A DNA stretch of 64,000 nucleotides from Phytoactinopolyspora limicola (lineage in GTDB: Bacteria > Actinomycetota > Actinomycetes > Jiangellales > Jiangellaceae). The notes below the pieces were generated by a model. The model ran no database searches, was not told the DNA's origin, and saw only the letters and a list, made by a program, of their open reading frames with translations. The DNA lies in contig NZ_JAAOEN010000002.1 of NCBI RefSeq assembly GCF_011320225.1, forward strand, positions 558,584 to 622,583, given 5' to 3'. Both the position numbers and the translations under genes were made by a program. This document shows positions 1-64,000 of this stretch, piece by piece (within the stretch, counting starts at the first letter, position 1; each line of letters starts with the position of its first letter).

Positions 1-184
1 CCGCCTCCAGCAGACCAGCCAAGATGGAGATGGTGGTGGTTTTGCCGGCGCCATTTGGACCAAGCAGCCCGTACGTCTCACCAGCGTCGATGTGGAGGGA
101 GACGTCGTTGACGGCGTGGATGTCCCCGAATGTCTTGTGCAGGCCGCTCGCCTCGGCGAGGCGAGTGCCGGGTATAACGGTCAC
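1..184 (-). CDS. ABC transporter ATP-binding protein, N-terminal part only
   Basis: Only the first 61 codons lie in the window; the gene continues off the left edge. The GTG start at 184 is followed by a typical ABC nucleotide-binding domain opening (LHKTFGDIHAVNDVS) and a Walker A motif GPNGAGKTTT. This form is usual in ATPases of ABC-2 type exporters (DrrA-like), so a drug or lipid exporter is the best guess, but the substrate cannot be read from this fragment. It follows the cydC stop by about 30 bp on the same strand and could be co-transcribed with cydDC. Confidence 0.85.
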   Translation of the reverse strand, partial: MTVIPGTRLAEASGLHKTFGDIHAVNDVSLHIDAGETYGLLGPNGAGKTTTISILAGLLEA

Positions 185-214
185 GACGAGCCACCCTATC
201 CGGTGCGCCGTCGC

Positions 215-1966
215 CTACTCGGCACCCCGTAGCGGAACGGGTTGGTGCCCCGCCGCTGCCCACCAGAGATCCTGGTAGGGGCCCGACACACCCACCAGGT
301 CGGCATGTCGGCCCCGCTGGACGACCCGCCCGGCGTCCAACACGACCACCTCGTCCACCTCGTCCAGTCCAGTCAGCCGATGGGTGACCAGCAATGTGGC
401 CCGGCCCCGCGTGGAGGCGAGCAAATCGGCCACTAGATCATCGGCGGTGTCGGGGTCGAGGCCTTCGGTCGGCTCGTCGAGCACCATCAACGGCGGGTCG
501 GCCAAGAGAGCACGGGCTAGCCCGAGCCGCTGGCGTTGCCCACCCGACAACTGTCCGCCGGCTTCGCCGACCATCGTGTCCAGACCGTCAGGGAGCGAAT
601 CGACCCAGCTCAACAGGCGCGCATCGGCCAGCGCCGCCCGCAGCCGCTCGTCGTCAGCGGTGGGGTCGGCCAGGCGCAGGTTCTCCCGGACGGTTGTATG
701 GAACAGGTGAGAGTCCTGGGTCACGCCAGCAATCCGGGCCCGGATGTCGTCACCGGCGTACTCCCTGATGTCGTGTCCATCCACCCGCACCGTGCCGGAC
801 TCAGGTTCGACGAAACGCATCAGGGCGGCCAGCAGAGTGCTCTTTCCGGAGCCGCTGGCGCCAACGACGGCTACCCGGCGGCCGGGTTCCAGCCGCAGAT
901 CGACACCGTTCAGCGCCGGCTCGCGGTCGCCGGCATAACGGACGGTCAGCTCGTCGACCTCGATCACAGGGTGGTGTCCTGGCGCCGGCCGGGGATGGTC
1001 AGGATCGGCTACCGGTGGTTCGGCGTCCAGCACGGCGAGCACGCGGGCGGCCGCCGCACGAGCCTCCAGGAGGTGCCGGGCCACTGGCACCAGAGGCAGG
1101 ATCGGCTCGAACGAGATCAGCGCCACCAGAGCGAGCACCGGCACCATCACCGGAGCCAGGGTGCCGGCGGCGGCAGCGGACAACGCCAGGAGCGTGACGG
1201 CCACGGTGGTGGCGCCCTGCACGAGCATGCTGGCCGTTGTTGCCGTCGCGGTGGTGAGCGAGGCCCGGCGCTCTACCCGGGCCAGCTCGGTGCCCGCCTG
1301 TTCGGCTTCCATGAGTGCCTGTTCGGCGGCGCCGAAGACGGCGAGATCGGCACTGCCGTGGAGCAGGTCGACGGTGCGAGCGGCCAACTCCGCGCGGGCG
1401 GGGGCCAGCCGGCGGGCATTACGACGGCTGGCGGCAGCGGTCACCATGGGCACCACGACACCGGCGACGAGCAGACCTATCGCGAGGGTGACCCCCGCCA
1501 TCGGCAGCGTGACGAAGCCGAAGCCCACCGCCAGAGCGGCCACCACGGCTGCCGTCGTGGCCGGCACGAACACCCGCACGACGGCATCCTGAACCGCCTC
1601 GACGTCGGCGACCATCCTGCTCAGCAGATCGGCGCTGCGGAACGACGGCAACCCGGCCGGCGCCAGCGGAACCAACGCGTCGTAGACCCGGCCACGTAGT
1701 GTCGCCAGGGCGCGCAGCGCGGCGTCATGGCTGGCCAACCGCTCGCCATACCGGAACAGACCGCGAGAGACCGCGAACGCACGCACCCCCACGATGGCCA
1801 AGCTGAGTGCGGCCAGCGGCGGCTGCTCGGCCGCCCGTGCGATCATCCAGGCCGCGGTGCCCATCAGTGCCAGCGTGGCCAGCTCCGCGATCGCGGAGGC
1901 GCTGACCGCCAACGCCAGCCGACCCGAGTGCGGCCGGATCAGCGCAAAGAGCCGACGCATCACCAT
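215..1966 (-). CDS. cydC: Thiol reductant ABC exporter subunit CydC
   Basis: Half of the heterodimeric CydDC exporter, which moves cysteine/glutathione-type thiols across the membrane and is needed for cytochrome bd assembly. The 583-residue protein has an N-terminal six-helix membrane domain. Its opening (RLFALIRPHSGRLALA, then LMGTAAWMIARAAEQPP) is characteristic of CydC. The C-terminal ATPase domain has Walker A GASGSGKST (Lys near residue 375), signature LSGGQRQR and Walker B LMVLDEPTEGLD. Its ATG shares one base with the cydD TGA, implying translational coupling. A second ATG two codons in is equally possible. No cydAB genes lie next to it, so the oxidase must be encoded elsewhere. Confidence 0.92.
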   Translation of the reverse strand: MVMRRLFALIRPHSGRLALAVSASAIAELATLALMGTAAWMIARAAEQPPLAALSLAIVGVRAFAVSRGLFRYGERLASHDAALRALATLRGRVYDALVPLAPAGLPSFRSADLLSRMVADVEAVQDAVVRVFVPATTAAVVAALAVGFGFVTLPMAGVTLAIGLLVAGVVVPMVTAAASRRNARRLAPARAELAARTVDLLHGSADLAVFGAAEQALMEAEQAGTELARVERRASLTTATATTASMLVQGATTVAVTLLALSAAAAGTLAPVMVPVLALVALISFEPILPLVPVARHLLEARAAAARVLAVLDAEPPVADPDHPRPAPGHHPVIEVDELTVRYAGDREPALNGVDLRLEPGRRVAVVGASGSGKSTLLAALMRFVEPESGTVRVDGHDIREYAGDDIRARIAGVTQDSHLFHTTVRENLRLADPTADDERLRAALADARLLSWVDSLPDGLDTMVGEAGGQLSGGQRQRLGLARALLADPPLMVLDEPTEGLDPDTADDLVADLLASTRGRATLLVTHRLTGLDEVDEVVVLDAGRVVQRGRHADLVGVSGPYQDLWWAAAGHQPVPLRGAE

Positions 1967-3708
1967 CAGCGCGCCACCTCCGGACCGGCCACCATGGCCG
2001 GCAGGTCGACGAGTTGTCCTCGGTCGACTCTGACGACCCGGTCCGCGTCGGCCACCATAGCCGGGCGGTGGGCCACGACGAGCACCGTCCGGCCGGCCAT
2101 CAACTGGGACGTGGCCTCGATGACGGCGGCCTCGCTGCCGGCGTCCAGCCCTGCGGTGGGCTCGTCGAGAAGCAGCAACGGGGCGTCCCGTAGGAAGGCG
2201 CGGGCCAGGGCGATACGTTGCCGTTGCCCGGCGGAAAGCCCGACACCGCGCTCACCGAGCTCGGTGAGGTATCCGCGTGGTAGTTGGCTGATGAACCCGT
2301 CCGCGTAGGCCAGCGTCGCCGCTCGTCGGACGTCGTCGTCGCTGGCGTCGGGGCGGCCGAGCCGGATGTTGTCCGCGACGGACCGCGCGAACAGATGCGG
2401 CCGCTGGGGGACCCACGCCAATCGCTCCCGCCACCCGTCGATGTCGACGTCGGCGAGGTCGACGGTCTTTCCGTCGTCGCCGCCGATCAGCACCCGGCCC
2501 GACGTTGGCCGCACCAGTCCGAGCAGCAGGTTCAACAACGTGCTTTTGCCCGCCCCGCTCGGTCCGACGAGCGCTACCCGCTGGCCCGCCTCGACGGTCA
2601 GCGACACGTGGTCGAGTGCGGGCTCCACCCTGCCGTCGTACTGGACGGTGACGTCGTCGAACGCTAGGCGACCCGTCAAGCGGAGGTTGGGCGGTTGGGT
2701 ACCGGCCAGGGCGCGGCCGGGCATCGGCGAGCGAGGTGCGAGTGAGTCGCGGGTGAGGCCGGCATCCAACGGCGCAACCTCCGCGCCCGCTTCGTCGAGG
2801 ATGGCGAATGCCCGAGACGCCACTTCGAGTCCTTCGGTGCTGGCGTGGAACTGCGACCCGAGAGTCCGCAGCGGCAGGTACGCCTCCGGTGCGAGAAGCA
2901 GGATCAGCAGTGCGGTGTGCAGATCGATACCGCCGTCGAGGAGGCGCAGGCCCACCGGCACGGCCACCAGCGCCACGGAGAGGGTAGCCACCAGCTCCAG
3001 AACCAACGCGGACAAGAAGGCCACCCGCAACGTCCGCATGGTGGCCAACCGATGCTGGTCGGCGCTGTCCCGAACCGCCTGTGCCTGCGCCTTGGCCCGG
3101 CCGAACACCCGCAGCGTCGGCAGCCCGGCCACGAGGTCGAGGAACCGGCCGCCGAGGCGTTCCAATGCCTGCCATTGCCGCGCGGTCGCCTTCTTCGTCT
3201 GCAATCCGACGAGCACACCGAAAATCGGAATCAGCGGCAGCGTGACGCAGATGATCAATGCGGAGGCGAGGTCGGCGGCGGCCAGCCGGATCACGACCGC
3301 GGCGGGCACCACGGCGGCGATGAAGAGCTGCGGAAAGTACCCGGTGAAGTAAGGGTCGAGTGCGTCGAGGCCACGACCGATGGTGGTGGTCAGCCGGCCG
3401 GCGTGTTGCCCGCCCACCCACCCCGGCCCCAGTTTCTGGATCCGGCCATGCACCTGCCCGCGAAGCGAAGCCTTAACCGAGGCAGCCGCCCGATGCGCGG
3501 TGGCCTGCTGCAGCCAGGACAGCCCGGCACGAACTGCCAAGACGCCGCCGAGCAACCCCACCACGCCGGCGATCTCACCGACTGCGGGCTGCCCCAAGAC
3601 TCCGTCGGCCAACAGCCGGGCCAGTAGCTCGGCCTGCAGGATGATGAGTATGGCACCGGCCACCGCCATCAACATGAACGCGGTGGTGAAGAGCCTGCCG
3701 GCGGGCAA
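1966..3708 (-). CDS. cydD: Thiol reductant ABC exporter subunit CydD
   Basis: Partner of CydC. The membrane domain carries the CydD-typical stretch around GLDALDPYFTGYFPQLF and TLPLIPIFGVLVGLQTKK. The ATPase domain has Walker A GPSGAGKST, signature GLSAGQRQRIALARA and Walker B LLLLDEPTAGLD. The 580-residue reading starts at TTG (3706-3708). The frame is open up to a TAA at 3757-3759, so a slightly longer N-terminus from a CTG codon is possible; family members usually have about 15 more residues. First gene of the leftward operon cydD-cydC-ABC ATPase. Confidence 0.9.
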   Translation of the reverse strand: MPAGRLFTTAFMLMAVAGAILIILQAELLARLLADGVLGQPAVGEIAGVVGLLGGVLAVRAGLSWLQQATAHRAAASVKASLRGQVHGRIQKLGPGWVGGQHAGRLTTTIGRGLDALDPYFTGYFPQLFIAAVVPAAVVIRLAAADLASALIICVTLPLIPIFGVLVGLQTKKATARQWQALERLGGRFLDLVAGLPTLRVFGRAKAQAQAVRDSADQHRLATMRTLRVAFLSALVLELVATLSVALVAVPVGLRLLDGGIDLHTALLILLLAPEAYLPLRTLGSQFHASTEGLEVASRAFAILDEAGAEVAPLDAGLTRDSLAPRSPMPGRALAGTQPPNLRLTGRLAFDDVTVQYDGRVEPALDHVSLTVEAGQRVALVGPSGAGKSTLLNLLLGLVRPTSGRVLIGGDDGKTVDLADVDIDGWRERLAWVPQRPHLFARSVADNIRLGRPDASDDDVRRAATLAYADGFISQLPRGYLTELGERGVGLSAGQRQRIALARAFLRDAPLLLLDEPTAGLDAGSEAAVIEATSQLMAGRTVLVVAHRPAMVADADRVVRVDRGQLVDLPAMVAGPEVAR

Positions 3709-4093
3709 ACTACCGATCAGGCGACGGGCCAGCTGGTTCAGAAGTACTCCCGACAGTTATGGGTACAGCCGTTAAGTCTTGTCAGCAAGTGTGGCAAGCG
3801 TGGATCGGTAGCTATCCGTCACCCCCTACCAGACCGGACAGCGTCTTGCTGGTCTGGTATGCCGGATGACCGCCAGATCGGGGCCGCGATCCGGCATAGA
3901 AGACCAGGAAGTGCGCGACACACCCGACTGGCCGAACCGACGCGACCAGAAGGCCGTCGCCATGCCGGCTGACCTCGGGTTGAGACGACGCGTGACCTAG
4001 ACCACAATGGCTGCCATGCGACCACGTCAGGCGGACGACTAACCTGTACTAGAGCAGCGGCGGACTCTCACGCGAAAGAAGGCGATCGCTACC
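3709..4093. other. Intergenic region between cydD and kgd with two adjacent inverted repeats
   Basis: Divergent promoter region of cydD (left) and kgd (right). I see no credible gene in it. It holds two consecutive perfect inverted repeats: TACCAGACC (3827-3835) with GGTCTGGTA (3851-3859), and TATGCCGGAT (3858-3867) with ATCCGGCATA (3889-3898). The second begins on the last bases of the first, so the arms form a linked double hairpin. Operator sites or a degenerate repeat element are both possible. Confidence 0.5.
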
Positions 4094-7000
4094 GTGGCCT
4101 CCACCGGCCCGCCAGCGGGTTTCGGACCGAATGACTGGCTTGTCGAGGAAATGTACGCAAGCTGGCTCGAAGACCCATCCAGCGTCGATCCGCAGTGGGC
4201 TGACTATTTCGCCGCCAGCGCGCAGCAGCCCACTTCCTCCAGCACCTCCTCCACCCCCCAAAAGACGACCACGTCCAGCTCGAGGACCACCGTGACTTCC
4301 CAGGCCGCGTCCGCTTCCTCCTCCACGTCCACATCTCCTCGTGGCACTTCCAACTCCGGATCCAGCAAAGATTCCGGGGCTACGGCCACCCCTAACACCT
4401 CGGCGACCACGCCCAGCAGGCCGGTGCCCGCGGGGGCATCCGGCGGGCGCGAGCCGGAGGCGCCGACGCGCACCTCCGCCACGGCCAAGCCGGCCCCATC
4501 CGATCAGGACGGCTCGCCGGCCGCTGACGAGAAGGTCCAGTTGCGCGGCGCCCCGGCGCGCACCGCGGTCAACATGGAGTCCAGTCTCGAGGTACCGACG
4601 GCCACCAGCGTCCGCGCGGTGCCGGCGAAGCTGCTGGTCGACAACCGGATCGTCATCAACAACCACCTCGCTCGGTCCCGGGGCGGCAAGGTGTCGTTCA
4701 CCCACGTCATCGGCTTCGCTCTGGTGCGGGCGCTGCGGCAGATGCCGGAGATGAACTACGCGTTCGGCCAGACCGACAACGGCAAGCCGGCACTGGTCAA
4801 GCCGGCGCACGTGAACCTCGGACTGGCCATCGACATGAAGAAGTCCGACGGCACGCGGCAACTGTTGGTGCCCAGCATCAAAAACGCGGAGACGCTCAAC
4901 TTCGCCGAGTTCTGGTCGGCCTACGAAGACCTGGTGCGGCGGGCCCGCGACGGCAAGCTGGCCATCGAAGACTTCGCTGGTACCACCATCAGCCTCACCA
5001 ACCCGGGCACCATCGGCACGGTGCACTCGGTGCCCCGTCTGATGAAGGGCCAGGGCACCATCATCGGCGTCGGCGCCATGGAGTACCCAGCCGAGTACCA
5101 GGGCGCGGCCATCGAGACGCTGGCCCGGATCGGCGTCTCCAAAACCATGACGCTCACCAGCACCTATGACCACCGGGTCATCCAAGGTGCGCAGAGTGGT
5201 GAATTCCTCCGCATAGTGCATCAGCTCCTGCTCGGCGAGCATGGGTTCTACGACGAAATCTTCCAATCGCTGCGGATTCCGTACGAGCCCATCCGGTGGG
5301 CTACCGACGTCACCACCGACCACGCCGACGAAGTCAGCAAACAGGCCCGAGTGCTGGAGCTGATCCACGCCTACCGGGTCCGCGGTCACCTCATGGCCGA
5401 CACCGACCCGCTGGAATACAAGCAGCGCACCCACCCGGACCTCGACGTCACCACCCACGGACTCACACTGTGGGATCTCGACCGCGAGTTCGCCACGGGG
5501 TCGTTCGGTGGCAGCAAACGGTTCATGAAGCTGCGCGACATCCTCGGGGTGCTGCGTAATGCGTACTGTCGCACCGTCGGCATCGAATACATGCACATTC
5601 AGGAGCCGGAGCAGCGACGCTGGATCCAGGAGCGGGTCGAGAAGCCGATCGACCTCACCCCGCGCGAAGACCAGCTGCGGATCCTTCTCAAACTCAACCA
5701 GGCGGAAGCGTTCGAGTCGTTCCTGCAGACCAAGTACGTCGGCCAGAAACGCTTCTCCCTCGAGGGTGGAGAGTCGCTCATCCCGCTGCTCGACGAAGTT
5801 GTGGCAGCGGCCGCCGAAGAGCAACTCGTCGAGGTCACCGTCGGCATGGCGCACCGAGGACGGCTCAACGTCCTCGCCAACATCGCCGGAAAGAGCTACT
5901 CACAGATCTTCGGTGAGTTCCAAGGCAACATCGACCCGCGCACGGTGCAAGGCTCCGGCGACGTCAAGTACCACCTCGGCGCGGAGGGCGAATACACCGC
6001 GCTCGATGGCTCGAAGATCAAGGTGTCGCTCAGCGCCAACCCCAGCCACCTCGAGGCGGTCAACCCGGTCCTGGAAGGCATCGCACGGGCCAAACAGGAC
6101 ATCCTCGACCGCGGGCAAGACTTCCCGGTGCTCCCGATCCTGGTGCACGGCGACGCCGCGTTCGCCGGTCAGGGTGTGGTCGCCGAGACGCTGAACCTGT
6201 CGCAGCTACGTGGTTACCGCACTGGTGGCACCGTCCACGTCGTCGTCAACAACCAGGTCGGCTACACCACGTCGCCGGAGGAATCGCGCTCGTCGATGTA
6301 CTGCACCGACGTCGCCCGAATGGTGCAGGCGCCGATCTTCCACGTCAACGGCGACGACCCCGAGGCGTGCGCCCGAGTGGCCCGGATGGCGTTCGAGTTC
6401 CGGCAGGCGTTCAACAAAGACGTCGTCATCGACATGTTGTGCTACCGGCTACGCGGACACAACGAAGGCGACGACCCCAGCTACACGCAGCCGCTGATGT
6501 ACGACCTCATCCGGGCCAAGCGGCCAGTCCGCAAGCTCTACACCGAGGCGCTGATCGGTCGCGGCGACATCACCATCGAAGAAGCCGAACAGGTGATGGC
6601 CGACTACCAGCAGCAACTGGAGCGGGTGTTCGCCGAAACCCGCCAGGCCGAGATCGCGGCCGCGTCCAGTGTGCCCAGCTACCCGGACAAGCCGGAACCC
6701 GAGGGTGCCATCGTCACCGCGGTGACACCGGAGGTCCTGAAGCGGATCGCCGACGCCTACCTCAACGTTCCGGACGGCTTCACCGTCCACCCCAAGGTTC
6801 TGCCCCAGTTGCAGCGGCGCGCGACGTCGCTCACCGACGGCGGAATCGACTGGGCGACCGCCGAGATCACCGCGTTCGGCTCGTTGCTGCTCGACCAGCG
6901 TCCAGTACGACTGGCCGGCCAAGACAGCCGCCGTGGCACGTTCGTGCAACGCTTCGCCGCCGTCGTCGACCGGAACACCGGCGCGGACTGGGTGCCGCTC

Positions 7001-7873
7001 CAGCATCTGGACGAGGGGCAGGCCAAGTTCTACGTCCACGACTCCCTGCTGTCCGAGTTCGCCGCCATGGGTTTCGAGTACGGCTACTCCGTCGCCCGGC
7101 CCGAGGCGCTGGTGCTCTGGGAGGCGCAGTTCGGCGACTTCGTCAACGGTGCGCAGACCATCATCGACGAGTTCTTGACCTCCGGCGAGACCAAGTGGGG
7201 ACAACGCTCCGGCCTGGTCCTGCTGTTACCGCACGGCTATGAGGGCCAGGGCCCGGACCACTCGTCGGCCAGGATCGAACGGTTCCTGCTGATGGGGGCC
7301 GAAGAAGCGTTCCGGGTTGCCCAGCCGTCGACGCCGGCGTCGTACTTCCACATGCTCCGCCAGCATGCGCTCAGCCCGCACCACCGGCCGATGATCGTCT
7401 TCACCCCGAAGTCGATGCTACGGAGCAAGCGGGCCGTGTCGGAGCCGGACGACTTCACCGGAAGCACGTCGTTCCAGCCAATACTCGGTGATCCCGGCGG
7501 CATCGACCCGGCCAAGGTCGAGCGGGTCCTGCTGTGCAGCGGAAAGATCACCTGGGAGCTGTTGGCCGCTCGGGAGAAGCGCTCCGACGAGCGCACCGCC
7601 ATCGTCCGGCTCGAGCAGCTCTATCCGCTGGCCACTGAGCAAATCCGGGCCCAACTAGCAGCGTTCCCGTCGTTGCGTGACGTGCGTTGGGTGCAGGACG
7701 AACCGGAGAACATGGGACCATGGCCGTTCCTTGCGCTCCACCTGCCGGCTCAGCTCCCCGAGGGCGTCAGCTTCCGCCAGGTCACCCGCCCGGCCAGCAC
7801 GTCGCCGGCCGTGGGGTCGCCGGCACGACACATCGAGGAGCAGAACGAACTGCATGACGCCGCCTTCGGCTGA
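4094..7873 (+). CDS. kgd: Multifunctional 2-oxoglutarate decarboxylase/dehydrogenase E1-E2 fusion (Kgd)
   Basis: TCA-cycle enzyme of actinobacteria that decarboxylates 2-oxoglutarate with thiamine diphosphate and passes the succinyl group to its own acyltransferase domain, working with a separate lipoylated E2 and E3. The 1259 residues match the family length. The order is: a short start segment ([20 protein letters not shown]), a Ser/Thr/Pro-rich flexible linker (about residues 45-155), an E2-type catalytic domain ending at [15 protein letters not shown] near residue 360, then the E1 domains with [14 protein letters not shown] and [10 protein letters not shown]. There is no lipoyl domain, as expected for Kgd. 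GTG start. Single-gene unit followed by a hairpin terminator. Confidence 0.96.
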
Positions 7874-7887
7874 GTGCGGGTCGCCCA

Positions 7888-7918
7888 GCCGCGGCTGAAC
7901 CTGGCCCTCAGCCGCGGC
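7888..7918 (+). terminator. Hairpin terminator after kgd
   Basis: Perfect 11-bp stem (GCCGCGGCTGA / TCAGCCGCGGC) with a 9-nt loop, 15 bp after the kgd stop. There is no U-run, which is common in high-GC actinobacteria. Confidence 0.6.
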
Positions 7919-8021
7919 CGAGTTCGCGGGCCATGGCACCATTGCGGCAGATAGGCTACATGGGGCCCTTCGTCCGAGGGGCCCTACTGTCCTGGACAAC
8001 ACATTCGATCGGGAGTTGGGT

Positions 8022-8204
8022 GTGTACTTCACCGACCGAGGAATCGAGGAACTCGAACACCGCCGAGGAGACGAGCAGATCAGTCTCGGCTGGTTGGCCG
8101 AACAACTACGCGACTTCGTGGACGAGAACCCCGAGTTCGAGACCGCCGTCGAACGCCTGGCCACATATCTGGCTCGCCTCGACGACGAGACCGACGACAG
8201 CTGA
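8022..8204 (+). CDS. Small conserved actinobacterial protein, DUF6104 family
   Basis: A 60-residue acidic protein (VYFTDRGIEELEHRRGDEQ... ending LATYLARLDDETDD). It resembles the short DUF6104 proteins found in many actinomycetes; no function is known. The start chosen is GTG 8022, six bases after a GGGAG ribosome site and matching the usual N-terminus 'xYFTDRGIEEL'. An in-frame TTG two codons upstream would overlap that site. A predicted helical, soluble cytoplasmic protein. It precedes the SGNH hydrolase by 42 bp and may be co-transcribed. Confidence 0.75.
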   Translation: MYFTDRGIEELEHRRGDEQISLGWLAEQLRDFVDENPEFETAVERLATYLARLDDETDDS

Positions 8205-8246
8205 CCGGCCCGCGGCCGGACAGCGGAGGTGATGGGAGGACAGCCG

Positions 8247-8861
8247 GTGCGGGATATCCGGATCTGCGTGTTCGGAGACTCCTTCGTGGCCGGCGTGGGT
8301 GACCCCAAAGCGCTCGGCTGGGTGGGTAGGGTCGCCGCGCGGACACCACCGTCCACCGGTGTCGACCTCACCGTGTATCCACTGGGTGTGCGCCGGCAGA
8401 CCATGGAGGACGTCGTGTTGCGGCTTCCTATGGAGTGTGCGCCGCGCTTCGCCCAGGGCGACGAGGGCCGCATCGTCATCGCCGCCGGCGTCAACGACGC
8501 CCACCAGGGTGTCGAACCGGAGCGCACCGCGGCCGCGCTGGAGTTCGGCCTAGCGTCGATGGACGTGTCCACACTGGTCATCGGGCCGCCGCCGGTGGGC
8601 GACGACGCCATGCTCACGCGCCTTGCCACCCTCGACGCCGCACTGGCCGAGTTGTGCCAACGTCGCGAACTGCCCTATGTGTCGACGTACGGCGCCTTGG
8701 CCAACCGTGATGCGTGGCGCGAGGCCCGCGCCGACGACGGCATTCATCCCAACCAGACCGGGTATGGGCTGCTCGCGTACGTAATCTTGCATGATGCGTG
8801 GTATCGCTGGCTCGGCGTCACCCCACCCGACACTCCAGTCCACCCCCGCCCCACCCCGTAG
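8247..8861 (+). CDS. SGNH/GDSL-type hydrolase (esterase/lipase fold)
   Basis: 204-residue cytoplasmic hydrolase with the SGNH blocks visible in order: block I FGDSF with the nucleophile Ser near the N-terminus, block III GVNDAH with the oxyanion Asn, and block V DGIHPNQTGY with the catalytic Asp/His pair. No signal peptide. Start chosen at GTG 8247, six bases after GGGAGGA; an upstream GTG/ATG pair (8229/8232) would lie on the ribosome site itself. The substrate cannot be predicted. The last codons (Thr-Pro-stop, ACCCCGTAG) belong to the left arm of the long inverted repeat. Confidence 0.85.
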   Translation: MRDIRICVFGDSFVAGVGDPKALGWVGRVAARTPPSTGVDLTVYPLGVRRQTMEDVVLRLPMECAPRFAQGDEGRIVIAAGVNDAHQGVEPERTAAALEFGLASMDVSTLVIGPPPVGDDAMLTRLATLDAALAELCQRRELPYVSTYGALANRDAWREARADDGIHPNQTGYGLLAYVILHDAWYRWLGVTPPDTPVHPRPTP

Positions 8862-9037
8862 TGCACCTGATCTCCGTTTTGTCACCTGATCGTTTTTGTG
8901 GCGACGATCAGATGCGGACGTGATGGCAACGCTGCTGGTCAACGTGCCGCAGCGTCGTCCGGAGGTATCTCGGGATGCGAACGGTAAACGATCAGATGCG
9001 CCATCTGACCGTAGATGTCGACGCGTGCATCTGATCG
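8852..9037. repeat. Left arm of a 186-bp near-perfect inverted repeat
   Basis: Pairs with 9602-9787 in inverted orientation; I found a single mismatch (G at 8916, with the partner reading A on the same strand), so 185/186 bases agree. The arm starts inside the last codons of the SGNH gene and includes its TAG stop. Within the arm the motif CACCTGATC or its variants GATCAGATGC/GCATCTGATC recur five times, giving the arm its own internal symmetry. Confidence 0.95.
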
Positions 9038-9244
9038 TCGGAGCGCCCACCGCGCCGTGGCTGTTCACCATCTGTTGACGTGCATCATCATCAGCACGGG
9101 CGGCGGCCGGTCATCCCGGTGCGTGCGGCAGCCCGTCCCAGACCCGGCGCCTGTTTCCGGGATCCGGTTGGCCCGCATTCAACCGCGCTGATCGCGCTCG
9201 TCGGCCTCGGCGTACGTGGTGGCGACGCGCATCCTCGCCACTTG

Positions 9245-9369
9245 GCTGCAACAAGGTTCCTTACGGCGCGCCGCCGTGTGCAGTAGGCCTCCTTGTTGTT
9301 GCCCTGGTGACAGTAAGCGTCCTTGTGCCCAGGGCGGATGCCGCAGTAAGCCTCCTTGCTGCTGCCCGG
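9245..9369. repeat. Cluster of degenerate AGTAAGCCTCCTTG units
   Basis: Three direct copies of a unit near CAGTAAGCCTCCTTGTTGTT begin at 9281, 9311 and 9344, each followed by a GCCC tract. One inverted partial copy lies at 9245-9263 (CAACAAGG..CCTTAC). Spacing is irregular (30 and 33 bp), so this is not a CRISPR array. Purpose unknown. Confidence 0.7.
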
Positions 9370-9421
9370 ACGGCAACATATTTCCCTTTGCCGTGAGGCC
9401 GCCGCGGCATGCCCCGCACTC

Positions 9422-9481
9422 CGCTACTGCCAGATGGCGTTAAAGCCCGAATCCGGCTCCTAGCACCATCTGGCGGTAGCG
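9422..9481. repeat. Hairpin with 16-bp arms
   Basis: CGCTACTGCCAGATGG (9422-9437) and CCATCTGGCGGTAGCG (9466-9481) pair with one mismatch around a 28-nt loop. It lies inside the 186-bp-armed island. Confidence 0.75.
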
Positions 9482-9601
9482 CAGTGCGCGATGTCGTACT
9501 GGGATCCGATGGGCCCGACTTTGCGAAGCCTCGGTTGCGCCACGCCAGCAGGCCTCCCTGGCCTCGACTGCAGCCACCTGACTCCGCCCGCACGGCGAAG
9601 C

Positions 9602-9787
9602 CGATCAGATGCACGCGTCGACATCTACGGTCAGATGGCGCATCTGATCGTTTACCGTTCGCATCCCGAGATACCTCCGGACGACGCTGCGGCACGTTGA
9701 CCAGCAGCGTTGCCATCACGTCTGCATCTGATCGTCGCCACAAAAACGATCAGGTGACAAAACGGAGATCAGGTGCACTACGGGGTG
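9602..9787. repeat. Right arm of the 186-bp near-perfect inverted repeat
   Basis: Inverted partner of 8852-9037. It ends within the last codons of the leftward dehydrogenase gene, so that gene also finishes Thr-Pro-stop with ACCCCGTAG inside the repeat. The two convergent genes thus share identical 3' tips. Confidence 0.95.
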
Positions 9788-10743
9788 AAGACGACCTTGC
9801 CGAAGACGTCGCCGTGCGCCATCGCGGCAAAGCCGTCCCGAGCCTCCCGCAGCGGTATTACCCGGTCGACAGCGGGGCGCAGCCCAGACCGGGCGCAGAA
9901 GGCGAGCAGCTGCCCCAGCTCCTCACGGGTACCCATGGTGGAGCCGAGTATCCGCAGTTGCAGGAAGAATACCCGGTTGAGTTCGGTTGGCCCGGACCAG
10001 CCGGACGTGGCTCCCGACACCACAACTACGCCGCCTTGGCGCAACGAGCGGATCGAGTGTTTCCACGTCGCTTCTCCCACGGTCTCCATCACCGCGTCAA
10101 CCCGGTCTGGCAGGCGGGCTCCGGACTCGAAGACCGCATCGGCCCCCAGTTCCCGCGTGCGTTCGGCTTTCTCGACGTCGCGCGACGTGACCCACACCCG
10201 GGCGCCGGCCGCGGCGGCGAGGCTGATCAGCGCGGTTGACACACCACCGCCGGCGCCTTGCACGAGGACGGTCTGCCCGGGCTTGAGCTGCGCCTGGGTG
10301 AAGAGCATCCGATAGGCGGTGAGCCACGCGGTGGGCAGACAGGCAGCCTCGGCAAACGACAGCTCCGGCGGTTTTGGCAGCAGGTTGCGCCGGGGCACGG
10401 CCACCCGCTCAGCGAAGGTGCCTGGATGACGTTCGGACAGCAAGGACCGGCGCGGGTCCAGTGTCTCGTCGCCCAGCCATCCTGGGTCGGAGATCACGGC
10501 GTGGACAACCACCTCGTTGCCGTCTTGATCGACCCCTGCGGCGTCACCACCCAAGATCATCGGCAGCTGCTCGGCCGTCAGCCCTACCCCGCGCAGCGAC
10601 CATACGTCGTGGTGGTTGAGTGAGGCGGCCTTGACGTCGACGACGGTCCACCCATCAGGCACGTCGGGCTCTGGACGTGCTCCCAGGACCAGCCCGTTCA
10701 GGGGTTCGTCGGCATCGAAGCTTTCGGCGTAGGCAGCGAACAT
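9778..10743 (-). CDS. Zinc-independent medium-chain dehydrogenase/quinone oxidoreductase family protein
   Basis: 321-residue NAD(P)H-dependent oxidoreductase of the MDR superfamily. It has the GroES-like N-terminal half (SLNHHDVWSLRG, then LGGDAAGV) and a Rossmann domain with the nucleotide-binding turn VLVQGAGGGVSTALISLA. The cysteine/histidine set for a structural zinc is absent, so it is closer to quinone oxidoreductase/enoyl reductase-like members than to classical alcohol dehydrogenases. ATG start at 10743. Its stop lies in the right inverted-repeat arm. Stands alone; a five-copy 16-bp repeat lies just upstream of the start. Confidence 0.85.
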   Translation of the reverse strand: MFAAYAESFDADEPLNGLVLGARPEPDVPDGWTVVDVKAASLNHHDVWSLRGVGLTAEQLPMILGGDAAGVDQDGNEVVVHAVISDPGWLGDETLDPRRSLLSERHPGTFAERVAVPRRNLLPKPPELSFAEAACLPTAWLTAYRMLFTQAQLKPGQTVLVQGAGGGVSTALISLAAAAGARVWVTSRDVEKAERTRELGADAVFESGARLPDRVDAVMETVGEATWKHSIRSLRQGGVVVVSGATSGWSGPTELNRVFFLQLRILGSTMGTREELGQLLAFCARSGLRPAVDRVIPLREARDGFAAMAHGDVFGKVVFTP

Positions 10744-10761
10744 CTTCCGACCCTACCGGTT

Positions 10762-10841
10762 GGTCGCCGGCCTCCACGGTCGCCGGCCTCCACGGTCGCC
10801 GGCCTCCACGGTCGCCGGCCTCCACGGTCGCCGGCCTCCAC
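10762..10841. repeat. Five tandem copies of a 16-bp unit
   Basis: GGTCGCCGGCCTCCAC is repeated five times without interruption and without mismatches, then trails into a partial copy (GGTCGGCGGCC). It begins 19 bp upstream of the start of the leftward dehydrogenase, so it may sit in that gene's promoter or leader. Likely slippage-prone. Confidence 0.95.
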
Positions 10842-10889
10842 GGTCGGCGGCCGTCATCACGGCGCCATCCCTGGGACGGAGGAGCCGGG

Positions 10890-12104
10890 TTACGGCAGAC
10901 GGGCTACGCCTTCGTCACGAGCCGCGCGCGCCACCGCGGCCGCGACGGCCGGCGCCACCCGGGGGTCGAATGGCCCCGGAACGACGTAGTCCACGGCTAG
11001 CTGGTCGCCGACGATCTCGGCCAGCGCCTCGGCGGCGGCACGCTTCATACCTTCGGAGACCTGGCTGGCCCGCACGTCCAACGCACCGCGGAAGATACCG
11101 GGGAAGGCCAGCACGTTGTTGATCTGGTTGGGAAAATCGCTGCGTCCGGTGGCGACGACGGCGGCGTGCCGGTGTGCGACCGTCGGATGCACCTCGGGAT
11201 CTGGATTGGCCAACGCGAAGATCACCGCGTCCGGCGCCATCTGGGCAACGGCGTCTTCCGGGATCACCCCGCCGGACACGCCGATCAGTACGTCGGCACC
11301 GGGCAACACGTCGTGGGCGCCACCGCGCAAGCTCCCGGGGTTGGTGGTGCGGGCCAGTTCGTCCTTGACGGTGCTGAGCCCGGGCCGGCCAGCGTGGATC
11401 GCGCCGGCGCGGTCCATGACGACGATGTCGCGCACCCCCATGGACTGCAAAATCTTGGTCACGGCCACCCCGGCCGCGCCAGCACCGGAGACGACGACTC
11501 GAACGTCGCCCATGGTCCGACTCGTCAAGCGCAATGCGTTGACCAGTGCGGCGGCCACGACGACGGCCGTACCGTGTTGGTCGTCGTGGAACACGGGGAT
11601 GTCCAGACGCTGCTGCAATCGGCGCTCCACCTCGAAGCATCGGGGTGCGGAGATGTCTTCCAGGTTGATACCGCCGAACGTGGGCGCCATCCGGGCCACC
11701 GTCTCGACCAGTTCGTCGACGTCGCGGCAGTCCAGGCAGACCGGCACCGCGTCGACCCCGGCGAACTCCTTGAACAGCAGCGCTTTGCCTTCCATGACCG
11801 GCAGCGCGGCCTCCGGGCCGATGTCGCCGAGACCTAGCACCGCCGAACCATCGGTGACGACGGCGACGGTGTTGCCCTTCCAGGTGAGGTCGTGTACACG
11901 TGCCGGCGAGTCGGCGATGGTGGTGCACACGCGTGCCACGCCGGGAGTGTAGGCGAGCGAGAGGTCGCTGGCGTCACGCACGGGCACGGTGGAGCGGACC
12001 TCGAGCTTGCCGCCACGGTGCAGGTGCACGGCGCGGTCGGTGAGCGAATCGGCATCGGGTTGAGCCGGGACGACGGGTTGGGACGGGACGATCTCGGCAA
12101 CCAT
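10890..12104 (-). CDS. NAD(P)-dependent malic enzyme
   Basis: 404-residue oxaloacetate-decarboxylating malate dehydrogenase (malate to pyruvate, CO2 and NAD(P)H). Conserved malic-enzyme segments are evident: SLAYTPGVARVC, VTDGSAVLGLGDIGPEA, KALLFKEFAGVDA, GGINLEDISAPRCFE and IPVFHDDQHGTAVV. The nucleotide-binding turn VVSGAGAAGVAV and the signature RSDFPNQINNVLAFPGIFRGAL follow. It is the short bacterial form without a phosphotransacetylase extension. Start ATG at 12104, near GTG alternatives. Monocistronic to judge by neighbours. Confidence 0.93.
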   Translation of the reverse strand: MVAEIVPSQPVVPAQPDADSLTDRAVHLHRGGKLEVRSTVPVRDASDLSLAYTPGVARVCTTIADSPARVHDLTWKGNTVAVVTDGSAVLGLGDIGPEAALPVMEGKALLFKEFAGVDAVPVCLDCRDVDELVETVARMAPTFGGINLEDISAPRCFEVERRLQQRLDIPVFHDDQHGTAVVVAAALVNALRLTSRTMGDVRVVVSGAGAAGVAVTKILQSMGVRDIVVMDRAGAIHAGRPGLSTVKDELARTTNPGSLRGGAHDVLPGADVLIGVSGGVIPEDAVAQMAPDAVIFALANPDPEVHPTVAHRHAAVVATGRSDFPNQINNVLAFPGIFRGALDVRASQVSEGMKRAAAEALAEIVGDQLAVDYVVPGPFDPRVAPAVAAAVARAARDEGVARLP

Positions 12105-12269
12105 GTGGTGACCCCTGACGGCGTGCTGGTAGGTCGGACAGATGAGCAGAGAATGCCGGCGACGTCTGCGCCGCGTGATGCCGCGGCAAGCAGGTACCGG
12201 CGACGGGGGTCACCCGTGCGGGGCCATTCTGCCATGCCCAAACCGGGGACGAAACCGGTTTACGTGTAG

Positions 12270-12289
12270 TTCTTTACTCGATCGTGGCC
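12270..12289 (+). promoter_or_regulatory. Conserved 20-bp block upstream of the first amino-acid binding protein
   Basis: TTCTTTACTCGATCGTGGCC occurs here and again, identical, at 13298-13317, about 120 bp and 90 bp before the two paralogous binding-protein genes. A shorter block GGCAGGATT(C/T)GCC also recurs about 40 bp further on. Either a shared promoter/operator or a remnant of the duplication that produced the two genes. Confidence 0.6.
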
Positions 12290-12412
12290 AGATGATGACC
12301 ACAGCGCACGTGGATGCTGGCAGGATTCGCCCCACCGACCAAGCGGTCGCGCACACCCTCACCGCGACCCCGACGAAGTGCTGGCCTATCACCCAGACCC
12401 GGGAGAGCCGCG

Positions 12413-13207
12413 ATGACATTAGCACGCTGGGCACGACCAATCGGTCTCGTATCCGCCGGTCTGCTTCTGCTCGCCTCGTGTAGTAGTGACGACGGTCAAC
12501 ACCAAGCCTTCTTGCTCGTCGAGGAGGGCATGCTGACCGTCTGTTCTGAGGTCCCCTACCCACCGTTCGAGTTCGAGGATCCCGACGCGCCCAGCGGCTA
12601 CAGCGGGTTCGACATGGACCTCATGCAGGCGATCGCCGATGGACTCGGCCTCGAGATGCAGGTCAGAGTAGTGGGATTCGATCCGCTCATCGATGGAACG
12701 GCCTTCGGCTATCGCCAATGCGACGTCGGCGCCTCAGCCATCACGATCACGGAGGAGCGACGGGCCGACATCGACTTCTCCGACCCTTACTACGACTCCC
12801 TACAGTCGTTGCTCGTCGCGGCGGACTCGGGTATCTCCTCCATCGACGACCTCGACGGCCACACCGTCGGCATCCAAGCCAGTAGCACCGGGCAGAAGTT
12901 CGCCGGTGAACACTTGCCGAGTGGTGCCGAGTTGCAGCCGTACCCGGGTGACGCCGAGATGTGGCCGGCGCTGCAATCCGGCCGAATCGACGCGATCTTG
13001 CAGGACTACCCGGTCAACTACGAACACGAGCAGGACGACTCGAACTACACGATCGTCGAGACCTTCGAGACCGACGAACAGTACGGCTTCGCCTACGGCC
13101 GGGGAGAACGGCGCGAACTCATCCAAGCGGTCAACGAGCAGCTCGCACAGCTGCGGGAGGACGGCACATACGACGAGATCTACCAGCGCTACTTCGGGGT
13201 CGACTGA
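12413..13207 (+). CDS. Amino-acid ABC transporter substrate-binding lipoprotein, family 3 (first copy)
   Basis: 264-residue periplasmic-type binding protein of the polar amino-acid family (SBP_bac_3), tethered as a lipoprotein: the N-terminus ends in the lipobox LLASC with Cys23. Typical family segments: [50 protein letters not shown], then DDLDGHTVGIQ. ATG 12413 follows GGGAGAG. It is a close paralogue of the next gene, sharing long blocks, and precedes a single permease/ATPase pair. Substrate not determinable from sequence. Confidence 0.92.
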   Translation: MTLARWARPIGLVSAGLLLLASCSSDDGQHQAFLLVEEGMLTVCSEVPYPPFEFEDPDAPSGYSGFDMDLMQAIADGLGLEMQVRVVGFDPLIDGTAFGYRQCDVGASAITITEERRADIDFSDPYYDSLQSLLVAADSGISSIDDLDGHTVGIQASSTGQKFAGEHLPSGAELQPYPGDAEMWPALQSGRIDAILQDYPVNYEHEQDDSNYTIVETFETDEQYGFAYGRGERRELIQAVNEQLAQLREDGTYDEIYQRYFGVD

Positions 13208-13297
13208 CCGGCCCGCAAGATGCGGCAGACGCACGTCGGGCCCCAGCGGCACCGTAGTTGAGCCCAGCCGCGCACACATCCGACGTCCGAATCGTGC

Positions 13298-13317
13298 TTC
13301 TTTACTCGATCGTGGCC
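13298..13317 (+). promoter_or_regulatory. Second copy of the 20-bp upstream block
   Basis: Identical to 12270-12289. It lies between the first binding-protein stop and the second binding-protein start, suggesting that the second gene has its own promoter or operator instead of relying on read-through. Confidence 0.6.
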
Positions 13318-13405
13318 GGAACATGACCCGATCGCATCAAATCGATGGCAGGATTTGCCGCACACAATTAATGGCACTGACCCCGATCGGGAGAGAAACA
13401 TCGCC

Positions 13406-14230
13406 ATGACCTTGCTCCATATTTCGCGATCGATCGCCGTAGCCGCCGCTGGCGTCCTACTCCTGTCAGCTTGTGGCGACGACGGTGACGACGCCGACAC
13501 CACCCCACAGAACGGTGCTGACACCGCGGACTACAACCTCGTCGAAGACGGTGTACTCACTGTTTGTTCCGAAGTTCCTTACCCGCCGTTCGAGTTTGAA
13601 GACTCCGACGCACCCAGCGGATACAGCGGCTTCGACATGGACCTCATGCAAGCCATCGCCGACGGAATCGGCCTCGAAATGCGGGTTCAGGCGGTTGGCT
13701 TCGACCCGCTCCAAAGCGGCACGGTGTTCGCCGCGAACCAATGCGACGTCGGCGCCTCGGCGATGACCATCACCGATGAACGCAAGGAGAATCTCGACTT
13801 CTCCGATCCGTACTATGACTCGCTGCAGTCGCTGCTCGCTGCGGCCGACGGTGATATCAACTCGATTGATGACCTCGACGGCCGGGCCGTCGGCGTCCAG
13901 CAGGCGACCACCGGACAGTCCTATGCCGAGGGTAATGCCCCCGAAGGCGCCAGCATCCAGTCTTTCCCCGGCGACCCGGAACTATGGGCCGCTCTCCAGG
14001 CCGGCAACATCGATGCGATCCTGCAGGACTTCCCGGTCAACTACGAGCATCAAGAGGCCGACGACGGCTATGTGATCGTCGAGACCTACGAAACCGACGA
14101 GCAGTACGGTTTCGCGCTGGGCAAGGATGAACGCCCAGCCCTGCTGGCGGCCATCAACGAACAACTGGCCGAACTGCGAGACGACGGCACGTACGACGAG
14201 GTCTACGCCGAATACTTCAGCGTCGACTGA
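13406..14230 (+). CDS. Amino-acid ABC transporter substrate-binding lipoprotein, family 3 (second copy)
   Basis: 274-residue lipoprotein (lipobox LLSAC, Cys23), clearly a tandem paralogue of the preceding gene. Both share [43 protein letters not shown] and the C-terminal DDGTYDE(V/I)Y segment. It has a longer acidic linker after the lipid anchor ([19 protein letters not shown]). ATG 13406 follows GGGAGAG. It sits directly upstream of the permease, so it is the more likely cognate binding protein. The first copy may serve the same transporter with a different ligand preference. Confidence 0.92.
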
Positions 14231-14241
14231 TCGGGTCAAAC

Positions 14242-15027
14242 GTGCGGAGGACTACCCGCAAGCGCCTCAACCGAGGCACCATGTACGCCGTCTTCGTGGC
14301 GGTGATCGTGATGGTCGTGCTGGCCGCCGACTGGGGCCGGCTGCAGCGAGTCTTCTTTCAATGGGACATCGCTCGCGACCAACTTCCCGAGATCATCACG
14401 ATCGCCGCCAGGAACACGGTGCTGTTCACGCTGATCGCGTTCGGTGGCGGGCTCGCTTTCGGCGTGTTGCTGGCCTTGATGAAGCTGTCCACGGTTGCGC
14501 CCTATCGCTGGGTAGCCACGGCGTATGTCGAGATCTTCCGCGGCCTGCCAGCGCTGCTGACCATCTTCGCCATGGCCTACGCGGTTCCGGTCGCCTTCAG
14601 CTTCCGCCCTCCCGGCGGCGCCGTCGGCGCAGGTTTGATCGCCCTCATCATGGTGGCCGCCGCATACGTCGCCGAAATAGTCCGCGCTGGGATCCAAGGG
14701 GTGCCCAAGGGGCAGGCCGAGGCCGCGCGGTCACTTGGCATGTCGCCGAACCGAACGATGTTCTCGATCATTCTGCCGCAGGCGTTCCGGATCGTGATCC
14801 CACCCATCACAAACGAGTTCGTCCTACTGATCAAAGACACGTCGTTGCTGTTCATCGTGGGCACCACACCGGCGATGAAAGAACTCACCACATATTCGCG
14901 AGACGCCATGAACACGGCCGGAAACGCCACTCCACTCGTCATGGGGGGCCTGCTCTACCTCATGATCACGATCCCATTGACGCGGCTCGTCGCCGTGCTG
15001 GAGAAGAGGCAAGCGAGATCGCGATGA
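14242..15027 (+). CDS. Amino-acid ABC transporter permease (His/Glu/Gln/Arg family)
   Basis: 261-residue inner-membrane permease of the polar amino-acid uptake family. It has several transmembrane helices and the EAA loop that contacts the ATPase ([17 protein letters not shown]...[13 protein letters not shown]). GTG start 14242, 11 bp after the second binding-protein stop. The last bases overlap the ATPase start in an ATGA arrangement. Only one permease is present, so the channel is presumably a homodimer. Confidence 0.93.
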
Positions 15028-15782
15028 CACTACCGGACCAGCTACCCAACGACGTTCCGGCCATTGAGATCGTCGACCTCAGGAAAAGCTTTGGCGCCCT
15101 GGAGGTTCTCAAGGGCGTGGACCTCACCGTGAACCCCGGCCAGGTGGTGTGTGTCATCGGGCCCAGCGGCTCAGGGAAATCAACGCTGCTGCGCTGTGTG
15201 AACCTCCTCGAAGAACCAACGTCGGGCGAGATTCGAGTAGAGGGTATCGACGTTCTCGATCCAGACGTCGACATTGACCGCGTACGGGCGCGGATCGGCA
15301 TGGTGTTCCAACAATTCAACCTGTTCCAGCACCTCACTGTTTTGCGTAACTTGACCATTGCGCAACAGCGGGTGCTGGGCCGGAAGAAGGAGGATGCCCG
15401 GCAGGTCGCCCTGGCCAACCTGCAACGCGTCGGGCTGGGCGAGAAAGTCGACGCATACCCGGCCCACCTTTCTGGAGGCCAGCAGCAGCGTGTCGCCATC
15501 GCGCGAGCGCTGTCGATGGAGCCGGACATGATGCTCTTCGACGAACCCACCTCCGCGCTCGATCCCGAACTGGTCGGTGATGTTCTCGACGTCATGCGCA
15601 GCCTTGCCGCTAGTGGAATGACCATGATGGTGGTCACCCACGAAATGGGCTTTGCCCGGGAGGTCGGTGACGAGTTGGTCTTCATGGACCAAGGCGTCAT
15701 CGTCGAGTCGGGTCATCCCCGGGAGGTTCTCGCGGCGCCCCAGCATTCTCGGACCCAGGCTTTCCTGTCAAAGGTGCTCTGA
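15024..15782 (+). CDS. Amino-acid ABC transporter ATP-binding protein
   Basis: 252-residue ATPase of the GlnQ/HisP class. Walker [11 protein letters not shown]-loop [14 protein letters not shown], signature [15 protein letters not shown], Walker [15 protein letters not shown] and H-loop [11 protein letters not shown] are all intact. Start ATG 15024 overlaps the permease stop by four bases (ATGA), indicating translational coupling. Last gene of the importer operon. Its 3' end, including the TGA, has been duplicated in tandem. Confidence 0.95.
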
Positions 15783-15801
15783 CCTGTCAAAGGTGCTCTG
15801 A
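15764..15801. repeat. Tandem duplication of the last 19 bp of the ATPase gene
   Basis: CCTGTCAAAGGTGCTCTGA occurs twice back to back (15764-15782 and 15783-15801); the first copy ends with the gene's stop codon. Probably a slippage duplication with no effect on the protein. Confidence 0.95.
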
Positions 15802-15932
15802 GCGGCCAAAGGTCGCTGCCGCGACGGTGACCTCGCGTGGTCCTCGAAGGTGTTGTCCCGACCACTCGGCTTGCGAGACCCGGGGAATGTGACAGGCTAA
15901 CGGCTGAGTGATCTCTCCAATCAGGAGGCCCG

Positions 15933-16319
15933 GTGAGCGACCCCCAGGCGACGAACGCTGATCTCGTCGAACTGAGCGTGCCCGCGTCCAGTGCGTACCT
16001 CGCTGTGCTGCGTACTACGTCGGCGGGGTTGGGCGCCCGGCTCGGCCTCACGCTCGACGACATCGAAGATCTGCGGATCGCCGTCGACGAAGCCTGCGCG
16101 ATGCTGTTGCCGGTGGCCCAGAGCGGCGCCAATCTGCAGTGCCGTTTCGAGCTGCACGATGACTCCCTAGAGGTGGTCGTCTCGGTCGCGGCCGCCCACA
16201 CCACCTTGCCAGCTCCGGAGAGTTTCGCGTGGACGGTCTTGTCCGCCCTCGCTGGCGAGGTCTACTCGTCGGTCAAGGATGGACGGGTGGCTATCACGCT
16301 GCGCAAGAAGCGGGGGTGA
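15933..16319 (+). CDS. RsbW-like anti-sigma factor (GHKL ATP-binding domain)
   Basis: 128-residue single-domain protein of the HATPase_c_2/anti-sigma regulatory kinase type. The N-box region LTLDDIEDLRIAVDEACAMLL is clear; the C-terminal G-box part is short, as in actinobacterial RsbW/UsfX proteins. It should bind and inhibit the sigma factor encoded six bases downstream and would normally be released by a phosphorylatable anti-anti-sigma factor, none of which is encoded nearby. GTG start 15933 after AGGAGG. Confidence 0.85.
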   Translation: MSDPQATNADLVELSVPASSAYLAVLRTTSAGLGARLGLTLDDIEDLRIAVDEACAMLLPVAQSGANLQCRFELHDDSLEVVVSVAAAHTTLPAPESFAWTVLSALAGEVYSSVKDGRVAITLRKKRG

Positions 16320-16325
16320 ACGCAG

Positions 16326-17111
16326 GTGGAGCAGACCGCCCTCGATCGAAACGAGAGCCGTGAGCTCCTCCGCGAGCTGGCCTCGCTGAAGCCTGACGAT
16401 CCGCGGCGGCTCGCCACCCGCAATCGGCTGGCCACTATCCATCTGCCGTTGGCCGAACATCTGGCTCGCCGTTTCGCGGGGCGTGGCGAGCCGTACGAGG
16501 ATTTGGTGCAGGTGGCCACCATCGGTCTGATCAAGTCGTTGGACCGTTATGACCCCGCTCGGGGGGTGGAATTCTCGACGTACGCCACACCTACCATCCT
16601 CGGCGAGATCAAGCGGTGGTTCCGCGACAAGGGTTGGGCGGTGCGGGTACCACGACGCCTACAGGAACTGCGGCTGTCCATTGGTACGGCCACCACGGAG
16701 CTCACCCATCAGCTCGGCCGGTCGCCGACGGTCGCCGAGCTGGCCAAGACCTTGCAGGTTGGCGAGGACGCGGTGCTGGAGGCGTTGGAATCGGCGACGG
16801 CCTACAACGCCATCTCGCTGGATGCCCCGGAAGCCAACCCCGACACCGGCGCCGCGCCGCTGGACCTGATCGGGCATCACGACGAAGCGCTGGATGGGGT
16901 GGAGAACCGCGAGGCGATCTCGCGCATCCTCGCTACGCTGCCGGAACGGGAACGACAGATCATCGTGCTGCGCTTCTTCCGCGGCATGACGCAGTCGCAG
17001 ATCGCCCAAGAGGTGGGCATCTCCCAGATGCACGTCTCTCGTCTGTTGTCTCGCACTCTCGCACACATGCGGACGTCGCTCCTGGCGGACGCAGCCGATG
17101 CCGGTTTCTGA
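16326..17111 (+). CDS. SigB/SigF/SigG-family RNA polymerase sigma factor
   Basis: 261-residue group 3 sigma factor of the stress/sporulation type. Region 2 is visible (RNRLATIHLPLAEHLARRFAGR, YEDLVQVATIGLIKSLDRYDP, EFSTYATPTILGEIKRWFRD), followed by region 3 and a region 4 helix-turn-helix (LPERERQIIVLRF, MTQSQIAQEVGISQMHVSRLL). GTG start 16326, six bases after the anti-sigma gene, so sigma and inhibitor are made together. The pair resembles SigF-RsbW modules of mycobacteria and streptomycetes. Confidence 0.93.
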   Translation: MEQTALDRNESRELLRELASLKPDDPRRLATRNRLATIHLPLAEHLARRFAGRGEPYEDLVQVATIGLIKSLDRYDPARGVEFSTYATPTILGEIKRWFRDKGWAVRVPRRLQELRLSIGTATTELTHQLGRSPTVAELAKTLQVGEDAVLEALESATAYNAISLDAPEANPDTGAAPLDLIGHHDEALDGVENREAISRILATLPERERQIIVLRFFRGMTQSQIAQEVGISQMHVSRLLSRTLAHMRTSLLADAADAGF

Positions 17112-17173
17112 ACAACCGCGCTCGTGTGCCCCGGTCCACGCGGCTACGGGCCGCGCCCACTAGGGTGTCCTTT

Positions 17174-18097
17174 ATGCGCGCTCTCGTCGTCGTCAATCCG
17201 CACGCGACGACCACCTCGGAGCGCACCCGTGACGTCCTGCTCTCCGCTCTGCGCCACGACCTCGAACTACAGGTGGCCGAGACGACACACCGGGACCACG
17301 CCGCGGAACTCGGCCGGCAGGCCCGAGACGAAGAACTCGACCTCGTCGTCGCGGTGGGCGGCGACGGCACCATCAATGAACTGATCAACGGCGTATTGCA
17401 TCGCGGAGCCGGACCGAAAGTGCCGGCCGTCGGCCTGGTGCCCGGCGGCAGTACCAATGTGCTCGCGCGCAACCTCGGCATTCCCGAAGACCCCGTGGAA
17501 GCCACCGGCCTGCTGCTCGATGCGATCAGGTCGGGCCGCCACCAGCCCATCGGCTTGGGCCGCGTCGACGAGCGATACTTCACCTTCGCCGCCGGTATGG
17601 GGCTGGACGCCGACGTCGTCCGTGCCGTCGAGGAGGCTCGCGCCGCCGGCCGCCGGTCCACCCATCCGCTGTATGTGCGCACCGCGATCCGGCGGTTTCT
17701 CGCCCAGCCGGACCGACGGCATGCCCATATCAGCGTCGAGTCGGCCACTGGCGCCGAACCAATACCGTCCGTCGCGGTCGCCGTGATCAGCAACTGCTCG
17801 CCATGGACGTATCTCGGCAGCCGACCGCTGCGGCCGACACCGAAGGCGTCGTTCACCGGCGGGCTCGATCTGTTCGGCCTGACGAGCCTAGGCCTGGTAT
17901 CCACCCTGACGTCGCTCACCCGGATGACCACCAGACGTGGACCTCGTGGCCGCCGCGTCGTCACCCTGCATGATCAACCTGAACTGCTCTTGCACTCGGC
18001 GCAGCCTATGCCTGTCCAGGTCGACGGCGACTACATCGGTGAGCGGGACCGGATCATGCTCACTTCCGTACCCGAGGCCATCCGCATCGCCTATTGA
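17174..18097 (+). CDS. Diacylglycerol kinase family lipid kinase
   Basis: 307-residue cytoplasmic lipid kinase of the DAGK/YegS family, expected to phosphorylate diacylglycerol or a related lipid with ATP. Diagnostic segments: VVVNPHATTTSERT, the nucleotide-binding loop VAVGGDGTINELING, LVPGGSTNVLARNLGIP, and FAAGMGLDADVV. The C-terminal half ends with VQVDGDYIGERDRIML. Start ATG 17174, 62 bp after the sigma factor stop; may have its own promoter. Confidence 0.92.
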   Translation: MRALVVVNPHATTTSERTRDVLLSALRHDLELQVAETTHRDHAAELGRQARDEELDLVVAVGGDGTINELINGVLHRGAGPKVPAVGLVPGGSTNVLARNLGIPEDPVEATGLLLDAIRSGRHQPIGLGRVDERYFTFAAGMGLDADVVRAVEEARAAGRRSTHPLYVRTAIRRFLAQPDRRHAHISVESATGAEPIPSVAVAVISNCSPWTYLGSRPLRPTPKASFTGGLDLFGLTSLGLVSTLTSLTRMTTRRGPRGRRVVTLHDQPELLLHSAQPMPVQVDGDYIGERDRIMLTSVPEAIRIAY

Positions 18098-18590
18098 GCG
18101 GCCGCGCGAGTCGAGTCACCGCAGGGTGCCCGCCCACCCAAACAGGGCATGACCCACTGACGTCTCGTGAACGGGACATTTACCTCGAATACCGACGCAA
18201 CAGAGTTATCGATCTTGCTGCCAGCCACCCGGCGACCCGACGCAGCACCTCGGTCAGCACTGGCGGCACAGTCGAGCCAACCGGAGCTAAATGTCCTTTT
18301 TATGACGTTTTCTACCCTTATTGTGATGGAGGCTACACGAAGTTTGATGAGATGGAACGCACAAAGCCCTTGTACACGGGTCACGAACTTGTCACCCTTG
18401 TACTGCCACGTGGTTAACGGAGGCGCAACCTGCGCGCCCCGGCGGCCACCACGGAAGGACTGGTGGCATCCCCTTGTCGGGCAGCAGCACCGGTAAGAGG
18501 TTGTCGGCAGTTCGTGAACGAATTCACGTAATGTCGTGCGCCGGACGGAAACCCTGAATGGCGCCATAATACCGAGGAGCTGTGAGACCC
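18098..18590. other. Long upstream region of whiB1
   Basis: Nearly 500 bp without a convincing gene. It is less GC-rich than the surroundings, especially 18290-18370. A long regulatory leader is usual for whiB1 in actinobacteria. A loose cAMP-receptor-like half site (TGTGA at about 18321) is present but too weak to call. The short open frames across it have no recognisable domain. Confidence 0.4.
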
Positions 18591-18842
18591 ATGGACTGGC
18601 GCCACCGTGCCGCCTGTCGCGACGAAGATCCCGAGCTGTTCTTCCCCATCGGGAACACCGGACCTGCGTTGCTCCAGATCGAAGAAGCCAAGGCGGTCTG
18701 CCGACGGTGCGACGTCCGCGAGGAATGCCTACGCTGGGCCCTCGAAAGCGGGCAGGATGCCGGCGTCTGGGGCGGACTGTCCGAGGACGAGCGGCGCGCA
18801 CTCAAACGTCGCAACGCCCGCGCCCGCGCCCGCGCCTACTGA
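18591..18842 (+). CDS. whiB1: WhiB1-like iron-sulfur transcription regulator
   Basis: 83-residue WhiB protein. The four Cys ligands of the [4Fe-4S] cluster are present (AACRDED, CRRC and EEC), followed by the G-V-W-G-G turn and a basic C-terminal tail (ALKRRNARARARA) that contacts DNA. The opening MDWRHRAACRDEDPELFFP and GNTGPALLQIEEAK match WhiB1. ATG 18591 is chosen because it gives the family N-terminus with a GAGGAGC site ten bases upstream; a GTG at 18582 would abut that site. In mycobacteria WhiB1 is essential and NO-sensitive and works bound to the principal sigma factor. Confidence 0.93.
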   Translation: MDWRHRAACRDEDPELFFPIGNTGPALLQIEEAKAVCRRCDVREECLRWALESGQDAGVWGGLSEDERRALKRRNARARARAY

Positions 18843-19135
18843 TCCCCACCTTCGCCGACATCTCGGCCCCAGACGTTCACCATCCGGCCATCCGCACCGC
18901 GGGTGGCCGGCGCAGTTTGTGCGTAGCACCTTCCACGCCCGAGCTTGTCACCATGAGCCCCACCTCACCCGCGAGGCTTCGCTAGCGCAATAAGCGCCAA
19001 GCACGTAACTCGGCGGCGGTCAGCTCCGATCATCTGGACCACTGACAAAGATCGAGTTCCCTCAGCATTCACCACACATGCCGTGAAGCGTCCGGCCGGC
19101 CCGTGTGAGCACCCTCGAAATAGTGCTTGCAAGCC
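18843..19135. other. Intergenic region after whiB1
   Basis: About 290 bp without a supported gene or clear hairpin. The promoter of the sugar transporter operon begins at its right end. Confidence 0.4.
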
Positions 19136-19164
19136 TTGACGCTCGGTTGTGTCGCCACTATGTT
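19136..19164 (+). promoter_or_regulatory. Sigma-70-type promoter of the sugar ABC transporter
   Basis: TTGACG (19136-19141) and TATGTT (19159-19164) are separated by exactly 17 bp, matching a vegetative promoter. The LacI-type operator begins two bases after the -10 box. Confidence 0.7.
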
Positions 19165-19166
19165 GG

Positions 19167-19180
19167 TGCAACCGCTTGCA
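19167..19180 (+). promoter_or_regulatory. LacI-family operator, site 1
   Basis: TGCAACCGCTTGCA, a 14-bp palindrome with a central CpG, as bound by LacI/GalR regulators. It covers the expected transcription start, so a bound repressor would block initiation. It has the same core as the sites at 22694, 27731, 27777 and 27798. Confidence 0.8.
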
Positions 19181-19261
19181 TAATTTCGGCCGTCATTTGA
19201 TACCAGATGATGACGTGCCGTAAATACACAAACCGTGGGTGTCGGCCGAGAGAGGGACACG

Positions 19262-20530
19262 ATGGGAATCACGCAGGCTTTCCGCGCGGCGGCAGTGATC
19301 GTCGCCACCGCCGTCGCCGTCACCGCATGTGGCGGCGGCGATGACGCCAACCAGGTAGGCACCGATACCAGCTCCTCCGGTGACCAGGAACAGCCATCGG
19401 GCAAGGTGACGTTCTGGTCCTACCCGATCGGCGATGCCAATACCGACCAGTACTGGACGCCTGTGGTGGCTCGTTTCAACGAGCAGTACCCAGATATCGA
19501 CGTAGAAGTTATCGTCCAGCCTTGGGACGGCCGCGAGGAACAGCTGAACACCTCGCTGGCCGGCGGGCTCGCACCCGACGTCGCGTACTTCAACCCGGAC
19601 TTCATACCCAAGTTCGTCGAACAGGGTGTCCTCGAATCAGTCAGCGACGTCATCGCCGATGACGTGGACGACTTCCGCGAGCCAGCAGTGGCCGCGATGA
19701 GCTACAACGACGAGCTCTACGGCGTCCCGCTCCTGATGAGCGTTAGCTCCGTGATCTGCTTCCAGAACGTTCTGGACGAAGCCGGCGTGGACTGCCCGAC
19801 CACCTGGGACGAGGCTCTTGAGATCGCCCCGATCGTGAAGGACGCCGGCTACTACGCCACCCAGTACTCGGGCACGACCAGCCTGAACCACTCCTTCTAT
19901 CCGTTCCTGCTCCAGGCCGGCGGCGAGGTGCTCAACAGCGAGGGGCAGGCGGCGTTCAACGGGCCGGAAGGTGTGGCCGCACTGAGCTTCCTGAAGGAAA
20001 TGGCTGAGAACGACTACCTGCCCCAGCAGAGCCTCACCACCCAGGAAGACTTCGAGCAGACCCCGGCCGGACGCAGCGAGGTAGCGTTCCTCGTCGACGG
20101 CTTCGTCGCCACCGTCAGCCGGTTCGTCGACCCGGAGAACATCGTCGTCAGCCCACCGCTCAGCGGCGCGCAGCCGGCCAACTTCGGCACGGTGGGTGGC
20201 CTGTCGATCTTCAACACGAGCGACAACATCGATGCCGCCAAACTCTGGGTGAAGTTCCTGACCTCACCCGAGGAGATGGAGTCGTTCAACCGGGATGCTC
20301 ACTTCTCCGCCGCCCGGGCGTCGATCACCGGGATCTTCGACGACCCCTTGATGATCGAGCAGGAGAAGTACCTCGACACCGTCTGGTCCGGTGTTGTCCA
20401 CCCGCAGGCCCGCGAGATCATCGACCTGCTGAAGCCACACCTGCAGGCCGCTCTTCTGGGCCGCACCAGTCCGCAAGATGCGCTGGACGCCGCTGCCGCA
20501 GAAGTCGATGGCATGCTCAGCCGCGGATAA
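19262..20530 (+). CDS. Sugar ABC transporter substrate-binding lipoprotein (family 1)
   Basis: 422-residue extracellular solute-binding lipoprotein of the carbohydrate (SBP_bac_1) family. The signal peptide ends in a lipobox (AVTAC, Cys23), followed by an acidic linker. Family features: KVTFWSYPIGDANTDQYWTPVV, VEVIVQPWDGREEQLNTSLAGG and APDVAYFNPDFIPKF. ATG 19262 follows AGAGGGA. It is the first gene of the amino-sugar locus and works with the two permeases downstream. No ATPase is encoded here, as is common when a shared MsiK-type ATPase is used. Confidence 0.93.
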   Translation: MGITQAFRAAAVIVATAVAVTACGGGDDANQVGTDTSSSGDQEQPSGKVTFWSYPIGDANTDQYWTPVVARFNEQYPDIDVEVIVQPWDGREEQLNTSLAGGLAPDVAYFNPDFIPKFVEQGVLESVSDVIADDVDDFREPAVAAMSYNDELYGVPLLMSVSSVICFQNVLDEAGVDCPTTWDEALEIAPIVKDAGYYATQYSGTTSLNHSFYPFLLQAGGEVLNSEGQAAFNGPEGVAALSFLKEMAENDYLPQQSLTTQEDFEQTPAGRSEVAFLVDGFVATVSRFVDPENIVVSPPLSGAQPANFGTVGGLSIFNTSDNIDAAKLWVKFLTSPEEMESFNRDAHFSAARASITGIFDDPLMIEQEKYLDTVWSGVVHPQAREIIDLLKPHLQAALLGRTSPQDALDAAAAEVDGMLSRG

Positions 20531-20690
20531 GAGCTTCCGCCCATAGATCGGTGGAGCTGAGCCAGTAGAGGAGCGAGCATGGCAAGGCGGAGGAGGAGGT
20601 CGATGCGGAGCCATCGATCGACGACGACAACGAAGCCAGGCGACGCTCGTCTGCTGGCTCAGCCCGCCAGCATCTATTGGCGGAAGCTCT
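20530..20690. repeat. Long imperfect inverted repeat between binding-protein and permease genes
   Basis: The outer arms AGAGCTTCCGCC(C/A)ATAGAT (20530-20548 and 20672-20690) match with one mismatch. Inner arms GCTGAGCCAG (20556-20565) and CTGGCTCAGC (20654-20663) pair exactly. The loop is rich in GAGG/GACGAC. The element begins on the last base of the binding-protein stop. As RNA it would form a long stem able to terminate or protect the upstream message and so raise binding protein over permease. Confidence 0.85.
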
Positions 20691-20828
20691 GAGTGTCGCG
20701 GACCGGAAGCCCACAAGACTAGGGCACTAGTGCCCCGCGTGGGACGTCTGTTCACCACACCCTAGACGACGCTCCGGCCAGCGGGCTCGAAACACCGCTG
20801 GCCGGGACGACAGGCAGGAGGCCTGCTC

Positions 20829-21749
20829 GTGGCAATCGCTGCCCGCAACCGTGCCGGAGCACCCGCGCCGGTGCGTCGGCGCTGGTGGAGGTCCGACAAG
20901 GCGGTGATCGCCTACGTCTTCATCCTCCCGTACGTCATTCTCTTCCTCACCTTCAAGATCGCCCCCGCGATCTTCGGCGTTGGCCTCAGCTTCACCAACT
21001 GGCGCCCGGTCGGCGGCGCGGACTTCATCGGCTTCGACAACTTCACCCGACTCTTCAGCGACCCCATCTTCTGGGGCGCACTTCGGGTGACGCTGGTGTA
21101 CGCGATCATCGCCATACCGATGTCGATCACGGTGTCGCTGTTCATGGCCCTCTTGTGCGACCGGACGTTGCGCGGCATGGGCATCTACCGGTCGATCTTC
21201 TTCCTGCCAGTCGTCACCAGTTCGGTGATCGCCGGCATCATCTGGGTCTGGATCTTCGGCCAGCAAGGGCCGCTCAACTGGCTCACCGGGCTGGTGGGTG
21301 TTGGTCCGCTCGGCTGGCTCCAGAGCGAGATCCTGGTTTTGCCCGCGCTGTCGATGGTCAGTGCGTGGAGCAATTTCGGCTACAACATGCTGATCCTGCT
21401 CGCCGGCATGCTGGCTATCCCCCGCGATTACTACGAGGCAGCCGAGCTCGACGGTGCCAACTGGTTCAAGCGGTTCCGGCACGTCACCATCCCGCTGCTC
21501 AAACCTGCACTGTTCTTCGTCCTCATCCTGGAGATCATCAAGTCGTTCCAGGTGTTCGACACCATCTACGTCATGACCGGTGGCGGTCCGTTCCGGTCGA
21601 GTTACACGTTGACGTACATGATCTACGACCAGGGGTTCGGCTACTTCGACTTCGGCTACGCCAGCGCCGTGGGTGTCGTGCTGCTGGTGATCACCCTGGC
21701 GGTCTCCCTCGTCCAACGGTGGCTGTTCGACAAGGAGAAGAAGAAGTGA
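20829..21749 (+). CDS. Sugar ABC transporter permease (MalF/UgpA type)
   Basis: 306-residue inner-membrane permease with about six transmembrane helices, first at VIAYVFILPYVILFLTF. The coupling EAA motif is YYEAAELDGANWFKRFRHVTIPLL. GTG start 20829 after AGGAGG. The stop overlaps the second permease start (GTGA). Forms the translocation pore with the next protein. Confidence 0.94.
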   Translation: MAIAARNRAGAPAPVRRRWWRSDKAVIAYVFILPYVILFLTFKIAPAIFGVGLSFTNWRPVGGADFIGFDNFTRLFSDPIFWGALRVTLVYAIIAIPMSITVSLFMALLCDRTLRGMGIYRSIFFLPVVTSSVIAGIIWVWIFGQQGPLNWLTGLVGVGPLGWLQSEILVLPALSMVSAWSNFGYNMLILLAGMLAIPRDYYEAAELDGANWFKRFRHVTIPLLKPALFFVLILEIIKSFQVFDTIYVMTGGGPFRSSYTLTYMIYDQGFGYFDFGYASAVGVVLLVITLAVSLVQRWLFDKEKKK

Positions 21750-22627
21750 CCGTCTCGACTGCGCCGCAGACAACGTCGCCCCCGACCACACCCACCGGCA
21801 GCAAACCGCTCGCCAGGGGTCGTCGCCGGCGCCCCGGACTTATGCACCTGCCGCTGATCCTGGCCGCGGTGATCACCGCGTTCCCGTTCTACGCGATGAT
21901 CGTCATCTCGCTCCAGCCGGGCCAGCCGATCGACCTGCCCGGTTCCCTGTTCCCCGCGGTGATCTCCTACGACAGTTACCAAGAGGTGCTCGGCAACTCG
22001 CGGATCTTCCAGTGGGCCTTCAACTCGGCGGTCTACTCGATCGCATCGGTGGTCCTGGTGCTGGTGTTCGCGTCGATGGCTGGTTATGCGTTCGCCAAGA
22101 AGACGTTCTTCGGTCGCGAAGTGATCTTCTGGTCGTTCGTGGCGATGCTGATGGTGCCCTATCACCTGACTCTGATCCCGCAGTTCATCATCGTCTCGGA
22201 GATGGGCGGCCTCAACACCCTGTGGGGTTTGACGGTCCCGACGCTCGCCAACGTGCAGGCGATGTTCCTCATGCGGCAGTTCATCCGCGATATCCCGGAC
22301 GAGCTGATCGAGGCGGCCCGGATCGACGGTGCCGGCGAGTTCCGCATCTACTGGTCGATCATCTTGCCGCAAACCAAACCGATCATGGCGACGCTGGGTA
22401 CGTTCGTGTTCCTCTGGCATTGGAACGACTTCCTCTGGCCGTTGGTCGCGCAGCGCACACCGGACATGTACGTGCTGACCGTGGGTTTGAACAGCATGCA
22501 GCAGCAGGAGACCGTTCTCGCCACCACCATGGCCGGGGCCGTGATCATCTTCGTTCCAACGCTGCTGATCTTCATCTGCCTGCAACGCTTCTTCGTCCGC
22601 GGTGTGGTGATGAGCGGGCTGAAATAG
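21746..22627 (+). CDS. Sugar ABC transporter permease (MalG/UgpE type)
   Basis: 293-residue permease with a proline/threonine-rich cytoplasmic N-terminus, then membrane helices from LPLILAAVITAFPFYAMIV. EAA loop: ELIEAARIDGAGEFRIYWSI. GTG 21746 overlaps the previous gene's stop by four bases. Followed by a strong hairpin, so the transporter transcript may largely end here, with the hydrolase gene restarting from its own operator-containing promoter. Confidence 0.94.
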   Translation: MTVSTAPQTTSPPTTPTGSKPLARGRRRRPGLMHLPLILAAVITAFPFYAMIVISLQPGQPIDLPGSLFPAVISYDSYQEVLGNSRIFQWAFNSAVYSIASVVLVLVFASMAGYAFAKKTFFGREVIFWSFVAMLMVPYHLTLIPQFIIVSEMGGLNTLWGLTVPTLANVQAMFLMRQFIRDIPDELIEAARIDGAGEFRIYWSIILPQTKPIMATLGTFVFLWHWNDFLWPLVAQRTPDMYVLTVGLNSMQQQETVLATTMAGAVIIFVPTLLIFICLQRFFVRGVVMSGLK

Positions 22628-22634
22628 CCGCCTA

Positions 22635-22665
22635 GGGCTACCTGGCCCGGATGGCCAGGTAGCCC
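22635..22665 (+). terminator. Hairpin after the permease genes
   Basis: GGGCTACCTGGCC and GGCCAGGTAGCCC form a perfect 13-bp stem with a 5-nt loop, eight bases after the permease stop. Confidence 0.75.
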
Positions 22666-22693
22666 CGGGGAGGCGCGGCGCAACAGTGTCGAC

Positions 22694-22707
22694 TGCAACC
22701 GCTTGCA
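22694..22707 (+). promoter_or_regulatory. LacI-family operator, site 2
   Basis: TGCAACCGCTTGCA, identical to site 1, placed 13 bp before the hydrolase ATG. Repressor here would block the hydrolase-propeller transcript. Confidence 0.8.
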
Positions 22708-22720
22708 GAAACGGAGCGCG

Positions 22721-23704
22721 ATGATCATGCCCTCGCGACGCCCCTCTCACCGGCCCGGCCGGCCTGTCCCCGTGCTGGCTTCGGGCGGTCCAGCCCGGGC
22801 CGAGACCCGCCGGAAGTGGTGGAGCAATTGGCTGGGCGCCGAGCGGGCTCCGGACGCGGCGTGGCAGCTCGGCCCCATGGCCGCGTGGCGTGACGAGTTC
22901 GACCGAGGCCAGCTCGCTATCACCACCCACGGCACCACCATGGAGGCCGCTCTGCTCCGCCCGGCCGGCTACCCAGGCCACCCCGGCCGGCTGGCCACGG
23001 TCGTGCTGCCGTTCTACGACGTCGCATCGTTGCTCGGCGAGCGGTCGGCGCGCACCCTGGATCGGTCGGACGAGCGGATCCGGGCGCATGCCTATGCCCG
23101 CCACCTGGTCGGCCATGGCGTCGCGGTCCTGGCCGTACCCTGGTGGTTCGAGTACGTCCTACCCGAATCGGCTCCCCTGACGCCGCTAGCCGCGAGGTAC
23201 CAACCAGCGGCCGGCCGGCACCGCCGGACCATCGGCGGAACACCACTCGGGCGCAGCATCGGGGATCTCCTCGTCGCCGTCGATGCCCTGGCCTCGGTGC
23301 CGTGGATCGATCCGGACCGGATCGGCGTCTTTGGCCACTCCCTCGGTGGGAAACTCGCACTCTTCCTCGCCGCACTGGATCCGCGGATCGCCGCCGGGGT
23401 GGTCCACGAGGCCGGCCTGGGCTGGGCCAACTCCAACTGGTCCGATCCGTGGTACCTGGCCGGCGACCCACCGGGCGACCACGATCACGACGAGCTCCTC
23501 GGACTGGTGGCGCCGCGCCCGATCCTCGTCGCCGGTGGGAACGACGCCGACGGCTGGCACAACCGGAACGTCGTCGAACAGGCCAGTTGGTATTGGCCCG
23601 ACACTCATGGCCCCGAGTCGCTCTACCACAACCGCGGGCACACTCCGCCGGACCACGTCCTGCACGCTAGCTACCGCTGGCTGCGGCGGAATCTGGGGAG
23701 GTGA
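22721..23704 (+). CDS. Alpha/beta-hydrolase, acetyl-xylan-esterase/dienelactone-hydrolase-like
   Basis: 327-residue serine hydrolase. The nucleophile elbow is GVFGHSLGGKLALFLAAL; the likely acid is in ILVAGGNDADGWHN and the catalytic His in YHNRGHTPPDHVLH. No signal peptide is obvious, though the first 35 residues are Arg/Pro-rich, so a cytoplasmic role on imported acylated sugars is plausible. ATG 22721 is chosen because GGAG lies five bases upstream; an ATG two codons later is possible. Located between the transporter and the propeller gene and preceded by a repressor site, so part of the regulon. Confidence 0.85.
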   Translation: MIMPSRRPSHRPGRPVPVLASGGPARAETRRKWWSNWLGAERAPDAAWQLGPMAAWRDEFDRGQLAITTHGTTMEAALLRPAGYPGHPGRLATVVLPFYDVASLLGERSARTLDRSDERIRAHAYARHLVGHGVAVLAVPWWFEYVLPESAPLTPLAARYQPAAGRHRRTIGGTPLGRSIGDLLVAVDALASVPWIDPDRIGVFGHSLGGKLALFLAALDPRIAAGVVHEAGLGWANSNWSDPWYLAGDPPGDHDHDELLGLVAPRPILVAGGNDADGWHNRNVVEQASWYWPDTHGPESLYHNRGHTPPDHVLHASYRWLRRNLGR

Positions 23705-23755
23705 GGCCACGGCCGCCTACGTCATCAGCGACCTGCGACCCAGAAAGGCAGCGAG

Positions 23756-26326
23756 ATGAGTAGCACCACTTTTCCACGACCATCCATCCGGACCAGACTT
23801 GGCTATACCCTCGGCGCCAGCATGCTGGCCACCGCCGTCCTCGTCGGCACCGGTGCCGGCGCCAACTCGTCAACCGTCGACCCCGCGGCGACCACGGGTA
23901 CCGTCGTCGGTCCGGTGAACGGCGGCTTCGAAGAACCCGTCGACGACGGCGCCATCCCCGGCTGGACCCACACCCATGGCACCGCCAACCCCGACGCGTT
24001 CTCCGTCGTCGATACGCGGGCCGCCGAAGGCGACTACAGCCTGCTGCTGCACAACCCCAGCTCGGAGATCAGCGCCGGGCTCCGCAGCGACCGATTCGAC
24101 ATCACCGGCGGGCATACCTACCGGGTCAGCGCCCAGGTCTACATCGAGGAATACACCAGCCCGAGCGCCTCCTCCCTCTACTTCTACTTCTATGACGAGT
24201 CCGGCCAGCAGCTCGAACAGCACACCGTGTCGATCGGGCGGCTCCCGCGGGACAGCTGGCAGCCGGTGACTCTCTACGCCGACGCCCCGGCCGAGGCCAC
24301 GAGCGCGGCGGTGTTGTTGTACTCGAACATCGCCAACGTCGCCACCTACTACGCCGACGACGTCCAGGTGACCGATCGGGGCGAAGCAGCAGTGGTCGAG
24401 GATCTCGGCGTGGCTATGTACACACCGAACGTCCGACTCGGCGCCACCGACACATTGCCGGACGGCACCCCGGTCGCGTACATGTTCTCCGACGGCAACC
24501 CGGTCAGCTTCAACGTCGTCGATATCCGCGACGGTCAGCTGCTGGACACCATCGACATGCCGCCCTATACGGTGGCCAGCTCGATCGTGGTCGACGACGA
24601 TCACAGCGTCTACTTCAGCGTCCGAGCTCCCAACGACGGCACCCTGTGGCGCTACGACCCCGTGGAGCAGGAACTCGAGACTCTCGCCAGCCGCCTCGTC
24701 GGGGAGCAGATGCTGCGCAGCCTGCTGCTCGACGGCGACACCCTCTATGGCACCACATACCCGGGCGCCAAGGTGTACTCCTACAACACGGTCAGCGGTG
24801 ACGTCCACGACTACGGCCCAGTGTTCACCGACGGCGCCTACGCGTGGGGTTTCGATCAGGTGGACGGCGAGCTCTGGGTCGGCACCGGCGCGGTCGGCCG
24901 GCTGTACAGCGTCGATCCGGGCAGCGGCGACATCACCGAGATCGACCTGCCGGATGGGGTGGAGCCGGACTTCGTCAACCGCATCATCCGCCACGGTGAC
25001 CTAGTGTTCGTGGCCTACTCACCGGGCAGCCCGGAGAACGTCGCGGTCTACGACCTCACCGCGGGCGAGTGGTGCTGTACGCAGACGCTGCGGTCCACCG
25101 TCGGTACCTGGTCGAAGGCGTCATACGACGGCCAGTTCTTCTACGTGTCCGGCGACACCGTGTACGGCTACGACCTCGATGCCCGGGCCACCGTCTCGAT
25201 CGGCTGGGAATCCAGCGCGCTCGCCGCGGAGGTCGAGGGAACCATCAGCCTGGAGCTGGTCGACCTGGGCCTGCCGGAGTTCCCCGGCACCAGCCTGGTC
25301 GGGCTACGTGGCGACGGCGCACTCTGGCGCTACAACCTAGCCACCGGCGACGGCGACGTGGTGAGCGGCGACATCCACGGCGCGCCGGCCACCGTCCATT
25401 CGATTGGCCACGGAGCCGATGGCAACGTCTACGTCGGTGCCTATCTCAGCTCGGGTGTCATGGCCCGCGTCGACCGCTCCACCGGTGAGCTCGAGCAGCT
25501 CTCCGGGCCGGGGCAGGCCGACAGCATGATCGCGCATCGGAACCATACGGTGGTGGGTGTCTATCCGAGCGCCTCGTTCTACGCCGGACAACCCGCTCAG
25601 GACTGGGAATGGGGCGAGAACCCGTCCCACCTGTTCACCGTGGGCCGGGGTGCACCGCACGGTCAGGATCGGCCGCTCACCATGGTGTCGGCGGGCCCAG
25701 TGGTCGCCGCGGGCACCGTGCCGAACTACGGTGAGCTGGGTGGTGCCCTAGTGCTGTTCGATCCGAAACGTGGCGGCGCTGGATACGAGGTGCACCGCAA
25801 CGTCGTCCACGATCAGAGTGTGGTGGCGCTGGCGTATCGCAACGGTCTGGTCTATGGCGGCACCTCGATCCACGGCGGGCTGTCCAGCGACTCCACCCAG
25901 GACGAGGCAGAGCTGTTCATCTGGGACGTCAAGGCCGGCGAGGTGGTCTGGAGCGACGTTGTCGTCCCCGGGGCCACCATCATGCATGAGCTGACGTTCA
26001 CTCCGAACGGTGACCTCTGGGGCCTGACCGAGACCGGGACGCTGTTCCAGTTCGACCGGCATACCCGCGAGGTGGTGAACACCGTGGAGACGGGTATCAC
26101 CAACTCCAACGTGTGGGGTCGGCTGAGTGAGCTGTTCTACCGCGAGTCCGATGGCTACCTCTATGGAAACACCGGTGGCCGGCTGTTCCGTCTCGACCCG
26201 GACAGCCTCGAGCTAGAGATCCTCGTGTCCAGTGGGGTCCGTGGCGCCGCCGTCGACCGTGACGACACTATCTACTTCACCGACGCGACCAACGTGTTCC
26301 GATACGTGCCGAGCGGCGAGGAGTAG
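23756..26326 (+). CDS. Secreted protein with N-terminal carbohydrate-binding-like domain and PQQ/kelch-type beta-propeller
   Basis: 856 residues. A Sec signal peptide (LGYTLGASMLATAVLVGTG) is followed by a jelly-roll domain (about residues 50-205) that reads like a CBM4/9-type module: NGGFEEPVDDGAIPGW, SDRFDITGGHTYRVSAQVY, YYADDVQV. The rest, from about 220 to the end, is a long series of propeller blades with recurring 'xLWRYDPxxxxLE', 'LYSVDPGSG', 'LFRLDPDSLELE' and 'LFQFDRHTREV' units. No catalytic signature of a known lyase or hydrolase family was recognised. Propeller folds are used by several polysaccharide lyases, so a new glycan-cleaving or glycan-binding protein is plausible; that is inference. 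The gene starts 51 bp after the hydrolase, within the repressor-controlled transcript. Confidence 0.8.
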   Translation: MSSTTFPRPSIRTRLGYTLGASMLATAVLVGTGAGANSSTVDPAATTGTVVGPVNGGFEEPVDDGAIPGWTHTHGTANPDAFSVVDTRAAEGDYSLLLHNPSSEISAGLRSDRFDITGGHTYRVSAQVYIEEYTSPSASSLYFYFYDESGQQLEQHTVSIGRLPRDSWQPVTLYADAPAEATSAAVLLYSNIANVATYYADDVQVTDRGEAAVVEDLGVAMYTPNVRLGATDTLPDGTPVAYMFSDGNPVSFNVVDIRDGQLLDTIDMPPYTVASSIVVDDDHSVYFSVRAPNDGTLWRYDPVEQELETLASRLVGEQMLRSLLLDGDTLYGTTYPGAKVYSYNTVSGDVHDYGPVFTDGAYAWGFDQVDGELWVGTGAVGRLYSVDPGSGDITEIDLPDGVEPDFVNRIIRHGDLVFVAYSPGSPENVAVYDLTAGEWCCTQTLRSTVGTWSKASYDGQFFYVSGDTVYGYDLDARATVSIGWESSALAAEVEGTISLELVDLGLPEFPGTSLVGLRGDGALWRYNLATGDGDVVSGDIHGAPATVHSIGHGADGNVYVGAYLSSGVMARVDRSTGELEQLSGPGQADSMIAHRNHTVVGVYPSASFYAGQPAQDWEWGENPSHLFTVGRGAPHGQDRPLTMVSAGPVVAAGTVPNYGELGGALVLFDPKRGGAGYEVHRNVVHDQSVVALAYRNGLVYGGTSIHGGLSSDSTQDEAELFIWDVKAGEVVWSDVVVPGATIMHELTFTPNGDLWGLTETGTLFQFDRHTREVVNTVETGITNSNVWGRLSELFYRESDGYLYGNTGGRLFRLDPDSLELEILVSSGVRGAAVDRDDTIYFTDATNVFRYVPSGEE

Positions 26327-26335
26327 GGCTCGACC

Positions 26336-26384
26336 CTGGTGTGTCGCGCCGGAGATCTCAGGGATTTCCGGCGCGACACACCAG
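26336..26384. terminator. Strong hairpin after the propeller gene
   Basis: Perfect 18-bp stem CTGGTGTGTCGCGCCGGA / TCCGGCGCGACACACCAG with a 13-nt loop, nine bases after the propeller stop. Placed between convergent genes, so it can end transcripts from both sides. Confidence 0.8.
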
Positions 26385-26398
26385 CCGATGTCCGCCGA

Positions 26399-26445
26399 GA
26401 TCAGGTGTCGTTGGTGGCGCCACTCCTCACCAACAACACCTGATC
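26399..26445. terminator. Second hairpin, GATCAGGTGT arms
   Basis: The 18-bp arms (26399-26416 and 26428-26445) contain GATCAGGTGT and its complement and pair with one mismatch. It may end the leftward AGE-epimerase transcript. The core GATCAGGTG also occurs in the 186-bp inverted repeat at 8852-9787, so it could be part of a dispersed element. Confidence 0.6.
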
Positions 26446-26485
26446 GCTCTGCTCCGGGCGTTTCACTCGCGTCCGCGCCGCGACC

Positions 26486-27715
26486 TCATCCGGGCACCGA
26501 ATCGTCCAGCTCGACGATCTGCATGAGGTTCCGGGCGATGTGAAACGGGTCTTTGACCGGCAGGGCTACTACCTCGTCGAGTGGTAGACCGGCCCGGTCC
26601 CGGATCTGGATCCACTCCTCCCCGTCGGCGCCAGCCGGGAACGTCGACAAGGTGTACGCCCAGATCCGGTCCGCCCACGAGGCGGCTTCGGCATCGCCGT
26701 AGCGCCGGGCCGCCAGGGCGGTGGTGTAGGCCGCCTCGGTGTGTACCCACCACAACTTGGTGCTCCACGTCCGGCGGACCAACGTCTCGTACGGCGTGTC
26801 TCCGCCCCACCCGCGTGGTTCGACCGGTCCGGATCGATCGGCGTACCGAACCAGCCCACCATAGTCGGGGTCCCAGGCCGCGGCGGCCAGGGCTCCCACA
26901 CTGGCCAGCAAGGCGGGAACCGGCGCCCGGTCGTCGAGGAGCTCACAGGTCTCGAGCGCCACCCAGACACCTTCCAGGGCGTGGCCGGGTACTCGGTGTC
27001 GAGCGAGGAGTGAGCCGTCGTCGTTGGTGTCGGGGATCATTTCGCGGAAGGTGCCGTCCGGCTGTCGGTGGTCGAGCATGGTGTCGCGGGCCTGTCGGAG
27101 CCGGTCCATCTCACCCGGATCGGCCACGCCGAGGGCCTGCTTGGCGCGCACCCATTCCAGGAGTGTGTTGAGGAGGATCATCCGCGGCCCGAAGGCGGTG
27201 AAACCCGCTGGCACAGCGTACGGCGGGGTCGCCGCGGTGCCTGCGGCGATGCTCTCGGCGGCGGTCGACAGTACGGGCTCGACCGGATCCAACCAGTCGG
27301 GCGTTCCGGTCCGACGGGCCAACTCGGCCAGGCCCATGACCACGAAACAGTCGGCGTAGACGCTGTGGTCCTCGCCCGACGGCCCGGCCGTTGGTGAACC
27401 TTTCCGGTCGAGGACGAAATGGCAACGTCCGTCCGGCCGGATGGCGTGGTCGAGGAGGAACTCGGCACCGCGAACGGCGTACCGCGTCAACTCGGCCGCG
27501 TCCAGCTCGAGCCGGCCGGCCGCGGCCAGCCGCGCCGCCCGGGCGAGAAGCCAGACGAATCTGCCTTGTGACCAGGTGAACTTGTCGGTGGAAACCAACG
27601 TACGGCCGCGGTTGTCGAAGCAGGTCAGGAAGCCGCCCGCGGTGTGGTCGACGCCGTGCTGGAGCCAGAACGGGAGGACGACGCCTTCCAGCTGAGCACG
27701 AGCGGTGGCGTACAC
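26486..27715 (-). CDS. AGE-family epimerase/isomerase (N-acylglucosamine 2-epimerase-like)
   Basis: 409-residue (alpha/alpha)6-barrel enzyme of the N-acylglucosamine 2-epimerase superfamily. Members interconvert N-acetylmannosamine and N-acetylglucosamine, epimerise cellobiose or isomerise aldoses. Conserved pieces: WSQGRFVWLLARAAR, the His-bearing HRVPGHALEGVWVALE, and STKLWWVHTEAAYTTAL. Start GTG 27715 follows GGGAGG; reading further upstream would run through the operators and is unlikely. Divergent from nagB and sharing its operator cluster. The exact substrate cannot be set by homology alone, but amino-sugar genes around it favour an N-acyl hexosamine. Confidence 0.88.
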   Translation of the reverse strand: MYATARAQLEGVVLPFWLQHGVDHTAGGFLTCFDNRGRTLVSTDKFTWSQGRFVWLLARAARLAAAGRLELDAAELTRYAVRGAEFLLDHAIRPDGRCHFVLDRKGSPTAGPSGEDHSVYADCFVVMGLAELARRTGTPDWLDPVEPVLSTAAESIAAGTAATPPYAVPAGFTAFGPRMILLNTLLEWVRAKQALGVADPGEMDRLRQARDTMLDHRQPDGTFREMIPDTNDDGSLLARHRVPGHALEGVWVALETCELLDDRAPVPALLASVGALAAAAWDPDYGGLVRYADRSGPVEPRGWGGDTPYETLVRRTWSTKLWWVHTEAAYTTALAARRYGDAEAASWADRIWAYTLSTFPAGADGEEWIQIRDRAGLPLDEVVALPVKDPFHIARNLMQIVELDDSVPG

Positions 27716-27730
27716 GTTCCCTCCCAGGGA

Positions 27731-27811
27731 TGCAACCGGTTGCGAACAGCGATCGTCCCATCGTTGACCGGGCCAATGCAACCGGTTACAGTGTGATTGC
27801 AACCGCTTGCA
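27731..27811. promoter_or_regulatory. Divergent AGE/nagB control region with three LacI-type operators
   Basis: Sites TGCAACCGGTTGCG (27731-27744), TGCAACCGGTTACA (27777-27790) and TGCAACCGCTTGCA (27798-27811). A rightward promoter TTGACC (27764-27769), 17-bp spacer, TACAGT (27787-27792) is overlapped by the second site, and the third covers the start of transcription of nagB. The first site lies just upstream of the ribosome site of the leftward epimerase gene. Three spaced sites would allow looping by a tetramer or cooperative repression of both directions. Confidence 0.8.
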
Positions 27812-27829
27812 ATCTAGAGAGGTCCGTGC

Positions 27830-28606
27830 ATGACCACACATCCCGAGTCAGTCGAGGGCGTATCGCTGCGGATCGGCCAGGACGCCACGGATACCGGCCA
27901 GGCCGCCGCATACGACGCGTCCAAAGCCATCAGGGCGGCCATCGATCACCGAGGCAACGCGCGCGTGATCTTCGCCTCGGCGCCGTCGCAGGAGAGCATG
28001 CTCGCCGCGCTGGTGGCCGATCCCGATATCGACTGGTCCCGAGTGCATGCCTTTCATATGGACGAGTACATCGGCCTATCAGCGGCCGACCCGCGCGGAT
28101 TCGGGCAGTGGATCCAAACCCGCCTACCCGCGGCCACACTCGCCAGCCTGGAACGGATCCGACCCGACGCCGCGGGCACAGCCGAGGCACGTCGCTACGC
28201 CGCACTGCTTCAATCCGGCCCGATCGACCTGACCTGCATGGGTATTGGTGTCAACGGGCACATCGCGTTCAACGAACCCGGCGACACCCGATTCGACGAT
28301 CCAGATCACGTCCGGGTCATCACTCTCGATCCGGTCTCCCGCCAGCAGCAGGTCGACGACGGACTGTTCGAGCGGCTCGACGACGTACCTACCACCGCGG
28401 TGACCCTCACGGTGCCGGCCCTCCTCGCCGCCTCCTGCGTCGTGGTGACCGTGCTTGGCAAGGCGAAGGCGCCGGCCGTCGCCACCGCCCTAACCGGACC
28501 CATCGATCCGGCCTGCCCGGCCAGCGCCATCCGAACCCATACCGACGCCACCATCCACGTAGACACTCAAGCCGCCGCCGAGCTACCTCGACCGGAAACT
28601 ATTTAG
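27830..28606 (+). CDS. nagB: Glucosamine-6-phosphate deaminase
   Basis: 258-residue NagB (glucosamine-6-phosphate to fructose-6-phosphate plus ammonia). Key segments: phosphate/substrate loop FASAPSQESMLAAL, catalytic HMDEYIGL, LTCMGIGVNGHIAFNEPG with the active-site His and Glu, and VTVLGKAKAPAVATAL. It is typical in length and complete. ATG 27830 with GAGAGG upstream. First gene of the rightward operon, directly behind the triple operator. It feeds the locus product into glycolysis. Confidence 0.94.
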   Translation: MTTHPESVEGVSLRIGQDATDTGQAAAYDASKAIRAAIDHRGNARVIFASAPSQESMLAALVADPDIDWSRVHAFHMDEYIGLSAADPRGFGQWIQTRLPAATLASLERIRPDAAGTAEARRYAALLQSGPIDLTCMGIGVNGHIAFNEPGDTRFDDPDHVRVITLDPVSRQQQVDDGLFERLDDVPTTAVTLTVPALLAASCVVVTVLGKAKAPAVATALTGPIDPACPASAIRTHTDATIHVDTQAAAELPRPETI

Positions 28607-28608
28607 CC

Positions 28609-28634
28609 ACGTCCTTAATTTGAATTCAGGACGT
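28609..28634. promoter_or_regulatory. 26-bp palindrome between nagB and the epimerase-like gene
   Basis: ACGTCCT (28609-28615) and AGGACGT (28628-28634) flank an AT-rich centre (TAATTTGAATTC). It starts two bases after the nagB stop. A weak promoter-like pair TTGAAT (28620-28625) and TAGTAT (28642-28647) with a 16-bp spacer overlaps its right half, so this may be the operator of an internal promoter. Unlike the LacI sites in sequence. Confidence 0.45.
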
Positions 28635-28742
28635 CTTAAAATAGTATTCGGTCATGCCGGTCTAGTGGGTCATCGATCCTCGATGGCCCGTCCACCCGGC
28701 ACAGCAGCAGGCAACCGCCCCTGGGCAGACGGAAGGTGCACG

Positions 28743-29759
28743 GTGCGAACAGTCGAAGAGCTCGAGGAACGCCTCTCCCGACCACGACCAGCCCTCGTCG
28801 ACGAGCTGCGTAAGCTCGACGGCGACATCGTGGTGCTCGGCGCAGCCGGCAAGATGGGGCCGACACTGGTCCGGCTGGCCACCCGGGCCATCGCCGAGGC
28901 AGGTACCGGTGCCCGGGTCATCGCCGTCTCGCGCTTCTCTCAACCTGGTTCGGCTGAAGCGATGCGGGCCACCGGCGCCGAGGTGCACCCGGCCGATCTC
29001 ACCGACGACGCCGCGATCAGCGCCCTACCGGACGCCGCCAACGTCGTGTTCCTCGTGGGTGCCAAATTCGGCAGTGCCGGAAACGAAGCGGCTACCTGGG
29101 CCACGAACACGTTCCTGCCCGGCCGCGTCGCTCAGCGCTACGCCGGCGCCCGCATGGTCGCGCTCTCCACCGGCAACGTCTACCCATTAACCCCCACCGG
29201 CAGCGGCGGGCCCACCGAGGAACACCCCGTCGGACCGGTGGGTGAATACGCGATGTCCTGTCTGGGCCGCGAACGTATCCTCAGCCACTTCGCGCAGGCC
29301 AACAACAGTCCGACCGCACTCATCCGGCTGAACTACGCGGTCGAGCCGCGGTACGGCGTGCTCGTCGACATCGGGCTAGCCGTCCGCTCCGGCCAGCCGG
29401 TCGATGTGACCACCGGGTACGTCAACGTCGTGTGGCAGGGCTACGCGAACGAGGTCATCCTGCGCAGCCTACTGCGGGCTGACGTCCCGCCCGTCGTCCT
29501 CAACCTCACGGGTCCGGAGACCATCTCGGTTCGTCAGGTGGCCCGGCGGTTCGCACACGAGTTCGGCGCCGACGCCGAGTTCACCGGCACCGAAGCCGAC
29601 ACCGCTCTATTGTCCAACGCCAGCCGCTGCCACGGCCTCTTCGGCTACCCGGACGTGCCGCTCGAAGAGCTCGTCGAGCTCACCGCGGAGTGGCTAACGA
29701 ACGATCTCCCACTACTAGGCAAACCCACCAAATTCGACGTCAGGGATGGCAAGTTCTGA
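28743..29759 (+). CDS. NAD-dependent epimerase/dehydratase-family protein (extended SDR), atypical active site
   Basis: 338 residues. The Rossmann turn is unusual but clear: DIVVLGAAGKMGPTLVRLA, followed by VIAVSRFS, the aspartate of HPADLTDD and the SDR Ser strand VALSTGNVYPL. The expected YxxxK pair reads YAMSC, so the catalytic Lys appears to be replaced by Cys. The protein may therefore bind NAD and sugar without normal SDR chemistry, or use another base. Start GTG 28743 after GGAAGG; an upstream ATG at 28683 would add 20 residues. Its stop shares one base with the next start, so the two products are probably made in equal amounts. Confidence 0.75.
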   Translation: MRTVEELEERLSRPRPALVDELRKLDGDIVVLGAAGKMGPTLVRLATRAIAEAGTGARVIAVSRFSQPGSAEAMRATGAEVHPADLTDDAAISALPDAANVVFLVGAKFGSAGNEAATWATNTFLPGRVAQRYAGARMVALSTGNVYPLTPTGSGGPTEEHPVGPVGEYAMSCLGRERILSHFAQANNSPTALIRLNYAVEPRYGVLVDIGLAVRSGQPVDVTTGYVNVVWQGYANEVILRSLLRADVPPVVLNLTGPETISVRQVARRFAHEFGADAEFTGTEADTALLSNASRCHGLFGYPDVPLEELVELTAEWLTNDLPLLGKPTKFDVRDGKF

Positions 29760-30814
29760 TGGCCGGCACCACACTCACCTCGACGATCGGACCGGACTCC
29801 ATGGACGCATTCCGCTCCGGGACGGTGATCCCGGCCCATCCCCTGGCCCTAGATGCCTCCCGCCGCCTCGACGAGCGCCGCCAGCGTGCGCTCACCCGTT
29901 ACTACCTGGAGTCCGGCGCTGGTGGTGTAGCCGTAGCAGTCCACACCACCCAGTTCGCCATCCACGAACCCGACCGCGGCCTCCTCCAACCGGTGTTGGA
30001 GCTGGCATCGACGACGGCGGCCGAGTACGCCGAGAACGCACCGATCCTGGTCGCGGGCGTCAGCGGCTCGACAGCCCAAGCGGTCGCCGAGGCCGAACTC
30101 GCCGCGTCCCTCGGCTACCACCTCATCCTGCTCGCGCCGTATGGGGCTACCGAGCTCAGCGACGAAGAACTGCTCGAGCGGGCCCGGGCGGTCGGTGAAG
30201 TACTGCCCGTCATCGGCTTCTATCTCCAACCGGCGGTCGGAGGCAGAGTCCTGCCCCGGCCGTTCTGGCGACAGCTGGCCGACATCCCCAGCGTGGTGGG
30301 CATCAAGGTAGCCCCGTTCGATCGCTACGCCACCCTGGACGTCGTGCTCGGCGTGGCCGACTCCGACCGCGGCGCCGACGTCACCTTCTACACCGGCAAC
30401 GACGACCACATCGTTGGGGACCTACTGGCGCGATACCCGACGGGCACCGAATTCGTCGGTGGGCTCCTGGGCCAGTGGGCGGTCTGGGCACACACCGCGG
30501 TTCAGCTGCTCGAGCGGACCCGCCGGGCCAAAGAGGGCGACGACGCGGCCCTACGCGAAGTCGCTGCTATAGACATCGAACTGACCGACGCGAACGCCGC
30601 CATCTTCGACGTCCGGAATAATTTCCACGGTTGCATCCCCGGCATCCATGAGGTGCTTCGCAGGCAAGGACTGCTGGATGGCATCTGGTGCCTCGACGAG
30701 AAGGAGGTGCTCGGACCCGGCCAGCTTGCCGAGATCGACCGGATCTGGGCCGCATACCCACACCTGCGCGACGACCACTTCGTCGCCAGCCATCTCGACC
30801 GCTGGCTGCGCTGA
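29759..30814 (+). CDS. Dihydrodipicolinate synthase-family aldolase/lyase
   Basis: 351-residue (beta/alpha)8 class I aldolase of the DapA/NanA superfamily. The Schiff-base Lys is in SVVGIKVAPFDRYA; the upstream Tyr in VIGFYLQPAVGG fits the conserved catalytic Tyr. It has a long N-terminus with GGVAVAVHTTQFAIHEPDR and is longer than DapA or NanA (about 300), so it belongs to an unassigned subgroup. ATG shares one base with the epimerase TGA (TGATG). The neighbours suggest cleavage of a keto-sugar acid or related intermediate; the substrate is unknown. Confidence 0.82.
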   Translation: MAGTTLTSTIGPDSMDAFRSGTVIPAHPLALDASRRLDERRQRALTRYYLESGAGGVAVAVHTTQFAIHEPDRGLLQPVLELASTTAAEYAENAPILVAGVSGSTAQAVAEAELAASLGYHLILLAPYGATELSDEELLERARAVGEVLPVIGFYLQPAVGGRVLPRPFWRQLADIPSVVGIKVAPFDRYATLDVVLGVADSDRGADVTFYTGNDDHIVGDLLARYPTGTEFVGGLLGQWAVWAHTAVQLLERTRRAKEGDDAALREVAAIDIELTDANAAIFDVRNNFHGCIPGIHEVLRRQGLLDGIWCLDEKEVLGPGQLAEIDRIWAAYPHLRDDHFVASHLDRWLR

Positions 30815-30884
30815 CCCGACCTACGCTCCCCATCGGCCGCTATCCGGGCCGAGCGGGGGCGGGCCGGCAGAGAGGAGAACGACC

Positions 30885-32102
30885 ATGGAGATCGAGGGTC
30901 GGCTCGCGGATGGCACGATGGCCCGCGTCCGCCTCGCCGGTGAGCTGATCACCGCCGTGACACCGGCGCCGGGCACCAGCACCGGGTCTGCTTCCGGCAC
31001 CGGTCCGGACGGACCTCCGTGGCTGCTACCCGGCCTGATCGATCTCCAGGTCAACGGGTACCGCGGGATCGACGTCAATGCCGTCGACGCCGATCCCGAC
31101 ACCGTCCACGCACTCGTGAGAGCCCAGTGGGAGCAGGGTGTCACTACAATGCTGCCGACCGTCATCACCGCACCCGCGGCACGGATGCTCGCCGCCGTCC
31201 GGGCCATCGCCGCGGCTCGCGCGGGCGACCCCCACACTCGGCACAGCGTCCCCGGCATCCATCTCGAAGGGCCGTACCTGTCCGCCGACGACGGTCCGCG
31301 CGGGGCACACGACCATGCCCACATCCGCCCGCCCGACATCGACGAACTCGGCCGCTGGCGCGACGCCGCCGGCGACGCCCTGCTGCTGGTCACCCTCGCC
31401 CCCGAGACACCCGGCGCCATCAACTTCATCCGTGCCGCTACCACGATGGGTGTGGTGGTCGCTATCGGGCACACCGCGGCCAGCCCCGACCAGATACACG
31501 CGGCGGCCGCTGCCGGTGCGCGGCTGAGCACCCACCTCGGCAACGGGGCGCATCCGGTACTGCCACGGCACCCCAACTACATTTGGGCGCAGCTGGCGGA
31601 CACCCGGTTGGCCGCCAGCTTCGTCGCCGACGGTCACCATCTGCCGGTCGACACCTTCCTCGCCATGCTCCGGGCCAAAGGAGCAGCGTCGTCGGTTCTG
31701 GTCAGCGACTCGGTTACCCTCGCCGGCTATCCAGCCGGCGAGTACTCCACCCCGGTCGGGAGCAGCGTGACCCTGCACCCGGACGGACGTCTGACTCTGA
31801 CCGGGTCGCCCCTGCTGGCCGGCTCAACTGCGTCGCAGGCGGACTGCCTAGCCTGGGCGGTTGGCGCCGCCGGGCTGGACGTCGCCACCGCCGCCACACT
31901 GGTATCGGGCAACCCGGCCCGGCTCATCGGGCTCCCCCAGCGCGGCACCCTCGAACCCGGCCGCACCGCCGACCTCGTCCTGCTCTCCGCCGACCTGCGG
32001 CACGTCCTCGCCACCGTCGTGCGCGGCGAGCTGGTATATGAGGCGGCGACCAACACCCAGGCACCCGTCCCACCACCATCCACCGGAGGGAACCACACAT
32101 GA
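30885..32102 (+). CDS. nagA: N-acetylglucosamine-6-phosphate deacetylase
   Basis: 405-residue amidohydrolase-fold enzyme that removes acetate from N-acetylglucosamine-6-phosphate, giving the NagB substrate. The metal ligand Glu is in GIHLEGPYLS (about residue 128), metal His residues in VAIGHTAAS and STHLGNGAHP, substrate loop VADGHHLP, and catalytic Asp in LVSDSVTLAG. A standard NagA has HLFNAM where this reads HLGNGAH, so the substrate pocket may differ. ATG 30885 after AGAGGAG. Its stop overlaps the next gene's start (ATGA). Confidence 0.88.
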   Translation: MEIEGRLADGTMARVRLAGELITAVTPAPGTSTGSASGTGPDGPPWLLPGLIDLQVNGYRGIDVNAVDADPDTVHALVRAQWEQGVTTMLPTVITAPAARMLAAVRAIAAARAGDPHTRHSVPGIHLEGPYLSADDGPRGAHDHAHIRPPDIDELGRWRDAAGDALLLVTLAPETPGAINFIRAATTMGVVVAIGHTAASPDQIHAAAAAGARLSTHLGNGAHPVLPRHPNYIWAQLADTRLAASFVADGHHLPVDTFLAMLRAKGAASSVLVSDSVTLAGYPAGEYSTPVGSSVTLHPDGRLTLTGSPLLAGSTASQADCLAWAVGAAGLDVATAATLVSGNPARLIGLPQRGTLEPGRTADLVLLSADLRHVLATVVRGELVYEAATNTQAPVPPPSTGGNHT

Positions 32103-33139
32103 CAACCGATCGCATCCGCGTCGGCATCATCGGGCTCGGCCGCAGCGGCTGGAACATCCATGCCGCCGGTCTCGCCGAACTCGACCGTTTCGCGGTGGTC
32201 GCCGCGGCCGATCCGGTCGCGGAGCGGCGAGCCGAAGCCGAGGAACGGTTCGGCTGCACCACCTACACCAAGCCGGACGAGCTGATCGGCGCGGCCGACG
32301 TCGAGCTGGTGGTGGTCGCCACCCCATCCCACACCCACGTCCCGCTGGCGATCGCCGCCCTCGAGGCCGGCAAACACGTCGTCGTCGAGAAACCTCTCGC
32401 CCAGAGCGCCGCCGAGGTTGACCTCATGGTCGCCGCCGCCGACAAGGCTGGCCGAGTACTCACCTGCTTTCACAACCGCCGGTTCGATCCGGAACTGATC
32501 GCGATCCGGGAGGCCATCGACTCCGGCCGGCTCGGCGAGCTGTTCCTCATCCGGCGGACCCTGCACCGGTTCGCCCGTCGGGCCGACTGGCAGACTCTGC
32601 GCAAACTCGGCGGCGGCGAACTCCCCAACACCGCCTCGCATCTGCTCGACCAGGTCCTCACCTTGATGGACGACCACCCGATCGAACTCTTCGCCGACCT
32701 GCGCCGCACCGTGTCGGCCGGCGACGCGGAGGACCATGTCCACCTCGTCCTGAAACCCTCGACGGGTCCCACCGTCGAGGTCGAGTCGACGTCAGCGGTG
32801 GCGATCGCCCAACCCGACTGGCTCATCGCCGGCACCACGGGAACGCTGGTCAGCCAGGCCAACCAGCTGACCCTGCGGTGGTTCGACCCAGCCACGCTGC
32901 CAGCGCTGGAGGCCGACGATGGGATAGCCGCCGGCCGCAAGTACGGCACCGGCGAGCAGATCGACTGGCAGGAGGAGACCATCGAACTCGCGGCACCTGG
33001 CCCCGAACGGACCCTGCGCTACTACGAGCGGCTCGCGGCCACCTTGCGCGACGGTGCGGACCTGTACGTCACCCCCGCCAGTGTGCGTCGCCAGATCGAA
33101 CTGATGGAACGCGCTCGGACACAGGCCGGGTTCCACTGA
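32099..33139 (+). CDS. Gfo/Idh/MocA-family NAD(P)-dependent oxidoreductase
   Basis: 346-residue sugar/inositol dehydrogenase-type protein. N-terminal Rossmann fold (RVGIIGLGRSGWNIHAAGL) and the family hallmark HVVVEKPLAQSAAEVDLM, where the Lys participates in catalysis. In the C-terminal part, LGGGELPNTASHLLDQVLTLM carries the conserved His. It overlaps nagA by four bases. Probably oxidises a sugar hydroxyl to a keto group in the locus pathway; cofactor and substrate cannot be read from sequence. Confidence 0.88.
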   Translation: MTTDRIRVGIIGLGRSGWNIHAAGLAELDRFAVVAAADPVAERRAEAEERFGCTTYTKPDELIGAADVELVVVATPSHTHVPLAIAALEAGKHVVVEKPLAQSAAEVDLMVAAADKAGRVLTCFHNRRFDPELIAIREAIDSGRLGELFLIRRTLHRFARRADWQTLRKLGGGELPNTASHLLDQVLTLMDDHPIELFADLRRTVSAGDAEDHVHLVLKPSTGPTVEVESTSAVAIAQPDWLIAGTTGTLVSQANQLTLRWFDPATLPALEADDGIAAGRKYGTGEQIDWQEETIELAAPGPERTLRYYERLAATLRDGADLYVTPASVRRQIELMERARTQAGFH

Positions 33140-33220
33140 TCACGGCGGGCCCCGAACCCGTATGGTATGCGGACAAGGCGTGATGCCATGGCAGGTAGGT
33201 CAGGGGCTGGGAGGTCGAGG

Positions 33221-34210
33221 GTGCAACGGGTCACCATCTACTCCGTCGCCCAGGCATGCGGTGTTTCTTCGTCGACGGTGTCCCGCGCCTTCACCCGGCC
33301 CGATCTCGTCAACGACGAGGTCCGCCAGCGGGTCCTCGACACCGCCGCCCAGATGGGGTACCGCCCGAACCGGTCGGCCCGCGCCACCGCCACCGGTCGC
33401 ACGGGCATGGTCGGCCTGGTGGTACCGGACATCACCAACCCGTTCCTGCCGCCGCTGGTCCGGGCCGTCCAGCGGGCCGCCGGCCTCGCCGAATGGTCGG
33501 TCCTGCTGGTCGACGCCGAAGGCAACGCCGCCGCTGAAGCCCGGCTGATCAACCAGCTTCAAGGACAGGTGGACGGGCTCATCCTCGCCTCGCCACGGGC
33601 CCGTCCAGACGCGCTTCGAGAGGCCATCCGCGACCTTCCGGCAGTGCTGATCAACCGTGAGGTGTCCGGCCTGCCGTCCGTCGTCTGTGATACCGCGCAG
33701 GCGTTGTCCAAGATCGGCGACCAACTGCTTCAACTGGGCCATCGTGAGGTCGCGTTACTAGGTGGCCCGGTGGACTCGTGGGCGGCCGGCCAACGCGCCG
33801 CCGCGGTTCGGAACTGGGCGGTTGGCGCCGGAGTTGTCCTCGACGAACTCGGGCCGTTCGACGCCTCGTTCGAGGGTGGTCGGGATGCCGCCGACCACAT
33901 GCTGCGCACCGGCGCTACGGCGGCTTTCGCCTTCGACGACGTCATGGCCTGTGGCGTGCTCGCCGAGTTGGCTGCCCGCGATGTCGCGGTGCCGGGTCAA
34001 CGCAGCGTCGTCGGCTGCGACGACGTCCTGATGGCCCGGATGGTCACCCCGAGCCTGAGCACCGTCACCGCACCCACCGACCAACTCGGTGGGGTAGCCG
34101 TAGACCTCCTCCACCGCGCCATCGACACCCCGTCCGCACGGGCTGAGGCGCGCACCCTGCCGGGTCGGCCGGTCCTGCGCGGATCAACCGGTCCGGCGCC
34201 GTCCCGGTAA
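33221..34210 (+). CDS. LacI-family transcriptional regulator of the amino-sugar locus
   Basis: 329 residues: an N-terminal helix-turn-helix (TIYSVAQACGVSSSTVSRAFTR), the hinge, and a periplasmic-binding-protein-like effector domain beginning GMVGLVVPDITNPF. GTG 33221 is chosen because GGGAGG lies six bases upstream; earlier starts at 33167 or 33188 would only add an Arg/Gly tail. At the hinge position of the operator-intercalating Leu56 of LacI this protein has Thr56 (ARAT). Last gene of the nagB operon and the best candidate for binding the five TGCAACCGSTTGCA sites, giving self-controlled repression relieved by a pathway sugar. Confidence 0.9.
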   Translation: MQRVTIYSVAQACGVSSSTVSRAFTRPDLVNDEVRQRVLDTAAQMGYRPNRSARATATGRTGMVGLVVPDITNPFLPPLVRAVQRAAGLAEWSVLLVDAEGNAAAEARLINQLQGQVDGLILASPRARPDALREAIRDLPAVLINREVSGLPSVVCDTAQALSKIGDQLLQLGHREVALLGGPVDSWAAGQRAAAVRNWAVGAGVVLDELGPFDASFEGGRDAADHMLRTGATAAFAFDDVMACGVLAELAARDVAVPGQRSVVGCDDVLMARMVTPSLSTVTAPTDQLGGVAVDLLHRAIDTPSARAEARTLPGRPVLRGSTGPAPSR

Positions 34211-34282
34211 CCAGCTCCGGTCGTCATCACCATTCCCAGCGGGCACGGTGGTCTTCCCGGTGCGGGTGCTGATGACGACGGG

Positions 34283-35746
34283 TCAGTGCGGCATCGGAAG
34301 ATCGAGCACCACCCGGGTGCCGCCGCTGGCCCGACGCCCGACGTCGATGGTGCCGCCCAGCTCACCGATGATCAACGTGCGCACGATCTGCAGGCCCAGA
34401 TTGCCCGAGACCTCGGGGTCGAAGTCGTCCGGAAGGCCGGTGCCGTCGTCGTCGATGACGATCCGCAGCCGGCCGGCCTGGCGGCTCGCTTCCAGATGCA
34501 CCGTACCGGGCCGGCTGCCCAACCCGTGTTCCACGGCATTCTGCAGGATCTCGGTGAGGGCCATCGCGAGCGGCGTGGCCACATTCGCCGACAACACCCC
34601 GAACGAGCCCGTCCGATAACCACGCACTTGCTGGTCCGTGGACGCCACCTCGGCCACCATGGCCAGCAGCCGGTCCGCCACGCCGTCGAAGTCGACGGTG
34701 TCGTCCACGGTCTGGGCCAGGGTCTCGTGCACAACCGCGATGGCGCCGACCCGCCGCACCGCCTCTTCGAGCGCGAACCTGCCTTCGGGCACCCGGATCC
34801 GGCGCGCCTGTAGCCGCAGCAACGCGGCCACCGTCTGCAAGTTGTTCTTCACCCGGTGGTGGATCTCCCGAATGGTGGCGTCCTTGGTGAGCAACTCACG
34901 TTCGCGGCGACGCACCTCCGTGACATCCCGGCACAACACCAGTGCTCCCGAGTAGTGGCCACCCGGGTCCAACGGGATGGTCCGGATGGTCACGACCGTG
35001 CCGTTGCCCTCGATCTCGGTGCGCACGTGTTGACGGCCAGCCACCTGGATCTCGAGAGGTTCGTCGACGGCTCCTTCCCTGGGGGCGAGATCGGCCGTGG
35101 CCCGGCCAAAATGTTGCCCCACCAGGTCAGCCGACAGGCCGAGCCGCCGGTAGGCCGACATCGCGTTCGGGCTGGCGTAGCGCACCACGCCGTCGGCGTC
35201 GAGCCGGATCAGCCCGTCGCCCACCCGGGGAGCACCTCTCCGGCCCATGTCGGTCCGGCGGGCGTGCGGGAAGCGGCCGTCGACGATCAGCCTGGCCAGT
35301 TCGCCGGCGCACTCGAGGTAGGCCAATTCCAGCCGGCTCGGCGTACGCACCGATACGAGGTTGGTATGGCGGGCGATCACCGCGATGAATCGCGCTCCTC
35401 GGCGCACCGGGATGGCCTCGACCCGCACGGGGACGTCGTCCCACCATTCGGGGTCTCCTTCGCGTTTGATCGCGCCTTTGGCGTACGCGGCGTCGACCAG
35501 CGGGCGTCGCCCCTCAGCGAGAAACGCCCCCACGAGATCCTCGACATAAGCCGTCGGCCCGGTGGTGGGGCGCATCTGGGCCGCGGCCCAGAAACCGGCG
35601 CCCTCGCGATCCGGCACCCAGAGCACGAGGTCGGCGAACGACAGGTCCGCCATCAGCTGCCAGTCCGCGACCAAGCCGTGCAGCCAGTCGAGTTCGTCCT
35701 CGGTCAGGTCGGTTCGGCGACGGACCACATCGTTCAACGACGGCAC
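34283..35746 (-). CDS. pdtaS: PdtaS-like sensor histidine kinase
   Basis: 487-residue soluble kinase without membrane segments. An N-terminal GAF-type domain comes first, then a PAS domain (about 175-280; VRYASPNAMSAYRRLG). It is followed by the HisKA_2 phospho-acceptor helix with EIHHRVKNNLQTVAALLRLQ (His296/297) and the HATPase domain (TEILQNAVEHGL, VIDDDGTGLP, GNLGLQIV). This order and the HHRVKNN motif match PdtaS of mycobacteria. PdtaS phosphorylates the RNA-binding antiterminator PdtaR, whose gene is not nearby. GTG start 35746. Confidence 0.92.
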   Translation of the reverse strand: MPSLNDVVRRRTDLTEDELDWLHGLVADWQLMADLSFADLVLWVPDREGAGFWAAAQMRPTTGPTAYVEDLVGAFLAEGRRPLVDAAYAKGAIKREGDPEWWDDVPVRVEAIPVRRGARFIAVIARHTNLVSVRTPSRLELAYLECAGELARLIVDGRFPHARRTDMGRRGAPRVGDGLIRLDADGVVRYASPNAMSAYRRLGLSADLVGQHFGRATADLAPREGAVDEPLEIQVAGRQHVRTEIEGNGTVVTIRTIPLDPGGHYSGALVLCRDVTEVRRRERELLTKDATIREIHHRVKNNLQTVAALLRLQARRIRVPEGRFALEEAVRRVGAIAVVHETLAQTVDDTVDFDGVADRLLAMVAEVASTDQQVRGYRTGSFGVLSANVATPLAMALTEILQNAVEHGLGSRPGTVHLEASRQAGRLRIVIDDDGTGLPDDFDPEVSGNLGLQIVRTLIIGELGGTIDVGRRASGGTRVVLDLPMPH

Positions 35747-35836
35747 TCAAAGAGATTACCGCGACGTTTGCTGACTCCCTTTCGATTTGATCACCTCCCT
35801 CGTCAAGCGGCGGGGGGATCTGTCAGGATTCTATCT

Positions 35837-36775
35837 GTGCAGAGGTCGTCGTACTGGGAGCGTGTCGTCGCCGACGGCTACCGCGTACCCCAGGGCGAGG
35901 CACTCGACGAGCTCACCACCGAACTGGTGACCATGCTCGGCGAACCCGACCCACACGTCCGGGACGGCATCGCGTTCTCGGTGCTCCAGACGTGGATCTC
36001 CGAAGGTGTCTATGACCACCTGTTGTCCGGCCTCGGGGATGGCCTCGCCTACGGGCTGCGGCAAGGGCTGGGCGAACACGGGACCAGCTCTGCCCTGCGG
36101 CGCTCGTACTCCGCGCTCGCCCTGGCAGTGGTCATTGCCCGCGACAATCTCATCCACTCGCTGCCACCTACGGTGGTGCTCACCTGGGCCGACTACGCGG
36201 TGGCGTGGCTGCTCGCCGAACAGGACCTGCGCGGCTGGGTACCGAATCTGGGGTGGGTTCACGCCATCACCCACGGCGCCGACCTGCTCGGCACCTTGAC
36301 GGCGTCCCGTCACCTGAACACCGACGAGCTCACCGTGCTGCTCGACGTCGTGGCCGAGCGTCTGCTCATCCCCACCGAGCAGCAGTTCGCCGGACATGAG
36401 GACGAGCGGCTGGCCTACGCCACGATGTCGCTGCTCCACCGGGATCTCGTCCCCACCGACACCCTCGAGGCGTGGCTGGAGCGGCTAGCACCAGCGGCCG
36501 CGGGTGCCGGATCTCTCACTACCCCCGAGCCGGCCAACCGGGTGAACACCGCGAGATACCTGAGGGCGCTGCATCTGCAACTGCTCCTGGGAGTCCACGG
36601 GACACCCAGCCAAGACGTCTCGGGATCGGTCCAAGCCGCCCCGAAGGTCCGTACCGACCTCCTGATCGCCCTGCAGAATGCGCTGCGTACGGGCTCGCCG
36701 TGGCTGTATCGGCAGACAACTTCACCCCCGCCGCCACCACCATCGCATCAGTCGTCGTCGCCACACCCCCGGTGA
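35837..36775 (+). CDS. DUF2785 domain protein
   Basis: 312-residue soluble, mostly helical protein. Conserved pieces of the DUF2785 family are evident: GEPDPHVRDGIAFSVLQTWI, GVYDHLLSGLGDGLAYGLRQ, RRSYSALALAVVIARDN, EQDLRGWVPNLGWVHAITHGAD and LTVLLDVVAERLL. Biochemical role unknown. GTG 35837 chosen as the first start after the divergent pdtaS promoter region. The C-terminus ends in a Pro/Ser-rich tail. Confidence 0.82.
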   Translation: MQRSSYWERVVADGYRVPQGEALDELTTELVTMLGEPDPHVRDGIAFSVLQTWISEGVYDHLLSGLGDGLAYGLRQGLGEHGTSSALRRSYSALALAVVIARDNLIHSLPPTVVLTWADYAVAWLLAEQDLRGWVPNLGWVHAITHGADLLGTLTASRHLNTDELTVLLDVVAERLLIPTEQQFAGHEDERLAYATMSLLHRDLVPTDTLEAWLERLAPAAAGAGSLTTPEPANRVNTARYLRALHLQLLLGVHGTPSQDVSGSVQAAPKVRTDLLIALQNALRTGSPWLYRQTTSPPPPPPSHQSSSPHPR

Positions 36776-36815
36776 TCGTCGCCACGCTTCAGCCTCACCC
36801 CCGGTGCTACGACGA

Positions 36816-37787
36816 TCAATCATCGCGGTGGCGGAACGCCGCTCGGTAGCTCTGCGGAGTGGTGCCTAGCCGTCGGCTGAACTGGTGCCGCAACGCCGCC
36901 CCCGTGCCGAACCCGGTCGCCGACGCGATCGCGTCAACGGTCAAGTCGCCCTGTTCGAGCATCCGTTGCGCCGCGGCGACGCGGCGACCCAGCAGCCAGC
37001 CGTAGGGCGTCACTCCGGTCTCGGCACGGAAGCGACGGGCGAAGGTCCGTGGGGACATCGCTGCCCGGGCAGCCAACCGCTCGATCGTCAATTCCTCGTC
37101 GAGATGCGCCTCCATGTAGTCGAGGACGCTTGCCAGGGTGTCCGCCGCCGTCGCCCTGATCGGCGCCTGAATGAACTGCGCCTGGCCGCCGTCCCGGTGC
37201 GGCGGCACCACCATCCGACGGGCGATCTCCACCGCGACCTGCGCGCCGTGCTCTTGCCGCCAGAGATAAAGACACGCGTCGATGCCAGCGGCTGTCCCGG
37301 CGCTGGTGATCACCGGCCCGTCTTCGACGTACAGCACGTCGGGGTCGACCTTCGCGGCGGGATAGGCACGGGCCAGGTCATCGCTGTACATCCAATGGGT
37401 GGTGCAACGTCGCCCGTCGAGCAGACCAGCGGCCCCGAGCACGAACGCCCCGGTGCACACGGACAACACCCGCGCTCCGCGGTCGACGCTGGCCCGCAAG
37501 GCCGATAGGAGGGGTTCGGTGAACGGCTCCCGCCCCTCGATCACCTGCAGCCGGGGCATGGCGGGGATCCCAATGAGGTCGGCCTCGTCGAGCCGCTCCA
37601 GCCCGTTCTGAACAACGATGTCGAATCCGACGGAGGTGGTGACCGGCCCTGGCCGCGTCCCGCAGAGGGCGAACTCCATCGTCGGCATGCCTTGGTCCGA
37701 CCGGTCGAGGCCAAAGGCCTCACAGAAGACGCCGAGCTCGAAGGGAGCGACACCCTCCACAGCTAGCACCGCGACATTTCGGATCAT
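36816..37787 (-). CDS. GlxA-family AraC-type transcriptional regulator
   Basis: 323 residues. An N-terminal DJ-1/PfpI-like domain (VAVLAVEGVAPFELGVFCEAFG; VLSVCTGAFVLGAAGLLDGRRCTTHW) includes the nucleophile-elbow Cys of the fold. A C-terminal AraC double helix-turn-helix follows (MSPRTFARRFRAETGVTPYGWLLGRR and ATGFGTGAALRHQF). ATG 37787 gives the family start MIRNVAVLAVEG; an upstream frame would cross the operator array. Such regulators often sense amino-acid or nitrogen compounds and control adjacent genes or themselves. Confidence 0.9.
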   Translation of the reverse strand: MIRNVAVLAVEGVAPFELGVFCEAFGLDRSDQGMPTMEFALCGTRPGPVTTSVGFDIVVQNGLERLDEADLIGIPAMPRLQVIEGREPFTEPLLSALRASVDRGARVLSVCTGAFVLGAAGLLDGRRCTTHWMYSDDLARAYPAAKVDPDVLYVEDGPVITSAGTAAGIDACLYLWRQEHGAQVAVEIARRMVVPPHRDGGQAQFIQAPIRATAADTLASVLDYMEAHLDEELTIERLAARAAMSPRTFARRFRAETGVTPYGWLLGRRVAAAQRMLEQGDLTVDAIASATGFGTGAALRHQFSRRLGTTPQSYRAAFRHRDD

Positions 37788-37808
37788 TCGACCATGATGC
37801 CCGAAGAT

Positions 37809-37881
37809 TGGCAGAATGTCGATGGTAGATGGCATTCCTGCCACTACTGGCAGCAATCTTGCGGTGGGACAATTTCTGCCA
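37809..37881. promoter_or_regulatory. Array of four TGGCAG(N)AAT half sites upstream of the GlxA-type regulator
   Basis: Half sites TGGCAGAATG (37809), CATTCCTGCCA (37833, inverted), TGGCAGCAAT (37848) and ATTTCTGCCA (37872, inverted). Both direct and inverted half sites repeat with a 39-bp period, forming two tandem inverted pairs. Position just upstream of the regulator's start suggests autoregulation. Confidence 0.6.
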
Positions 37882-38045
37882 TGGGACCCGTCATTGCCAT
37901 CGTCGCTCTCGTCACACTGATGACGTACCTGGTCGTGTTGCTCCTCGACGACGGCCGGCGGTCACGTGAACCCCAGCGGCGCGCCGAAGACTCCTGGTCA
38001 CCCGACCTGCCCACCGAGCCCTACCGGGACCGCATCCGCCACTAA
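37881..38045 (+). CDS. Possible small single-span membrane protein
   Basis: 54 codons from ATG 37881. One strongly hydrophobic helix (VIAIVALVTLMTYLVVLLL) is followed by a charged tail (DDGRRSREPQRRAEDSW). No recognised family. The ATG overlaps the last half site of the operator array and the ribosome site is weak (GGTGGG, 12 bases upstream). Plausible but unproven. Confidence 0.4.
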   Translation: MGPVIAIVALVTLMTYLVVLLLDDGRRSREPQRRAEDSWSPDLPTEPYRDRIRH

Positions 38046-38080
38046 CCCACCCCGCCGGGGTGTAGCCAGGTACCGCGCCG

Positions 38081-38305
38081 TCAGTCCAGGAGGACGAGAA
38101 TGTCACCCTCCTGCACGACGTCACCGGCCGCGACCTTGACGTCGACGACGACTCCACCTGTTTCGGCCAAGACGGGGATCTCCATCTTCATCGACTCCAA
38201 CACCAGCAGAGTGGCCCCCGCTTCGACCCGGTCCCCCAGGGATACGTCCACCGAATGGACATTGGCCACCATCTCGGCCGACACCTGCTCCACCACGTGC
38301 CCCAC
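38081..38305 (-). CDS. Small biotin/lipoyl attachment-domain carrier protein (TB7.3-like)
   Basis: 74 residues consisting of a single biotinyl domain. The modification motif ESMKMEIPV has the target Lys between two Met residues, and the two Gly-rich hairpins (LGDRVEAGATLLVLE; VAAGDVVQEGDILVLL) are typical. It resembles the free-standing biotinylated protein TB7.3 (Rv3221c) that lies beside pdtaS and whiB1 in mycobacteria; pdtaS is also close by here. The carboxylase partner is unknown. Confidence 0.9.
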   Translation of the reverse strand: MGHVVEQVSAEMVANVHSVDVSLGDRVEAGATLLVLESMKMEIPVLAETGGVVVDVKVAAGDVVQEGDILVLLD

Positions 38306-38462
38306 TCCTCTCAGTGGACCGGAGCCCGATCCGCATCCGGCAGCCTATACGCGCCCCTACTCCGGCCACGGCCGCAGCCCACAGCCACCGGCCATTTACC
38401 TGCGCCATCGATGGGCGTGGCTCCCACAAGATCACCCCGAACAAGGGTTCACTAGAGCTATT

Positions 38463-39269
38463 GTGGTGCTCGTTGTGCTAGCTCTGTCAGCCGGCCTCGC
38501 CGTCGGCTACGCGAAGCACGGCCGGTTGCGCCGGCTCGCCACGCCGCCACCGGTCCGCAACCGACTATTACTCACCGCACTAGGCCTGTACATCCTGGGC
38601 GTGTTCGCCAGCTGGGCCTGGGAGTCCGCACTCGGTGTCCTTTCCGCCCTGAGCTGGCTGGTCGTTGCGTTCTATGCCTGGATCAACCGCTGGATGCCTG
38701 GCGCCCGCCTCATCGCCTTCGGCCTGGCGGCCAACGCTCTGGTCCTGCTGTTCAACGGGTCTATTCCGGTATCACCCAACGCGGCCTCCCGGGCCGGAGC
38801 CGAGCCGTCGGCCGTCACATCGGCCGAACACACCGAACCCGTCGACGAGTCGACCCGACTATCGATACTGACCAAGAACATCCCCGTTGCCTTTCCCCCG
38901 AGGCCGGAGGTGGTCAGCCCCGGCGATATCGCCGTGGCGGCGGGGCTGGCCGTCGTCGTAGCCACCGGCATGACCGGTCACCGACCAACCTCCCCCACAC
39001 CGCCCGCTCCCCGCCGTCGCAATCCTTACGCCGCTCAACTCGACGAGCGCCCGGAGGGTGAACACCCACCCGACGCCCACACCGACGCCGAGCCGCACCA
39101 CGATCCCGCTCCCCGCCGGCCCGGCGCCGCCGCACCCGACCACGGCCGGCGACCATCACCTACCCGCACCGGCGAACCCGCACACCAGCACAGCCGTGCC
39201 ACAATGAAGGGCCAGCGGCCGTCGGACACCACACCGATCCGCCGGCAACCAGTGCACAGCGACACCTAG
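38463..39269 (+). CDS. DUF5317 membrane protein
   Basis: About 268 residues. Helices at VVLVVLALSAGLAVGYA, LLLTALGLYILGVFASW, VLSALSWLVVAFYAW and LIAFGLAANALVLLF are followed by a loop and a final helix (VSPGDIAVAAGLAVVVATGM), then a long hydrophilic Pro/His/Arg-rich cytoplasmic tail. The central pattern STRLSILTKNIPVAFPPRPEVVSPGD matches DUF5317. Function unknown. Start uncertain: GTG 38463 puts the first helix at the N-terminus. It precedes the bL37 gene by only nine bases. Confidence 0.7.
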   Translation: MVLVVLALSAGLAVGYAKHGRLRRLATPPPVRNRLLLTALGLYILGVFASWAWESALGVLSALSWLVVAFYAWINRWMPGARLIAFGLAANALVLLFNGSIPVSPNAASRAGAEPSAVTSAEHTEPVDESTRLSILTKNIPVAFPPRPEVVSPGDIAVAAGLAVVVATGMTGHRPTSPTPPAPRRRNPYAAQLDERPEGEHPPDAHTDAEPHHDPAPRRPGAAAPDHGRRPSPTRTGEPAHQHSRATMKGQRPSDTTPIRRQPVHSDT

Positions 39270-39278
39270 GGAGCACAG

Positions 39279-39353
39279 ATGGCCAAGCGAGCACGCAAGC
39301 GGCGGGGCCGCAAGAAGAAGTCCGCCAACCACGGCAAGCGTCCCAACGCTTAA
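39279..39353 (+). CDS. Ribosomal protein bL37 (24 residues)
   Basis: A 24-codon gene encoding MAKRARKRRGRKKK-SANHGKRPNA: extremely basic, ending in the NHGKRPNA tail of the actinobacterial large-subunit protein bL37 described in the mycobacterial ribosome. ATG at 39279 after CTAGGGAG. The gene is easily missed by annotation pipelines because of its size. It starts just after the DUF5317 stop and may share its transcript. Confidence 0.85.
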   Translation: MAKRARKRRGRKKKSANHGKRPNA

Positions 39354-39414
39354 CAGTCCGCGGGGGCCGGCTCGGTGGCAGGCGCCTCGAGCCGGTTCGA
39401 CGCCACCCGCCCAT

Positions 39415-39478
39415 CACCCCGTGATCATGAACGTTTTGCCGTGCTATGGCACGGCAAAACGTTCATGATCACGGGGTG
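39415..39478. repeat. 64-bp palindromic element (copy A)
   Basis: Perfect 30-bp arms (39415-39444 and 39449-39478) around the 4-nt loop TATG. The arm begins CACCCCGTGATCATGAACGT and continues TTTGCCGTGC. It shares its core (CCCC-R-TGATCATGAAC-RY-TTTGCCG) with the 86-bp palindrome at 57017-57102, so both belong to one extragenic repeat family. The element abuts the truncated start of the TetR pseudogene. Confidence 0.95.
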
Positions 39479-40024
39479 GCCGTCGGACAGCGCGGCGGTG
39501 GAGTTGTTCCGCGCGCAGGGTTTCAACGCGACCACCGTCGAGCAGATCGCCGAAGCAGCCGAAGTGGCCCCCAGCACCGTTTTCCGATACTTCCCCACCA
39601 AGGAAGACATCGTCGTCCCCGAAGACGACCTCGGCCCCTTTCTGGCCGCCTTTCAGGCTCAACCCCCGGAGCTGAGCCCGTTGGAGGCCATCCGGCGGGC
39701 GTTCCAGGCGACGTTGTCCCCCTCAGCGACCGCGAACTGGATGAACGACGCGATCGTGAACAGCGCGAGCTGCTGATCTTGTCCATTCTCGAGCTGTGGG
39801 CGGCCAACCTCGACAACATCACCAGCGGCCTGCTCCAACTTGCCGAAGCGGTCGACGAGCGGGGCGGGCGAGACGCCGCCGACCCACTTATGCGTAGCTT
39901 CGTTGGTGCGGTCAGTGGCGCCATAGTGCCGGCCTGGTTCGCGTGGGCACATGATTCCGACCTCGACCTCGCGGCTGGGATCGACGACGCACTGCGCCAT
40001 CTCGAAGCCGGCCTACCCCTGTGA
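39479..40024 (+). pseudogene. TetR-family regulator, 5'-truncated and frameshifted
   Basis: The first reading frame gives a TetR helix-turn-helix (AAVELFRAQGFNATTVEQIA, APSTVFRYFPTKEDIV) but lacks the usual residues before it, because the palindrome begins immediately upstream. That frame then stops at 39776. The C-terminal part continues in another frame (LDERRDREQRELLILSI ... ALRHLEAGLPL) to 40024. One missing C in the run at 39718-39722 would restore TLSPLSDRELDERR, so a single-base deletion explains the shift. Either a true pseudogene or, for the shift only, a sequencing error. Confidence 0.85.
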
Positions 40025-40158
40025 TCACACCCTTGCGCCGGCCGCGTCAGCCATGCCCACGGTGGGCGTGTGCACAGATACGATCACCTCGGCCCCTACA
40101 GCGACTGGGCCACCGGCCGGTTCGCCGCGTCGCCCGAGGCAATGAGGTCATGGTCTCG

Positions 40159-40764
40159 TCAACGACGATGGCCCGCCGCTGGGCGACGCAGTAGCCATTG
40201 CCGGAACGTCCGCCGCGGATGGCTGGCTCGGATGGCACCTGAGCGCACCTTGCCCACGATGCGCAGGACGGGCGCACCCGGCTCGGCACGCTGTGTCACG
40301 CGGTTGACCAGGCTGCCGCTGCTACTGGAGGCGTTGTCCATATCCACACCCCAGCCGGGCGGCACCGTCATGACGATGGACCCAGCGTCCGCCATAGCCT
40401 GGATCGTGACCTCTTGATGTGAACAGACGGCCTGGGTGAAGTCGATCCTGATGGTGCCCGAGGTGCATTCCGCGACGATCAGGGCCGGCACCACCCAGTA
40501 GCCTTCCTTGCGCAGCGACCCGCTCTGTGTTTTCAGCGTCAGCGTTCCGGTATCGCGCACCGGCGGAGCCGGCAGATCTGACGTCACGACGTCCAACTCG
40601 GCCCGAGTCCGCGCGGCGTACGTAGCGGCCAGCCGTTCGTCCAGCTCAGTGAGGTCCAGGCGGCCGTCAGCCACCGCCGACTGAAGTTGCTCGGCCACGG
40701 CGTCCCGGTCGGCGTCGGCCGCCCGGACCGAGCGTTCTGGAACCGGATCGGGCGGATGCGTCAT
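40159..40764 (-). CDS. DUF1707 domain protein with LiaF-like C-terminal part
   Basis: 201 residues. The N-terminal DUF1707 (SHOCT-like) segment is VRAADADRDAVAEQLQSAVADGRLDLTELDERLAATYAAR with the family's conserved pattern. The C-terminal half (TLKTQSGSLRKEGYW, IRIDFTQAVC, MTVPPGWGVDM) resembles the cell-wall-active-antibiotic response domain. No membrane helix is visible. Probably a cytoplasmic or membrane-associated stress-response protein; role unknown. Confidence 0.85.
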   Translation of the reverse strand: MTHPPDPVPERSVRAADADRDAVAEQLQSAVADGRLDLTELDERLAATYAARTRAELDVVTSDLPAPPVRDTGTLTLKTQSGSLRKEGYWVVPALIVAECTSGTIRIDFTQAVCSHQEVTIQAMADAGSIVMTVPPGWGVDMDNASSSSGSLVNRVTQRAEPGAPVLRIVGKVRSGAIRASHPRRTFRQWLLRRPAAGHRR

Positions 40765-40899
40765 AGCGGCTCCATCTGCCAGTTGATCGATGTGTCATGA
40801 GCATAGAACGCCGGACACGGCGACCGCGACGCATGGTCCGGCCCCACGGGCCACGACCCCGCGTTCGCTCCCCTCCGCGGCACACGCGGAACCCGTTGC

Positions 40900-41223
40900 T
40901 CAGAGTCCACCCAACTGCACGCCGCGCCGACTGAGGCCTCGAACGGAGCGTCGCTCCTCAGCGGTAGTACCTCCCCACACGCCGTAACCTTGGCCGGTGT
41001 CGAAGGCATAGGCCAGGCATTCCGCGGTGACTCGGCAACTGGCACAGATCTCCTTGGCCGCCTCGATCTGCTCGACGGCGGGGCCGACCGTCCCGATGGG
41101 GAAGAATATCTCCGGGTCGGCTTTACGGCAGCTGGCCCAGCTCATCCACTCCGGCCGGCTGACGCCCGACAAGGGGGTCTCGGCGGTGACGGCTTGCTCG
41201 ATCTGGATCACCCCTTCGACCAT
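40900..41223 (-). CDS. WhiB-family iron-sulfur regulator (second WhiB)
   Basis: 107 residues with Cys ligands in WASCRKADPEIFF, ICASCRV and AECLAYA, then GYGVWGGTTAEERR. Unlike the WhiB1 at 18591 it has a 25-residue N-terminal extension and an uncharged C-terminus (LSRRGVQLGGL). The subclass is uncertain. The upstream region contains a pair of direct repeats. Stands alone, divergent from marC. Confidence 0.9.
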   Translation of the reverse strand: MVEGVIQIEQAVTAETPLSGVSRPEWMSWASCRKADPEIFFPIGTVGPAVEQIEAAKEICASCRVTAECLAYAFDTGQGYGVWGGTTAEERRSVRGLSRRGVQLGGL

Positions 41224-41282
41224 TTCGGCCCACTGACCGCCCGGAGCCGAGGCCGCAGCCCCAGCCGGGCTCAGGGAAAACT

Positions 41283-41310
41283 ACTACATACCGTAACACT
41301 ACATAACGTA
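41283..41310 (-). promoter_or_regulatory. Tandem 13-bp repeats upstream of the second whiB
   Basis: ACTACATACCGTA (41283-41295) and ACTACATAACGTA (41298-41310), one mismatch, 15-bp period, in an AT-rich pocket between whiB and marC. Period and placement suggest a regulator binding side by side about 60 bp upstream of the whiB start. Confidence 0.5.
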
Positions 41311-41372
41311 GTAGCGCTACGTCCCCGCATCGCCCCGGAACGGCCTCTACACTCAGCACTCGTGGGTGAATC

Positions 41373-41981
41373 ATGACGTGGCAACTGTTCGGCGAGGCGT
41401 TCGTCACGCTGTTCGTCATCATGGATCCGCCAGGCACCGTGCCGATCTTCCTCGCCCTCACGGGCACCCGCGCCGCAGCCGGACACCGGGCCCGCGCCGC
41501 TTTAGTCGCGGTGACCGTCGCTCTCGGGGTGATCGTCGCATTCGCCCTGTTCGGCCAGGCCATCCTCGACTACCTGGGAATCAGCCTCCCCGCCCTACAA
41601 ACCGCTGGCGGGCTGCTCCTACTCCTGGTCGCACTCCAGCTGCTGACCGGCGCCCTCGACGACCCCGCTACCCCGACCTCAGGCAACGTCGCCATGGTTC
41701 CACTCGGGACACCGCTGCTGGCCGGCCCCGGCGCCATCGTCGCCACGATGGTCTTCGTCCAGCGGGCCGACGAGCGAGCCGACTACCTCGCCATCGCGGC
41801 GGCGATCGTCGCTGTCCACCTGCTCCTCTGGATCTTCATGCGGTTCAGCGTGGTGGTCCTGCGCGTTCTCAAAGAGTCCGGGATCTTGCTGGTCAGCCGG
41901 ATCGCCGGTCTGCTGCTCGCGGCGATCGCCGTCCAACTGGTCGCCGACGCCGTCCGGGCATTCATCGACGGAGCCGGCTAA
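41373..41981 (+). CDS. MarC-family integral membrane protein
   Basis: 202 residues with about six transmembrane helices. The family signature is visible: ALFVTLFVIMDPPGTVPIF-type opening (here EAFVTLFVIMDPPGTVPIF) and AMVPLGTPLLAGPGAI. The function of MarC proteins is unsettled; older links to antibiotic resistance were not confirmed. ATG 41373 directly after the divergent promoter region. Confidence 0.9.
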   Translation: MTWQLFGEAFVTLFVIMDPPGTVPIFLALTGTRAAAGHRARAALVAVTVALGVIVAFALFGQAILDYLGISLPALQTAGGLLLLLVALQLLTGALDDPATPTSGNVAMVPLGTPLLAGPGAIVATMVFVQRADERADYLAIAAAIVAVHLLLWIFMRFSVVVLRVLKESGILLVSRIAGLLLAAIAVQLVADAVRAFIDGAG

Positions 41982-42003
41982 TTCGGTCCGCGGCACCGAA
42001 GCC

Positions 42004-43053
42004 CTACACCAGGCAGTTCACCTCCGACGGCAAGTCGAACAGTAGGAACAACCGCGGATCTCCGAACGTCACGACGCAGCCCACACCCCCAGCACCGACT
42101 GTGAGCACCTGCAAGGCGACGGGACGGAAGGTGTCCGACCCGCCCTGCCGCAAATACACCCCAAACCCAGGCTGCCCATTGGCCTGGACCGGAATCAGCC
42201 GCAGGTCGCCCGGCCCAGCCGGACAGGCCGTGGCCACCAGGGTGCCGACGTCGGTGGGACCCCGGTACCACACCGGATCCGGCGGCATCTCCCAGACGAC
42301 GTCGTCGGTGCACAAACTCACGAGGGCGGCGACATCACGCTGCTCCATCGCGTGCTGGTACCGCTCGAGGAGGCGACGTTGCTCGGCCGGCTCCGGCTCG
42401 GCTACCTCGTCCTCGACCAGCCCGGCCCTGCGCAACCGGGCCCGGGCCCGCTGGCGAATGCCGTCAACCGCCGTGGCGGTGCTGCCCAGCGCCTCGGCGG
42501 CCTCGGCCGATCGCCATTTCAGGACGTCGCAGAGGATGACGACGGCGCGGTGCCGCGGCGGCAAATGCTGCAGAGCGGCCACGAAAGCCAGCCGGACGCT
42601 GGACCGCGCGGCCACCACCTCCGCCGGATCGGCGGCAACGTCCCACACCATCCCCGTCGGTATCGGCTCGAGCCACGGAATGTCCAGCTGCTGCCGCCCC
42701 GCCGCGACAGGTTGGGTACTCGGTCCGCCCAGGTCGGACGGCAACGGCCGGCGCTGACGGCTCTCCAGAGCGTTCAGGCACACCCGCGTGGCGATCCGGT
42801 ACAACCAAGTGCGCAGGCTCGAACGCTGCTCGAACGACCCGTAGGACCTCCAGGCACGCAGGAGTGTCTCCTGCACAGCATCCTCGGCGTCATGAACCGA
42901 ACCGAGCATGCGGTAACAATGCGCCATCAGCTCCGGCCGCAGGGGTATAGCCAGTCGGGTGAACTCCGCGCCGATCTCCGGGCTGGTTTCTCCCACAGCG
43001 ACGGCCGTACCGTCCCTGGTTGTCGCCATCTGGCCATCTCCGCTCATCATCAC
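42004..43053 (-). CDS. ECF sigma factor with C-terminal SnoaL-like domain (SigG/SigX5 type)
   Basis: 349 residues. Region 2: LMAHCYRMLGSVHDAEDAVQETLLRAWRS, with SSLRTWLYRIATRVCLNALE. Region 4: LQHLPPRHRAVVILCDVL, then SAEAAEALGSTATAVDGIRQRA. The C-terminal 120 residues (LERYQHAMEQRDVAALVSLCTDDVVWEMPP, WYRGPTDVG) form an NTF2/SnoaL-like domain that in related groups tunes sigma activity without a separate anti-sigma factor. Start ATG 43053; three Met codons in a row leave the exact one open. No partner gene nearby. Confidence 0.9.
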   Translation of the reverse strand: MMMSGDGQMATTRDGTAVAVGETSPEIGAEFTRLAIPLRPELMAHCYRMLGSVHDAEDAVQETLLRAWRSYGSFEQRSSLRTWLYRIATRVCLNALESRQRRPLPSDLGGPSTQPVAAGRQQLDIPWLEPIPTGMVWDVAADPAEVVAARSSVRLAFVAALQHLPPRHRAVVILCDVLKWRSAEAAEALGSTATAVDGIRQRARARLRRAGLVEDEVAEPEPAEQRRLLERYQHAMEQRDVAALVSLCTDDVVWEMPPDPVWYRGPTDVGTLVATACPAGPGDLRLIPVQANGQPGFGVYLRQGGSDTFRPVALQVLTVGAGGVGCVVTFGDPRLFLLFDLPSEVNCLV

Positions 43054-43171
43054 CGCTGCCCGCTGCCGGACAGCACGGTCTCCGCGCCGTCGCGGTCACG
43101 CGCCGCTGCCTCGCGCACACTTAGATAGACCGCGCCGGTCCGCGAAATTCAGCGGGCGGATGCGGATGACA

Positions 43172-43765
43172 TCAGCTGAGCAAGAAAGCGGCGGCGACGA
43201 TACCCGCTGCCATAGCCAGCCCGAGCACAGCGCCCGAGACGAACGGGAAACGTTCGGCCAGCGGGACGGCCCGGGGGAACCGTCGAGCGAGCCGGCGGGC
43301 CGTGACGGCGCCGTCCAGCTCCTCCGGCCGGACCTCCAGCCACCTGACCAGCCGGCGCATGTCATCAGGTGTCCAGTGTGGGCTCTTCAGCCGCGCGATA
43401 AGCCGTTCGCGTCGGTCGAGCACGATCAGGTTCCGGTTGGCCTGCGTGCCGGACGAGGCCGCGACCCGGATGCTCAGCACCGTGGCGATGTCGGAGCGGG
43501 CCCGGCTGCGTGGCCACCCGATCGGCCGCACGACCCGGATCTTCTCCGGCGTGACGACGATACGCTCCCGATGTAAGAACTGGGCCACTCCCGCCAACGT
43601 CAGCGCCACAACACTGGCAGCCATCACCCCGACCACGCCGTTGCGCACCACCACCAGCGATCCGAGCGCGCCGACCAGCACCGGGGTGCTCTTAACCAGC
43701 CTGCGATAACTCTGACCGGACGGGACCACCACCCGCTCCGACGGGCTGATCGCACGCGTGGCCAT
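43172..43765 (-). CDS. PH-domain (bPH2/DUF304-like) membrane protein
   Basis: 197 residues. Two hydrophobic helices near the N-terminus (LVGALGSLVVV; GVMAASVVALTLAGVAQFL) precede a bacterial PH-like fold (RERIVVTPEKIRVVRP, TVLSIRVAASSGTQANRNLIVLDRRERL). A last C-terminal helix follows (VSGAVLGLAMAAGIVAAAFLL). Function unknown. ATG 43765. Confidence 0.75.
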   Translation of the reverse strand: MATRAISPSERVVVPSGQSYRRLVKSTPVLVGALGSLVVVRNGVVGVMAASVVALTLAGVAQFLHRERIVVTPEKIRVVRPIGWPRSRARSDIATVLSIRVAASSGTQANRNLIVLDRRERLIARLKSPHWTPDDMRRLVRWLEVRPEELDGAVTARRLARRFPRAVPLAERFPFVSGAVLGLAMAAGIVAAAFLLS

Positions 43766-43901
43766 ACGCTGATCCTAGCCGGCGTTTCCTGGCTAGCTGG
43801 TTGAGTAGGAAGCAAGGCGGCCGCAAACCGAGTGGTGGATCCCCGCTCGAAACTGGCGTTCGCCAAGTGATGGGCCACCACGGCTGGTGACCGGGTCGTG
43901 A

Positions 43902-44297
43902 AACTGGGCGCCAGCGCGCGTGTTCGACCTGTTCACGAGCCCGGCGAGCCAGCGCGAGTTCTACGGCGACGACGCGCCGGGCTGGGTCGTCGACTCGCGC
44001 TGCGAGCTGCGCGTCGGCGGCGTATGGGAGATCGCCTTCGGCCCCTCGCCGGACGAGCTCTACCGGCACCGGCACGTGTTCGAGGCGATTGAGCGCCCTC
44101 GCCGCCTGCTGCTGGCCACGACCGAGACCCGCCTCGACGGGTCGACGCTCGCGTTCAGCACCGAGTTCACGTTCGCGCCCCGAGACGGGGCGACCCTGAT
44201 GACGATGGTTCAGTGGGGCTTCCCGTCCGACGAGTTGCGCGACGGGCACGGCCGCGGTCTGCCGCACGCGTTCGACCGGCTGGCACGGGCGTTGTAG
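43902..44297 (+). pseudogene. SRPBCC/AHSA1-domain protein, missing its N-terminus
   Basis: The readable protein begins in mid-domain (ARVFDLFTSPASQREFYGDD), and an in-frame TGA at 43899-43901 precludes an upstream extension. Normal members have about 15 residues of the first strand before 'VFDLFT'. The rest is intact: GGVWEIAFGPSPDELYRHRHVFE, MVQWGFPSDELRDGHGRGL. A GTG at 43920 could still start a shortened product. First of several decayed genes in a row. Confidence 0.75.
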
Positions 44298-44316
44298 GCC
44301 CGAGGAAGGAGGCCCC

Positions 44317-44649
44317 ATGGCGAAGTCCATCCTGTACATGTCGATGTCGCTCGACGGGTTCATCACCGGCCCCGGCGACGGCCCGGACAACGGGCTCGGA
44401 ACCGGCGGCAACCGGCTGCACGAGTGGCTCGGCGAGCCCGTCTCCAGGCTGCCACGCTTCGACCCGCCGGGGCTGAGTGGGCAGGTGTTCGCCGAGCTGA
44501 TGACGACGGTTGCGGTCGTCGTCGGCCGCAAGACGTTCGACTACGCCGGGCACTGGAGCGGCGACCACCACGGCGTGCCGATCGTCGAGCCCACGCGCGT
44601 GCTCGACGCGCCTGGCGTCACACACGTGCGCTACCGGGTTGTGTCATGA
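44317..44649 (+). pseudogene. Dihydrofolate-reductase-family protein with an internal in-frame deletion
   Basis: The N-terminal half is normal for the RibD C-terminal/DHFR-like family (SILYMSMSLDGFITGPGD, TVAVVVGRKTFDYAGHW). After DHHGVPIV it jumps directly to the family's very last strand (EPTRVLDAPGVTHVRYRV). About 80 residues that should separate these are missing while the frame is preserved. At 110 residues it is little more than half the normal length. Probably non-functional. Confidence 0.75.
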
Positions 44650-44672
44650 GTGGCCGTCAGACTGGAGTCTCG

Positions 44673-44795
44673 ATGTCCAAGGTGTGGTTCGTGACAGGAA
44701 GTTCGCACGGTCTGGGTCGCGCGCTCGTCGAGGTCGCGCTCGAAGCGGGTCATCGCGTAGCGGCGACGACGAGGCCTGGCGAGAAGTCAGTCTGA
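44673..44795 (+). pseudogene. N-terminal fragment of a short-chain dehydrogenase
   Basis: Forty codons encode the start of an SDR Rossmann fold (KVWFVTGSSHGLGRALVEVA, then GHRVAATTRPGE) and then stop. The catalytic Ser-Tyr-Lys region is gone. The break leads into sequence related to a transposase remnant. Confidence 0.8.
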
Positions 44796-44879
44796 GCGTC
44801 GCCGACGGACGCCGCTGACCGCCGATGCGCCGAAGAACCGCTCCAGACCCCCACATGTTCGAAGGGGTCAGTGGTCGTA

Positions 44880-45060
44880 GGCGGGGGTGGAGCCGGAGTC
44901 CCAAAAGGAACCGGGAGTGGCTGGCGCAGCAGCCGACCCACCCCGCCAGGTCCGTGCGTTTGACGGTCGGTCGGGAGCGCCCACACTCCATAGGTGTGGA
45001 ATCGATCAGCCAGACGCTGTCGGCCCACACGACGTCGGCCGGGTAGGAACGCCGATCGTG
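44880..45060 (-). pseudogene. IS982-like transposase remnant
   Basis: A short leftward stretch reads WADSVWLIDSTPMECGRSRP, then VKRTDLAGW...CASHSRF..GLRLH. This is the conserved core of IS982-family transposases of actinomycetes (DSTPxECGRS, SDLAGW, CASHSRFFWGLRLH). Sequence on both sides is out of frame or missing, and no terminal inverted repeats were found. This decayed insertion may have caused the truncations next to it. Boundaries are approximate. Confidence 0.7.
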
Positions 45061-45241
45061 GACGCCCTCACCGCGTCACACGCGGACCTTCACCCCTTGG
45101 AATCGGTCATCTAGGTAATACACCGTCACAGCCCGAAACCCCTCACTGACCTGCGCGAACGCTACACCCTCCCGGGATAGCCAGGAAGGTCCCGCCAGTG
45201 TCCGTAGCACCAGTGTCGTGCGCGACACCACGGTGGTCCGG
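45061..45241. other. Non-coding stretch between the IS remnant and rsrA
   Basis: No gene seen. A small hairpin GTGTCG-TGCG-CGACAC lies near 45213-45228 just past the rsrA stop and could end the sigR-rsrA transcript. Confidence 0.4.
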
Positions 45242-45541
45242 TCAGATACGAGGCAGCCCGCTGTCGGTGATGTCCTCGGTGACCTGTATCCGAACCTCGC
45301 GGATCTGCGCGAGAACCTTCATGCGCAGTGCATCGGGTGCATGCTCACACGCACAGGAACGGGCCAACACCTGCCGGACGGCACGTTCGAGATCGTACTT
45401 GGACAGGCAACTCCCACAGCCGTCCAGATGTGCTTCGATCTCGTCATACGTCAACGCGCGGCCGTCCAGCTCGTGGTCTAAGAACGCATAGACCCGGGCG
45501 AGAACCTCAGCGCAGTCGACATCGTCGTCGTTGCAGCTCAT
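45242..45541 (-). CDS. rsrA: Mycothiol-system anti-sigma factor RsrA-like
   Basis: 99-residue zinc-binding anti-sigma factor. The redox-switch motif H-x3-C-x2-C is present as HLDGCGSC, with a further upstream Cys in [21 protein letters not shown], as in RsrA. Under thiol oxidation it should lose zinc and release SigR. Its start overlaps the sigR stop by four bases, so sigma factor and inhibitor are translated together. Confidence 0.92.
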
Positions 45542-46260
45542 GACACTCGCGCACCCCCTGGTCCGCTATTTCCCGCCGGGACGAGCCCTCGCTCTCGAGC
45601 GTAATCTTCCAGCAGCTCGCGCAGCTGCCGCCGGCCACGGTGCAGTCTGGACATGACCGTGCCGATCGGCGTACCCATGATGTCGGCGATCTCTTTGTAG
45701 GGGAAACCTTCGACGTCGGCCAAGTAGACCGCGATCCGGAACTCCTCCGGGATCTGCTGAAGGGCATCCTTCACATCGGAGTCCGGCAAGTGAGACAGCG
45801 CCTCAGCCTCAGCCGAGATCAGCCCGCTGGAGGTGTGCGCCTCGGCCCGGGCCATCTGCCAGTCTTCGATCTCTTCCGTCGCACTCTGCTGCGGCTCACG
45901 CTGCTTCTTGCGATACGAGTTGATGAAGGTGTTCGTCAAGATCCGGTAAAGCCACGCCTTGAGGTTGGTTCCCTCTTTGAACTGGTGAAACGAAGCGTAG
46001 GCCTTGGTGAACGTCTCTTGCACGAGGTCTTCGGCGTCACTGGCATTGCGGGTCATCCGCAGTGCGGCTGAATAGAGCTGGTCAAGGAAGGGCAGCGCGT
46101 CGCGCTCGAATCGCTGCGCGCGCTGTTCGGCTGTCTCGGTCCCGGGCATCGCCTTCGATGGTATCGGCGTTCCGGCCTTCTTTGCTTTCCAGTCCTCCCA
46201 CTGAGGTGTGGCGAAGACCGGTCGGGGTGCCTCGAGGCAGGCCATACCAGGTGCACTCAC
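45538..46260 (-). CDS. sigR: ECF sigma factor SigR (thiol-oxidative stress)
   Basis: 240 residues as read from GTG 46260. Region 2 ([53 protein letters not shown]) and region 4 ([44 protein letters not shown]) match SigR/SigH. There are 37 extra residues before an internal ATG (46149, [17 protein letters not shown]), the usual short start. This resembles the long unstable SigR' isoform of streptomycetes, so two forms may exist. Forms an operon with rsrA. Confidence 0.92.
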
Positions 46261-46302
46261 GACGTCAGACCCTCCCGGGATATCGTCGGTGACGTTGTTG
46301 CG

Positions 46303-46326
46303 TGACGCCGCTTGTGGACGGCGTCA
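46303..46326 (-). terminator. Hairpin between the hydrolase gene and sigR
   Basis: TGACGCCG and CGGCGTCA form an 8-bp stem with an 8-nt loop just past the stop of the leftward hydrolase gene. It probably separates that gene from sigR. Confidence 0.55.
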
Positions 46327-46332
46327 GCATGG

Positions 46333-46959
46333 TTAACCCGCCGGTGGCGCCAGGAATTCCCGCACGGCTTCGACAACGGCATCGACGGCCGCTGCTTGGT
46401 CGAACGCCTTGGGTACGGCCATGCCGTGATCGGCGTTCTCGATCACCTTCAGCGTGTATTCGCCGGGTGGAAACTCGTCGGGCCGGCCGAACGTGTCGCG
46501 CGCCCCTTGCAGCACGAGGGTGGGCACTCCGGACTCGGCGAGTTCGGGCAGCCTGGACTTCTCCGGTTTGCCCGGCGGGTGCAAGGGGAAAGCCAAGGCC
46601 ACGACCGCCGACGCCCCGACTGAACGGGCCGTGCGGCAGGCCACCCGGGCGCCGGAGCTACGCCCGCCGGTGACGACGGGGACCCCTTTCGGGACGGCGT
46701 CCACGATGGCGGCCCAGCCGCGGTCGAGCACCTGCGGCCGCGGCGGCAGCCGCTTACCCGCCACCCGGTAGGGCTGCTCAGCTCGGATGACACCGATACC
46801 GTCGGCCGGTAGCCGCCGCGCCAACGCGGCCAGGTCACGTGCTTGGACGCCGCCGCCAGCGCCGTGCCCGAGGACCAGCCACAGACGTGAGCTGGCGTCG
46901 CCGTCGATCCATAGTCGGGCCGGGCCTTCCGGCGTCGTCACCATCTGTTCGTCGGTCAC
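46333..46959 (-). CDS. Alpha/beta-hydrolase family protein (KANL3/Tex30-like dienelactone hydrolase fold)
   Basis: 208 residues. LVLGHGAGGGVQARDLAALA is the family's N-terminal oxyanion segment, VTGGRSSGARVACR the nucleophile region with Ser, VPTLVLQGARDTFGRPDEF the acid, and IENADHGMAVP the catalytic His. No signal peptide. Substrate unknown; members are generic cytoplasmic esterase-like proteins. GTG start 46959. Confidence 0.82.
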   Translation of the reverse strand: MTDEQMVTTPEGPARLWIDGDASSRLWLVLGHGAGGGVQARDLAALARRLPADGIGVIRAEQPYRVAGKRLPPRPQVLDRGWAAIVDAVPKGVPVVTGGRSSGARVACRTARSVGASAVVALAFPLHPPGKPEKSRLPELAESGVPTLVLQGARDTFGRPDEFPPGEYTLKVIENADHGMAVPKAFDQAAAVDAVVEAVREFLAPPAG

Positions 46960-47085
46960 CGGGTCATCTCACCATGTTCGACCGGCCCGATGCACTCGCC
47001 TCACCCATCCCCGCGTCCAGCCTTGTCAGGCCGGACAAGTCGCCAGGGTGGCGGGCGACGCCGCAGAACTGGACGGAGTAGCTGG

Positions 47086-47826
47086 CTACAGCGTCACCGG
47101 GTCGACGAGGTGCGGACCGTTGTTCCTGACATTGTTGACCTCCGTGGACACCGGGAAGACGTCCAGACTTCCACTGGCCGGAGCCTCCATCAGCTGACGG
47201 GCGGCGTCGGTGTCGTCAAGACGGGGGTCGAGCCAACTCTGCCAGTTCTCCCGAGCAACGGTCATGGGCATCCGGTCATGAATGTGGCCGACGTCGTCGG
47301 ACGCCTTCGTGGTGATGATAGTGAACGTAATAAGCCAGGCGTTCGGATCGCCGTCCGGTGTATCCCGTCGGCGCCAGAACTCGTAGAGGCCGGCGAGAGC
47401 GAGCGGGTGCTCATCTTTACGTCGCAGGTAGAAGGGCTGTTTGATGGGCTTGCCGGCCTTCGTGACGCGCTCCGTGGGAAACCATTCGTAGAAGCCGGAG
47501 ATCGGCACGATCAGCCGTCTGGTCGCGAACGCGCGGCGAAACGCGGGTTTCTCGTGCACCGTCTCGGCGCGGGCATTGATCAAGCGGCTGCCGATCTTCG
47601 GGTCCTTCGCCCACGACGGCACCAGGCCCCACGTCAGGTTCCGCATCTGCCGGACGGGCTCGGCGTCTTTAGCATCTCGTGGTGGGCGGGCCAGCACGGT
47701 TGGTGAGGGTTTGGTGGGCGCGACGTTCCAATCCGGCTCCAGCCGCTCACGGACGTCGATCTGATCGACGCCGAACTCGTCGGCAAGATCGTCTGGACTC
47801 TGGGTCACCGCGTAACGCCCACACAT
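47086..47826 (-). CDS. SOS-response-associated peptidase (SRAP/HMCES/YedK family)
   Basis: 246 residues starting MCGRYA, where Cys2 becomes the catalytic residue after Met removal and forms a thiazolidine crosslink with abasic sites in single-stranded DNA. Other conserved pieces: WNVAPTK, LTWGLVPSWAKD, INARAETVHEKPAFR (the Asn and Glu), FYEWFP, and the active-site His in HIHDRMPMTV. Protects abasic sites in single-stranded DNA. Complete and typical. Monocistronic. Confidence 0.95.
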   Translation of the reverse strand: MCGRYAVTQSPDDLADEFGVDQIDVRERLEPDWNVAPTKPSPTVLARPPRDAKDAEPVRQMRNLTWGLVPSWAKDPKIGSRLINARAETVHEKPAFRRAFATRRLIVPISGFYEWFPTERVTKAGKPIKQPFYLRRKDEHPLALAGLYEFWRRRDTPDGDPNAWLITFTIITTKASDDVGHIHDRMPMTVARENWQSWLDPRLDDTDAARQLMEAPASGSLDVFPVSTEVNNVRNNGPHLVDPVTL

Positions 47827-47892
47827 GAGTCTTTTCTATCGCGTGGTGTGGACAACAACCCATTCGACTTTGATTCGTGGTAGGGAGGAGAT

Positions 47893-48411
47893 ATGAGCCT
47901 CGTCCGCCTGATCGCGCGTCCCATGCTGGCGTCCATCTTCGTCGTCCAGGGGCTGAAGAACGTCCGCGACCCGGAGCCATTGGTCCCGAAGGCCAAGTCG
48001 TTCGTCGACCGATTCGGGCCCGTGCTGGAAGAACGCGCACCCAACCTCCCCACTGATCCCAAACAGCTGGTGCGGATCAATGCCGCAGCCCAGCTAGGAG
48101 CCGGCGTCGCGCTGGCCACTGGTCGCCTCCCGCGGCTGGCCGCCACCGTCCTCGCCGCCACGTTGGTGCCGACCACCCTCGCTGGGCATCCGTTCTGGGA
48201 GTCCGACGATCCTGCTGAGCGCAGCCAGCACCGCATTCAGGTACTCAAGAACGCCGGCCTGGCCGGCGGGCTGCTACTGGCCAGCGTCGACACCGAGGGC
48301 AAACCTGGTCTGAGTTGGCGCGCCAAACACGCGACCGACCGCGCCAAGAAGGTCACCAAGGCCACCCGCCGCAAGGCCCGCAAGGCGGCCAACAAGGCGA
48401 AGCCCTCCTGA
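47893..48411 (+). CDS. DoxX-family membrane protein
   Basis: 172 residues. It begins LIARPMLASIFVVQGLKNVRDPE, typical of actinobacterial DoxX proteins, with several short hydrophobic segments (AAQLGAGVALATGRLPRLAATVLAATLVPTTL) and a Lys/Arg-rich C-terminal tail (KKVTKATRRKARKAANKAK). In mycobacteria a DoxX protein links thiol-redox enzymes at the membrane. ATG 47893 with GGAGG upstream. Divergent from the SRAP gene. Confidence 0.88.
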   Translation: MSLVRLIARPMLASIFVVQGLKNVRDPEPLVPKAKSFVDRFGPVLEERAPNLPTDPKQLVRINAAAQLGAGVALATGRLPRLAATVLAATLVPTTLAGHPFWESDDPAERSQHRIQVLKNAGLAGGLLLASVDTEGKPGLSWRAKHATDRAKKVTKATRRKARKAANKAKPS

Positions 48412-48476
48412 GCCTGGCGCTGGACTGCCGGGCCGCCCCTGGGCGACACGTCGCTCGTGCCGCTACCTGTGGGCGA

Positions 48477-49124
48477 TCACAGCGTGGCCAGGAGCAGCAC
48501 CCGCGCCGCGGCTCGGGCTTGATCGAAGGCGTCGCCGCCACCAGCGGCTGATCTGACGATCAAGCTGCCCTCATGCACCAACGCCAGTTGCGCGCCGAGG
48601 TCTTCAACGGCGGCACCACCGAAACCGCCCTCCCGGGCGAGCTGTGTATACACCGCGCGGATCCATTCTTTCTCCGCCCGCACCACCGCCAGCCCCGGAT
48701 GCCCGGTATTGGCGAACTCCGCGTAGGCGTTGACGAACGCGCAGCCACGGTCGTACTGGCCGTGCCAGTCTTCCAGTGCGTCGAAGATGGCAAGGACCCG
48801 CCGCACCGCCGCCTCGACATCCATCTCGGCTGCCACCGGGGGGTGTTGAGCCAACCGCTCCTGCACGTAGCGCTGCCACCGGTCCACCCGATGTTGCAGG
48901 TAGAGCGCCACTAACGCGTCCTTGGAACCGAACCGGTCGTACAGGGTTTTCTTGGTGGTGCCAGCCGCCGCCGCGATCGTGTCCACCCCGACGGCATGAA
49001 TACCCTTCGCGTAGAACAGCTCGCTTGCCGCGGCGAGCAACCGCTCGCCGGCGGGGGTCATTCGAACCGGGGGCGGCGCCTGGAGCGGCAGCGGCGACTG
49101 GGTGGGCGCGGTTGGGTTGGTCAC
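48477..49124 (-). CDS. TetR/AcrR-family regulator, probable repressor of the adjacent EamA transporter
   Basis: 215 residues. Helix-turn-helix: ERLLAAASELFYAKGIHAVGVDTIAAAAGTTKKTLYDRFGSKDALV. The ligand domain follows, with WHGQYDRGCAFVNAYAEF (TetR_C type seen in transporter-linked regulators). GTG 49124 is chosen for its GAGGAG site five bases upstream. A longer frame would read through the operator. Divergent from the EamA gene; two matching TATACC-N4-GGTATA sites lie between them. Confidence 0.9.
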   Translation of the reverse strand: MTNPTAPTQSPLPLQAPPPVRMTPAGERLLAAASELFYAKGIHAVGVDTIAAAAGTTKKTLYDRFGSKDALVALYLQHRVDRWQRYVQERLAQHPPVAAEMDVEAAVRRVLAIFDALEDWHGQYDRGCAFVNAYAEFANTGHPGLAVVRAEKEWIRAVYTQLAREGGFGGAAVEDLGAQLALVHEGSLIVRSAAGGGDAFDQARAAARVLLLATL

Positions 49125-49180
49125 CGGGACTCCTCGTTGAGTTGGTCGGCCGGCAGGGCGGAGGCGACCGGCGCCAAAAG

Positions 49181-49196
49181 TATACCTACCGGTATA
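49181..49196. promoter_or_regulatory. TetR operator, site 1
   Basis: TATACC-TACC-GGTATA, a perfect inverted repeat with a 4-bp centre, located 57 bp upstream of the TetR start. Confidence 0.65.
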
Positions 49197-49331
49197 GCAC
49201 CCGCCATGACCCGGAAGCGGCACCGACCGCCCCGGCTGGGCCGGCCAGCACCTTCAACTCCACAACGGCACCCGAGGCCATGGCGCGGTGATGCACTTCA
49301 CATCCGGAAGCGACGTTTCCTACACTGACAG

Positions 49332-49347
49332 TATACAGACCGGTATG
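49332..49347. promoter_or_regulatory. TetR operator, site 2
   Basis: TATACA-GACC-GGTATG, one change per half from site 1, nine bases upstream of the EamA start. Binding at both sites would shut off both divergent genes. Confidence 0.65.
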
Positions 49348-49355
49348 TTTACATC

Positions 49356-50315
49356 ATGAGTGTGACCTCTACACCAGGCGCCACCCGCATCGCACCTCCT
49401 GCCGCCGCCCACCCGTCCGCCGCCCACCCGTCCGCCACCCCCGCGGCGGATGCCGCCGCCGGCACCGCGCTCGTCGTGCTCTGGAGCTCCGGCTTCGTCG
49501 GCGCCCGGCTCGGCGCCGATCACGCCGGCCCGGACACGCTGCTCGCGTGGCGACTGACCATCTCTGCCGTCCTGCTTCTGGTCTGGTTCGCACTACGCAA
49601 TCGGCACCGATCTGAACCGGGCCGCTTGAGCCGGGCAGCCATCGGGCACCACGTCGTCATCGGGGTGCTCACTCAGGCCCTCTACCTCGGCGGGGTATTC
49701 GCCGGCATCGCCGCCGGAGTTCCGGCCGGCACCGCCGCGCTGATGGCCGCCCTCCAACCACTTGTCGTCGCCCAAGCCGCCAGCCGCCTGCTCGGCGAAC
49801 GGGTCCGCCCGGCCCAACACGTCGGGCTGTGGCTCGGCCTCGCCGGCGTCGGCATCGTGGTGGCCGACGACTTCCAGGCCGGCGGCGCCCAGCCATGGGC
49901 CTACCTGCTACCCATCGGCTCCATGCTCGCGTTGTCCGCCGGCACCGTGCTGGATCGTCGCTGGCGTCCCGCTGGCAACCCCGCCGAGGCGCTGACCGTC
50001 CACGTCACGTCAGCGGCGGTCGTCGTCGTGGTGATCGCCGCCATATCCGGCGGGCTCACACCACCAGCGTCCGCCGGCTTCTGGTGGGCCGTTGGGTGGA
50101 CCGTTGTGCTCTCCGGCTTCGGCGGCTACGGGATGTACCTGCTGGCGCTACGCCGACAGGGGGCCACCCGGACCAGCGCCCTGCTCTACCTCACGCCACC
50201 CACCACACTGTTCTGGGCATGGATCATGTTCGGCGACCGGATAGACGCCCGCGGCCTAGCCGGCTTCGCCGTCTGCGCGGTAGCCGTCTATCTCAGCCTC
50301 CGCCGTTCTCACTGA
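49356..50315 (+). CDS. EamA/DMT-family transporter
   Basis: 319 residues with ten predicted transmembrane helices in two EamA repeats: first ALVVLWSSGFVGARLGADHAGPDTLLAWR, second AVGWTVVLSGFGGYGMYLLALRRQGATRTSALLYLTPPTTLFWAW. Likely an exporter of a metabolite or amino acid. The N-terminus is Ala/Pro/His-rich with a perfect HPSAAHPSA repeat. ATG 49356 directly follows the TetR operator, so induced by that regulator's ligand. Confidence 0.9.
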   Translation: MSVTSTPGATRIAPPAAAHPSAAHPSATPAADAAAGTALVVLWSSGFVGARLGADHAGPDTLLAWRLTISAVLLLVWFALRNRHRSEPGRLSRAAIGHHVVIGVLTQALYLGGVFAGIAAGVPAGTAALMAALQPLVVAQAASRLLGERVRPAQHVGLWLGLAGVGIVVADDFQAGGAQPWAYLLPIGSMLALSAGTVLDRRWRPAGNPAEALTVHVTSAAVVVVVIAAISGGLTPPASAGFWWAVGWTVVLSGFGGYGMYLLALRRQGATRTSALLYLTPPTTLFWAWIMFGDRIDARGLAGFAVCAVAVYLSLRRSH

Positions 50316-50336
50316 TTCGTCCGCCCGTACGCACTC

Positions 50337-52082
50337 TCAGTTGATCGGCTCGGAGATCAATGAACGGGCCTCGGTAGCAGCCGACCGTACAGCGTCAGCG
50401 GCTTGGTCGTCCGGCTTGGTCTGAGAGTCCCGCTCGGCCTCCACCCGCTCGGTGTACACCGCCACCTCGTGGTCGATACGGGCGGCGTCCCACCCCAAGA
50501 CCTCAGCCATCAGTTCCGCCGCTGAACGGGCAGCATCCAGGCCCCGGTGCGGGTATTCGATGGAGATCCGGGTACGACGGGTCAGCATGTCCTCCAAGTG
50601 CAACGCCCCCTCGTACCGAACCCCGTACGACACCTCCACCTTCAGGTAGTCCGGCGCACCCGGCAATGGCTCCAACAGCTCTGGCCGGTCGATGGTCAGC
50701 CCGAGCACGTCGTGTACCAGCGAGCCGTACCGATCCAGCAGGTGACGCAGCCGGTGCGGGTGCAGCCCGTGCTTGGCCGCCAACTGCTCGGCCTGGTTCA
50801 CCAGCGCGTGGTAGCCGTCCGCACCGAGCAGCGGCACCTTGTCGGTGATGGATGGTGCGCTGCGGCCGCGCAGATCCGCGGCGGCGGCGTCGATGGCGTC
50901 GGCGGCCATGACCCGGTACGTCGTGTATTTGCCTCCCGCGATGGACACCATGCCAGGAGCCGGACGTGCGACGGCATGCTCACGAGAGAGCTTCGACGAT
51001 TCGTCGCTCTCCCCCGCCAGCAGTGGCCGCAAACCGGCATAGACACCTTCGATGTCGTCATGTGTCAACGGCGTGACCAGCACGGAGTTGACTTGATCGA
51101 GGATGTAGTCGATGTCCGCCCGGGTTGCCGCCGGATGGGCAAGATCAAGCATCCAGTCGGTATCGGTGGTGCCGATGATCCAATGAGCCCGCCACGGAAT
51201 GATGAACAGGACCGACTTCTCGGTGCGCAAGATGACACCAGACTCCGAGGCGATGCGGTCGCGGGGCACGACGATGTGCACGCCCTTGCTGGCCCGCACC
51301 CGGAACCGCCCCCGGGTACCGGCCAGCCGCTGCATCTCGTCGGTCCACACCCCGGTGCAATTGACCACGACGTCGCAGGTGACCTGCTGCTCGTCGCCCG
51401 TCTCGACATCACGGACCCGCACGCCGCTGATCCGGTCGGCCTCCCGCAAGAAGCCGACCACCTGCGTGGACGTGCGCACGACCGCGCCATAGTGGGCCGC
51501 CGTACGGGCCACGGTGAGAGTGTGCCGGGCATCGTCGGCCCAGGCGTCGAAGTACCTGATCCCGCCGATCAATGCGTCTCGGCGCAGGGCCGGCACCAGG
51601 CGCAAGGCACCCGAACGCGTCAGGTGTTTCTGCCCAGGCACCGACCGAGCGCCACCCATGGTGTCGTACAGCAACAACCCACTGGCGGTGTACGGGCGCT
51701 CCCAGAACCGGCGGGTGAGCGGATAGAGGAAACTCACCGGCTTGACCAAATGGGGCGCGAGCCTGGTCAGCATGAGTTCACGCTCGCGCAACGCCTCGCG
51801 GACCAGACCGAACTCGAACTGTTCCAGGTAGCGCAGGCCGCCGTGGAAGAGTTTGCTGGACCGGCTCGACGTACCCGCGGCCAAGTCGCGTGCCTCAACC
51901 AATGCCACCCGTAAACCGCGGGTGGCGGCGTCCAGAGCCGCGCCGGCACCGACCACACCTCCGCCGATGACGACGACGTCGAAGTGCTCCTCGCCGAGCC
52001 GCTGCCAATTGCGCAACCGCTGCTCGGGTCCGAGGCCGCCCACTCGCTCGTTGAACCGACCGTCTGTACCGTCCACGGCCAC
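50337..52082 (-). CDS. glpD: Glycerol-3-phosphate dehydrogenase, FAD-dependent
   Basis: 581 residues. FAD-binding Rossmann VVVIGGGVVGAGAALDAATRG; family signature VEARDLAAGTSSRSSKLFHGGLRYLEQFEFGLV; WIIGTTDTDW and VSIAGGKYTTYRVMAADA. Oxidises glycerol-3-phosphate to dihydroxyacetone phosphate at the membrane and passes electrons to quinone. GTG 52082 (10 bases after GAGGAGG) is chosen; the frame is open to 52229 but that part has no homologous features. Divergent from glpFK, completing the glycerol pathway. Confidence 0.94.
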   Translation of the reverse strand: MAVDGTDGRFNERVGGLGPEQRLRNWQRLGEEHFDVVVIGGGVVGAGAALDAATRGLRVALVEARDLAAGTSSRSSKLFHGGLRYLEQFEFGLVREALRERELMLTRLAPHLVKPVSFLYPLTRRFWERPYTASGLLLYDTMGGARSVPGQKHLTRSGALRLVPALRRDALIGGIRYFDAWADDARHTLTVARTAAHYGAVVRTSTQVVGFLREADRISGVRVRDVETGDEQQVTCDVVVNCTGVWTDEMQRLAGTRGRFRVRASKGVHIVVPRDRIASESGVILRTEKSVLFIIPWRAHWIIGTTDTDWMLDLAHPAATRADIDYILDQVNSVLVTPLTHDDIEGVYAGLRPLLAGESDESSKLSREHAVARPAPGMVSIAGGKYTTYRVMAADAIDAAAADLRGRSAPSITDKVPLLGADGYHALVNQAEQLAAKHGLHPHRLRHLLDRYGSLVHDVLGLTIDRPELLEPLPGAPDYLKVEVSYGVRYEGALHLEDMLTRRTRISIEYPHRGLDAARSAAELMAEVLGWDAARIDHEVAVYTERVEAERDSQTKPDDQAADAVRSAATEARSLISEPIN

Positions 52083-52302
52083 CTCGGCCTCGCCTCCTCG
52101 CGGGTTCGATCTGATGAGGTCACACCTCAAGGCCACCAAACTACCTGTTGATTCCGCCGATCGCGTAGACACTCGCAGATTCGCTGGGTAGGTTGCCGAA
52201 TAGCTTGGAGGGCTCGATACGAGTACCACGGCAACGGTGCCGGGGCTCCCGGTGGCCGGCCGCGTTCAGGGCGCGTGGCCGCGCCCATGAAGGGAGTCCT
52301 AC
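52083..52302. other. Divergent glpD/glpF promoter region
   Basis: About 220 bp between glpD and glpF; it must hold both promoters. I see no clear palindrome or regulator site. Confidence 0.4.
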
Positions 52303-53016
52303 ATGGACCTGAGCTTCGGCGAGATCTTCCTTTCGGAGATGCTGGGCACCGGCATGTTAGTGCTGCTGGGCTGCGGCGTCGTCGCCAACGTCGTACTCCC
52401 GCGGAACAAAGGGTTCGACGGTGGCTGGCTTCTCATCAACTTCGGCTGGGGCATCGGTGTGTTCGCCGGTGTCTACGTCGCCGCCGAGTCCGGCGCCCAC
52501 ATCAACCCAGCCGTCACCTTCGGTCTCGCGGTCGAGGGCACCACGAGTTGGTCCGACGTACCCGCGTACGTCACTGGCCAGTTGGCTGGTGCGATCCTCG
52601 GCGCCGTCGTGGCGTATCTCGCCTACAAACAACACTTCGACGCCGGCGACGAACCCGGCAAGAAGCTGGCGGTGTTCTCCACCGGGCCGGAGATCCGCAA
52701 CTACGGCTGGAACTTCGTCACCGAAGTCATCGGCACCTTCGTGCTGGTCTTCGTGGTGCTGTCGTTTGGGCCGCACCCCATCGACATCGGGCCGGTCGCG
52801 GTGGCGCTCTTGGTGGTCGGCATCGGTGCCTCGCTCGGTGGGCCGACGGGGTACGCCATCAACCCAGCACGTGATCTCGGCCCTCGTATCGCACACGCCC
52901 TGTTGCCGATCAAAGACAAAGGCCCCAGCGACTGGAGCTACGCCTGGGTGCCGACAGCCGGTCCGATCGTCGGTGGTGTCCTGGCCGGCCTGGCCGGCGG
53001 CGCCTTCTACGGTTGA
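52303..53016 (+). CDS. glpF: Glycerol uptake facilitator / aquaporin family protein
   Basis: 237 residues, six-helix MIP channel with both half-helix motifs: AHINPAVTFG and AINPARDLGPR. The Asp after the second NPA-Arg (NPARD) is typical of glycerol facilitators rather than water-only channels. ATG 52303. Thirty bases before glpK in the same operon. Lets glycerol in for phosphorylation by GlpK. Confidence 0.94.
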   Translation: MDLSFGEIFLSEMLGTGMLVLLGCGVVANVVLPRNKGFDGGWLLINFGWGIGVFAGVYVAAESGAHINPAVTFGLAVEGTTSWSDVPAYVTGQLAGAILGAVVAYLAYKQHFDAGDEPGKKLAVFSTGPEIRNYGWNFVTEVIGTFVLVFVVLSFGPHPIDIGPVAVALLVVGIGASLGGPTGYAINPARDLGPRIAHALLPIKDKGPSDWSYAWVPTAGPIVGGVLAGLAGGAFYG

Positions 53017-53046
53017 CGGCAGACCATCCGACCCGGAGGAGCGTTC

Positions 53047-54564
53047 ATGGCACAGTACGTAGCCGCCATCGACCAAGGAACCACGTCCACCCGCTGCATG
53101 ATCTTCGATCATTCCGGTGGCGTCGTCTCCGTCGACCAACGTGAACACGAGCAGATCTTTCCGCGCGCCGGATGGGTCGAACACGACCCCGCGGAGATCT
53201 GGCGCAACACCCGGGAAGTTTGCGCCGGAGCCTTGGCCAAGGCGGATCTCGTCACCAACGACGTCGTGGCCGTGGGAATCACCAACCAGCGTGAAACGAC
53301 GGTGGTGTGGGACCGCGCCACCGGCAAACCCGTCTACAACGCGATCGTCTGGCAAGACACCCGCACCGACAAGATCGTCGAAGAGTTGGGGCAACTCGGG
53401 GGTGGCCAGGAGCGCTACCGGCAGGTCACTGGATTGCCGCTTGCCACCTACTTCTCCGGACCGAAGGTGAAGTGGATCCTCGACAACGTCGACGGTGCCC
53501 GGGCGAAGGCCGACGCCGGCGAGCTCGCCTTCGGCAACATCGACTCTTGGGTGTTGTGGAACGCCAGCGGTGGGACCAACGGCGGGCTACACATCACCGA
53601 CCCCACCAACGCCTCACGCACCCTCCTGATGGACCTCGACAGCCTGTCGTGGGACGAAAGCATCGCGGCCGACATGGGTATCCCCACGTCGATGTTGCCG
53701 GAGATCCGGTCGTCCTCGGAGGTCTACGGGCACATCCGCGAGCGCGGCCCGCTGGCCGGGCTGCCGCTGGCCGGCATCCTCGGCGACCAGCAGGCGGCGA
53801 CCTTCGGCCAGGCCTGTCTCGACGTCGGCGAGGCTAAGAACACCTATGGCACCGGCAATTTCGTCCTCCTCAACACCGGCACCGAGAAGGTGGTGAGCGA
53901 GAACGGTCTGCTGACCACCGTCTGCTACAAGATCGGCGACAACGAAACGATCTACGCGCTCGAAGGGTCCATCGCGGTCACCGGCTCGTTGGTGCAGTGG
54001 CTCCGCGACAACCTCGGGCTGATCAGCAGCGCCGCCGAGGTCGAACGGCTGGCCGACAGCGTCGACGACAACGGCGGCGTGTACTTCGTACCGGCCTTCT
54101 CCGGGCTCTTCGCGCCGTACTGGCGCACCGACGCCCGCGGCGCCATCGTCGGTCTGACCCGCTATGTCAACAAAGGGCACCTGGCCCAGGCGGTCTTGCA
54201 GGCGACGGCGTTCCAGTCCCGCGAGGTCATCGATGCGATGAACGCCGACTCGGGGGTGCCGTTGAAGTCGTTGAAGGTCGACGGCGGCATGGTGGCCAAC
54301 GAACGGCTCATGCAGTTCCAGGCTGACATTCTCGGCGTTCCGGTGATCCGCCCTGTGGTGGCCGAGACGACCGCCCTGGGCGCCGCCTACGCTGCCGGCC
54401 TCGCGGTCGGCTACTGGGAGGGCGAGGACGACATCCGCGCCAACTGGGCCAAGGACAAGCAGTGGGAACCGAGCATGGAAGAAAGTGAACGGGAACGCCA
54501 GTACCGGCAATGGAAGAAGGCCGTGACCAGAACGTTCGACTGGGTCGACGACGACACCGACTGA
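53047..54564 (+). CDS. glpK: Glycerol kinase
   Basis: 505 residues, full length. Signatures: [88 protein letters not shown] and [20 protein letters not shown]. Converts glycerol to glycerol-3-phosphate, the GlpD substrate. ATG 53047 after CGGAGGAG. Followed by a strong terminator hairpin. Confidence 0.97.
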
Positions 54565-54587
54565 CCCATCGTCGGGCCCACGTCGCG

Positions 54588-54623
54588 GGCACCGGGGCCG
54601 ATCGCGTATCGGCTCCGGGTGCC
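54588..54623 (+). terminator. Terminator after glpK
   Basis: GGCACCGGGGCCGAT and ATCGGCTCCGGGTGCC pair with one bulge and one mismatch around a 5-nt loop, 24 bp past the glpK stop. Confidence 0.75.
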
Positions 54624-54709
54624 CGGCCAGATACCAACACCAGCTCCTCAACCGATCGTCACCTGATCGTTCCCGAGCCCGATCCAGCACACCGGTAAGC
54701 TGGGAACCG

Positions 54710-56002
54710 ATGAGTGAGCCGCCCATGTCTCTCTGGCCTGCACCAACCGCGTCTAAGCCGGTGGAGGCCGACGTCACCTTGCCCGGCTCCAAATCAGTCA
54801 CCAATCGCGCCCTCGTGCTGGCCGCGCTGGCCACCACACCGTCGGTGTTGCGCAGGCCACTGATGGCCCGCGACACACAGCTCATGGTGGCCGCTCTGCG
54901 GGCCCTCGGGGCCGACATCAGCGAACACACCGACAGTTGGAAGGTCACTCCGGCCACGCTGGACACCAGCGCCGACGTCCATTGCGGCCTCGCCGGCACA
55001 GTGATGCGTTTCGTCCCGCCGGTTGCCGCCTTGTCCAGCGGACAGGTGCGCTTCGATGGCGACCCCCATGCCCGCGTGCGTCCCATGGAGGCGATGCTCG
55101 ACGCCCTGCGGGTGTTGGGTGTGCGTATCGAGGCCACCGGCCAACGCGGTCGGCTGCCGTTCACCGTGCACGGCACCGGCCGGGTACCGGGCGGGCCGGT
55201 CAGCCTGGACGCGTCGGCGTCGTCGCAGTTCGTCAGCGGCCTGTTGCTCGCCGGCGCCCGTTATGAGCAGGGTATCGAGGTCCGGCATACGGGCAAGCCG
55301 ATCCCGTCTATGCCGCACATCGATATGACGGTCGCGATGCTGCGCGAACGTGGGGTTCGCGTCGACGCCACCGAACGTCGTACCTGGCGGGTCCGCGCCA
55401 GCGCCATCAGAGGCATGAACACCACCATCGAACCCGACCTGTCCAACGCCGCCCCCTTCCTCGCCGCCGCCTTGCTCACCGGCGGAAGCGTGCGGGTCCC
55501 CGACTGGCCGGAAACCACCACCCAACCGGGCGATACCCTGCGTGACCTGCTCACTCGTATGGGCGCCACGTGTGTCCTGGACGACGGCCTGACGGTCACG
55601 GGCACCGGCACGGTCCATGGCATCGATGCCAACCTGCACGACGTCGGTGAACTCACCCCCGTACTCGCGGCGCTGTCAGCGCTGGCCGACCGTCCGTCGC
55701 GGCTGCGCGGCATCGGCCATCTACGCGGCCACGAGACCGACCGGCTCAAGGCGCTCGCCACCGAGATCAACCGGCTCGGCGGCGACGTCGTCGAGACCAG
55801 CGACGGCCTGACCATCCACCCCCGTCCGCTACACGGCGGCGTGTTCCACAGCTACGACGATCACCGGATGGCCCAGGCCGGTGCGGTACTCGGCTTGGCC
55901 GAGCCAGGCATCCAGGTAGAGAACATCGGCACCACAGCCAAGACACTTCCGGAGTTTCCTCGCATGTGGACGGCGATGCTCGAAATGGAGCACGTCGCGT
56001 GA
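54710..56002 (+). CDS. aroA: 3-phosphoshikimate 1-carboxyvinyltransferase (EPSP synthase)
   Basis: 430 residues. Shikimate-pathway step joining shikimate-3-phosphate and PEP. Signatures: [18 protein letters not shown] (binds both substrates), [17 protein letters not shown] in place of the more usual [24 protein letters not shown], and RIRGKETDRL-type loop reading [18 protein letters not shown]-terminal [15 protein letters not shown]. The actinobacterial class is recognised by this variation. ATG 54710; an ATG five codons on is possible. Overlaps rsgA by four bases. Confidence 0.95.
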
Positions 56003-57015
56003 ACTCGCGGCCGCGCACCTCGCGGCGATCTCCGGCGTCGTACGACGAAAGCGACGTCCGGATCCGGCCAGGCCGAGGTTCGCGGCCAAGAAGCAAGATC
56101 CGCCCAGCGCACAACAATGCGATCCCGGGCATGGTCATCGCTGTGGATCGAGGGCGCTACACCTGCGTCGCCGGTGACGACGAGCACACGGTGGTGGCGA
56201 TGAGCGCCCGCGAACTCGGCCGACGCGCGGTGGTGGTCGGCGATCGGGTCAGCTTGGTCGGCGACGTTTCCGGCCGCGACGGCTCGCTGGCTCGTATTGT
56301 CCGCGTGCACCCCCGGCGCGCCCAACTGCGCCGGACCGCCGACGACGAAGACCCGGTGGAACGGGTGGTCGTGGCTAATGCGGAACAGTTGGTCATCGTC
56401 ACGTCGGTCACCGATCCGCTGCCTCGCCCGCGGCTCATCGACCGTTGTCTGGTCGCCGCCTTCGACGCCGGCATGACACCGGTGCTGTGTATCACCAAAG
56501 CCGATCTCGGGGATCCCGGGTCGCTCCAAGCGTCCTACGCTCCGCTCGACGTCGCCACCGTCGTCGCCACGAGGGACGACGAAGCCGAACTGCGCGACCT
56601 GCTTCAGGGCCAGATGAGTGTGCTGGTCGGCCACTCGGGCGTGGGGAAGTCGACACTGGTCAACGCCTTGGTACCCAGCGCGCACCGAGCCACCGGGCAC
56701 GTGAACGTCGTGACCGGGCGCGGCCGGCATACCTCCACCAGCGCGGTAGCGTTGCGGCTGCCGGAGGGCGGATGGGTGATCGACACACCGGGTATCCGGT
56801 CCTTCGGGCTCGCGCACGTGGACCCGGGCGATCTCATCAAGGCGTTCGCGGACCTGACCGCCGAGACCGGCGACTGCCCCCGTGGGTGCACCCACGGCTC
56901 CGGCGAGCCGGAGTGTGCGCTCGACGCCGCACTGGACGCCGGCCGTCTGGATGCAGCGCGGGTCGACTCCTTCCGGCGCCTGCTCGCCAGTCGGGAACCC
57001 CAATCCGGCGACTGA
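55999..57015 (+). CDS. rsgA: Ribosome small-subunit-dependent GTPase A
   Basis: 338 residues. An N-terminal OB fold is followed by a circularly permuted GTPase: G4 CITKADLG precedes G1 [17 protein letters not shown], then the switch segment GRGRHTSTS and G3 [13 protein letters not shown]. The zinc motif at the end is [16 protein letters not shown] (Cys/His/Cys). Acts in 30S maturation. GTG 55999 overlaps aroA's stop, the usual aroA-rsgA arrangement of actinomycetes. Stop lies two bases before the 86-bp palindrome. Confidence 0.95.
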
Positions 57016-57016
57016 C

Positions 57017-57102
57017 CCGCCCTGCCCGTCCCCATGATCATGAACACTTTGCCGGGCCATGGCCCGGCAAAGTGTTCATGATCATGGGGACGGGCAGGGC
57101 GG
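57017..57102. repeat. 86-bp perfect palindrome (copy B of the extragenic family)
   Basis: All 43 base pairs match with no loop; the centre is between 57059 and 57060 (GGGCCAT|...GGCCC). The arm includes CCCCATGATCATGAACACTT followed by TGCCGGGCC. It lies exactly between the rsgA stop and the hisN start. It shares its core with the palindrome at 39415-39478, but the flanking arm parts and the centre differ, so it is not a recent identical copy. Confidence 0.97.
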
Positions 57103-57120
57103 AGGCGCTACAGTCTGGAC

Positions 57121-57909
57121 GTGGCCCATGACGATGATCTCCGGTTCGCCCACGTCCTCGCCGACGACGCCGACGCTCAGACACTCAGCCGCTTCCGGGC
57201 GGCTGACCTCAAGGTCGAGACCAAAACCGACCACACACCGGTCACCGAAGCCGACCGCGGGGCCGAGGAGGCGATCCGCCGCACTCTGTCCCGGGCGCGT
57301 CCCCGCGACGGCATCGTCGGGGAGGAGTTCGGCAGCGATGGCTACGCTGCCCGCCGCTGGGTAGTGGACCCGATCGACGGCACCAAGAACTTCGTCCGGG
57401 GTGTACCCGTGTGGGCCACGCTGATCGGTCTCATGGTGGAGGACGAGGTGGTCGCCGGCGTGGTCTCCGCGCCCGCGCTGAACCGGCGCTGGTGGGCCGC
57501 CAAGGGCACGGGAGCGTGGACCGGCCGGTCATTGTCATCGGCCGCTAGGTGCCGCGTCTCCAGCGTCAGCACACTTGATGCGGCGTCGCTGTCTTACTCC
57601 GACGTCACCGAGTGGGAGAAGCACGGCCGGCTGCCGGAGTTCCTCGACCTGATCCGGGCATGCTGGCGGAGCCGTGGCTACGGGGATTTCTGGTCGTACA
57701 TGCTCCTCGCCGACGGCGCGGTCGACATCGCGACCGAACCAGAACTCCAGCTCTACGACATGGCGGCCTTGGTGCCCATCGTTGAGGAGGCGGGCGGCCG
57801 GTTCACCGGTCTCGATGGCAAGCCCGGTCCGCACAGTGGTGACGCCTTGGCCACCAACGGACTCCTCCACGACGAGGTGCTGGCTCGACTGACCGGCGCG
57901 ACACACTAA
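57121..57909 (+). CDS. hisN: Histidinol-phosphatase, inositol-monophosphatase type
   Basis: 262 residues. Motifs of the metal-dependent phosphatase family: VTEADRGAEEAIR, IVGEEFG, WVVDPIDGTKNFVRG, and C-terminal LYDMAALVPIVEEAGGRFTGLDG. Actinobacterial HisN of this family catalyses the last phosphate removal in histidine synthesis. GTG 57121, 18 bp after the palindrome. The 3' end overlaps that of the convergent MFS gene by four bases. Confidence 0.9.
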   Translation: MAHDDDLRFAHVLADDADAQTLSRFRAADLKVETKTDHTPVTEADRGAEEAIRRTLSRARPRDGIVGEEFGSDGYAARRWVVDPIDGTKNFVRGVPVWATLIGLMVEDEVVAGVVSAPALNRRWWAAKGTGAWTGRSLSSAARCRVSSVSTLDAASLSYSDVTEWEKHGRLPEFLDLIRACWRSRGYGDFWSYMLLADGAVDIATEPELQLYDMAALVPIVEEAGGRFTGLDGKPGPHSGDALATNGLLHDEVLARLTGATH

Positions 57910-59495
57910 TTCCCTGCCTCGATGTCGGTGTCCACCCGGGCTGACGCCTCGGTCTGGCTCGACTCCACCAGCCGGACCTTCCGTAACACGACGGTGATCA
58001 CTACCGCCGCGACGACAAGAAACACGCTGCCTATCGCCGCTGTGACGTTGATGCCCTGAACGAACGCATCTCTGGCGTCATCGAGCAATCGATCCGCGAG
58101 TCCGGCGGGCAGATCCTCTGCCACCGCGACGGCGCCCCCCAGGGTTCCACTCGCGGCCGCCGCGGCTTCGGCCGGGAGGTCACTGGACAGCGCGTTCCCG
58201 ACGCTGTTTTGGTAGACCGCCGTTGCGACGCTACCCAGGGTGGCGATCCCGAGGGCGCCGCCGAACTCGGAGCCGGTCTCGTTCATCGCCGCCGCTGCGC
58301 CCGCGTTTTCCGGCGGCGCGGTGGCGACGACCAGACCATAGGCGAGCGTGATGGCCATACCCATACCTAACCCGAGCACCGCGTATCCGGCGAGGACACT
58401 CGTTATCGAGTCGGCGGCGTCGAGCTGGGTCAACAAGCCGAATCCCACGGCCATCAGCGCCAGCCCGGTTCCGACGACGAATCCGGGCCGGACCCATCTG
58501 ACGACCGCGGTTCCCACGGCGATGCCGATCACGTTCGCCGTCACCATCGGCAGCATCCAGAGAGCCGCGACGAACGGCCGGTATCCGAGCACGAGCTGTA
58601 GATACTGCACGACCAAGAAGCCAACGCCCGCACTCGCCAAGATGAGGATGGTGTTCGAGCCGATCGACGCGGCGAAGGCCCGGTGCCGGAACAGCCCGAC
58701 GTCGATCAATGGATCAGGCCGCGACCGTTGCCGGCGGACGAAGAGATAACCGATCAGCAGGCCCGCCGCGACCGCGACCAATGGCGGCACCCGGAGACCG
58801 TCCTCCGCGAGATCCTCGGCCAGCTTCTTCAACCCCCAGATGGTGGGCAGGACCGCTGCCATTGACAGGGCCACGCTCACCAGGTCGAAACGGCCAGGGT
58901 TCGGATCGGAGTATTCGGGCAGTAGAAGCGGCGCCAGGATGAGCAGCAACACCATGATGGGGATGTTGATGAGGAAGACCGAACCCCACCAGAAGTGGTC
59001 GACGAGGATCCCGCCGATGATCGAACCGAGCGGGAAACCGCTGCTGAACGCACCTGTCCACACGGCAATCGCGGTGCGCCGCTGACGGTCGTCACGGAAC
59101 ATGTGGCGGATCAGTGCGAGTGTCGACGGTGCCAGCGTGGCACCACCGATGCCGAGCAACGCCCGAGCCGCGATCAGCATCTCCGAGGTGGTCGAGTAGG
59201 CAGCTAGCAGCGACGCCAGACCGAACGCCACGGCGCCGATGATCAGCAAGCGTCGGCGACCGATCCGATCGCCGAGGGTGCCCATGGTGAGCAGGAGGCC
59301 AGCCATGAGAAAGCCGTAGATATCCATGATCCAGAGGAGTTGCGTCCCCGTCGGCTCGAGATCGGCGCTCACTGCTGGCGCGGCCATGAACAGCACGGAT
59401 AAGTCCATCGAGGCGAGAAGTGCCGGCAGCGTGAGGACAGTGAGGCCGACCCATTCGCGGGTACCGGCCCGATCGGGTAGTAAGTCGTTGCCCAT
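57906..59495 (-). CDS. MFS drug exporter, DHA2 (EmrB/QacA) family, 14 helices
   Basis: 529 residues with about 14 transmembrane segments. Motif A GTLGDRIGRRRLL after helix 2, motif C-like GFPLGSIIGG, and the extra two central helices of DHA2. The opening LPALLASMDLSVLFMAAPAVSADL is typical. ATG 59495 is chosen; a longer frame would run through the operator and the TetR gene's start. Likely an efflux pump induced through the divergent TetR regulator. Confidence 0.92.
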   Translation of the reverse strand: MGNDLLPDRAGTREWVGLTVLTLPALLASMDLSVLFMAAPAVSADLEPTGTQLLWIMDIYGFLMAGLLLTMGTLGDRIGRRRLLIIGAVAFGLASLLAAYSTTSEMLIAARALLGIGGATLAPSTLALIRHMFRDDRQRRTAIAVWTGAFSSGFPLGSIIGGILVDHFWWGSVFLINIPIMVLLLILAPLLLPEYSDPNPGRFDLVSVALSMAAVLPTIWGLKKLAEDLAEDGLRVPPLVAVAAGLLIGYLFVRRQRSRPDPLIDVGLFRHRAFAASIGSNTILILASAGVGFLVVQYLQLVLGYRPFVAALWMLPMVTANVIGIAVGTAVVRWVRPGFVVGTGLALMAVGFGLLTQLDAADSITSVLAGYAVLGLGMGMAITLAYGLVVATAPPENAGAAAAMNETGSEFGGALGIATLGSVATAVYQNSVGNALSSDLPAEAAAAASGTLGGAVAVAEDLPAGLADRLLDDARDAFVQGINVTAAIGSVFLVVAAVVITVVLRKVRLVESSQTEASARVDTDIEAGN

Positions 59496-59503
59496 GCCCG
59501 AAC

Positions 59504-59517
59504 TATACAAACGTATA
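59504..59517. promoter_or_regulatory. TetR operator between MFS and TetR genes
   Basis: TATAC-AAAC-GTATA inverted repeat, only nine bases upstream of the MFS start and in an AT-rich patch that also holds possible -10 boxes for the leftward promoter. Confidence 0.6.
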
Positions 59518-59540
59518 ATACATATGTCTAGGACGCCCGT

Positions 59541-60170
59541 ATGGGTTACAGTACCGTCATGGGCCACCGCGAAGCACTGCTCGAAGGCGCCAAACGCTGC
59601 CTTTACGAGAAGGGGTACGCCCGGACCACGGCGCGCGACATCGTCGCGGCATCCGGAACCAACCTGGCGTCCATCGGCTACCACTTCGGCTCCAAGGAAG
59701 CTCTCCTCAATGCCGCATTAACCGAGGCGGTCACCGAGATGGGTCAGGAGTTGCTCCAGGCCACCTCCAAGGACATGACCGGGCCCAGCATCGAGGATCT
59801 GAGCCGCGGGTGGAGCAACGCCATCAACCGCCTGAACGACTTCCGCCCGCTCCTCATCGCCCAACTGGAGGCCTGGGCGCAGATCGAGCGCTCACCCGAG
59901 CTCAGATCCGAACTCGCCGCCCTTTACCGAGCCCAGACGGAGAACGGATTGGAGCACGCCAAAGCCGTCGCACCATGGCTGGACGATCGCAGCGCTCGCG
60001 CCGCGGTCGTCCTGACGAACGCCATCGCCGACGGGCTCATGGTGCAATGGCTGCTCGACCCCGACAACGGCCCCACTGGCGAAGACGTCGCCCTCGGCCT
60101 AGCGGCACTCACCAGCGTCGTAACCGACGACGACACGACGCCGCGCCGGCCGCGCGCGGACTCCGAATGA
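59541..60170 (+). CDS. TetR-family regulator of the adjacent MFS exporter
   Basis: 209 residues. Helix-turn-helix REALLEGAKRCLYEKGYARTTARDIVAASGTNLASIGYHFGSKEALL; C-terminal ligand domain with FRPLLIAQLEAWAQIERSPELRSELAALY. Start ATG 59541 or the in-frame ATG at 59559 (MGHREALLEG), which fits the family N-terminus better. Divergent from the exporter. Confidence 0.88.
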   Translation: MGYSTVMGHREALLEGAKRCLYEKGYARTTARDIVAASGTNLASIGYHFGSKEALLNAALTEAVTEMGQELLQATSKDMTGPSIEDLSRGWSNAINRLNDFRPLLIAQLEAWAQIERSPELRSELAALYRAQTENGLEHAKAVAPWLDDRSARAAVVLTNAIADGLMVQWLLDPDNGPTGEDVALGLAALTSVVTDDDTTPRRPRADSE

Positions 60171-60783
60171 CCTGAGTCCACGACGGACCATCCATCGCAC
60201 ACCATGGCGTCACTGAATCATGGCGAATGACCCACGTGACACACCTGCCGGACCACCTGCGACATTCGCTGCCATAACGGCGATATCAGGAAATGCCGGA
60301 CACGGCGCAAACCAGCAACCAATATCGCGCCACTCTCCACCAGCCTGGTGCCGCAAATCCCAGCCGAAGCAGACACACCTACGCCATTGAAGCGGCCCCC
60401 ATCGAGGGCCACGCCAGCATCCGGTCACACCGGCCGAACTATCGGGCATTCACCACCGATAGGTCGGACACACGATAACGGGCATACAGGGACACAGCGC
60501 CATCACCCCGAATCGTGAACGTCGGAAATGCCGGCATTGCCGGCGGTCATGGCTTGCAGCCGCCGGCGGAGGTGGCATCCGGCGGCACACCCGGGGCGAT
60601 CAGGCACGGGTGCGCTCTCACGGTGGTGGCAGCGCAGCCACGGTTTGCTCAGCCGCCGAACATCTAGAACACTCACCTAGAGCCTTGGATTGCGACAAAC
60701 ATCCCGCGATCGCGTCATAGCGGACGCATGGGGCCGTATTGGTAGGTGATCGGGGAATGCGGATGACCCGCGAGGAGGGTTGA
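60171..60783. other. Gene-poor region between TetR and the degenerate-GGDEF gene
   Basis: About 610 bp with no gene I can support. A stretch at 60512-60535 (CACCCCGAATCGTGAACGT) vaguely resembles one arm of the extragenic palindrome family but has no second arm. The right end supplies the GGAGGG ribosome site for the next gene. Confidence 0.4.
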
Positions 60784-61611
60784 GTGCACCACACAGCGGG
60801 GTGCCGCCGAGAGGGCGCGCCAGCCACGACGCTCGTGTCGTCGTGGCTGGCGCACGTTCGGGGCGATCGCGGCACCAACGCGGACCCGCTCCCGCCACCC
60901 GGCGTCAATGCGGTGATGGAGGCCCTATCCAGGCCGTGGCCGGCACCTTCATGTGTGGCCGAGGCGCTGGTGATGTTCGCGTGGGAGCGAGCCTCCGGAG
61001 GCTCCGACCTCACCTGCACCATCGACGAGGTCGATGCGCTCTGGGATGTCCTGGAGGCCGAAGGAGTAGGCACCGTCGGCCGCCATCAGGCCAGGCATTG
61101 GGTCACCGACGCGTGGGTCGACGCCGTGGCGAGTCAACGCGGAGCGCCGGGCATCGAACCACTGTCCGGACTTCACACCGTCAGCTACCTGTTCGGCCGC
61201 ATCCAGGAACTGGACCGACTGGCCGACTCCACCACGGCGCACCTCGTCCTGGTCATGATCCGCTGGCACGAACCCAAGGATCCATGGACCCGGATCTCAT
61301 GCATCCTCCAGGTTGCGTCGGCGCTACGATCACACGTGCGCACAGAAGCGACATTGAGCCAATTTGGAACACACTGTGCGTTTGCATTAATACCGGACGA
61401 TGGCCGCGCGCGACTCGAACGTGGCGTACTGTTGAAAACACTTGAAACGGGGGAACTCGGCACAATGGGGGTCAGCGTTGAAATCGTCCCACTACCAGAA
61501 GATCGGTCCCTTGTAACTGAACTAATCGTACGACTTAGGGACGGATCATTGGTTGGGGATCAATTTGGTCCGATTGGCTGGTTCCAACCCGATGGATACT
61601 CCCTAGACTGA
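60784..61611 (+). CDS. Uncharacterised protein with degenerate GGDEF-like C-terminal part
   Basis: 275 residues. The C-terminal half follows the layout of a diguanylate cyclase: a strand-helix with HLVLVMIRWHEPKDPW, then VASALRSHVRTEATLSQFGTHCAFALIP, where a real enzyme would read R-x-GGDEF. The GGDEF residues are absent, so no catalysis is expected. The N-terminal half (about 40-140) is helical and unrecognised. GTG 60784 after GGAGGG. It ends 31 bp before the giant ECF fusion gene and may be its operon partner. Confidence 0.6.
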   Translation: MHHTAGCRREGAPATTLVSSWLAHVRGDRGTNADPLPPPGVNAVMEALSRPWPAPSCVAEALVMFAWERASGGSDLTCTIDEVDALWDVLEAEGVGTVGRHQARHWVTDAWVDAVASQRGAPGIEPLSGLHTVSYLFGRIQELDRLADSTTAHLVLVMIRWHEPKDPWTRISCILQVASALRSHVRTEATLSQFGTHCAFALIPDDGRARLERGVLLKTLETGELGTMGVSVEIVPLPEDRSLVTELIVRLRDGSLVGDQFGPIGWFQPDGYSLD

Positions 61612-61642
61612 TCGACATACCGAGAAGTAAAGGGACGCACCG

Positions 61643-64000
61643 TTGACGACTCCAGCCGAAGCACCGAGCGACGCTCAGCTCATCGCGCGTACTCGCGATG
61701 GCGATATGGGCGCTTATGACGAGCTGTACCGACGCCACGTGGACGACGCGTCACGAGTTGCCCGAATTGTCACCAACAACAGCGACGAAGCCCAAGACGT
61801 CGTCGCCGAGGCGTTCACCCGGGTCCTTTCCCGGCTGCGCGAGGGCGGCGGGCCGGACACCGAACTCACCCCATACCTACGCACGGTCGTGCGGCGCCTA
61901 GCCATCGACCGGCACCGCTTCTCGCAGCGCGGCGACACGCCGGCCGACCCGTCGGTCCTCGAGGTCTTGCCGCGCACCGACGACCCCATGGCCCGAGCCA
62001 CCGACCGACAACTGGTGCGCCGGGCATTCGAGACCCTGCCCGACCGTTGGCAACAGGTTCTCTGGCACACCGAGATCGAGGGCCGGTCCCCAGCGTCTCT
62101 CGCGGCGACCCTCGGCAGCACACCCAACGCGGTGGCCGCCCTGGCATACCGGGCACGAGAAGGCCTGCGCCAGGCTTACCTGGCGGTCAACCTCTCCTCC
62201 GAGGTCCGCGCCGAGTGCCGTCCCTACGCGCCCAAGGTGGCTGCCTACGTCCGCGGGACCCTGTCAGCTCAGCACACCCGAGCTGTCACGGTCCACCTCA
62301 GCGAATGTGAGCACTGCCGGGAACGCCGCGACGAACTGTTGCTCCTCGTTTCCGACCTGCGTGGCACCTTGTGGCCCGCCCTTCTACTGCCCGCCGCGGT
62401 TGGTTCGGCAGTGTTGGCCGGCGCCGCGGGAGCGGCCGCCGTCGCTGGTGGCGGCGCGGCTGCCGGGGGGCAGGCCGCCACCGAGGCGGCCACCGCTACG
62501 GGTACGGCCGTCCTGACCGGTGTCGGTGCCGCCACAGCGGGAAGCTCCGGCGGCGGGGCGGGCGCCGGCGCCGCGGGAGCTGGTGCCGCGGGAGCTGGTG
62601 CCGGGGGAGCTGGTGCCGGGGCGAGTGCTGGCTCCGGTGCTTCCGGTGGCGGGGTAGCGGCATCTGTGGTCTCGCCCGGCCGGCTGGCCCGGCTCGGCAG
62701 CAAGACGCTCGCCGGCGCGGCCGGCGTCGTCGCCGCAGGCATCATCATCGCTGGTGCTGCCATGATGCTGAGCAACTCGTCCGACGATCCCCCGGAGGGC
62801 TCCGCTGCACCCCCGGTCGCGTCCCAGAACGACAGCGGCGGCAACGGCTCAGGCGATCCCGGTGGGGGTTGGGACGACGATCCCACCGACCCGGAAGAGT
62901 CGGACGCCACTGAAGATCCAGACGAGGCCGACGAACCGGTCGAGCCCGGCCCCGGCCGTACCCCGGGCACGCTGCCCATCAGCCGGCCGAACGACACCGA
63001 CCCCAGAACCGGCGAAACGCCGCCGCCGGGCTCTCCGTCGCCCACCGATCCGGACCGGCCCCCCTCGGACGACCCGACGGATGACCCCACGGACGACCCG
63101 ACCGACGATCCGACCGACGACCCAACGGAAGATCCCCCTCCACCCCCGGACGAAGACGAGCCGGAAACACCACCGTCCATCGACGCCGGCCCCAGCAACA
63201 CCACCGTCCGCGCGGGCCAGACGGCCAACCTGTCGGTCCAAGTGTCCGGCAACCCGCGCCCGTCGCTCACCTGGCAGTACCGTGACGGCTCGACGTCGGC
63301 CGGTGCCGACACGACACCCGGGGCCCGCTCGGCGTCGATGGCCAGCAGCGGCTGGCGCGACATCGACGGAGCGACCTCGTCCACTCTTCGGGTCTCGGCC
63401 CAACCAGAGCTCGACGGTCGCCAGTACCGCGTCGTGGCCCGCAACACCCACGGCACCAGCACCACGGATCCAGCGGTGCTGACAGTCCACTACGCCCCGC
63501 AGGTGACGGGTCATCCGGACGCTCGCGAAACCAACGAGGGCGGCAAGGTCACCTTCACCGCGACCGCCCGGGCCAACCCCGCTCCCAGCAGCGTCACCTG
63601 GCAACGCCGTGAACGCGGTGGATCATGGCGAGACATGGGGAAAGGTTCTCTCGGCTCTGGGGGCACCCGCGCCACGCTGGAGCTCACCGACATCAAGCGC
63701 TCGTTGAACGACCACGAGTACCGCGCGGTGTTCACCAACCAGGTTGGCACCTCGAACAGCAACTTCGCCCGACTCAGCGTCTTGTGGGCGCCCGACGTGG
63801 CCAACGGGCCGAGCGATGCCAGTGCCGCCACCGGCGACCAAGCCACCTTCCAGGCCAAAGCCACCGCGGGCAACCCCGGAAACACCGAGTTCCGGTGGCA
63901 GGAGAAACCCCCGGGAGGTTCGTGGCGTGACCTCGGCGGATGGCAGCCAGGTACCACGGCCAGCCGCCGGGTCGACGTGACGAGCACCAACCAGGACGGC
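61643..64000 (+). CDS. ECF sigma factor fused to zinc-finger, membrane anchor and Ig-like ectodomain (3' end outside window)
   Basis: One uninterrupted frame of 786 codons, still open at the window edge. An in-frame TAA (61628-61630) precedes the only usable start, TTG 61643, with AAAGGGA upstream. Residues 10-170 are an ECF sigma factor: AYDELYRRHVDDASRVARIV, DEAQDVVAEAFTRVLSRL, YLRTVVRRLAIDRHR (region 2), and LPDRWQQVLWHTEIEG, SPASLAATLGSTPNAVAALA (region 4). Then comes a zinc-finger anti-sigma-like motif HLSECEHC (His218, Cys222, Cys225). An Ala/Gly-rich hydrophobic stretch (about 245-340), a transmembrane helix (about 357-378, VVAAGIIIAGAAMML) and an acidic linker with repeated DDPT follow. 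At least three Ig-like domains then run from about 512 (repeated W-x-DG/GSWRDxxG and YRVVARN, YRAVFTN). The region-2/4 and HC2 layout resembles known membrane-linked ECF classes of actinobacteria; Ig domains as ectodomain are unusual to my knowledge. Confidence 0.88.
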   Translation, partial: MTTPAEAPSDAQLIARTRDGDMGAYDELYRRHVDDASRVARIVTNNSDEAQDVVAEAFTRVLSRLREGGGPDTELTPYLRTVVRRLAIDRHRFSQRGDTPADPSVLEVLPRTDDPMARATDRQLVRRAFETLPDRWQQVLWHTEIEGRSPASLAATLGSTPNAVAALAYRAREGLRQAYLAVNLSSEVRAECRPYAPKVAAYVRGTLSAQHTRAVTVHLSECEHCRERRDELLLLVSDLRGTLWPALLLPAAVGSAVLAGAAGAAAVAGGGAAAGGQAATEAATATGTAVLTGVGAATAGSSGGGAGAGAAGAGAAGAGAGGAGAGASAGSGASGGGVAASVVSPGRLARLGSKTLAGAAGVVAAGIIIAGAAMMLSNSSDDPPEGSAAPPVASQNDSGGNGSGDPGGGWDDDPTDPEESDATEDPDEADEPVEPGPGRTPGTLPISRPNDTDPRTGETPPPGSPSPTDPDRPPSDDPTDDPTDDPTDDPTDDPTEDPPPPPDEDEPETPPSIDAGPSNTTVRAGQTANLSVQVSGNPRPSLTWQYRDGSTSAGADTTPGARSASMASSGWRDIDGATSSTLRVSAQPELDGRQYRVVARNTHGTSTTDPAVLTVHYAPQVTGHPDARETNEGGKVTFTATARANPAPSSVTWQRRERGGSWRDMGKGSLGSGGTRATLELTDIKRSLNDHEYRAVFTNQVGTSNSNFARLSVLWAPDVANGPSDASAATGDQATFQAKATAGNPGNTEFRWQEKPPGGSWRDLGGWQPGTTASRRVDVTSTNQDG

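Follow-up and report, generated by a model that had tools for sequence, protein, structure and literature searches.

Several described systems lie close to the protein considered here. Propeller enzymes usually carry their sites on the top face, and the GH74 xyloglucanases are secreted proteins with two seven-bladed propellers, often together with a CBM, in which catalysis uses two aspartates. The ectodomain of the BT4663-type hybrid two-component sensor (PDB entry 4a2l), a double-propeller protein whose PDB title refers to heparin/heparan-sulphate sensing, presents tandem propellers in a glycan context, and jelly-roll folds are found in the CBM4, CBM16 and CBM22 modules (2y6j, 2zex and 2w5f). 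The seven-bladed PL42 enzyme FoRham1, an L-rhamnose-α-1,4-D-glucuronate lyase, is reported to have a Tyr/Arg site for an acidic sugar on one propeller face, the equivalent of the top face being termed the anterior side there, and to depend on His85 and His105 (PMC8377490).

The protein compared with these systems, P0001, is encoded in the soil actinobacterium Phytoactinopolyspora limicola. In the window, i.e. the whole stretch of 64 000 nucleotides that was analysed, its open reading frame is bounded exactly by 23756 and 26326 on the + strand, with 856 codons, an ATG start and the ribosome-binding-type sequence AGAAAGG a short distance 5' of this ATG. The following features were assigned to the gene and its product.

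23756..26326, + strand: P0001, predicted secreted CBM4-like plus double β-propeller protein, 856 aa
23756..23863, + strand: putative Sec signal peptide, residues 1–36, read from the translation
23888..24391, + strand: CBM4/16/22-type jelly roll, residues about 45–212, from fold and profile matches
24392..26311, + strand: 14 predicted propeller blades, residues about 213–852, from the model and the YncE alignment
25514..25522, + strand: Gln587 and Asp589 codons (Q-x-[DE]), start of blade 9
25562..25564, + strand: Tyr603 codon, B–C loop of blade 9 (153/153)
25664..25672, + strand: Gln637 and Arg639 codons (Q-x-R), start of blade 10 (152/153 and 153/153)

From its translation, P0001 looks like an export-type protein with a Sec signal peptide; residues 1–41 have a pLDDT below 50 in the structure model, and the C-terminal end lies about six residues past the final strand of the last blade. 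The initial annotation had presented a secreted 856-residue protein combining a CBM4/9-like jelly roll with a long propeller, and the reading of the signal peptide, the match to 2y6j and the 14 blades all agree with this. It had also recognised no catalytic motif, and the lack of a known catalytic family is borne out by the Pfam, NCBIfam and PDB sequence searches: all Pfam matches (Tachylectin, DUF6923 and CBM_4_9) are below cut-off, nothing scored above cut-off in NCBIfam, and phmmer against PDB sequences returned nothing at E ≤ 1. The candidate new family proposed at that time is thus upheld insofar as P0001 falls under neither a curated model nor a solved sequence. A search of a viral structure library returned just generic propellers and tail proteins.

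The N-terminal domain, modelled separately (residues 40–214; pLDDT 78), has a CBM4-type jelly-roll fold according to both Foldseek, in which CBM4-2 (2y6j) was the best match (E = 5e-9), and VIA-align, in which 153 residues were aligned with CBM4-2 (Z = 15.0, 2.7 Å); CBM16 and CBM22 folds were also matched. The likeness to these modules extends over nearly the whole domain, whereas the identity is about 20% and P0001 stays below the Pfam cut-off, with 16.7 bits for the whole protein and 20.2 bits for the domain against CBM4/9 (PF02018; cut-off 25.9). Its paralogue P0003 scores 29.6 bits against the same cut-off, and the CBM_4_9 profile matched six of six aligned N-domains at E ≤ 0.1 (best 1.1e-7).

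The propeller region was modelled on the 78-row alignment A3 (pLDDT 88.6, pTM 0.87), and 14 four-stranded blades, twice the usual seven, were counted in the predicted secondary structure. In VIA-align, 284 residues spanning 212..852 fit the seven-bladed YncE (Z = 30.6, 2.4 Å); because the seven-bladed fold fits so closely, a single 14-bladed ring is disfavoured, and the simplest reading of the model is that of two seven-bladed propellers, one of which would hold both chain ends and the other of which would be inserted. The top structural matches of P0001 are YncE and WD40 propellers (Z about 29–31), and the whole model gave mainly eukaryotic tandem WD40 proteins in Foldseek (TM about 0.3), both similarities being of fold only. 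The best profile match among PDB sequences is 4a2l (E = 1.2e-14), a match to the repeats. P0001 has tandem propellers and a glycan context in common with this ectodomain, whereas the topology differs, the TM is low with an rmsd of 24 Å over the whole chain, a jelly roll is added, and the membrane span and kinase domains that follow the propellers in such sensors are absent. If the 14 blades of P0001 form two rings, its double propeller would also resemble that of GH74; no GH74 match appeared in the searches with P0001. Neither GH74 nor a CAZy propeller lyase, PL42 and GH145 included, is among the structural matches listed by Foldseek and VIA-align, an absence that excludes nothing, and PL22 oligogalacturonate lyase and PL11 are not among the six Pfam matches of P0001 at E ≤ 1, the library possibly lacking models for them.

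Conserved positions were then read from the alignments. Alignment A1 was built with 39 of the 40 sequences that remained after redundancy was removed from 117 long matches; A3 comprises the query and 77 of 83 filtered relatives drawn from 96 matching ORFs, and omits six relatives that are fragmentary, divergent or very long. In A3, Gln587, Tyr603 and Arg639 are found in 78/78 rows, and Gln637 and Asp/Glu589 in 77/78 each. To obtain an extended set, 173 sequences were added, including the divergent copies initially omitted; in the 153 that cover the site, many of which overlap A3 or derive from the same or closely related strains, Tyr603 and Arg639 are present throughout, Gln637 in 152, Gln587 in 149 and Asp/Glu589 in 144, and all five residues are retained in 143. 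This near-invariance holds at about 30% mean identity. By strand register, the five residues are located in D–A or B–C loops or at the starts of inner strands of the adjacent blades 9 and 10, which would place them on one face of a propeller, where they likely form a functional pocket; that this pocket is single and catalytic, as well as its substrate, we infer.

The proposed site would resemble that of FoRham1 in having Tyr and Arg on one propeller face for an acidic sugar, whereas FoRham1 has one propeller rather than two and its His85 and His105 have no conserved counterpart in P0001 as judged by column conservation. No histidine is conserved in the 78 rows of A3, the best His column reaching 35/78, and P0001 gave no sequence match to FoRham1. 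Asp/Glu589 is the only near-invariant top-face carboxylate and is itself missing in 9/153 sequences, apparently in contrast to the catalytic aspartate pair of GH74; the remaining conserved Asp residues sit at strand ends of the propeller repeat. Without a fixed carboxylate pair, a classical glycosidase is argued against, and a two-carboxylate glycosidase was lowered among the candidates.

The genes and signals surrounding P0001 in the window are as follows.

19167..19180, no strand: LacI-type operator before the importer genes, with a promoter-like site (19136–19164) directly upstream
19262..20530, + strand: sugar ABC transporter substrate-binding protein
20829..22627, + strand: two sugar ABC transporter permeases (20829–21749 and 21746–22627)
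22635..22665, + strand: hairpin gggctacctggcc/ggccaggtagccc between the importer and hydrolase genes, read from the sequence
22694..22707, no strand: LacI-type operator before the hydrolase–propeller pair
22721..23704, + strand: α/β-hydrolase, glucuronoyl/acetylxylan-esterase-like (ATG 22721 preferred over TTG 22703)
26336..26384, + strand: 23-bp hairpin after the propeller gene, terminator-like, without a T-run
26486..27841, − strand: N-acylglucosamine 2-epimerase (AGE) family protein
27731..27811, no strand: three operator copies (27731, 27777 and 27798) between the divergent AGE and NagB-like genes
27830..28606, + strand: glucosamine-6-phosphate deaminase/isomerase-like protein (NagB-like)
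28620..29759, + strand: NAD-dependent epimerase/dehydratase family protein, associated in both phyla with the propeller family
29756..30814, + strand: dihydrodipicolinate-synthase-family (DHDPS) aldolase/dehydratase, likewise linked to the propeller family
30885..32102, + strand: N-acetylglucosamine-6-phosphate deacetylase-like amidohydrolase (NagA)
32099..33139, + strand: Gfo/Idh/MocA oxidoreductase
33167..34210, + strand: LacI-family regulator, presumed to read the operator

Since an operator (22694) lies between the hairpin and the start of the hydrolase gene, the hydrolase and propeller genes look like a transcription unit of their own. A single operon with the importer was rejected, the hairpin and this second operator lying in between, and the importer genes and the hydrolase–propeller pair belong to one regulon and probably not to one transcript. 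The initial annotation had placed the propeller gene under a repressor-controlled promoter together with a sugar hydrolase and the importer. Of this, the repressor control shared with the importer is retained in view of the LacI-type operators, whereas a single transcript is not, given the separate operators and the hairpin at 22635–22665; the partner is an α/β-hydrolase of the esterase type, not a glycoside hydrolase. The hairpin following the propeller gene has a fold z of −7.9, with none of 200 shuffles equally stable, and just past it a second stable hairpin (26399–26445; z −5.5) lies between the convergent propeller and AGE genes. In a stretch such as the one that holds 19136–19164, chance alone would give about one promoter-like element. 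Elsewhere in the window, 12314–13207 and 13355–14230 encode two tandem, very similar, lipoprotein-like binding proteins of the amino-acid type, followed by one permease and one ATPase; this tandem looks like a duplication.

The exact operator pattern TGCAANCGNTTGCA occurs at nine places in the 6.59 Mb genome and the reversed-pattern control at none. Three of the nine sites are in the window cluster, one precedes each of two propeller paralogues on C39, one precedes the CBM4/9-propeller paralogue P0003 on C10, two precede Gfo/Idh genes on C1, and one, on C23, lies before a run of D-2-hydroxyacid dehydrogenase, enolase-type and aldehyde-dehydrogenase genes. The operator thus covers four of the five propeller paralogues, the hydrolase gene intervening in the case of P0001, and the fifth (C1:242809) has no operator nearby. 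Operator-like palindromes in the window cluster number five (19167, 22694, 27731, 27777 and 27798); over both strands of the window there are 12 matches, including a weak site at 44407, compared with an average of 0.89 and at most 4 in shuffled sequences. Identical operators are found at family loci of other genera, e.g. L088, L091 and L092. On C10 (L147:1622-7660), the operator upstream of P0003 is accompanied downstream by a LacI gene and then by a glucuronate isomerase gene, which scores above its NCBIfam cut-off, and a benzaldehyde-dehydrogenase-like gene, below its model cut-off, is present at one regulon site. Beside the operator sites, where part of the genes were scanned with Pfam, no glycoside hydrolase or lyase was identified, and the only secreted products recognised are the propeller proteins and the binding protein.

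The family is found in 20 of the 22 genomes of the order with up to 13 copies each, the counts in the order and phylum being lower bounds, and five copies are present in the genome of P0001, where the first listing had four paralogues and a profile search added the fifth. In a thin sample of the phylum it occurs in at least one of 296 genomes, that one being the window's own, a figure that underestimates the spread because scoring was limited to about three candidates in each genome. A contig scan gave 54 loci, in Georgenia, Ruania, Nonomuraea, Micromonospora, Jiangella, Kribbella and others as well as Bacilli, and plasmid records with the family come from Streptomyces, Paenibacillus, Mesobacillus and the archaeon Natribaculum. 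In the A3 tree, the rows from Bacilli group together (support 0.62), separately from those of actinobacteria, and gene clusters often contain paralogues of different clades. The relative at L046:12372-17111 is a fusion protein that also contains a repeat module and a complete tannase-like domain, DUF6351 (Pfam E = 5e-243), and L033:17191-19824, L034:1-2544 and P0003 carry a C-terminal repeat module of about 110 residues (GPLxVxxGxTC...) that is absent from P0001.

In both phyla, the propeller genes adjoin DHDPS-family, NAD-epimerase, ABC importer and Gfo/Idh genes. Of the 26 DHDPS copies in the order, 21 have a propeller gene no more than 20 kb away, compared with 0.62 expected under independent placement, the related genomes not representing independent events, and the DHDPS–propeller pair is seen again on replicons of Paenibacillus, Mesobacillus and Streptomyces. 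In the P0001 clade, AGE and/or NagB-like genes are found repeatedly (the window, L041, L091 and L092). Among 106 scanned neighbours of relatives (of 157 nearest neighbours, with script gene calls that are in part wrong in high-GC DNA), the 25 most frequent of 106 matched Pfam families hold no GH or PL. AGE, NagA, NagB and the DHDPS-family protein together resemble a sialic-acid route, which was lowered to a mere possibility because the best score of the DHDPS-family protein, weak and far below cut-off, is to 5-dehydro-4-deoxyglucarate dehydratase, and because relatives outside the P0001 clade retain DHDPS without AGE. Two genomes of the order have a DUF4127 gene next to propeller arrays (L037:1623-3122 and L040:17949-19451, the latter by a similar N-terminus only), and L129:12297-13529, which like similar genes at 12 of the 54 loci adjoins propeller genes, encodes a conserved protein of about 410 residues with a weak C-terminal HTH match, possibly an uncharacterised regulator.

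Tentatively, we favour the reading that P0001 is a secreted enzyme that cleaves an acidic, amino-sugar-containing glycan by a Tyr/Arg-based site over one in which it captures glycan without catalysis. P0001 would be the secreted, polymer-facing part of the LacI-controlled system for such a glycan, which would be held by the CBM4-like jelly roll and enter a top-face pocket of one propeller formed by Tyr603, Gln637 and Arg639 together with Gln587 and, usually, Asp/Glu589. Arg639 would bind or neutralise the carboxylate of a uronate-like sugar, assisted by the glutamines, and Tyr603 would carry out the chemistry, either as base and acid in a β-elimination or as the nucleophile of a tyrosine-type hydrolase site; the oligosaccharides released would then be taken up by the ABC importer and processed inside the cell by the Gfo/Idh, epimerase, esterase, NagA/NagB and aldolase-type enzymes. 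Counting for cleavage are the near-invariant polar residues, the regulon, the absence of an identified GH or lyase at its sites, the DHDPS linkage, the glucuronate isomerase after a paralogue and the tannase-like fusion of one relative; counting against it are the lack of a match to any known catalytic family, the carboxylate missing in nine sequences and the lack of GH88/GH105. An endo-lyase route normally needs GH88 or GH105, and the substrate of glucuronate isomerase is a saturated uronate. Neither GH88 nor GH105 was found in the genome of P0001, the control search being positive in 3 of 14 genomes, and this result together with the glucuronate isomerase at the C10 site argues against an endo-lyase giving unsaturated oligosaccharides, which was lowered as a candidate. 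The comparison with oligogalacturonate, ulvan and rhamnogalacturonan propeller lyases suggested by the initial annotation likewise found no sequence support, no conserved His and no GH88/GH105.

It is equally conceivable that the paralogues, with several in a cluster, serve in binding. In that case, jelly roll and pocket would bind glycan or oligosaccharides and pass them to the importer, and an unlinked enzyme would do the cutting, a possibility that we regard as doubtful but substantial. The nearest architecture by profile, the BT4663 double-propeller sensor, senses glycans rather than cutting them, the number of copies per cluster and the expansion of the family would fit a set of binding specificities, and the typical glycosidase dyad is not conserved; however, the regulon sites yielded no further enzyme recognised as cutting a polymer, and the fixed Tyr, Arg and Gln across divergent paralogues exceed what changing specificities would need. 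An unlikely alternative is that the substrate of P0001 is not a polymer but an ester, a lactone or an aryl-linked glycoside, such as plant phenolic glycosides, which it would prepare for breakdown of the 3-keto/Gfo-Idh type inside the cell. The linked Gfo/Idh, 2-hydroxyacid dehydrogenase, enolase-type, zinc alcohol dehydrogenase and amidohydrolase genes, the benzaldehyde-dehydrogenase-like gene and the DUF6351 fusion would suit such a substrate, whereas the domain of carbohydrate-binding type points to a polymer or a surface as the target and the amino-sugar genes AGE, NagA and NagB are in the same gene cluster. A role as a sensor, protein–protein scaffold or other non-carbohydrate partner, as in many YncE/WD40-type propellers, is less probable still, the YncE/WD40 matches that speak for it reflecting the fold only and the co-regulation with sugar uptake and catabolism, the CBM4-like domain and the fixed polar site speaking against it.

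The propeller, the CBM-like module and the LacI regulon are of known kinds, whereas the combination, the family and the fixed site appear uncharacterised, and literature searches of partial coverage returned no paper recognisable as describing the family. P0001 is probably a novel type of protein that either cuts or captures glycans. Returning to glycan cleavage, it is possible, with some doubt, that a new glycan-cleaving family of Actinomycetota and Bacilli is represented, with a double propeller and a Q-x-[DE]/Tyr/Q-x-Arg site, acting as the sole extracellular enzyme of the LacI regulon on acidic, amino-sugar-containing glycans. This family of secreted proteins is widely distributed and much duplicated, and has neither a Pfam or NCBIfam model above cut-off nor a PDB sequence relative. 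If catalytic, it would constitute a new family of carbohydrate-active enzymes whose tyrosine/arginine site lies on a double propeller, and the nine-site regulon would offer a direct handle on the substrate, since a product of the glycan should act as the LacI inducer. If its role is confined to binding, P0001 would serve to capture glycan for uptake in Gram-positive bacteria, as a protein of a kind presently annotated as 'hypothetical' or 'WD40/PQQ-like'.

Follow-up and report, generated by a model that had tools for sequence, protein, structure and literature searches.

A predicted one-protein sigma receptor of Jiangellaceae: a variant of membrane-tethered ECF factors with an Ig–beta-trefoil ectodomain

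How might the state of a bacterial surface be conveyed to promoters by a single polypeptide? The simplest path from the cell surface to a promoter is predicted to run through ECF sigma factors that combine a fused anti-sigma domain with outer domains, and to our knowledge almost none of them has a known target or ligand. The window (the whole stretch of 64,000 nucleotides of Phytoactinopolyspora limicola DNA analysed here) raises this question through a gene that starts with TTG at position 61643 and whose frame is still open at the window end. A preliminary description had read in this single frame sigma regions 2 and 4, a zinc finger, a membrane segment and an Ig ectodomain, with which Pfam, NCBIfam and the full-length gene agree: extended into the assembly past the window, as had been proposed, the frame reaches its stop codon after 957 aa (L009:8227-11100) with no internal stop, and it discloses a C-terminal beta-trefoil beyond the window end. 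The start assignment is supported because the Phytoactinopolyspora genome and its near relatives have TTG, and Jiangella has GTG, at an equivalent site. From N- to C-terminus, the protein comprises ECF sigma-2/sigma-4, zf-HC2, one transmembrane (TM) helix, an acidic linker rich in Pro and Asp, three Ig domains of the I-set type and a ricin-B beta-trefoil. The features on and before the gene are listed below; two of them, the promoter and the partner gene, are absent from the preliminary description:

60712..60738, plus strand: predicted autoregulatory promoter GCGTCAT-N16-CGTA before the two-gene operon, one mismatch to the conserved motif
60784..61611, plus strand: conserved partner gene, 275 aa, of a family without Pfam match, 31 bp upstream of the sigma gene
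61643..64000, plus strand: sigma-receptor gene, window portion (786 of 957 aa; the rest runs to L009:11100)
61724..61930, plus strand: sigma-70 region 2 (PF04542 Sigma70_r2, aa 28-96, 37.6 bits, above cut-off)
62009..62161, plus strand: sigma-70 region 4 (PF08281 Sigma70_r4_2, aa 123-173, 24.2 bits, just under the cut-off of 25.7)
62216..62320, plus strand: built-in anti-sigma-like zinc finger (PF13490 zf-HC2, aa 192-226, 26.2 bits, above cut-off)
62366..62677, plus strand: weakly hydrophobic LWPALLLP and Ala/Gly-rich stretch, probably not spanning, less hydrophobic than the TM helix
62708..62770, plus strand: TM helix, aa 356-376, N-terminus in and C-terminus out, the best hydrophobic segment
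62771..63166, plus strand: acidic linker rich in Pro and Asp, containing a (DDPT)n repeat
63170..63487, plus strand: Ig domain 1, I-set type, without cysteines (PF13927 (Ig_3)/PF07679, from aa 510; AlphaFold model of the orthologue L044; Foldseek)
63491..63781, plus strand: Ig domain 2 (Pfam, L044 AlphaFold model, Foldseek)
63785..64000, plus strand: Ig domain 3, truncated by the window end (Pfam, L044 AlphaFold model)
L009:10663-11097, outside the window: C-terminal ricin-B-type beta-trefoil

Overall, we consider it likely that this gene encodes a membrane-anchored receptor-sigma with an outer Ig–trefoil antenna, ligand-triggered cleavage and a GCGTCAT-N16-CGTC regulon. Domain order, conservation, topology indicators, the promoter motif and its recurrent targets were computed, and we infer zinc-finger inhibition, a glycan ligand, proteolytic release and this sigma as the reader of the motif. 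The sigma part and its fused zinc finger would lie in the cytoplasm, the finger holding sigma off RNA polymerase; one helix would cross the membrane, and the long acidic linker would take the three Ig domains and the beta-trefoil tip through the wall. Binding of a surface ligand, most likely a glycan, would lead to cleavage at or near the membrane, and the freed sigma would turn to the GCGTCAT-N16-CGTC promoters of its own operon with the 275-aa partner, of the adjacent whiB, of an MFS exporter and of a small basic protein. Ligand sensing and proteolytic activation are borrowed in this scheme from known relatives, and the promoter step is a prediction from sequence.

With regard to the core, the NCBIfam sigma70-ECF model spans aa 24-178 above its cut-off, sigma-2 and sigma-4 are present without sigma-1.1 or sigma-3, and the best Foldseek matches are ECF sigma factors, all of which identify an ECF protein. 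The HxxxCxxC motif noticed earlier is H218-C222-C225, joined by C192 as fourth ligand in the C/H-x(24-26)-HxxxCxxC arrangement of zf-HC2/ZAS domains, and all four residues are invariant in 24 homologues. The AlphaFold model built for sigma and the zinc finger together resembles ECF sigma factors, some of them solved with anti-sigma partners (Foldseek); at a pLDDT of 75 and a pTM of 0.45 its domain arrangement is unreliable, and masking of sigma by the finger is not visible in it. That the finger inhibits sigma is something that we would expect by analogy with known relatives.

Does such a protein represent a new kind? That actinobacterial ECF groups with zinc-finger and membrane extensions are known had been stated in the preliminary description, and the literature bears this out for ECF48, ECF52 and ECF53, for which a review expects the same activation by proteolytic release (PMC8999054), and for SCO4117 of Streptomyces coelicolor, the first characterised ECF52 member, in which its authors distinguished sigma, zinc-finger, transmembrane, Pro-rich and carbohydrate-binding parts and suggested proteolytic release (PMC5826349). 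ECF52 and ECF53 are moreover predicted to carry carbohydrate-binding and glycosyl hydrolase domains (PMC10766802). Because the ECF52/SCO4117 literature describes a matching architecture and an expected proteolytic release, our protein appears to be a variant of the ECF52-like kind already known, namely membrane-tethered ECF factors with a fused anti-sigma domain. Both share sigma-2/sigma-4, a zinc finger, a TM region, a Pro-rich linker and an outer carbohydrate-binding-type domain, in the same order, with a beta-trefoil, whose sugar binding is putative, replacing the NPCBM domain. The Jiangellaceae protein differs in its outer part (three Ig domains and a beta-trefoil, vs. NPCBM in the SCO4117 kind) and in its separate tree branch. 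The published SCO4117 promoter motif is CSGYN-17-SRHA (PMC5826349); no GCGTCAT-type site was found upstream of SCO4117-like genes, and by promoter motif the protein does not fall with ECF52. A more distant parallel is IutY (ECF243) of Pseudomonas putida, which unites sigma with a membrane-bound anti-sigma part and is activated by proteolysis (PMC8999054); it differs in its iron/xenosiderophore signalling, its Gram-negative host and its family. What would be new here, judging by sequence, is the ectodomain, the sigma lineage, and the promoter and regulon prediction; our literature search found no paper in which an ECF factor is said to carry Ig or ricin domains, an absence that is not proof.

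A GTDB genome scan yielded 12 Jiangellaceae-type loci, from Phytoactinopolyspora, Jiangella, Haloactinopolyspora and one MAG, and the plan of sigma, zinc finger, TM helix, linker, three Ig domains and trefoil is common to all loci complete enough to read. Strong matches, some divided among contigs, occur in 11 of the 13 Jiangellaceae genomes (source genome counted), and the two without a full-length gene are reduced (2.3 and 1.7 Mb, 81% and 75% complete); the search for the same fusion in related genomes that had been suggested thus finds it throughout the family apart from these two. In the phylogeny, the Jiangellaceae, Nocardioides and Streptomyces proteins (SCO4117-like and ricin-B) group together, separately from most other ECFs of the source genome, with moderate support (joining branch 81/81, long branches); the SCO4117-like sequences count among the closest relatives, and Jiangellaceae and Nocardioides each sit on their own branches. 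The same core carries other ectodomains in these relatives, be they cadherin-like, beta-trefoil or NPCBM.

The nearest relatives outside Jiangellaceae are the Nocardioides proteins (L054-L063), which share a core 41-45% identical, the promoter motif and a homologous partner gene; in them, a Big_9/cadherin-like ectodomain takes the place of Ig and trefoil, and the partner gene is divergent. The SCO4117-like proteins (L084-L088), so termed by architecture and NPCBM domain and not by comparison with the SCO4117 sequence, are 38-41% identical over sigma and zinc finger, and in them, too, an Ala/Gly stretch precedes the helix. They were taken from Streptomyces other than NEAU-Y11, and the NPCBM genes of Streptomyces sp. 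NEAU-Y11, considered as ECF52 orthologues, were rejected, as they are not sigma fusions. NEAU-Y11 itself encodes several paralogues with ricin-B-type tips on a similar sigma/zinc-finger core (L064, L077, L080, L082, L083); these share the order of sigma, zinc finger and TM helix and the beta-trefoil tip with the Jiangellaceae protein, but lack Ig domains, occur as several paralogues per genome and cluster with the SCO4117-like proteins.

Within the source genome, a second one-protein candidate was noticed (L011:733-2724, minus strand, in G000:C8; 664 aa), composed of sigma, an HxxxCxxC motif, a hydrophobic helix, a Pro/acidic linker and a BACON-type domain, with similar matches in two further genomes (G001 and G003). 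Elsewhere, a related sigma plus zinc-finger-like ORF (L029/L033; G000:C28:10277-11248, minus strand), in which the match runs across two TGA codons, is possibly a decayed receptor-sigma. Three stand-alone sigma paralogues of the same lineage (L031, L032, L034) have 198-220 aa, no extension and 34-41% identity. Two more ECF genes lie in the window at ~42700-46000; one of them encodes 363 aa, and its C-terminal extension resembles SnoaL on visual inspection.

What, then, could the outer part sense? The DPT-repeat acidic linker reported earlier is borne out, its DDPT units being encoded by a 12-bp tandem array (L009:9650-9713; window 63066-63129). For the domains beyond it, the earlier reading of three or more Ig domains holds as to their Ig-like nature and narrows to exactly three in number: the AlphaFold model of the L044 ectodomain (mean pLDDT 88) comprises three beta-sandwiches followed by a C-terminal domain rich in beta structure, and the Ig tandem matches those of Robo1 and titin in Foldseek, with Robo1 also retrieved by sequence search (E 4.5e-13). 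At the tip, Pfam Ricin_B_lectin matches aa 925-956 (30.0 bits vs. a cut-off of 29), two such stretches are recognized in the orthologue L045 (40.1 bits), and the three Cys pairs agree with a ricin-B beta-trefoil, a fold defined by three repeats with Cys pairs and QxW-type motifs. Because this tip is of the ricin-B type, a glycan is likelier than the other ligand classes left open in the preliminary description, and we favour it as the most likely class, bearing in mind that a beta-trefoil fold alone is no proof of sugar binding. Alternatively, the sigma might be constitutively tethered or stress-sensing, its ectodomain anchoring the protein or feeling wall tension and general envelope stress releasing the sigma part. 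The long acidic linker would suit such a device, as would a cysteine-free Ig tandem reminiscent of titin-type elastic arrays and the fast divergence of the ectodomain, only 38-53% identical among Jiangellaceae next to a sigma/zinc-finger part at 80-91%. Yet the trefoil tip and its Cys pairs are conserved throughout Jiangellaceae, and independent lineages bear other domains common in binding roles (NPCBM and ricin-type), on which grounds we deem mere tethering or stress sensing unlikely.

We return to the ligand-gated receptor-sigma for its output. In all 11 Jiangellaceae loci compared, an orthologue of the 275-aa partner adjoins sigma and whiB follows. The homologue of this partner in Nocardioides is the gene divergent from sigma (hhalign probability 96.5). 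In both families the partner lies behind the shared promoter motif, and it has no match to a Pfam family. By-eye cues to a GGDEF identity (DPLSGL..., LVPDD) were discarded, Pfam, a PDB profile search and hhalign all being negative (in hhalign, probability 0.1 or less against four source-genome GGDEF loci, three with a usable domain). Upstream of the sigma operon, a divergent pair of MFS transporter and TetR-like genes (window 57906-60170) recurs in several Jiangellaceae.

A motif of two boxes, GCGTCAT-N16-CGTC (with TGTC as the second box at some sites), precedes whiB in 12/12 aligned loci and the two-gene sigma operon in 12/12, exactly in eight and with one mismatch in four, including the source genome. 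In Nocardioides, it lies ~30-45 nt before the sigma start in most loci and again before the divergent gene; across these four types of sites (sigma operon, whiB, Nocardioides sigma, Nocardioides divergent gene), information is high in both boxes and low in the fixed 16-bp spacer. As the motif is not above chance within the window alone (2 found vs. 2.67 expected), the case for a promoter rests on comparison across genomes, where matches number 77 vs. 8 for a reversed-pattern control in 13 Jiangellaceae genomes and 35 vs. 3 in seven Nocardioides genomes, an enrichment of about tenfold. Recurrent downstream genes are an MFS exporter in eight genomes, including the source genome (G000:C14:71517), and a basic protein of 54-57 aa in six Jiangellaceae genomes (L102, L105, L112, L114, L098, L099), whose KRGRHRGE...RRARR sequence follows directly after the GCGTCAT promoter; several matches outside the recurrent targets look like chance. 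Given that the motif precedes the sigma operon, whiB and recurrent targets, and in Nocardioides the sigma, divergent and STAS genes, we predict an autoregulated regulon comprising the sigma operon, the flanking whiB, the MFS exporter and the small basic protein. The STAS genes encode a 102-aa protein of the anti-anti-sigma type behind the motif in five Nocardioides genomes (L158, L137, L149, L150, L140), which may point to a connection with a further sigma circuit.

It could be objected that another ECF factor reads GCGTCAT-N16-CGTC and that the sigma receptor is its target rather than the reader, in a genome with 63 Sigma70_r2 matches that include close stand-alone paralogues. However, the motif accompanies the related sigma in two families despite differing gene order, like autoregulated ECF genes; among the source-genome matches, no exact one lies beside the stand-alone paralogues; and nearly all motif sites are missing from the two reduced Jiangellaceae genomes in which the full-length gene is absent (0 and 1 matches). 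Another reader thus seems to us quite improbable.

The topology indicators point to an ectodomain on the outer face of the membrane. The hydrophobic helix of the preliminary description is confirmed as the top-scoring segment, and the charge around it is net +3 before and -3 after, with the same sense in nearly all homologues. The conserved cysteines are only the three of the zinc finger and six, in three pairs, of the trefoil, and the last (third) trefoil pair is lost jointly in Jiangella and the MAG L051; cysteines that are kept and lost in pairs are what one would expect of disulfides on the extracellular side. A second span through the Ala/Gly-rich stretch, which had left the topology open, is rejected: its ~80 residues are a Phytoactinopolyspora expansion, mostly missing in Jiangella and Haloactinopolyspora. 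If the segment 242-267 crossed as well, the Ig domains and trefoil would be cytoplasmic, and the weakly hydrophobic LWPALLLP... does precede the main helix in all homologues; this segment nevertheless scores lower than the main helix, positive residues come after it in Jiangella and Nocardioides, the flanks of the main helix are positive inside and negative outside, and the trefoil cysteines act like disulfide pairs, which makes two spans very improbable. The segment may still touch or enter the membrane, and the sequence evidence resolves in favour of an Ig plus trefoil ectodomain outside the cell. Finally, a frameshift or misassembly fusing a sigma gene with a surface protein gene, the outcome named beforehand as refuting and conceivable for a repeat-containing gene that leaves the window, can be practically dismissed, since orthologues from many independent genomes are full-length in one frame.

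Taken together, these observations would fit a broader picture, to which we give clearly less than even credence, of modular actinobacterial one-protein sigma receptors with exchangeable adhesin- or lectin-type ectodomains, of which the Jiangellaceae Ig–beta-trefoil form may couple the reading of glycans or neighbouring surfaces to WhiB and exporter control. The exchange of ectodomains among genera suggests that one output module has been reused for differing surface signals. With a predicted promoter, a few target genes whose sites are shared by several genera, and an ectodomain compact enough for ligand screens, receptor-sigma activation becomes directly testable in this family. If the proposal is true, the receptor would release its sigma part and thereby directly govern a WhiB regulator and an exporter.
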